Positions 1-20,176 of a DNA stretch of 20,176 bases are shown here, piece after piece. The stretch is from positions 1-20,176 of IMG/VR virus record IMGVR_UViG_3300023170_003236; one strand, 5' to 3'. The translations under genes were made by a program, and so were the position numbers. The stretch comes from a virus. The notes below the pieces were generated by a model, which saw only the letters and a program-made list of their open reading frames with translations, searched no databases and was not told the origin of the DNA. The first letter of the stretch is position 1. Each line of letters starts with the position of its first letter.

Positions 1-1350
1 TGTTATCTTATAAAACTCATTTATAATATTATAAAACTTTTCGTTAAATTTTTTATTAACGGTTTGTATTCTTGCTGTATTATCTTTGTGTGTTATGCCT
101 GGTACTTTATCAGTTTTAACTTTACATATTCTACTCATATAAGGACTAGGTAATCTTGTATCAAAATATTCTTTATAGTGTTCTTCTAAAACAGCAGGTG
201 CAAAAGGTCTAAAGTCTTCTCTCATTTTTACAGTATGATTAATAATATCTTTTATATTAGGATTACGTGGGTCTGCAAGTATTGATCTATTACCCAATGC
301 ACGATTGCCACTTTCTGATTTGCCTTGAAACCAACCTACTATTTTACCATCAGCAATGGCCTGTGCAACTTCTCTATAATTTACTTCTTCTATTCCATTA
401 TAATCATATTCTTTACCAGCAAATGTTTCTGATATGTGTACGTTATTATTCAATGTATAATCAGCGTGTTGATATGTGCCAATTGATTGTCCTTCATCAC
501 CAACAGCTGGTGGTACAAATACATTTTCATAATGTTTGGTAAATTCTTCATTCATATAGCCATTGTAAGCAACACCACCTGCAATACATAAGTTGTTACA
601 ACTCTTTAATGGATAAACGTGTTCTTTTATTTTGTCTATTGTAAATTTTTGTAGAGTGTGGGCTAAATCATGCAATCCATAATTGTCTATACTTATATAA
701 GAAAAATCTTGTTTTTTTTCAGTAATACGGCCGTTTAATATTATTTGAAAAATATTGTAGTAGTATTGACTAAATTTACCATATGCAACTAGTCCCATTA
801 GTTTACTTGCACCTAGTGTGCCAAAGCCTGTAAAGTTGGACATATGATTCCATAACCAACCAATAGGTAATTTATCAGACAAGTCTATCAAATTTTGGTC
901 TTTATCAAAAAAGACACATCTATATTTTGATCCTATGCCGTCAATTGCTAGTATATCTGATTTTTCAAAACCTGAATTGATAAAGGCATAAGTGGCATGA
1001 GATTGATGATGATCTATAAAATATAATCCATCTTTGTAATAATAATCCCAAAGTTTTTTTGGTTCATATTTGAATACATCTTGCGGTAACATATCTTTAC
1101 ACATTCTGACACCACCATAGGTGTATGTAAATGCTAATACATCATCTTTTTTTTTAAAATATTCTTTTACAAACTCCTCATTTAAACGATAGTCTGCAGG
1201 ATTTAAAATATCTGATTGATGAGCATAAGCCTCAGTGTGATAAGGTAAATTATGTTTAAATCTTGTAAATCTTTCTCTTTGATTATGAAATATACCATCA
1301 TAGGTGTTATGGTCGTGTAAGTTGAGTGCTACAGAATATATTTTAGTCAT
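1..1350 (-). CDS. NodU/CmcH-type carbamoyltransferase (3' end cut by window edge)
   Basis: This is the last gene of the minus-strand operon. The reading frame is open for all 450 codons from the ATG at 1350 to base 1, so the C-terminus lies outside the window; family members are usually 550-600 aa. Seen: DHHQSHA near residues 113-119, IDGIGS near 134, LCIAGGVAYN and VPPAVGDEGQSIG in the middle, then GWFQGKSESGNRALGNRSI near 337 and MREDFRPFAPAVLEE near 375. These match the Kae1/TsaD-like N-domain and the start of the C-domain in NodU, CmcH and TobZ. Such enzymes move a carbamoyl group from carbamoyl phosphate, via carbamoyl-AMP, to a hydroxyl, commonly on a sugar. The ATG overlaps the upstream stop by 8 nt, implying translational coupling. 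The acceptor cannot be read from sequence. With a glycosyltransferase and a DegT aminotransferase in the operon, a sugar is likely; a modified DNA base is an alternative. Confidence 0.9.
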   Translation of the reverse strand, partial: MTKIYSVALNLHDHNTYDGIFHNQRERFTRFKHNLPYHTEAYAHQSDILNPADYRLNEEFVKEYFKKKDDVLAFTYTYGGVRMCKDMLPQDVFKYEPKKLWDYYYKDGLYFIDHHQSHATYAFINSGFEKSDILAIDGIGSKYRCVFFDKDQNLIDLSDKLPIGWLWNHMSNFTGFGTLGASKLMGLVAYGKFSQYYYNIFQIILNGRITEKKQDFSYISIDNYGLHDLAHTLQKFTIDKIKEHVYPLKSCNNLCIAGGVAYNGYMNEEFTKHYENVFVPPAVGDEGQSIGTYQHADYTLNNNVHISETFAGKEYDYNGIEEVNYREVAQAIADGKIVGWFQGKSESGNRALGNRSILADPRNPNIKDIINHTVKMREDFRPFAPAVLEEHYKEYFDTRLPSPYMSRICKVKTDKVPGITHKDNTARIQTVNKKFNEKFYNIINEFYKIT

Positions 1351-2167
1351 TTAATACCTTTGCATATTTCCTCATAGGAAAATGTCCTTTTGGTTGTACC
1401 CATTCGGTACAAGTTTTACAGTAGTTTTCGTATTTAAATAATTTAAAGTTCATCATCTTGTCAATATTTTCTTGTGTTAGATCAAATGTTTTAGATAGTT
1501 CAGTATTGTTAGCAAACTTTTTACTACAATGTACAATATGTTTTTTTTCAAAATCAATGACTGGTACCATAGGAAAGGCCGCACACATTTTTCTATCTAT
1601 TTCAGCTGCTTGTATCACATCTGTAAACTCTTTTGATCTACCATTAAATGCTTTCCACATTGTATTCTTGTGGTCTAGTTTTTTAATTACATCTAAATGA
1701 TTTTCTCTATACTTGTAGAAGTTAGGTGTTCTTACAACAACATTATAATTGTTAAAATCATTTTCAGGTATGTAATCAAAGTTACCTAATTTTGTTACTT
1801 CATTTTCATACCAATCTAGTATATTATGTTCAACATAAAGTATATCTTTATCTTCAAGTATATGTGGATATCTTTTACGAACAAATGAGTTAGATAATAC
1901 TGAACATACAAAGTTAGGATATTTTTTTATTTCATTTATTACCTCATCTAAGTTTTTAATAAGGCCAGGTTCACCACCTAATAGACATATTCTAATTTTA
2001 TAATTTCTTAAATAATGTAATGTTTGTTTTAAAAATTGAATATCAACCGTAAGATTACGCATTTCTAATGTGTAACTGGTACAATAATGACAATTCTTAT
2101 TACATGACATTGATAAGAAAAAGTCTATTGCTAAATAATCCTGTTGTATTTCTTCTAGTGTTTTCAT
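1343..2167 (-). CDS. Radical SAM enzyme with C-terminal cysteine cluster
   Basis: A 274-aa protein with a radical SAM CxxxCxxC motif (C22, C26, C29) that would bind the 4Fe-4S cluster cleaving S-adenosylmethionine. GGEP follows at residues 64-67, the usual SAM-contacting motif after strand 2. Four more cysteines near the end (C195, C214, C250, C253) resemble a SPASM/twitch-type auxiliary cluster. The start ATG overlaps the upstream stop by one base (TAATG), so translation is probably coupled. It sits between a second radical SAM system and the carbamoyltransferase. Substrates of SPASM-type enzymes range from peptides to sugars and cannot be assigned here. Radical SAM membership is secure; the reaction is unknown. 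Confidence 0.85.
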   Translation of the reverse strand: MKTLEEIQQDYLAIDFFLSMSCNKNCHYCTSYTLEMRNLTVDIQFLKQTLHYLRNYKIRICLLGGEPGLIKNLDEVINEIKKYPNFVCSVLSNSFVRKRYPHILEDKDILYVEHNILDWYENEVTKLGNFDYIPENDFNNYNVVVRTPNFYKYRENHLDVIKKLDHKNTMWKAFNGRSKEFTDVIQAAEIDRKMCAAFPMVPVIDFEKKHIVHCSKKFANNTELSKTFDLTQENIDKMMNFKLFKYENYCKTCTEWVQPKGHFPMRKYAKVLND

Positions 2168-2565
2168 TAATGTCTTATTATTGTTTCAATTTTATTGTAT
2201 TGATTTATTTCTTCTTCTTTTGTTTTTTTATATGTTAACACACCTTTACTACAAAATTTATAACATACAGGTGGAGCATCTTTGGGATTATTTCTTAACA
2301 TATTATAAAAATCTGTCCATTCTTTACTTTTAAAAATATCTTCTACTTTTTCATTGTTTTGTAATTTTAAATGTTCTTTAAATAAACTTTTTACCCAAGG
2401 TTGATTTCTATATAATTCATCATCAACCCAGCAACAAGGTGTAAAATATCCCATACTTGATAAGGTAAGTTCTTGGTTTTCAAAAATACATTTAGGCTTT
2501 AGTTCATTTTTATTCTTATCGGGAAAAGTAAGTTCAGATTTATATTTTTTAAGTTTGTCATTCAT
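2167..2565 (-). CDS. SPASM-like auxiliary-cluster protein, split from the upstream radical SAM core
   Basis: This 132-aa protein has the cysteine pattern of a SPASM domain (C26, C44, C45, C101, C105, with a PCCW segment) but no radical SAM core of its own. I chose the ATG at 2565 rather than the upstream TTG at 2613. The ATG overlaps the stop of the preceding gene as ATGAATGA and has AAAGGTG about 10 nt before it. Together with the upstream 196-aa core it makes about 330 residues, the size of a complete SPASM radical SAM enzyme. It is therefore either the second chain of a two-subunit enzyme or the broken half of a formerly single gene. An A7 tract lies just upstream in the core gene, and a +1 shift there would join the two frames. 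Confidence 0.7.
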   Translation of the reverse strand: MNDKLKKYKSELTFPDKNKNELKPKCIFENQELTLSSMGYFTPCCWVDDELYRNQPWVKSLFKEHLKLQNNEKVEDIFKSKEWTDFYNMLRNNPKDAPPVCYKFCSKGVLTYKKTKEEEINQYNKIETIIRH

Positions 2566-3148
2566 ACGTAAAATCACCTTTACTTTTTTTACTTCTCTGT
2601 GAATATAATACAATCATATCTATTTTTAAGAGTTTTGAATATTTTTTACAATCTTTTAAATACTTTTCGTTATAATCAAAAACAATATATTGCCAATACA
2701 CTTTTAGTCCCATTTCTTTTGCCATTATCATCATTTCAAATAGAAATTCACCATTCTGATTTTTTCTATACTTATGACTTAAATGTGGAGGACCATCTAT
2801 ACCAAATGTCCAACTAGCATTTGGGTTTGCTGAGAAAGCCTTTTTGTACCAATCTTCTTTTCTACCTGAAGCTGCTGTTAAAATTCTTGTATCAACTTCG
2901 TTTTTTTTACACATCTTTAACATTTCTATTAGATCCTTATTAAATATAGGATCAGACAATTGACCACCAAATGTAATTCCACCTTTAAAGAAATCTAAAC
3001 ATTTTTTAAAATCTTTTAGGGACAAATCAATACCAGGAACTATTTTGGTATTGTTTAAATCAAAGTATGTAACTCTTTTACAAAGAGGACATTCTAATGT
3101 ACATCTAGGACTATTTTCTATATTGAGTCTTATATTTGCAAAATTCAT
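2558..3148 (-). CDS. Radical SAM core protein (lacks its own auxiliary domain)
   Basis: A 196-aa protein with CTLECPLC (C16, C20, C23), a radical SAM CxxxCxxC motif, followed by GGQ (61-63) in the position of the usual GGEP motif and TFGIDGPP later in the barrel. It ends abruptly after the strands expected of a short barrel. The next gene begins inside its final codons (ATGAATGA, 8-nt overlap) and carries the cysteine-rich domain that normally follows in the same chain. Its own ATG overlaps the aminotransferase stop by 4 nt. It is a likely redox enzyme of the decoration operon with unknown substrate. If the split is a frameshift, the enzyme may be inactive in this phage. Confidence 0.75.
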   Translation of the reverse strand: MNFANIRLNIENSPRCTLECPLCKRVTYFDLNNTKIVPGIDLSLKDFKKCLDFFKGGITFGGQLSDPIFNKDLIEMLKMCKKNEVDTRILTAASGRKEDWYKKAFSANPNASWTFGIDGPPHLSHKYRKNQNGEFLFEMMIMAKEMGLKVYWQYIVFDYNEKYLKDCKKYSKLLKIDMIVLYSQRSKKSKGDFTYE

Positions 3149-4407
3149 TTTATTTTATTGTAAAATTTATTAAAGGCTATCTTTAACTTTTGTTTGTTGT
3201 TAAAACTTACATCTTCAATATAATCTGGCAACTGATAAGACTTTTCTATAATATAATCATAGATATCCTCAGTTGTTTCATTAATTAAATTTTTATCAAA
3301 TAAATCTTCACCTAATACTCTTTTCATATTGTTTACAAATTTATTATTTTTGTGTTCTAATGTAATAATAATTACATTAATTATTTTATCTATTTCTGAT
3401 TGTGTCATATATGGATGAATAGGTAAAGTTAGTATTGTGTCGCAAACTATTTTACTACCATAAGTTTTATCTTTTCTATATTCAATGTTTTTATACATAA
3501 TATTTTCTGATAATGGTTTATCATAATGTATTTTTGCGTTTAGAATATTTTTTAATTCATCTCTATCTTCTTTGTTTTGTAATCTAATAACATATTTGTG
3601 ATAGTTATGATCAAGGCCGTTTGTTGTGGGTTGTATAGTAACATAATCTTTTAATTGTTCATCATATTGTTTTGCTATTTCTTGTCTTTTAGATTGCCAT
3701 TCTTTCATTTTGTTTAATCTAAAGTTTATAAACTCAGCGTTCATTAACAACATTTTAGAGTTATAACCTAATATTTCATTATTGCCGTGTCTTCTTAATT
3801 TTTTAAATATCTCTGCTTTATCTTTATCATCTGTAAGTATAGCGCCGCCTCCTGCAATCCCAGCAACAACTTTGTTTGCGTTAAAACTTAACGTTGATAT
3901 ATCACCTATTGATCCTGCTTTGACACCATTAAGACTTGCGCCTAACGACTGAGCTGCGTCTTCTATAAATGTAATATTTTTTTCTTTACAAAAATCTATT
4001 ATCTCTTTTGTATCTGACATATTACCAAATAGATGTGGATAAACTATTGCTTTGACTTTATCCGAATACATACGTTTAATACTATCTAATGACATATGAT
4101 ATGACGATATGTCAATTTCACAAAATACAGGTGTTGCACCGACCATAGATATACAAGACGCAGTAGAAATCCAAGAAAAATTAGTTGTCAATACCTCATC
4201 GCCTTCTTTTATATCTAAACTTCTTAAAGCAAAGTGTAATGCGTCTGTTCCATTACTACAGGCTACAACATATTTTCTACCTGTGAACAATTTAAGTTTA
4301 TCTTCTAAAAACTCAACGTTACCTTCTTGTTCTTTTTGCATTGACTTATCAAAAAGTTCTAGGTATTCGTCTTTATGTTTTAAATATTCTCTATTCCAAC
4401 CTGTCAT
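3145..4407 (-). CDS. DegT/DnrJ/EryC1/StrS-family PLP-dependent aminotransferase
   Basis: A 420-aa fold-type I PLP enzyme. Seen: SNGTDALHFAL (51-61, cofactor phosphate region), EDAAQS (149-154, the Asp that pairs with the pyridine nitrogen) and SFNANK with K179 as the likely Schiff-base lysine, followed by a glycine-rich stretch. Family members aminate keto-sugars bound to nucleotides, making amino-sugars for glycans and antibiotics. The family domain ends near residue 353; about 65 further residues, rich in Asn, Lys, Asp and Tyr, form an extension of unknown role. The start lies within the upstream hydrolase gene (17-nt overlap) and the stop overlaps the radical SAM start by 4 nt. The operon context fits sugar-nucleotide or glycan synthesis. 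The family call is firm; the exact sugar is unknown. Confidence 0.9.
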   Translation of the reverse strand: MTGWNREYLKHKDEYLELFDKSMQKEQEGNVEFLEDKLKLFTGRKYVVACSNGTDALHFALRSLDIKEGDEVLTTNFSWISTASCISMVGATPVFCEIDISSYHMSLDSIKRMYSDKVKAIVYPHLFGNMSDTKEIIDFCKEKNITFIEDAAQSLGASLNGVKAGSIGDISTLSFNANKVVAGIAGGGAILTDDKDKAEIFKKLRRHGNNEILGYNSKMLLMNAEFINFRLNKMKEWQSKRQEIAKQYDEQLKDYVTIQPTTNGLDHNYHKYVIRLQNKEDRDELKNILNAKIHYDKPLSENIMYKNIEYRKDKTYGSKIVCDTILTLPIHPYMTQSEIDKIINVIIITLEHKNNKFVNNMKRVLGEDLFDKNLINETTEDIYDYIIEKSYQLPDYIEDVSFNNKQKLKIAFNKFYNKIK

Positions 4408-5158
4408 GTATAAACTCCGTTATTGCTTTTTGACCTTTTGCTGTAGGATGAGCATCATGTTTAGATATTACCATGCCATCTAACGGTTGATGGTTTGCAT
4501 CTCTTAATACTTTATACTCAACGTGAAAACCTCCAAATTTAAAAAATATTGGCCAACCTATAAAGTTTTTAGTATTAATATGATCTTCATAGTTAAATAC
4601 CATGTTTGTTAAGATTTTTTCATCTTTATTTTTATCACCTGGATAAATATGTCTTTCTATAAAATTAGGATCTGGATTTAATTTATTTTTATATACCTCA
4701 TGGTCGTTTTGATGTAAACCGTTTAACCATCCTTGAAAAGGTGAAATCATTTGAAATTGTTTATACGGTAAATTATATCTTTCACATAATACTTGAAAAC
4801 TATACCAATATCTCATAGTTCTTTTTGTCCAATAGAATACATCACCCTTTGTATCCACTCTACTGTTTTTCCAATATAGATTTTTTGATTCTTGCCAACT
4901 TCTTCTTTGACATTGAGACCAAGCTGCTATTACTAATCCTATTTGTTCTTTGTCAATGTTTTGTAAAGTATCAACTAATGCTTCATAGATATAATCATTA
5001 CCTGCACCAGATTTTGCTATGTTAATACATTCCATATTTAACTTGTCGGCTAAGAGTTCAGGCCATTTAGGCCAAGATGTGTCTAATTCTGGATGAATCA
5101 TTGTAGAGAAGTTTTTGTCACTAAAACTATCACCACTAACTAATAATATTTTTTTCAT
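4391..5158 (-). CDS. SGNH/GDSL-family hydrolase
   Basis: A 255-aa protein with the SGNH blocks in order: GDSFS with nucleophile Ser 11 (block I), KSGAGND with G53/N54 (oxyanion residues) and HDAHPTAKG near the end with D235 and H237 completing the triad. The family contains esterases, lipases and carbohydrate O-deacetylases. No signal peptide or membrane segment is visible, so it would act in the host cytoplasm or on the virion. The ATG overlaps the upstream stop by 4 nt. A TATAAATA string on the minus strand at 5191-5184, inside the previous gene, could be an internal late promoter but may be chance in such AT-rich DNA. In this operon an acyl-ester trimming role on a sugar is plausible but unproven. 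Confidence 0.8.
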   Translation of the reverse strand: MKKILLVSGDSFSDKNFSTMIHPELDTSWPKWPELLADKLNMECINIAKSGAGNDYIYEALVDTLQNIDKEQIGLVIAAWSQCQRRSWQESKNLYWKNSRVDTKGDVFYWTKRTMRYWYSFQVLCERYNLPYKQFQMISPFQGWLNGLHQNDHEVYKNKLNPDPNFIERHIYPGDKNKDEKILTNMVFNYEDHINTKNFIGWPIFFKFGGFHVEYKVLRDANHQPLDGMVISKHDAHPTAKGQKAITEFIHDRLE

Positions 5159-6024
5159 ATTCTTTTAATTAAATCAACTAAAATATTTATATTGTCTTTA
5201 TAAATCTGTTTCGTAGGCACAGGTCTGTTCCAATAAACCATACCACCGTCTTTCATACTTTTATCTCTTAAATAATCTACTTTTTTACCTAACCATTTAA
5301 ACTCTACAAATAATCTAGGTGCTGGGTCAAAATTAGGTTTTGTATAAACATATGTTTCAAATTTTCCTAATATATTTTTAATAGGTACGAATAGATTATT
5401 TAACTTAGGATTAATCCACTTTTCATTGTAAGTTACAATACCGTGATTTGGATATTTGTCTATGTGTTTTTCTATTTCTCTATAGTATATTTCATTTGTA
5501 CCTAAAAACAGATACTTAAATTGTATATCTGATTTAACTGGTTTGTAAATACTAAAGTTTATTATTTTTTCAAATTGTTCTCCTATGCCATTAGGATAAA
5601 CATCATAATCGCATAAGTCGTATATCTTTTTTGGTTTAAAATAATCTACGGCGTTTGAATATTCTTTAGGATGATTTTCTGAATATACAGATATGAGGTT
5701 ACCACTAAACAACAAATGTAAAGTAAGTAATTGATCATTTGTGTATGAGCTTTTGTTCAAGTATGCTAGTGTCAACATACTTCTTCCTAGTATTAATGTT
5801 ATATCGTTTGATGAAGGTGTATAAAAGTTAAATACCACATTTTCGTATTTTATATAACATTCATTAATAGCATTAATATAGTCTTGTTGACTAAATTTGT
5901 GATGTGTCAAAATTACTAGTTGACTTTTAATGCCAATTGAGTTAAGATAGCAACAGTGTTCATAACTATAATGAAAGAGACCATCACCAGGCTTACTTGT
6001 ACACACTATATTTACAATTTTCAT
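5155..6024 (-). CDS. Glycosyltransferase-like protein, first gene of the minus operon
   Basis: A 289-aa protein. The N-terminal pattern, strand then a GDGLFHYSYEHCCYLNS helix, and the late segment with NFDPAPRLFVEFKWLGKKV resemble GT-B glycosyltransferases (GT4-like), where a conserved acidic residue in the second Rossmann domain contacts the donor sugar. No diagnostic motif is complete, so this is a fold-level call. I start it at the ATG at 6024. An in-frame ATG at 6042 lies inside the spacer of the sigma-70 promoter (6031-6059) and could not be in that transcript. The predicted +1 coincides with the 6024 ATG and no Shine-Dalgarno sequence precedes it. The stop overlaps the hydrolase start by 4 nt. 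The following aminotransferase and carbamoyltransferase support a sugar-transfer role. Confidence 0.6.
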   Translation of the reverse strand: MKIVNIVCTSKPGDGLFHYSYEHCCYLNSIGIKSQLVILTHHKFSQQDYINAINECYIKYENVVFNFYTPSSNDITLILGRSMLTLAYLNKSSYTNDQLLTLHLLFSGNLISVYSENHPKEYSNAVDYFKPKKIYDLCDYDVYPNGIGEQFEKIINFSIYKPVKSDIQFKYLFLGTNEIYYREIEKHIDKYPNHGIVTYNEKWINPKLNNLFVPIKNILGKFETYVYTKPNFDPAPRLFVEFKWLGKKVDYLRDKSMKDGGMVYWNRPVPTKQIYKDNINILVDLIKRI

Positions 6025-6030
6025 ATATAT

Positions 6031-6059
6031 ATTATAACACATTTTGATAAATTTGTCAA
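6031..6059 (-). promoter_or_regulatory. Consensus sigma-70 promoter for the minus-strand operon
   Basis: Read on the minus strand, TTGACA (6059-6054) is followed by exactly 17 bases and then TATAAT (6036-6031), a perfect match to the bacterial housekeeping promoter. The expected start of transcription, about 7 bases on, falls at the ATG at 6024. This suggests expression by unmodified host RNA polymerase, i.e. early or middle infection, in contrast to the late-type elements on the plus strand. Confidence 0.8.
6044..6059. repeat. 16-bp imperfect dyad overlapping the -35 box
   Basis: TTGATAAA followed directly by TTTGTCAA forms an inverted repeat with 7 of 8 positions paired. It covers the -35 hexamer of the minus-strand promoter and lies just upstream of the plus-strand late-like element. 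It could be an operator for a repressor controlling the divergent pair, but short AT-rich dyads arise by chance. Confidence 0.35.
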
Positions 6060-6068
6060 TATTTATCG

Positions 6069-6076
6069 TCTAAATA
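6069..6076 (+). promoter_or_regulatory. T4 late-promoter-like element (TCTAAATA)
   Basis: TCTAAATA differs by one base from the T4 late consensus TATAAATA. It is followed by AGTAT and then the ATG at 6082, the same 5-nt spacing seen at 6952, 13897 and 17537. In T4 the start of transcription lies 6 bases after this element, here the A of the ATG, so a leaderless message is predicted. Confidence 0.45.
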
Positions 6077-6081
6077 AGTAT

Positions 6082-6516
6082 ATGAAATTCTATATTACTG
6101 GTACTCGTAGAGGCCTTGGTAAAGTATTAAATGAAAAATATGATACAGTTGATGACTTAAATAATTGTGATATATTCATTAATTGTAAGCATGATGGTTT
6201 TCAACAAGTAGAATTGCTTTATAAGGCTGCAAAACTTCATAAAAAAATAATCAATATAGGGTCTGCAGGAAGTGATTGGATAAAAGGTCACAAAGAAATG
6301 TATAGATATGGTATTGAAAAGAAAACACTAAGAGATGTAAATGAACAACTTTATTATGAAGGTGTTGACACTTGTATAATTAACTTTGGTTATTTTGACT
6401 CACCAAGAAGTGCTAATATAGACAGTAAAAAAATGTCTATTGATTATTGTATTTCAATTATAGATTGGGTGTTAAATCAACCACATAGAGTCAAAGAGAT
6501 AACTGTATGTCCTTAG
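6082..6516 (+). CDS. Short-chain dehydrogenase/reductase-like protein (minimal size)
   Basis: A 144-aa Rossmann protein. TGTRRGLG (residues 6-13) matches the SDR TGxxxGxG cofactor motif, Ser 61 follows a strand (INIGSAGS), and Y76-x3-K80 gives the SDR catalytic Tyr-Lys pair. It is little more than half the usual 250 residues: the segment between the cofactor loop and the active site is shortened and the C-terminal substrate-binding part is missing. I start at the ATG at 6082 because it begins with the expected strand and follows the late-like element at 6069. An upstream in-frame ATG would run back into the divergent promoter. The stop lies 10 nt inside the next gene. It is an NAD(P)H oxidoreductase or a degenerate NAD-binding protein of unknown substrate. 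Confidence 0.7.
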   Translation: MKFYITGTRRGLGKVLNEKYDTVDDLNNCDIFINCKHDGFQQVELLYKAAKLHKKIINIGSAGSDWIKGHKEMYRYGIEKKTLRDVNEQLYYEGVDTCIINFGYFDSPRSANIDSKKMSIDYCISIIDWVLNQPHRVKEITVCP

Positions 6517-6956
6517 ATATAGAAAAAATAAAAAGTGAACTAAAGCTATTACCTAAGTTTGATGAACAAATTTGTCTTCAAGGTACCAAAGATAATTTAG
6601 ATCCATTTTGGGGTGTGGGTAAATGGAATGAAAAATATGAAATGGGATATAAAGAAACAGATTTTAGCACATTTATTTTTGATCTGCCTTATATTAACAG
6701 TATTTTATCAGATTTAAAAATGTATCGTACCAGAGTAATGAATTTAAAACCTAAAACATGTTATACTTATCATAAAGATTTATCAAAAAGAATACACATA
6801 CCTATTGAAACAAATGAAAGTTGTTTTATAATTATAGATAAACAAATTTTTCATTATCCTGCAGATGGTAATTATCATGTAGTTGATACAACAAAAAATC
6901 ACACAGCATTAAACGCCTCCATGCTGGATAGAATACATATAGTAGGGGTTATATAA
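6507..6956 (+). CDS. Aspartyl/asparaginyl beta-hydroxylase-like 2OG-Fe(II) oxygenase
   Basis: A 149-aa double-stranded beta-helix protein. The central motif YHKDLSKRIHIPIETN has H89-x-D91 and then R95/H97. H132 (NHTALN) is the distal metal ligand and R142 (DRIHIVG) would hold 2-oxoglutarate. This order matches the Asp/Asn hydroxylase family, which hydroxylates amino-acid side chains. It is about the minimal length for the fold. The ATG lies 10 nt inside the preceding gene. A late promoter element overlaps its stop codon and serves the next gene. The protein or small-molecule target is unknown; it is the first of nine oxygenase-like genes on this strand. Confidence 0.8.
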   Translation: MSLDIEKIKSELKLLPKFDEQICLQGTKDNLDPFWGVGKWNEKYEMGYKETDFSTFIFDLPYINSILSDLKMYRTRVMNLKPKTCYTYHKDLSKRIHIPIETNESCFIIIDKQIFHYPADGNYHVVDTTKNHTALNASMLDRIHIVGVI

Positions 6957-6959
6957 ATA
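6952..6959 (+). promoter_or_regulatory. T4-type late promoter TATAAATA, leaderless geometry
   Basis: A perfect TATAAATA followed by GTATT and the ATG at 6965. The block TATAAATAGTATTATG is nearly identical to those at 17537-17552 and 13897-13912. The predicted transcription start is the A of the ATG. The only purine-rich run upstream (GGGG near 6945-6948) is too far away to be a ribosome site. Confidence 0.6.
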
Positions 6960-6964
6960 GTATT

Positions 6965-7252
6965 ATGAGTTATACATTTAGAAACGTTTATCAAAAACCA
7001 AACGAAGGTGTTGAAATTAACTTTTGGAACAATGACATATTAGCTTTGATTGATAGTTATTTTGACCAAGGTAAAATAACACAAAAACCTGTTAAAACTG
7101 TTGATGGTTTAGTAGAAACTTGGACAACAGTCTTTGTAGATCAAGCTGCCTATCAGGAATTTATAAATGAACCAGTTAATACACAAAACGGTCAAAATTT
7201 AGAAAACTTTTGTTCTGAAAATTCAGTATCTTATAGTTTAGAGGGTCAATAG
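6965..7252 (+). CDS. Unknown 95-aa phage protein under a late promoter
   Basis: I do not recognise this protein. It is 95 aa, soluble and acidic, with several aromatic residues (FWNND, ETWTTVFVD) and no cysteine motif apart from a single Cys near the end. There is no signal peptide or membrane helix. A perfect late promoter element ends 5 nt before its ATG. It opens the run of genes to the desaturase and FMN reductase, so it is probably made late together with structural proteins. It could be a small virion component or a partner or substrate of a neighbouring modification enzyme; nothing in the sequence decides between these. Confidence 0.7.
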   Translation: MSYTFRNVYQKPNEGVEINFWNNDILALIDSYFDQGKITQKPVKTVDGLVETWTTVFVDQAAYQEFINEPVNTQNGQNLENFCSENSVSYSLEGQ

Positions 7253-7258
7253 AATATA

Positions 7259-7888
7259 ATGGATTGGTTATTTGCTATTTTTATAGGTGTCATTTGGTCC
7301 GAAATAATTTCACACTTAGGTGCTAGTATTTTATTACATAGACATTATTGTCACAATCAGTTTAAAGTTCCTGTATGGTTTGAAGTGTTAGGTCTTTCAA
7401 TGCTGATGATTGCATGTATAAGAACACCCATTGGTTGGATTGCAAGCCATCGTATTCATCACAAACATTCAGATGGTCCAGAAGACCCTCATGCATCTAA
7501 GTATGTAGGTTTTTGGAAAGTATTATTTACAACATGGGATATAAAAAATATACCAAGTAAATATGCTAGAGATTTGTATAAAAATCCTAGACTAGTTTTT
7601 TGCCACAAATACTGGTTACATATTTTAATTTCAGTAAATATAATTAGTTTTTTAATTAGTCCGTACTTTTGGATAGCATTTTGTGTTGTACCATTTGTAT
7701 TTGCTAAAATAGGATTTGGTTTATTAAATACAGTAGGTCATAGAACTCCAGGTGGTGCAAATGTACCATGGTTAAACTTTTTTATTGCAGGTGAAGGATA
7801 TCATAGAAATCACCATGACAATTTTAAAAGAATACGATTACACAAATACGATACAGGTGGTTGGTTAGCAGAGAAGTTATTTAAGTAA
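7259..7888 (+). CDS. Membrane fatty-acid desaturase (compact acyl desaturase)
   Basis: A 209-aa membrane protein with the three histidine boxes of the membrane desaturase/hydroxylase superfamily: HRHYCH (H27-H32), HRIHH (H64, H67, H68) and GEGYHRNHH (H182, H185, H186). These would hold two irons. Hydrophobic helices lie near residues 4-26, 39-57 and 121-158. The GEGYHRNHH form of the third box is typical of delta-9 acyl desaturases of the cyanobacterial/stearoyl-CoA type. The protein is shorter than usual for bacterial members, with a trimmed C-terminus, but all ligand boxes are intact. GAGGG lies 13 nt before the ATG, a long spacing. It could alter host membrane lipids during infection; the electron donor is not encoded nearby unless the FMN reductase next door serves. 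Confidence 0.88.
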   Translation: MDWLFAIFIGVIWSEIISHLGASILLHRHYCHNQFKVPVWFEVLGLSMLMIACIRTPIGWIASHRIHHKHSDGPEDPHASKYVGFWKVLFTTWDIKNIPSKYARDLYKNPRLVFCHKYWLHILISVNIISFLISPYFWIAFCVVPFVFAKIGFGLLNTVGHRTPGGANVPWLNFFIAGEGYHRNHHDNFKRIRLHKYDTGGWLAEKLFK

Positions 7889-7913
7889 TATATATTATAT
7901 TGATTTTTAAATT

Positions 7914-8495
7914 ATGAATACGACAGCAGTATCTTTTAGTTATAGTGAAAGCTCTATGAGTTATAGAGGTCTATTATTAATGGACCACTACATCAAATTT
8001 TCAAACATCATTAAATTGGATTTACCTATTTGCAATTCAAATAGACCAGACGGTATTATTCCTAAAGAGGTAGAAGCTATAGACAATATATTAAGTAAAA
8101 GTGATAAATTAGTTTTTTCTATACCTGAATACACTGGTCATTATTGTGTAGGTTTTAAAAATCTTATGGACTGGTTAGTTGTAAAGGCATATTATAATGC
8201 AGATTTAGGTCAACAGTATTCAATATCAAATAAAGAAATATATGTTATATCATTTACACCTGTTAAAAAAGGTGCTGGCGATAGACATTTTGATATGACA
8301 AAAGAGTTGTTAGAAAAGTTAGGTGGTAACGTAAAAAAAATGTTTGTAAAACATGATTGTTGGGAAAAGTTAGTACCAGATAATTACAAGTTTGTCGAAA
8401 GTGAGAGTAAAGAAATAATTAACAAAAACATGCTAGATCAAGTAAGTGATTGGCAGAAAAAATATAATGAATGGGATAGTAAATGGAAAAAATAA
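7914..8495 (+). CDS. NADPH-dependent FMN reductase-like flavoprotein
   Basis: A 193-aa flavodoxin-fold protein. The signature is PEYTGHYCVGFKNLMDWL (residues 71-88), matching the PEYNGs..G.LKNaiDW flavin-site loop of NADPH-dependent FMN reductases. The N-terminus is less typical than in characterised enzymes, and the usual GS-x-R-x-x-S phosphate loop is only loosely recognisable (SYSESSMSYRG). It probably reduces FMN or a small electrophile using NADPH. It lies between the desaturase (25-nt gap) and a peroxiredoxin (13-nt overlap), forming a small redox group; it could supply reduced flavin or electrons to its neighbours. Confidence 0.75.
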   Translation: MNTTAVSFSYSESSMSYRGLLLMDHYIKFSNIIKLDLPICNSNRPDGIIPKEVEAIDNILSKSDKLVFSIPEYTGHYCVGFKNLMDWLVVKAYYNADLGQQYSISNKEIYVISFTPVKKGAGDRHFDMTKELLEKLGGNVKKMFVKHDCWEKLVPDNYKFVESESKEIINKNMLDQVSDWQKKYNEWDSKWKK

Positions 8496-8914
8496 GTAGT
8501 AAAGGTCTTTACATTTTAAAAGATAAAAAAATTGTACCCTATGAAATAGACGATAAATTAAAAATTATATTATGTGGTATTCCTGGTGCATTTACAAACA
8601 CTTGTACAAATAAACATCTTCCAGGGTTTGCAGAAAAATTAGATAAGTTAAAATTATTTGGTGTAGATAAAGTAATATTTGTAAGTGTTAATGACGCATA
8701 TGTCATGGATGTTTGGAATAAACAACATGGTCATTCTGAAATAGATAGTGTATCTGATCCATTGGCAGTGTTTACAAAACATCTTAAAAAAGATGTTGAT
8801 TGGGGAGACAGTTTTGGTGTAAGAAGTGAACGATATGCTTTGTTAGTTGAAAATGGAAGTATAACAAAAGAATTTGAGGACCCATTTATAGATGGTGTTT
8901 TATATAAACTATGA
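8483..8914 (+). CDS. Prx5-type peroxiredoxin
   Basis: A 143-aa thioredoxin-fold peroxidase. PGAFTNTC (residues 34-41) is the peroxiredoxin PxxxTxxC motif with peroxidatic Cys 41. The following TNKHLPGF and VSVNDAYVMDVW are characteristic of the Prx5 subfamily (hydrogen and alkyl peroxide reduction). The only other cysteine visible is C31, close before the active site, so a typical C-terminal resolving Cys is absent and an external thiol would be needed. The length is close to a complete though slightly short Prx5. The ATG lies inside the flavoprotein gene and the stop overlaps the next start (ATGA). A plausible role is protecting iron oxygenases or the infected cell from peroxide. Confidence 0.9.
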   Translation: MEKISSKGLYILKDKKIVPYEIDDKLKIILCGIPGAFTNTCTNKHLPGFAEKLDKLKLFGVDKVIFVSVNDAYVMDVWNKQHGHSEIDSVSDPLAVFTKHLKKDVDWGDSFGVRSERYALLVENGSITKEFEDPFIDGVLYKL

Positions 8915-9570
8915 TACAAGGTGTAGCTGAATACATAAACGTAGCAACTGATACAGAATTACTTTTGTCTTTGTACAATAAAGTTAAAAGTAATGTTAAC
9001 AATACATTTGGTAAAACACCATTTGTAAGTTATTCACTTGAAGATAATAAAACAGGTAAACCTACGGGATATGAACAAGTATTTAATCCTATATTATCTA
9101 AACATAGAAAAGTACATCCACATTATCAATTTCGTTCAACAGGTTTCAATACAGCTGATAGTACAGAAAAAGATGTATTTGCTCATACAGATATAGATTT
9201 AGATACTGAACACCCTAATGGTTATAACATTGTTATACCTGTGTTTGGTAAATCTCGTATTGATTATTTTGAAACAAAAGATGAAGAAGTTTATTTGCCT
9301 GAAAAAAACGCACATGGTCATGCATACTACCATGAGTTTAAAGCACAAAAAGAAATGGGTCAATACACACCCGAGTTTGAAAAGTTTTTAAGTGATAGAA
9401 AAATAGGTGAAATAGTTTTAGAAAATAGACCAGTGTTAATTAGAACTGATATTATGCATAGAGTAGTTATTACAGAAGCACCTAGATGTGCTTGGGTAAC
9501 AAGATGGAATAACATACCTAAGATATTAGACTATAAAGATTTTAAAGAAATGGTAGAAAATATATTATGA
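8911..9570 (+). CDS. 2OG-Fe(II) oxygenase-like protein
   Basis: A 219-aa protein with a double-stranded beta-helix pattern. HTD (H92, D94) is followed by a hydrophobic strand (YNIVIPVFG) and an acidic aromatic strand. RPVLIRTDIMHRV supplies the distal H183, and an Arg follows at 192 or 198 for the 2-oxoglutarate carboxylate. These are the facial-triad features of 2OG-Fe(II) oxygenases, and the later Arg-Trp pair (RWN) is similar to uncharacterised phage members. It overlaps both neighbours by 4 nt (ATGA), so it belongs to one tightly coupled translation unit with the peroxiredoxin and the TauD-like gene. The substrate is unknown. Confidence 0.7.
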   Translation: MIQGVAEYINVATDTELLLSLYNKVKSNVNNTFGKTPFVSYSLEDNKTGKPTGYEQVFNPILSKHRKVHPHYQFRSTGFNTADSTEKDVFAHTDIDLDTEHPNGYNIVIPVFGKSRIDYFETKDEEVYLPEKNAHGHAYYHEFKAQKEMGQYTPEFEKFLSDRKIGEIVLENRPVLIRTDIMHRVVITEAPRCAWVTRWNNIPKILDYKDFKEMVENIL

Positions 9571-10382
9571 TATACCCTAAAAAAATAGATAAACAAATAA
9601 AAGATATGATTAATGAAGAATTACTTGATGTTGCAAAAAATGTACATCAACAAGGTGTAGCTGTATTCTATAATCAACAATTAAATGAAAAAGAATATAT
9701 TGATACAATGAAAAGATTTGGTGAGTGTGAGGCTCCTAACTTGTTTATGAATCCAAAAGATTATCCAGAAATCTTTTTAGTTACAGGTAAAAAAGTTGAT
9801 GGTAAAAAAATAGGTATGTTTGGAGATACAGAATTAGGTTGGCATTCAAATGGAAATTCTAGGCATTTGATAGACAAAATTTTAATTGCCTTGTATTGTG
9901 TAAAAGAAGATATTAATACAACTTTAAGTGTCTGTAACACTCAACAACCATTTTATGATATGTCAGATGATGAAAAGAATTATTGGAGATCAATTACAAT
10001 AAGATTAAAATTTAAAAACAATACAATATACAATTTAGAGGATGACGATCCCGAATTAGAATTTATGAGTAAAAACAAAGGAAGTATTCGTAAACTAGTT
10101 GATAAACATCCCCATACAGGCTTAGAATATTTTTATTTTCCGTATCATTTTATAACAAAAGCGTGGGAAGGTAAAAAACAAATAGACGCTGAAGAAATGA
10201 TTAATAAATTAAAACCTAAAATATTTAAATCACAATATCAATATCATCACATTTTTAAAGAGGGTGACTTGTTATTAATGGATCAATTTACAAGTTTACA
10301 CCGTAGAACACCTGTGATGGATAACAATAGACTATTATGGAGGATTGCAAGTGACTTTAAACAAATCTATACCTTGGCCTAA
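9567..10382 (+). CDS. TauD/TfdA-like 2OG oxygenase with HxN in place of HxD (paralog 1)
   Basis: A 271-aa protein resembling TauD/TfdA dioxygenases. ELGWHSNGNSRH places H93-S-N95 where the family has WHTD, and LLLMDQFTSLHRR has the distal H245 with LWR (R259) for 2-oxoglutarate. The usual metal-binding Asp is replaced by Asn. The paralog at 13019-13891 shares FMNPKD, GMFG.TEL, WH.NG and the C-terminal block, including the same Asn. An altered carboxylate position is what separates halogenases and other non-hydroxylating members from hydroxylases, so this may not be a simple hydroxylase. ATGA overlap with the upstream gene; the methyltransferase start lies inside its 3' end. Confidence 0.75.
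   Translation: MIYPKKIDKQIKDMINEELLDVAKNVHQQGVAVFYNQQLNEKEYIDTMKRFGECEAPNLFMNPKDYPEIFLVTGKKVDGKKIGMFGDTELGWHSNGNSRHLIDKILIALYCVKEDINTTLSVCNTQQPFYDMSDDEKNYWRSITIRLKFKNNTIYNLEDDDPELEFMSKNKGSIRKLVDKHPHTGLEYFYFPYHFITKAWEGKKQIDAEEMINKLKPKIFKSQYQYHHIFKEGDLLLMDQFTSLHRRTPVMDNNRLLWRIASDFKQIYTLA
10339..10343 (+). promoter_or_regulatory. Strong Shine-Dalgarno (GGAGG) for the GTG start at 10351
   Basis: GGAGG lies 7 nt before a GTG at 10351, the ideal spacing, within the end of the TauD-like gene. It favours GTG 10351 over the TTG at 10345 (too close) and the ATG at 10411 as the methyltransferase start. Few genes in this block have such a strong site. Confidence 0.65.
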
Positions 10383-10959
10383 TATCACAACTAAAACTGG
10401 TGAAATACCTATGAAAAGACAGTATGGTTTAAGAGATATGTCATACTTAGATACTTTAGAAGCAAAACCTATATTTGAAAAACAAGCAGAAATAATTATA
10501 AAAAATAATTATAAAGGTATTGTTGATATTGGTTGCAGACATGGACCTATCAATGATTTTTTACGTGAAAAAAATTATAAAGATTATCGTTACTACGGTT
10601 TTGATACATCGCCAGAGCCTATAGAGTTTGCTCAAAAAAGATGGATTAATGAAAACAACATTGAGTACGAAGTAAGAGATTGGGCAAATCTAAAATCAGT
10701 AGATTACAAAGTAGATTGTATTATTTTTAGTGGTGTTTTGTTATATGAAGAAAATCATTATAAAATGTTTACTGATATAATGAATTACTATCAATGTAAA
10801 AATGCTGTAATACAAGAACCGTATCACACACAAAAATACTATGAAGAAAAATTAAAGTTAAAAACAATTACAAACAATATGCAACAATATAAATTTAAAG
10901 AACAATATATTGTTGAGGCAGAAATATTTTGTGGTCGAAGACTTATTGCTCATGTATGA
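10351..10959 (+). CDS. Class I SAM-dependent methyltransferase
   Basis: A 202-aa protein from the GTG at 10351. VDIGCRHGPINDFL near residues 58-71 is motif I of Rossmann-fold methyltransferases (glycine-rich SAM loop). YYGFDTSPEPIEFA near 82-95 ends strand 2 with the acidic residue that binds the SAM ribose. DCIIFSGVLLYEE is the motif IV strand. No DNA-methylase motif (such as DPPY or PCQ) is present, so a small molecule, protein or lipid is the more likely target. It starts 32 nt inside the TauD-like gene with a strong GGAGG site and ends in an ATGA overlap with the acetyltransferase. It is probably a tailoring enzyme in the same pathway as the flanking oxygenases. Confidence 0.75.
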   Translation: MTLNKSIPWPNITTKTGEIPMKRQYGLRDMSYLDTLEAKPIFEKQAEIIIKNNYKGIVDIGCRHGPINDFLREKNYKDYRYYGFDTSPEPIEFAQKRWINENNIEYEVRDWANLKSVDYKVDCIIFSGVLLYEENHYKMFTDIMNYYQCKNAVIQEPYHTQKYYEEKLKLKTITNNMQQYKFKEQYIVEAEIFCGRRLIAHV

Positions 10960-11561
10960 TAGTAAAAAGATATTCAGAAAATCCTAATAAGTATTGGCCT
11001 TTAATTGAGAGATTTAGATTACAAACTTTTAATGAAGGCAATAATAGTATAACTTATAAAAAATATAATCCTGATAATCCTAATATAGAAACGTGGATGT
11101 GTTTTAAAGATGATAAGTTAATATCAATATCAGCTGCTGAAAGTTCACACTATACAAACGATCCAACTGTAGCAGTGCGAGTTTGTCGTTATCATATCTT
11201 AAAAGAATATAGACATACTCATTGTGGATTAATTATGGCTGAACACCAGATAAAGTGGGCAAGAGAAAAAGGATTTAAGATACTTTACATTACACATGAC
11301 ATTAAAAATAGAGCAATAAATAATCTATATCAAAGAAAAAGAAAGATGACTGATACTGCATTTAAAAAATTTATAAATGGAGAGTGGTACAAAAATTTAA
11401 AATTAGAAACAAAGTTTTTGTTTAAAACAGGTACAATGTTACAGTATGTTTATAGTATTAGATTACAAGGTGACTACAACTGGCAACCTAAATCTAATTT
11501 TATAATAGAAAGAGAACACAATGGAGAAATTATCGAAACACAATCTACCAACAATAGCTAA
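10956..11561 (+). CDS. GNAT-family N-acetyltransferase-like protein
   Basis: A 201-aa protein. The middle section (RVCRYHILKEYRHTHCGLIMAEH), followed by WAREKGFKILYITHDIKNRAINNLYQR, fits the GNAT pattern of a central beta strand, an Arg/Gly pyrophosphate loop with a helix, and a late Asn-x3-x-Tyr segment that contacts CoA. The exact Q/RxxGxG/A loop is imperfect (RHTHCG). I start it at the ATG at 10956, in an ATGA overlap with the methyltransferase stop; an upstream in-frame start would overlap that gene more without a ribosome site. The 3' end overlaps the next gene by 41 nt in another frame. The acceptor amine is unknown. Confidence 0.6.
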   Translation: MIVKRYSENPNKYWPLIERFRLQTFNEGNNSITYKKYNPDNPNIETWMCFKDDKLISISAAESSHYTNDPTVAVRVCRYHILKEYRHTHCGLIMAEHQIKWAREKGFKILYITHDIKNRAINNLYQRKRKMTDTAFKKFINGEWYKNLKLETKFLFKTGTMLQYVYSIRLQGDYNWQPKSNFIIEREHNGEIIETQSTNNS

Positions 11562-12141
11562 TTTAAATTTAAATATTAATTTAGCACAGTTAAGAAAGTC
11601 AACTGATTTAATAGCAGATACGTTTGTTGACGTTAGGTCTGCCAATCCAATGTTATGTATGAACCATGAAGATTTGGTAAAAAGTGTATATGATAATTTT
11701 GAACAAATAAATTTAACAACACCTAGTGAAATTTTATCTCATACAACAAGTATAAAAGAAAGATTAAAAAGAAAAGAAGAACATTTATATAATGTGCCAA
11801 CTGAAATTTATAAAGGTAGTTATTTTGAAAATATTGTATCTCAATGTAAAGCGCCTGCAAGTAGAATAAGAATAACAAAATTAGCGCCTGGTAAAATGAT
11901 ACCTTGGCATGTTGATTATGATGTAAGTTATGGTGTTAGATGTATAGTGCCTATATATGGTGACAATAATGTAATTAATTTATTTAAAAGAAATGATAAG
12001 ATTGAAGCGTATAACCTTGAAGATGGACAAGCATATTTTTTAAATATAGGTTATAAACATGCTGTTGTAAATATGAGTAAAAAACCTAGAATAGCTTTAA
12101 TGTTTACTTTAGACGGTACAGACGACTTACTGAATATATGA
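11521..12141 (+). CDS. 2OG-Fe(II) oxygenase-like (Asp/Asn hydroxylase type) protein
   Basis: A 206-aa protein whose C-terminal half is a double-stranded beta-helix. ASRIRITKLAPGKMIPWHVD gives H130 and D132; R140 starts the next strand; IGYKHAVVN gives the distal H180; and R190 (KPRIALMF) is the 2-oxoglutarate ligand. The order and spacing match Asp/Asn-hydroxylase-like members and resemble the gene at 6507. The first 100 residues are a helical domain without a recognisable family. The start at 11521 lies 41 nt inside the acetyltransferase gene and is preceded by AAGAGAA. The stop overlaps the PLP gene (ATGA). The target is unknown; it lies inside the block bracketed by the two TauD-like paralogs. 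Confidence 0.75.
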   Translation: MEKLSKHNLPTIANLNLNINLAQLRKSTDLIADTFVDVRSANPMLCMNHEDLVKSVYDNFEQINLTTPSEILSHTTSIKERLKRKEEHLYNVPTEIYKGSYFENIVSQCKAPASRIRITKLAPGKMIPWHVDYDVSYGVRCIVPIYGDNNVINLFKRNDKIEAYNLEDGQAYFLNIGYKHAVVNMSKKPRIALMFTLDGTDDLLNI

Positions 12142-13022
12142 AGGAAAAATTAAAAGATAATCGTTGGGTAGACGTACCAACATTTAAAGAAGTAAAAGAT
12201 ATAATAAGTCAACAACTAATTTCAGATACTTATTATAAAAGAGGTAGTGGTCATGCAACAAATGATTTAAATAAGGTAGAAGAATTACATAGAAAATGGG
12301 TAAGTGAAATAATAGATTTATCAGATTTCAATTATTGTTATTTTACAAATGGTACAACAGATGCTATTCATCATTGGGTAATGACAGAAAAAAGAGAGTG
12401 GCAAAAACTTTGTTACGGTGAATATGAATATGCTGACATTATAAGTAGACCTAGTATTGTAACTTGTGATGTGCCGGGTCAATATATGAATGAGGAAACT
12501 GGAAGAGCAGCATTGAAAGGCAAAATAGATAATAATAAACCTCTGTATATATCAATACCCTCAGCTGCTGATGGAAATTATTTTGATCCAGGTAAAATTG
12601 AAGCACCTGTAATTTTAGATTGTACTTATGTAGGTTCAACAAATATTCAAAGAATAAATCTACCAAAAAATACTGAACAAGTTTTTTTTAGTTTTTCTAA
12701 AGGATTTGGTCTTATAGGTCAACGACTTGGATTAGTATATACAAAAGAACCACATTCTACACTTGATAGATTAAAAAGATTTGAGAATTGGAATTATAAT
12801 GGCGTTAAAACTATAGAATTAATAATAAGTAATTTTAAAGTTGATGAAATGTGGAATAAGTATAGAGAAAAACAAGTACAAATTTGTAATGAATATAACT
12901 TTAAACCGTCTGATTGTTTTTATTTAGCAACCACTAGAGATGAGTATTATGCTGAAAGACGTAGAATGAAATGGAATGATACAGCAAGAATTTGTATAAC
13001 ACCATTGTTAGAAAATTTATGA
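12138..13022 (+). CDS. PLP-dependent fold-type I aminotransferase-like enzyme
   Basis: A 294-aa protein with PLP fold-type I features. YFTNGTTDAIHHW (68-80) is the loop that grips the cofactor phosphate, VILDCTYVG contains D161 for the pyridine nitrogen with Y164 nearby, and SFSKGFGLIGQRLG has the Schiff-base K188 and R196. The SKGFGLxGxRxG form resembles class I/II aminotransferases and alpha-oxoamine synthase relatives. It is shorter than the usual 380-400 residues, with reduced N- and C-terminal parts. It is coupled to both neighbours by ATGA overlaps and lies directly before the second TauD-like gene. It likely makes or uses an amino acid or amine that the oxygenases, methyltransferase and acetyltransferase then tailor; that pathway is inference. 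Confidence 0.8.
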   Translation: MKEKLKDNRWVDVPTFKEVKDIISQQLISDTYYKRGSGHATNDLNKVEELHRKWVSEIIDLSDFNYCYFTNGTTDAIHHWVMTEKREWQKLCYGEYEYADIISRPSIVTCDVPGQYMNEETGRAALKGKIDNNKPLYISIPSAADGNYFDPGKIEAPVILDCTYVGSTNIQRINLPKNTEQVFFSFSKGFGLIGQRLGLVYTKEPHSTLDRLKRFENWNYNGVKTIELIISNFKVDEMWNKYREKQVQICNEYNFKPSDCFYLATTRDEYYAERRRMKWNDTARICITPLLENL

Positions 13023-13891
13023 GTAAACAAATAATAAATTATACAGATAAAGAGTTAACAGAATTAGTTTATAAAATTGTTAATGAAGGCTCTGTTGTTT
13101 TACATGAACAAGATTTAACAAGACAGCAACTTGCTCAAGTTTGTGCAAGAATAGGTGAGGTAGAAGAATTGGACTACTTTATGAATCCAAAAGACTCACC
13201 ACAAATAAGTATTGTGTCAGGTGCTGTTATTAATGGCAAACCGATTGGTATGTTTGGTCCAACAGAACTAGAATGGCATGCAAATGGTACTGGAAGATAT
13301 AACTTTAAAGAAATTTGTGTAGGATTATATTGTGTTGAAGAATGTATAGATACTGTTCTTTCAATTGTAAATCAACAATATGCTTTTGAAAATTTATCTG
13401 AAGAAGATAAAAATTATTATAGAAGTATAGATATAAATCTTAATAATGAAGGTGATCGAGCACGAATATGGAGAGATGATGGTGTCTATTCTAAAGCATA
13501 CAAAAATGTTGGTGAACAAAACTTTAGAACAGGACAAAAACATTATAAAGAAGAAATAGATAGACGACCTTTAGTTGCAAAACATCCTGTAAACGGCAAA
13601 GAATATTTGTATCCTATGTTTATCTATCTATATAAAGCATGGTATAGAGATGGTAAAGAAATAGAAGATTTTGATACATTTTATAATAAATTATGGAATG
13701 ATGTAACAAGATCAAAATACATGATACACCATGTGTTTAGAAAGGGTGATTTATTGTTTATGGATCAACTAATTACAAGTCATAGAAGATCAGCCGTAAA
13801 AAATAAAGACAGGCAGTTATGGAGAACAGCATTTGATTATTCAAAATCAATTGAAAATTACAAACCTATAATTTTTGACAAACTTAAATAA
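13019..13891 (+). CDS. TauD/TfdA-like 2OG oxygenase with HxN motif (paralog 2)
   Basis: A 290-aa paralog of the gene at 9567. The start is the ATG at 13019 in an ATGA overlap with the PLP gene. ELEWHANGTGRY has H87-A-N89, again Asn where the family has the metal-binding Asp. LLFMDQLITSHRR gives the distal H255, and LWR gives R269. It has an insertion of about 25 residues relative to the first copy (around 145-185, rich in charged residues). The two copies share FMNPKD, GMFG.TEL and the last 60 residues, so they arose by duplication and both kept the Asn. This argues that it is functional rather than a decay mutation. It is the last gene of block A; the left copy of a promoter/start repeat follows. 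Confidence 0.75.
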   Translation: MSKQIINYTDKELTELVYKIVNEGSVVLHEQDLTRQQLAQVCARIGEVEELDYFMNPKDSPQISIVSGAVINGKPIGMFGPTELEWHANGTGRYNFKEICVGLYCVEECIDTVLSIVNQQYAFENLSEEDKNYYRSIDINLNNEGDRARIWRDDGVYSKAYKNVGEQNFRTGQKHYKEEIDRRPLVAKHPVNGKEYLYPMFIYLYKAWYRDGKEIEDFDTFYNKLWNDVTRSKYMIHHVFRKGDLLFMDQLITSHRRSAVKNKDRQLWRTAFDYSKSIENYKPIIFDKLK

Positions 13892-13895
13892 TGTA

Positions 13896-13972
13896 TTATA
13901 AGTAGTACTATGGCAGCAGTAGCAAATTTAACGATAGATCAAGGTGATTCTTTTAGTTCATCTGTAACAGTA
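13896..13972 (+). repeat. 77-bp direct repeat, left copy
   Basis: Matches 17536-17612 at 74 of 77 positions; the mismatches are in the late promoter, the spacer and codon 13. The copy holds the promoter element and the first 21 codons of the structural gene at 17550, then diverges abruptly. The two copies bracket a 3.6-kb block with a 63-aa protein, a sulfotransferase and four 2OG oxygenases, which suggests insertion or duplication by recombination at this sequence. Confidence 0.9.
13897..13904 (+). promoter_or_regulatory. Late promoter-like element TATAAGTA (repeat copy)
   Basis: TATAAGTA is the left-copy version of the TATAAATA at 17537, one base off consensus, with the same 5-nt spacing to an ATG (13910). 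A TTGACA lies 16 nt upstream (13875-13880), inside the oxygenase coding end, and may be coincidental. The element would drive the leader ORF and the 63-aa gene. Confidence 0.4.
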
Positions 13973-13975
13973 TGA
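13910..13975 (+). pseudogene. Truncated 21-codon copy of the structural gene at 17550 (possible leader peptide)
   Basis: Twenty-one codons beginning MAAVANLTIDQG, identical to the start of the protein at 17550 except Asp for Ala at residue 13. They end in TGA where the repeat stops. The TGA overlaps the ATG of the next gene (ATGA at 13972-13975). It is therefore either a recombination remnant or a translated leader that feeds ribosomes into the 63-aa gene. Asp at residue 13 may be the ancestral state, since GDSF is common at this place in related phage proteins; that is inference. Confidence 0.75.
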
Positions 13976-14163
13976 ATATCAATAGTAAAGAGAAATTAGT
14001 TATAACAGCAAATAATGAATTAAAACGTGTTAAACAAGACTATGAAATAGTAAATGGTCAGTTAGTTTTTAAACAAGCACCTGAACCAAATGCTAAAATA
14101 ACTGTTATAAAAAAAGTAGAAGAAAAGATAAATAAAACTTATATAAATAAGAATATATCATAG
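13972..14163 (+). CDS. Small 63-aa protein, fibre/Ig-domain-like, coupled to the 21-codon leader
   Basis: A 63-aa protein, not recognised by family. Residues 8-46 (LVITANNELKRVKQDYEIVNGQLVFKQAPEPNAKITVI, broken here into its strands LVITANNE, DYEIVNGQLVF and AKITVI) look like a short beta-sandwich repeat common in phage tail and adhesin proteins. A lysine- and asparagine-rich tail follows. Its ATG overlaps the stop of the truncated structural-gene copy, so it may be translated by coupling from that copy's late promoter. It could be a fragment of a longer structural gene left by the same recombination event, or a small decoration protein. Confidence 0.5.
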   Translation: MNINSKEKLVITANNELKRVKQDYEIVNGQLVFKQAPEPNAKITVIKKVEEKINKTYINKNIS

Positions 14164-14181
14164 CATATAAAATGCTTTGTA

Positions 14182-14988
14182 ATGAAACAGATTATGAAAA
14201 TTGATGGTTTGAATAAACAACTTTTCTTTTTAATGGCCTTACCACGTTCTGGTAATACCTTATTTGGTTCTTTAATGAATCAAAATCCCGACATTGGTGT
14301 AACCGCAAACTCTATTACTTTAGAGATAATGAAAGATGTTTTTTTGCTAAAAAAAACTGATGTATTTCAAAACTATCCTGACCATCAATCATTAGACAAT
14401 GTATTAGATAATGTTTATAAAAATTATTATCAAAACTGGCCATACAAATATATTATTGATAGAGGACCTGTATTTACTCCTAGCAATCATTTACTTGTTG
14501 AAAAACATCTAAAACAACCAATTAAATGTATTATTATATGGAGAGATTTATTAGATGTATTTGCGTCTTATATTAAATGGTTTGAAAATGAGCCATCTGC
14601 GTTCCCGAATAAATTTGGTAAAAGAAACATTGAAGAAAAATTATGGATGCTAATGAATACCGAAGGTGCAATTGCAAAAGAATTAATTGCTATACAAAAT
14701 GCGTTACAACCTGAAAATAGGTCAAAATGTCATTTTTTAAAATATAATGATTTGGTAACTAATCCTGAAAATGAAATTAGAAAAATATATTCATTTTTAG
14801 AAATACCCTACTTTAATCACAATTATAAATCCTTAAATCAGTTTAGTGTCAATGGTTTAAGTTATGATGATAATATTGTTGGAAATAAAATGCACACTAT
14901 AAAAACTGAAATTAAAAAGGAAGATAATCCTTATAAATCAATGATACCTGAAAGTATCAGAAAGGCCTATGGTCATATTGTATTATGA
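14182..14988 (+). CDS. PAPS-dependent sulfotransferase-family protein
   Basis: A 268-aa protein with the two PAPS-binding signatures of the sulfotransferase family. FFLMALPRSGNTLFGSLM (P21-T26) is the 5'-phosphosulfate loop, and CIIIWRDLLDVFASYIKW (R121, S129) is the 3'-phosphate site. A C-terminal YNDLVTNPENEIRKIYSFL segment typical of the family follows. It would move sulfate from PAPS to a hydroxyl or amine on a sugar, protein or small molecule. No ribosome site is clear; a small GCAT/ATGC dyad lies upstream. Its stop overlaps the next oxygenase start by 4 nt. It is the first enzyme of the repeat-flanked block. Length is normal for bacterial members. Confidence 0.85.
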   Translation: MKQIMKIDGLNKQLFFLMALPRSGNTLFGSLMNQNPDIGVTANSITLEIMKDVFLLKKTDVFQNYPDHQSLDNVLDNVYKNYYQNWPYKYIIDRGPVFTPSNHLLVEKHLKQPIKCIIIWRDLLDVFASYIKWFENEPSAFPNKFGKRNIEEKLWMLMNTEGAIAKELIAIQNALQPENRSKCHFLKYNDLVTNPENEIRKIYSFLEIPYFNHNYKSLNQFSVNGLSYDDNIVGNKMHTIKTEIKKEDNPYKSMIPESIRKAYGHIVL

Positions 14989-15632
14989 AGTTTGAATGTA
15001 TAAATCTAGGACAATCTATAATGAAATATCAAGTGCCATATGATATTTTTATAACGATAAATGCTATTTACGAAAGTCAGTTTAAAAATCTACCATCAGC
15101 AAATAAAACGTTAGTAGGAAAGATACAAAACGAACACTCTATATACTACAATGGAGCAGATGAAACAAAAGTAAAAAGACACAACTTTTTACCTTACAAT
15201 ATAGTAAAATGGTTTGAAGATATATATAAACACTATTTAAATTATAATAAAATTCGTAAATATAAAACACACTTAAATTCAATATGGATAAATGAAATGA
15301 AACAACACGAATACAATCCTACTCATATACATAGAGGAAGTATATATACAGGCCTTTCAAGCGTTATGATACTTAAATTACCAAATACTTATGGTGTAGA
15401 ATATTCAGCATCCGAAACACCACAAAATGGTCGATTACAAATATTAGGTGCTGCCAATGGTCAATTTGCTAAAATAGATTATCAACCACCAATGGAAATA
15501 AGAGATTTTTATGTGTTTCCGTATGATATGCGACATTGTGTGTATCCGTTTAATGGAACAGACCAAACACGAAGAACACTAGCAGCAAACTGTGACGTAG
15601 ATTTTAATCCTGTAGAAAATCGAGGAGTTTAA
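14985..15632 (+). CDS. 2OG-Fe(II) oxygenase-like protein (HxH type)
   Basis: A 215-aa protein with a beta-helix core. NPTHIHRGS has H114-x-H116, then YTGLSSVMILKLP strands; DFYVFPYDMRHCVYPF gives the distal H184; and R196/R197 (QTRRTLAAN) sits where 2-oxoglutarate is bound. The pattern of H-x-H, FP, then H-x-V-x-P and RxxxAxN matches a group of 2OG oxygenases frequent in T4-like marine phages, related to the 2OG-FeII_Oxy_5 group. Whether the second His replaces the Asp as metal ligand is not clear from sequence. ATGA overlap with the sulfotransferase; a strong GAGGAG at its end serves the next gene. Confidence 0.8.
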   Translation: MKFECINLGQSIMKYQVPYDIFITINAIYESQFKNLPSANKTLVGKIQNEHSIYYNGADETKVKRHNFLPYNIVKWFEDIYKHYLNYNKIRKYKTHLNSIWINEMKQHEYNPTHIHRGSIYTGLSSVMILKLPNTYGVEYSASETPQNGRLQILGAANGQFAKIDYQPPMEIRDFYVFPYDMRHCVYPFNGTDQTRRTLAANCDVDFNPVENRGV

Positions 15633-15634
15633 TA

Positions 15635-16258
15635 ATGAACGATAATAACCGATTTAGATATTACAAACAACCTACAATAATAACTGAACCTCGTTGGAAG
15701 TCTTATATTGTAGAAACCACAAAACCTATTTTTACACCTGAACAATGCCAAGACATTATGAATATGGGTCGTTCAATGCCACCTCAAATAGCACAAGTTG
15801 GTGATGAAAAGGGTGGGGGTGGTGAAGTCAATACAAAAACAAGAACAAGTCATATTTCTTGGATACCTTTTGGTAAATTAGAACCAATGTATCGTAAATT
15901 AGAACAAGTAATGCACCAAACAAATCGAAATCATTTTGGATTTGAAGGAATGCAACTAACGGAACAAGCACAATATACAGAATATCCTGAAGGTGGTTAC
16001 TATCAATGGCACCAAGACAATGATGTCAATTGTCAACACGAACCACCAGTAAGAAAAATATCAATGACTTTATTGTTATCACACGAAAGTGAATTTGATG
16101 GTGGTGAATTAGAGTTGTTAGCACCAGGTAAAAAGGCACCACTAAAACAAGGTCATGCTGTTTTCTTTGCGTCTTTTATAAGTCATAGAGTAGCGCCTGT
16201 AACAAGAGGATTAAGAAAATCTTTAGTGGTATGGTTTGGAGGGACACCGTTTAAGTAA
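15635..16258 (+). CDS. Prolyl-4-hydroxylase-type 2OG-Fe(II) oxygenase
   Basis: A 207-aa protein with a complete P4H/PKHD-type beta-helix. YQWHQDND gives H126 and D128; RKISMTLLLS and the DGGELEL strand follow; HAVFFASFISHRVAPV gives the distal H184; and R194 (10 residues on) binds 2-oxoglutarate. All catalytic residues are present, making it the most canonical oxygenase in the window. Relatives hydroxylate prolines in proteins or free amino acids. GAGGAG at 15622-15627 lies 7 nt before the ATG, a strong ribosome site. It may act on virion proteins, since the structural genes follow closely, but the substrate is not determined. Confidence 0.88.
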   Translation: MNDNNRFRYYKQPTIITEPRWKSYIVETTKPIFTPEQCQDIMNMGRSMPPQIAQVGDEKGGGGEVNTKTRTSHISWIPFGKLEPMYRKLEQVMHQTNRNHFGFEGMQLTEQAQYTEYPEGGYYQWHQDNDVNCQHEPPVRKISMTLLLSHESEFDGGELELLAPGKKAPLKQGHAVFFASFISHRVAPVTRGLRKSLVVWFGGTPFK

Positions 16259-16259
16259 T

Positions 16260-16868
16260 ATGAGTCAATTATTAAAAGAACATTTTTTTCCTACAATTAT
16301 TTATGGTAAAGATTTACAGTTGGATAATGAAACTTTAGCAAGACACGTTATAGAATGGTCAAAATCTGATGAAGGTGTTACAAGAACCAATATGAATGGT
16401 TGGCATTCAACAACCGATATGCAAACAAAACCTGAATATAAACCTTTAGTAGATGAATTATATAAAATGCAATATGAAATCTATAATGAAGAATGGTTAG
16501 ATAGTGAGCCATTTTTAGGAAATATGTGGGCAAATATAAATTACTCTGGTGGATACAATAGACCTCACGTTCACCCTAATTGTTTATTTTCTGGTGTGTA
16601 CTATATTAAAACACAACCAAATTGTGGAGAGTTAGTTGTTAACGATCCAAGACCTGGAATACAAACAATGATGCCAAATCGAAAAAACGGTAGAGATAAA
16701 ATGTTTGAAATGCCTAAAGAATTATGGAGAGAAGCACATTTACAACCAATACAAGGAAGATTAATAATGTTTCCATCTTGGTTATGGCATTGTGTTGAAC
16801 CAAATCGAACTAACGATATAAGAATATCTGTAAGTTTTAATTTTGTACAAAAAGGATTTAATATATGA
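16260..16868 (+). CDS. 2OG-Fe(II) oxygenase, 2OG-FeII_Oxy_5-like
   Basis: A 202-aa protein from the ATG at 16260, directly after the previous stop; an earlier in-frame start would lie inside that gene. RPHVHPNCLFSGVYYI (H103/H105) followed by GELVVNDPRP, LIMFPSWLWHCVEPN (distal H177) and R188 (RISVSFNF) matches the 2OG-FeII_Oxy_5 family common in marine T4-like phages. The HxHP form replaces the usual HxD. The N-terminal region with NMNGWHS is also a hallmark of that group. The stop overlaps the next start by 4 nt. The target is unknown. Confidence 0.85.
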   Translation: MSQLLKEHFFPTIIYGKDLQLDNETLARHVIEWSKSDEGVTRTNMNGWHSTTDMQTKPEYKPLVDELYKMQYEIYNEEWLDSEPFLGNMWANINYSGGYNRPHVHPNCLFSGVYYIKTQPNCGELVVNDPRPGIQTMMPNRKNGRDKMFEMPKELWREAHLQPIQGRLIMFPSWLWHCVEPNRTNDIRISVSFNFVQKGFNI

Positions 16869-17545
16869 ACGAAGAATTTAAACAAAAAAAGTATCAGGTA
16901 ATTAAAAATGCAATTTCATATGAATTAGCAAACTTTATTTTTAATTATCAGTTGTTAAGACGAGATGCTGTTGAGTTTATGTATAAACATAATTTTACAG
17001 CCGACAATGGACATTATGGAACTTGGACGGACCAACAGGTACCAAATGTATATTCAGAATATGGTAATGATGTAATGGAAACTTTAATGATGAAAGTTTT
17101 ACCTGTTATGAAACAACAAACAGGATTAGATTTAGTACCTACTTATGCTTATACAAGAGTTTACGAAAAAGGTGCGATACTTAAAAGACATAAAGATAGG
17201 CCAAGTTGTGAAATATCAACAACACTTAATTTAGGTGGTGATTTATGGCCTATCTATATTGATCCAACAGGTTCAAACAATGTAATAGATGAATTAAAAA
17301 ATATACACAAACCAAACGCACCTGCTGGAAATAGAGTTGATTTAGAACCTGGCGATATGTTAGTTTATAGTGGTTGTGAATTAGAACACTGGAGAGAACC
17401 GTTTGAGGGTAATCTATGTGGACAAGTTTTTTTACATTATAATCACGTAAACGGACCATACGCACAAAGTAATCTATTTGACGGTAGGCCTATGTTAGGA
17501 TTACCCGCATTTACAAAAAAAAACGTAAAAATAACTTATAAATAG
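16865..17545 (+). CDS. 2OG-Fe(II) oxygenase-like protein, last of four in a row
   Basis: A 226-aa protein. YEKGAILKRHKDRPSCEIS gives H109 and D111, LEPGDMLVYSGCELEHW gives the distal H175, and the following strand reads GQVFLHYN. The position where most family members have the 2-oxoglutarate-binding Arg appears to be Gln 187; R177 is the only Arg close after the distal His. Either this protein binds 2OG differently or activity is altered. Otherwise it matches a 2OG oxygenase group common in T4-like marine phages. The N-terminal YELANFIFNYQL helix is typical for the group. Its stop codon (TAG) lies inside the late promoter of the next gene. Confidence 0.8.
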   Translation: MNEEFKQKKYQVIKNAISYELANFIFNYQLLRRDAVEFMYKHNFTADNGHYGTWTDQQVPNVYSEYGNDVMETLMMKVLPVMKQQTGLDLVPTYAYTRVYEKGAILKRHKDRPSCEISTTLNLGGDLWPIYIDPTGSNNVIDELKNIHKPNAPAGNRVDLEPGDMLVYSGCELEHWREPFEGNLCGQVFLHYNHVNGPYAQSNLFDGRPMLGLPAFTKKNVKITYK

Positions 17546-17612
17546 TAATATGGCAGCAGTAGCAAATTTAACGATAGATCAAGGTGCTTCTTTTAGTTCA
17601 TCTGTAACAGTA
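17536..17612 (+). repeat. 77-bp direct repeat, right copy
   Basis: The parental copy, containing the perfect late promoter and the first 21 codons of the intact structural gene. The left copy is at 13896-13972 with three mismatches. Confidence 0.9.
17537..17544 (+). promoter_or_regulatory. T4-type late promoter TATAAATA, leaderless geometry
   Basis: A perfect TATAAATA, overlapping the stop of the last oxygenase, followed by GTAAT and the ATG at 17550. The predicted +1 is the A of the ATG. No Shine-Dalgarno sequence is seen in the preceding 25 bases. Confidence 0.65.
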
Positions 17613-17894
17613 AAAGACGCAAATGGTGATCCATTTGATTTAACTGGTTTTACAGCAGAAGCTAAAATGGCGTTGGGTTATACTTCGACAAGAACAAGAA
17701 CCACGATAACAACAACATTTGATGCTGATAGAACAACAGGCATTATTAATCTATCTTTAACTGCAGCTCAAACTGCGGCTTTAGATGCTCCTGCTCGATA
17801 TGTTTATGATGTAGAAATAACATTGACAGCAGATAGCTCGGTAACAAGAGTCATAGAGGGAATTATAACCGTACGACCTAACGTGACTATATAA
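17550..17894 (+). CDS. Virion structural protein, BppU/Ig-like fold
   Basis: A 114-aa all-beta protein rich in Thr, Ala and Val. It opens with ANLTIDQGASFSSSVTV, then DANGDPFDLTGFTAEAKMA and RYVYDVEIT strands, ending in IEGIITVRPNVTI. This resembles the phage domain with a 'GD-x-F...V...G-x-P-x-DLTG' pattern seen at the N-terminus of baseplate upper proteins and in small neck or tail proteins of T4-like cyanophages. No enzymatic motif is present. It is driven by a perfect late promoter directly before the ATG. Its GC content is visibly higher than that of the oxygenase block. The 77-bp start region is copied at 13896. Structural role likely; exact position in the virion unknown. Confidence 0.65.
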   Translation: MAAVANLTIDQGASFSSSVTVKDANGDPFDLTGFTAEAKMALGYTSTRTRTTITTTFDADRTTGIINLSLTAAQTAALDAPARYVYDVEITLTADSSVTRVIEGIITVRPNVTI

Positions 17895-17897
17895 ACA
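17890..17897 (+). promoter_or_regulatory. Weak late promoter-like element (TATAAACA)
   Basis: One base off TATAAATA, overlapping the stop of the structural gene. It would give a leader of roughly 28 nt containing AAGGA (17918-17922), 8 nt before the ATG at 17931. Such AT-only strings are expected by chance here, so this is tentative. Confidence 0.3.
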
Positions 17898-17905
17898 AAT
17901 GAAAC

Positions 17906-17917
17906 AACATATATGTT
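17906..17917. repeat. 12-bp perfect palindrome in the leader of the 17931 gene
   Basis: AACATATATGTT is its own reverse complement and directly abuts the AAGGA ribosome site. The string ACAACATATAT (17904-17914) recurs at 18244-18254 before the 18309 gene, where part of it forms the RBS-sequestering hairpin. The function is unknown. Confidence 0.35.
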
Positions 17918-17930
17918 AAGGAATAAATAA

Positions 17931-18230
17931 ATGAGTAGTGAAAATATTACAAAACAAGCAGATACTACAGAAAACGAACCTACTATTACAATTAATGGTA
18001 AAGAGTTTAAACAAAGTGAATTATCTCAAGCATGCTTAAATGCAATAGCGATAAGACAAGATTTACAGGCAAATAGAGTTAGATACGTTTTAGAAGTAGA
18101 AAAAATAGACGTTTTAACAAAATATTATAATGAAAAGATTGAAAAAGAGATAGCACCTAAAGATGACAAGTCAAGTACAAACGGTACAACTCAAGTGTCT
18201 GATGTAGCAACTGCATCAAATCCAGCATAA
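17931..18230 (+). CDS. Small DUF6447-like phage protein
   Basis: A 99-aa protein. PTITINGKEFKQSELSQACL followed by a helical segment (QANRVRYVLEVEKIDVLTKYYNEKIEKEI) matches the layout of DUF6447 proteins in T4-like cyanophages: a short beta hairpin, 'G-K-E/Y', then a coiled helix. The low-complexity C-terminus (SSTNGTTQVSDVATASNPA) is probably disordered. AAGGA 8 nt before the ATG is a good ribosome site. It lies between two structural genes and is probably a virion or assembly protein. The family call is moderate. Confidence 0.65.
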   Translation: MSSENITKQADTTENEPTITINGKEFKQSELSQACLNAIAIRQDLQANRVRYVLEVEKIDVLTKYYNEKIEKEIAPKDDKSSTNGTTQVSDVATASNPA

Positions 18231-18247
18231 TATTAAATAAATTACAA

Positions 18248-18311
18248 CATATATCCTCTTAATTTTATAAATATATAAATATAAGTATCTTGTATAAAAA
18301 GAGGGTATATG
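18248..18311 (+). promoter_or_regulatory. RBS-sequestering hairpin with late promoters in the loop
   Basis: CATATATCCTCTT (18248-18260) pairs with AAGAGGGTATATG (18299-18311) over 13 continuous base pairs with a single U-G wobble. The 3' arm contains the whole Shine-Dalgarno (AGAGGG) and the ATG at 18309. The 38-nt loop contains tandem TATAAATA elements. A read-through message would hide the start, whereas a message begun at the loop promoters lacks the 5' arm. This is the layout known for T4 genes e, soc and 49. Confidence 0.7.
18266..18281 (+). promoter_or_regulatory. Tandem T4-type late promoter elements (TATAAATA twice)
   Basis: Two head-to-tail perfect TATAAATA octamers (18266-18273 and 18274-18281). 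Transcription would start about 6 bases after either one (near 18279 or 18287), giving a 20-30 nt leader with GAGGG at 18301-18305 before the ATG at 18309. Unlike 6952 and 17537, this gives a normal leader with a ribosome site. Confidence 0.65.
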
Positions 18312-18542
18312 GCAAATATAACTGCAAAATTAAATGCAACTACAGCTTCAGGACCTAAACAGGTTTCTGTAACTGTTCCTGCAACTACAACAAAATTAAA
18401 CAGATTACAAGATGTAAATGTAACATCATTGTCTGATGGTGCATTATTACAATATGATGATACAACTAAAAAATGGACAAGTAGAAACGATATAATAACC
18501 GATACTGGTGGTGATTTGATATTAAACGGTGGCACATTTTAA
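18309..18542 (+). CDS. Small tail-fibre-like structural protein
   Basis: A 77-aa protein rich in Thr, Asn and Asp. The segment LNRLQDVNVTSLSDGALLQYDDTTKKW is a phage fibre repeat (L-x-D-V-x-V-x-x-x-x-D-G-x-x-L-x-Y-x-x-x-x-x-x-W) widely used in tail-fibre proteins, followed by a DTGGDLILNGGTF strand. It is probably a tail-fibre accessory or the N-terminal piece of a fibre that is a separate gene here. Late expression is predicted from the tandem promoters, with translation gated by the hairpin at 18248-18311. It ends 15 nt before the long tail-fibre gene. Confidence 0.7.
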   Translation: MANITAKLNATTASGPKQVSVTVPATTTKLNRLQDVNVTSLSDGALLQYDDTTKKWTSRNDIITDTGGDLILNGGTF

Positions 18543-18557
18543 CAGGAGAGAGAATAA

Positions 18558-20176
18558 ATGGCAACAATAATCAAAATAAAACGAACTACAGGCGCAACAG
18601 CACCTAGTGGTTTAAATCAAGGAGAGTTGGCCTATGTTTATGACACATCCCAAACCAATAATGGTGTAGGTGGTAATGGTTATAGACTTTTTATAGGTGA
18701 TCCAACTTCAACATCAAATTCAGCAATTGAAATTGGTGGTGAATATTTTACAAATCTTTTAGACCACGCACACGGAATAGTAACAGCTAATTCAGGTGTT
18801 ATTGTAGACTCTAGTAAAAAAGTTGATGAGTGGAATGTAGATAATTTAACACTAAACGGAAACATTATTGGTTCTACAACAGGTGATATAGTTTTAAGTT
18901 CATTTGGAGACATTGACGCAAATTCAAACACAATTAAAAATGTTGTTGATCCTGTAAATGCTCAAGATGCTGCTACAAAGGCATATGTTGATACACAACT
19001 AACGGGTTCATCATTAGAATTTGTTGGTGATACTGGTGGTACACTTTCTATAGATTTAGATAGTGAAACATTATCTATACTTGGTGGAACTGGTATTGAA
19101 ACTTCTGGTGCTACAAATGATTTAACAGTAACTCTTTCCGATACAGCTGTAACTCCAGGTTCTTATGGTTCAACCACAGCAATTCCAACATTCACAGTTG
19201 ATCAACAAGGTCGATTAACAGCCGCAAGCACAGTAAACGTTGCCACAACTCTCTCTACTGCTGCTGAAACTGGTACTGGATCAGTTGATCTTCTTTCAGA
19301 CACTCTTTCAATTTTAGCAGGAGAAGGTATCAACACAGTTGCTAGTGGAACAAATATTACTATCTCTGGAGAGGATGCTTCTGATACTAACAAAGGTATT
19401 GCTTCTTTTTCAGCTGCTGACTTTGATGTTACATCAGGCGATGTTTCATTAGAAGATACAGTTGTTAAAACTGTTACAACAGATAGTGGTGCAATGACAC
19501 CAGCTTCACACTCGTTCTCAGTATTGGGTGGAGAAGGAATGGATGTCACTCATACAGGATCAACAATTACTATTACAGGAGAAGATGCTACTTCATCTAA
19601 CAAAGGTGTTGCATCTTTTGACTCTACTGACTTTACTGTTACATCAGGTGCTGTTGCTGTAAATGCAATTACACTTGGTTCTTCATCTTTAAATCCAGGT
19701 GCAACAACAACTGATATTGCAGGATTAACATCTTTAGTTGTTGACAACGTTAATGTAGATGGTTCAACCATTACATCAACATCTGGTGATTTAACTTTAA
19801 CTGCTACAAGTGGCGATATTGATGTTAACTCAAATAAAATTGTAAATGTTGCAACACCTGTAAATGATACAGATGCTGCTAACAAAGCATACGTTGATGC
19901 TGCTAGAACAGGATTAGATGTAAAAGGATCTGTTAAAGTTGCTACAACAGCAAACATTACACTTTCAGGAACACAAACAATTGATGGAGTTGCCCTATCA
20001 GTTGGTGATAGAGTTCTTGTTAAGAATCAAACAACTGCAAGTGAAAATGGAATCTATGTTGTTGCTTCAGGTGGATGGTCAAGAGCTACTGATGCTGATG
20101 AAAATGCTGAAGTTACTTCAGGAATGTTTACATTTGTTGAACAAGGTTCAGTTAACTCTGATACAGGTTTTGTACT
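18558..20176 (+). CDS. Tail-fibre protein with repeats (3' end beyond window)
   Basis: The frame is open for 539 codons from the ATG at 18558 to the window end. AGGAG at 18544-18548 gives a strong ribosome site. The N-terminus (IIKIKRTTGATAPSGLNQGELAYVYD, in pieces: IKIKRTTG, APSGLNQGELAYVYD, YRLFIGDP) resembles the Mtd_N-like attachment domain that joins fibres to the baseplate. Beyond residue 90 it is built of beta repeats: two DI-D-x-NSN...KAYVD units, two GED-x-x-x-x-NKG-x-ASF units and three SIL/SVLGGxG strands. KVATTANITLSG...GDRVLVKNQTTASENGIYVV is a common module of marine phage fibres. It is the host-recognition or fibre-shaft protein. Long open frames on the opposite strand are shadows of its biased composition. 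Confidence 0.88.
   Translation, partial: MATIIKIKRTTGATAPSGLNQGELAYVYDTSQTNNGVGGNGYRLFIGDPTSTSNSAIEIGGEYFTNLLDHAHGIVTANSGVIVDSSKKVDEWNVDNLTLNGNIIGSTTGDIVLSSFGDIDANSNTIKNVVDPVNAQDAATKAYVDTQLTGSSLEFVGDTGGTLSIDLDSETLSILGGTGIETSGATNDLTVTLSDTAVTPGSYGSTTAIPTFTVDQQGRLTAASTVNVATTLSTAAETGTGSVDLLSDTLSILAGEGINTVASGTNITISGEDASDTNKGIASFSAADFDVTSGDVSLEDTVVKTVTTDSGAMTPASHSFSVLGGEGMDVTHTGSTITITGEDATSSNKGVASFDSTDFTVTSGAVAVNAITLGSSSLNPGATTTDIAGLTSLVVDNVNVDGSTITSTSGDLTLTATSGDIDVNSNKIVNVATPVNDTDAANKAYVDAARTGLDVKGSVKVATTANITLSGTQTIDGVALSVGDRVLVKNQTTASENGIYVVASGGWSRATDADENAEVTSGMFTFVEQGSVNSDTGFV
18909..18992 (+). repeat. 28-residue KAYVD fibre repeat, copy 1
   Basis: Encodes DIDANSN followed by IKNV.DPVN and AATKAYVD. 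Copy 2 lies at 19815-19898 (84 nt each). Such units are typical of trimeric fibre shafts. Confidence 0.75.
19368..19448 (+). repeat. 27-residue GED..NKG fibre repeat, copy 1
   Basis: Encodes GEDASDTNKGIASF and then a TSG turn. A diverged second copy is at 19578-19658, 210 nt downstream, each preceded by an 'L-GG/AGEG' strand. Confidence 0.7.
19578..19658 (+). repeat. 27-residue GED..NKG fibre repeat, copy 2
   Basis: Encodes GEDATSSNKGVASF followed by TDFTVTSG. It pairs with 19368-19448; the copies differ at many third positions, so the duplication is old. Confidence 0.7.
19815..19898 (+). repeat. 28-residue KAYVD fibre repeat, copy 2
   Basis: Encodes DIDVNSN followed by IVNVATPVN and AANKAYVD. 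It pairs with 18909-18992. Confidence 0.75.

Follow-up and report, generated by a model that had tools for sequence, protein, structure and literature searches.

A predicted RNA switch of the T4 gene e kind before a tail-fibre-module gene in a marine T4-like relative of SAR11 phages

The 20,176-nt viral sequence analysed here, called the window (positions 1 to 20,176 of IMG/VR record IMGVR_UViG_3300023170_003236), very probably carries at its 18309 gene a cis-acting RNA switch of the T4 gene e kind, which would be set by the site at which transcription starts. RNA reading through from upstream would contain both arms of a hairpin, and the stem would hold the Shine-Dalgarno (SD) sequence and the AUG and leave the 77-aa gene untranslated. 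A phage-modified late RNA polymerase would start at either of two TATAAATA boxes in the loop and yield an RNA without the 5′ arm, in which the start would be open and the 77-aa protein made. The likely purpose would be that this fibre-module protein is made from its own late transcripts alone. The anatomy of the hairpin, its predicted energetics and the selection for its pairing are demonstrated at the level of sequence. The features concerned are as follows.

17537 to 17544, + strand: further TATAAATA before the LtfC-like gene, a possible source of late read-through
17550 (start), + strand: LtfC-like gene, preceded by the box at 17537
17931 to 18230, + strand: upstream gene of the INGKE(F/Y)K family, 99 aa, found at this place only in the strong-hairpin clade
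18248 to 18260, + strand: 5′ arm (anti-RBS arm), CATATATCCTCTT, beginning 17 nt past the stop codon of the upstream gene
18264 to 18269 and 18293 to 18298, + strand: inner helix of the minimum free energy (MFE) structure, which stacks on the main stem and spans the promoter-box region
18266 to 18273, + strand: first late box, TATAAATA, with a start expected near 18279 from T4 spacing
18274 to 18281, + strand: second late box, TATAAATA, with a start expected near 18287 from T4 spacing
18299 to 18311, + strand: 3′ arm, AAGAGGGTATATG, made up of the SD AGAGGG (18300-18305) and the ATG (18309-18311)
18309 to 18542, + strand: controlled gene, a 77-aa tail-fibre-module protein, phrog_13853-like, homologue of Mosig_00069
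18558 to 20176 (runs off the window), + strand: tail-fibre-like gene with its own RBS open (2.8 kcal/mol)

The arms at 18248-18260 and 18299-18311 form 13 continuous base pairs with a single U-G (18254-18305) around a 38-nt loop, so that the stem over the SD and AUG of the 18309 gene pairs exactly as the original prediction had it, and the tandem late boxes that it placed in the loop are there. In the predicted fold of the longer transcript, the SD and AUG are locked in a helix, and the predicted promoters lie between the 5′ arm and the RBS, as is characteristic of T4-type hairpins. The 17 nt between the upstream stop codon and the 5′ arm would probably keep a terminating ribosome short of the stem. 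A stable stem shortly after a stop codon might also end transcription of the upstream operon or mark a place where RNase processes its RNA, but this is hardly credible, as there is no U tract, the 3′ arm runs into the ATG, the terminator scan detected nothing on the + strand, and such a function leaves unexplained why the RBS and start invariably make up the 3′ arm and why the loop keeps the promoters.

Folding of positions 18200-18330, as proposed in the original prediction, gave an MFE of −29.1 kcal/mol against −14.6 ± 2.7 kcal/mol for shuffled sequences (z −5.3, 0/200). The strength of a switch was measured as the cost of unpairing the start region (positions −14 to +4) in the read-through RNA minus that in the late-start RNA, which was taken to begin 6 nt after the late box, and a value of at least 8 kcal/mol was called strong. 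Opening of the 18309 start is predicted to cost about 16.4 kcal/mol in the read-through RNA and 4.0 kcal/mol in RNA from the second promoter (difference 12.4), in agreement with the earlier claim of a start hidden on read-through RNA and free on RNA from the loop promoters. The result is robust to the 5′ end chosen: the mean pair probability of the stem is 0.97 for any 5′ end from 17550 to 18248, and over varied 5′ ends the opening cost falls from 14-17.6 kcal/mol with the 5′ arm to 4.2-5.5 kcal/mol once it is removed. When gene starts across the window were compared, 18309 cost 16.6 kcal/mol to open and the 16 others 0.8-6.4 kcal/mol, leaving 18309 as the sole outlier, and for a related locus with a leader identical to the window's (L006) none of 200 shuffles of the upstream part matched the switch value.

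Two further explanations were considered. The sequence is AT-rich, and weak pairing between a purine-rich RBS and a pyrimidine-rich stretch is common in the Mosig clade, so that the hairpin could be a coincidence; this is highly unlikely given the shuffles, the isolated position of 18309 among the starts of the window, the rarity of such switches at similar starts with a late box in these phages, and the survival of pairing through two-sided changes and four arm types. A ligand- or temperature-sensing leader would also sequester the RBS in a stem, as riboswitches and RNA thermometers typically do, and glutamine riboswitches have been reported in Mosig and Melnitz (PMC9004378). A sensor can nevertheless be given scarcely any weight here, since a search of the window returned 0 Rfam matches, conservation in the loop is limited to the surroundings of the promoter boxes, and a stem of about 16 kcal/mol would be unlikely to melt at sea temperatures. 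A terminator, an Rfam riboswitch and chance were thus rejected by the terminator scan, the Rfam search, and the shuffles together with control starts of the IDGK gene, which opens the module in sister phages.

As a positive control, all 21 T4 candidates led by TATAAATA were scored blind with the switch measure, which ranked gene e first, followed by gene 26 and I-TevII. The computed opening cost of gene e falls from 15.1 to 2.3 kcal/mol, similar to the fall at the 18309 gene. In the T4 gene e (lysozyme) leader, as in the switch proposed here, the read-through RNA hides the RBS and the late RNA lacks the 5′ arm (PMC3014915), but gene e is an experimentally proven case in a lysis gene of an enterobacterial phage, whereas the 18309 switch is a prediction for a marine fibre-module gene, and the kinship between the two is one of logic, with no sequence homology claimed. 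Leaders with a sequestered RBS have been reviewed for e, soc, 49, I-TevI, I-TevII, I-TevIII, segB, 25, 26, and mobE (PMC3014915, PMC2988022). The T4 genes I-TevI, I-TevII, I-TevIII, and segB and Aeh1 mobE share the RBS helix and a transcript from a middle or late promoter that lacks the 5′ arm, but they encode homing endonucleases, intron-borne or free-standing, and not a protein of a virion module (PMC2988022). Similarly, T4 soc, 49, 25, and 26 are late genes with the RBS sequestered on long transcripts, but they are other genes in phages of other hosts (PMC3014915, PMC2988022). In the T4 genome, the divergent genes 26 and 51 have a common intergenic stretch (NC_000866, 116428-116479) in which both starts come out as late-promoter hairpins by the switch measure (11.3 and 9.3 kcal/mol).

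The same measure found no switch of at least 8 kcal/mol in syn9, P-SSM2, and HTVC008M. Of 104 IDGK genes in the sister phages, 98 are preceded by a late box, and just 5 of these 98 have a strong switch; of 137 further starts with a late box in the contigs retrieved, only 8 reach 8 kcal/mol, which argues that the hairpin is not a by-product of AT-rich late promoters. Hairpins of this kind occur at some other genes: in L291, L272, L248, and L250, the IDGK gene has its own strong late-promoter hairpin (10.7-16.1 kcal/mol), which most relatives lack; in L083 (17609, + strand), TATAAATA lies within a long hairpin over the start of a gene beginning MATPSSREQL (neck-protein-like by its position in relatives; 8.0 kcal/mol); and in Melnitz (MZ577097, 76300-76363), the late box of gene 154 (gp5 OB domain) lies inside a 10-bp stem with T6 behind it, which could be a switch or a terminator. 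It may tentatively be proposed, as a doubtful and broader reading, that hairpins with a late promoter inside are evolutionarily mobile switches among marine T4-like phages, arising anew with unrelated arms before different genes within the tail-fibre module and outside it (the 18309 gene, the IDGK gene in L291, L272, and L248, and the neck-like gene in L083) and restricting translation of each product to RNA from its own promoter rather than setting its timing.

In pelagimyophages, late boxes of the T4 type show positional enrichment. The bare count of TATAAATA in the window equals chance (6 found, 6.8 expected); the positional test counted TATAAATA 20-45 nt ahead of SD-led starts against the mean of 55 anagrams and gave 13 vs. 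1.5 in Mosig, 12 vs. 1.0 in Melnitz, and 20 vs. 1.8 in T4, with a weaker signal in HTVC008M (4 vs. 1.0). The two boxes in the loop would be expected to fire late, with starts near 18279 and 18287. An earlier genome survey reported no success in predicting middle and late promoters in pelagimyophage genomes (PMC7029224), the paper on Melnitz gives 15 late promoters (PMC9004378), and the cyanophage late-promoter motif has been reported as NATAAATA (PMC2984593). The annotation of Mosig includes gp55-, gp33-, and gp45-like proteins, and the 20-kb window contains no gp55, gp33, or gp45 gene. At 6952-6967 and 17537-17552 in the window, TATAAATA is followed by 5 nt and then ATG (TATAAATAGTATTATG and TATAAATAGTAATATG), so that T4 spacing would place the start at the A of the ATG and give a leaderless RNA, unless these boxes serve another purpose.

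The upstream genes are co-directional, and upstream transcripts may reach the hairpin, where the stem would block ribosomes. The scan found no terminator-like site on the + strand from 6000 to 18320, TATAAATA lies upstream at 17537, and the small upstream gene has a late box in types B and D of the window's clade, from which late read-through is likely. The hairpin may therefore act as insulation among late transcripts, with only the RNA from the gene's own promoter translated and the dose of the protein fixed in this way, rather than as a means of early silence. This is a serious but less probable alternative, since the role described for the T4 precedents is to block read-through from early and middle transcription (PMC3014915, PMC2988022) and the upstream enzyme genes may be early. 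With the 17537 box upstream and no terminator-like site in between, either early silencing or insulation would fit the sequence.

Conservation of the putative switch was followed in 199 loci from IMG/VR scans, 117 of them non-redundant, and a late box precedes the 18309-gene homologue in all 117. The 17 loci with an INGKEYK-type gene upstream have a median switch of 13.0 kcal/mol (16/17 at least 8), and the 100 loci with an LtfC-like gene upstream have a median of 4.3 kcal/mol (13/100 at least 8). The notion that the small upstream gene drives the hairpin was rejected in spite of a Mann-Whitney p of about 1e-9, as all 17 INGKEYK loci lie on one side of a branch of the protein tree (support 100/98) and form one clade, which makes the correlation worth about one event; for the same reason, the support given by the strong-hairpin homologues is partly shared ancestry. 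In the window's clade, the small INGK/IDGK gene follows the LtfC-like gene, and in Mosig (Mosig_00070/00071) and others it precedes it; this swapped order coincides with the strong hairpin. In addition, a 12-bp palindrome, AACATATATGTT, which has ACAACATATAT in common with the 5′ arm, lies immediately ahead of the SD of the 17931 gene (about 17904-17922), and most relatives of types A and B retain it.

Four types of arm (A, B, C, and D) occur within the window's clade, and their start regions differ. The 5′ arms pair with the start region of their own type at a mean of −16.1 kcal/mol (the weaker Mosig and L043 pairs included) and across types at −8.4 kcal/mol, with type A 5′ arms also fitting type B start regions. 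The search for compensatory changes suggested in the original prediction found them between types A and B, where a two-sided change turns U-A into C-G at pairs 5 and 13, the latter being less secure because the type B register includes one or two bulged C and was set by hand. In 13 A/B sequences, 167 of 169 cells hold standard pairs, and the exceptions are one uncompensated C-A mismatch (L023) and one N. Uncompensated breaks in relatives, which had been named as evidence against the stem, are thus confined in the A/B arms to the L023 mismatch, although large sister clades lack the hairpin altogether, which indicates that it is dispensable there. L140, also of the window's clade, has a switch of just 3.1 kcal/mol, yet it retains eight complementary pairs. 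The pairing is, as judged from these sequence comparisons, kept by selection within one clade.

The nearest named DNA is that of Pelagibacter phage Mosig, with 68% identity across the LtfC-like gene and a similar gene order, in which 2OG-Fe(II) oxygenases and other enzymes are followed by LtfC-like and fibre genes. In the leader of the homologous gene Mosig_00069 (Mosig EXVC030M; start codon at 54090, minus strand), a hairpin likewise covers the SD and encloses a late box, with a switch difference of 11.7 kcal/mol (p 0.01-0.02) that is the best of 18 Mosig late-box candidates, but its arms are different, weaker, and G-U-rich and lie about 5 nt past the upstream stop codon. Among close relatives of Mosig, the switch strength ranges from about 0.4 to 11.7 kcal/mol, so that a hairpin of the Mosig type is only moderately supported; the literature searched held no earlier description of the Mosig_00069 leader hairpin. 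Elsewhere, the P-SSM2 homologue has a CATAAATA box and no hairpin, HTVC008M gp062 has neither a late box nor a hairpin, and Melnitz_185 has no late box. The start codon of Melnitz_184 (LtfC-like; L050, 1250-1309) lies in a three-part stem around a late box, a plausible hairpin with a non-significant score. The proposed extension of this control to the marine T4-like group therefore holds for one clade and fails as a general statement, the hairpin being weak and variable in the Mosig clade and absent from a large sister clade.

The original prediction had placed the switch before a fibre gene, which required correction: the controlled 18309 gene encodes the 77-aa fibre-module protein, and the fibre gene is the one at 18558, with its RBS unsequestered, so that the hairpin would directly control the 77-aa protein only. 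This protein belongs to a small family of no known function (phrog_13853) and is homologous to Mosig_00069, Melnitz_185, and the N-terminus of HTVC008M gp062. In HTVC008M (NC_020484, 46673 onwards), the 77-aa family is fused N-terminally to a much longer ‘baseplate wedge initiator’ in gp062, which suggests that the 77-aa protein is a fibre-module adaptor. Its AlphaFold model (pLDDT 51) is too poor for use.

The principle of the switch is already known, and no account of such a switch in marine T4-like phages was found in the literature searched, most subscription journals being outside its scope. The homologous leader in the cultured phage Mosig makes the prediction open to experiment. SAR11 are the most abundant bacteria of the ocean. 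In the comparative set, the arms have changed and the pairing has persisted, and the predicted switch would carry a textbook form of T4 control into relatives of SAR11 phages, in a lineage rather than in the whole group.
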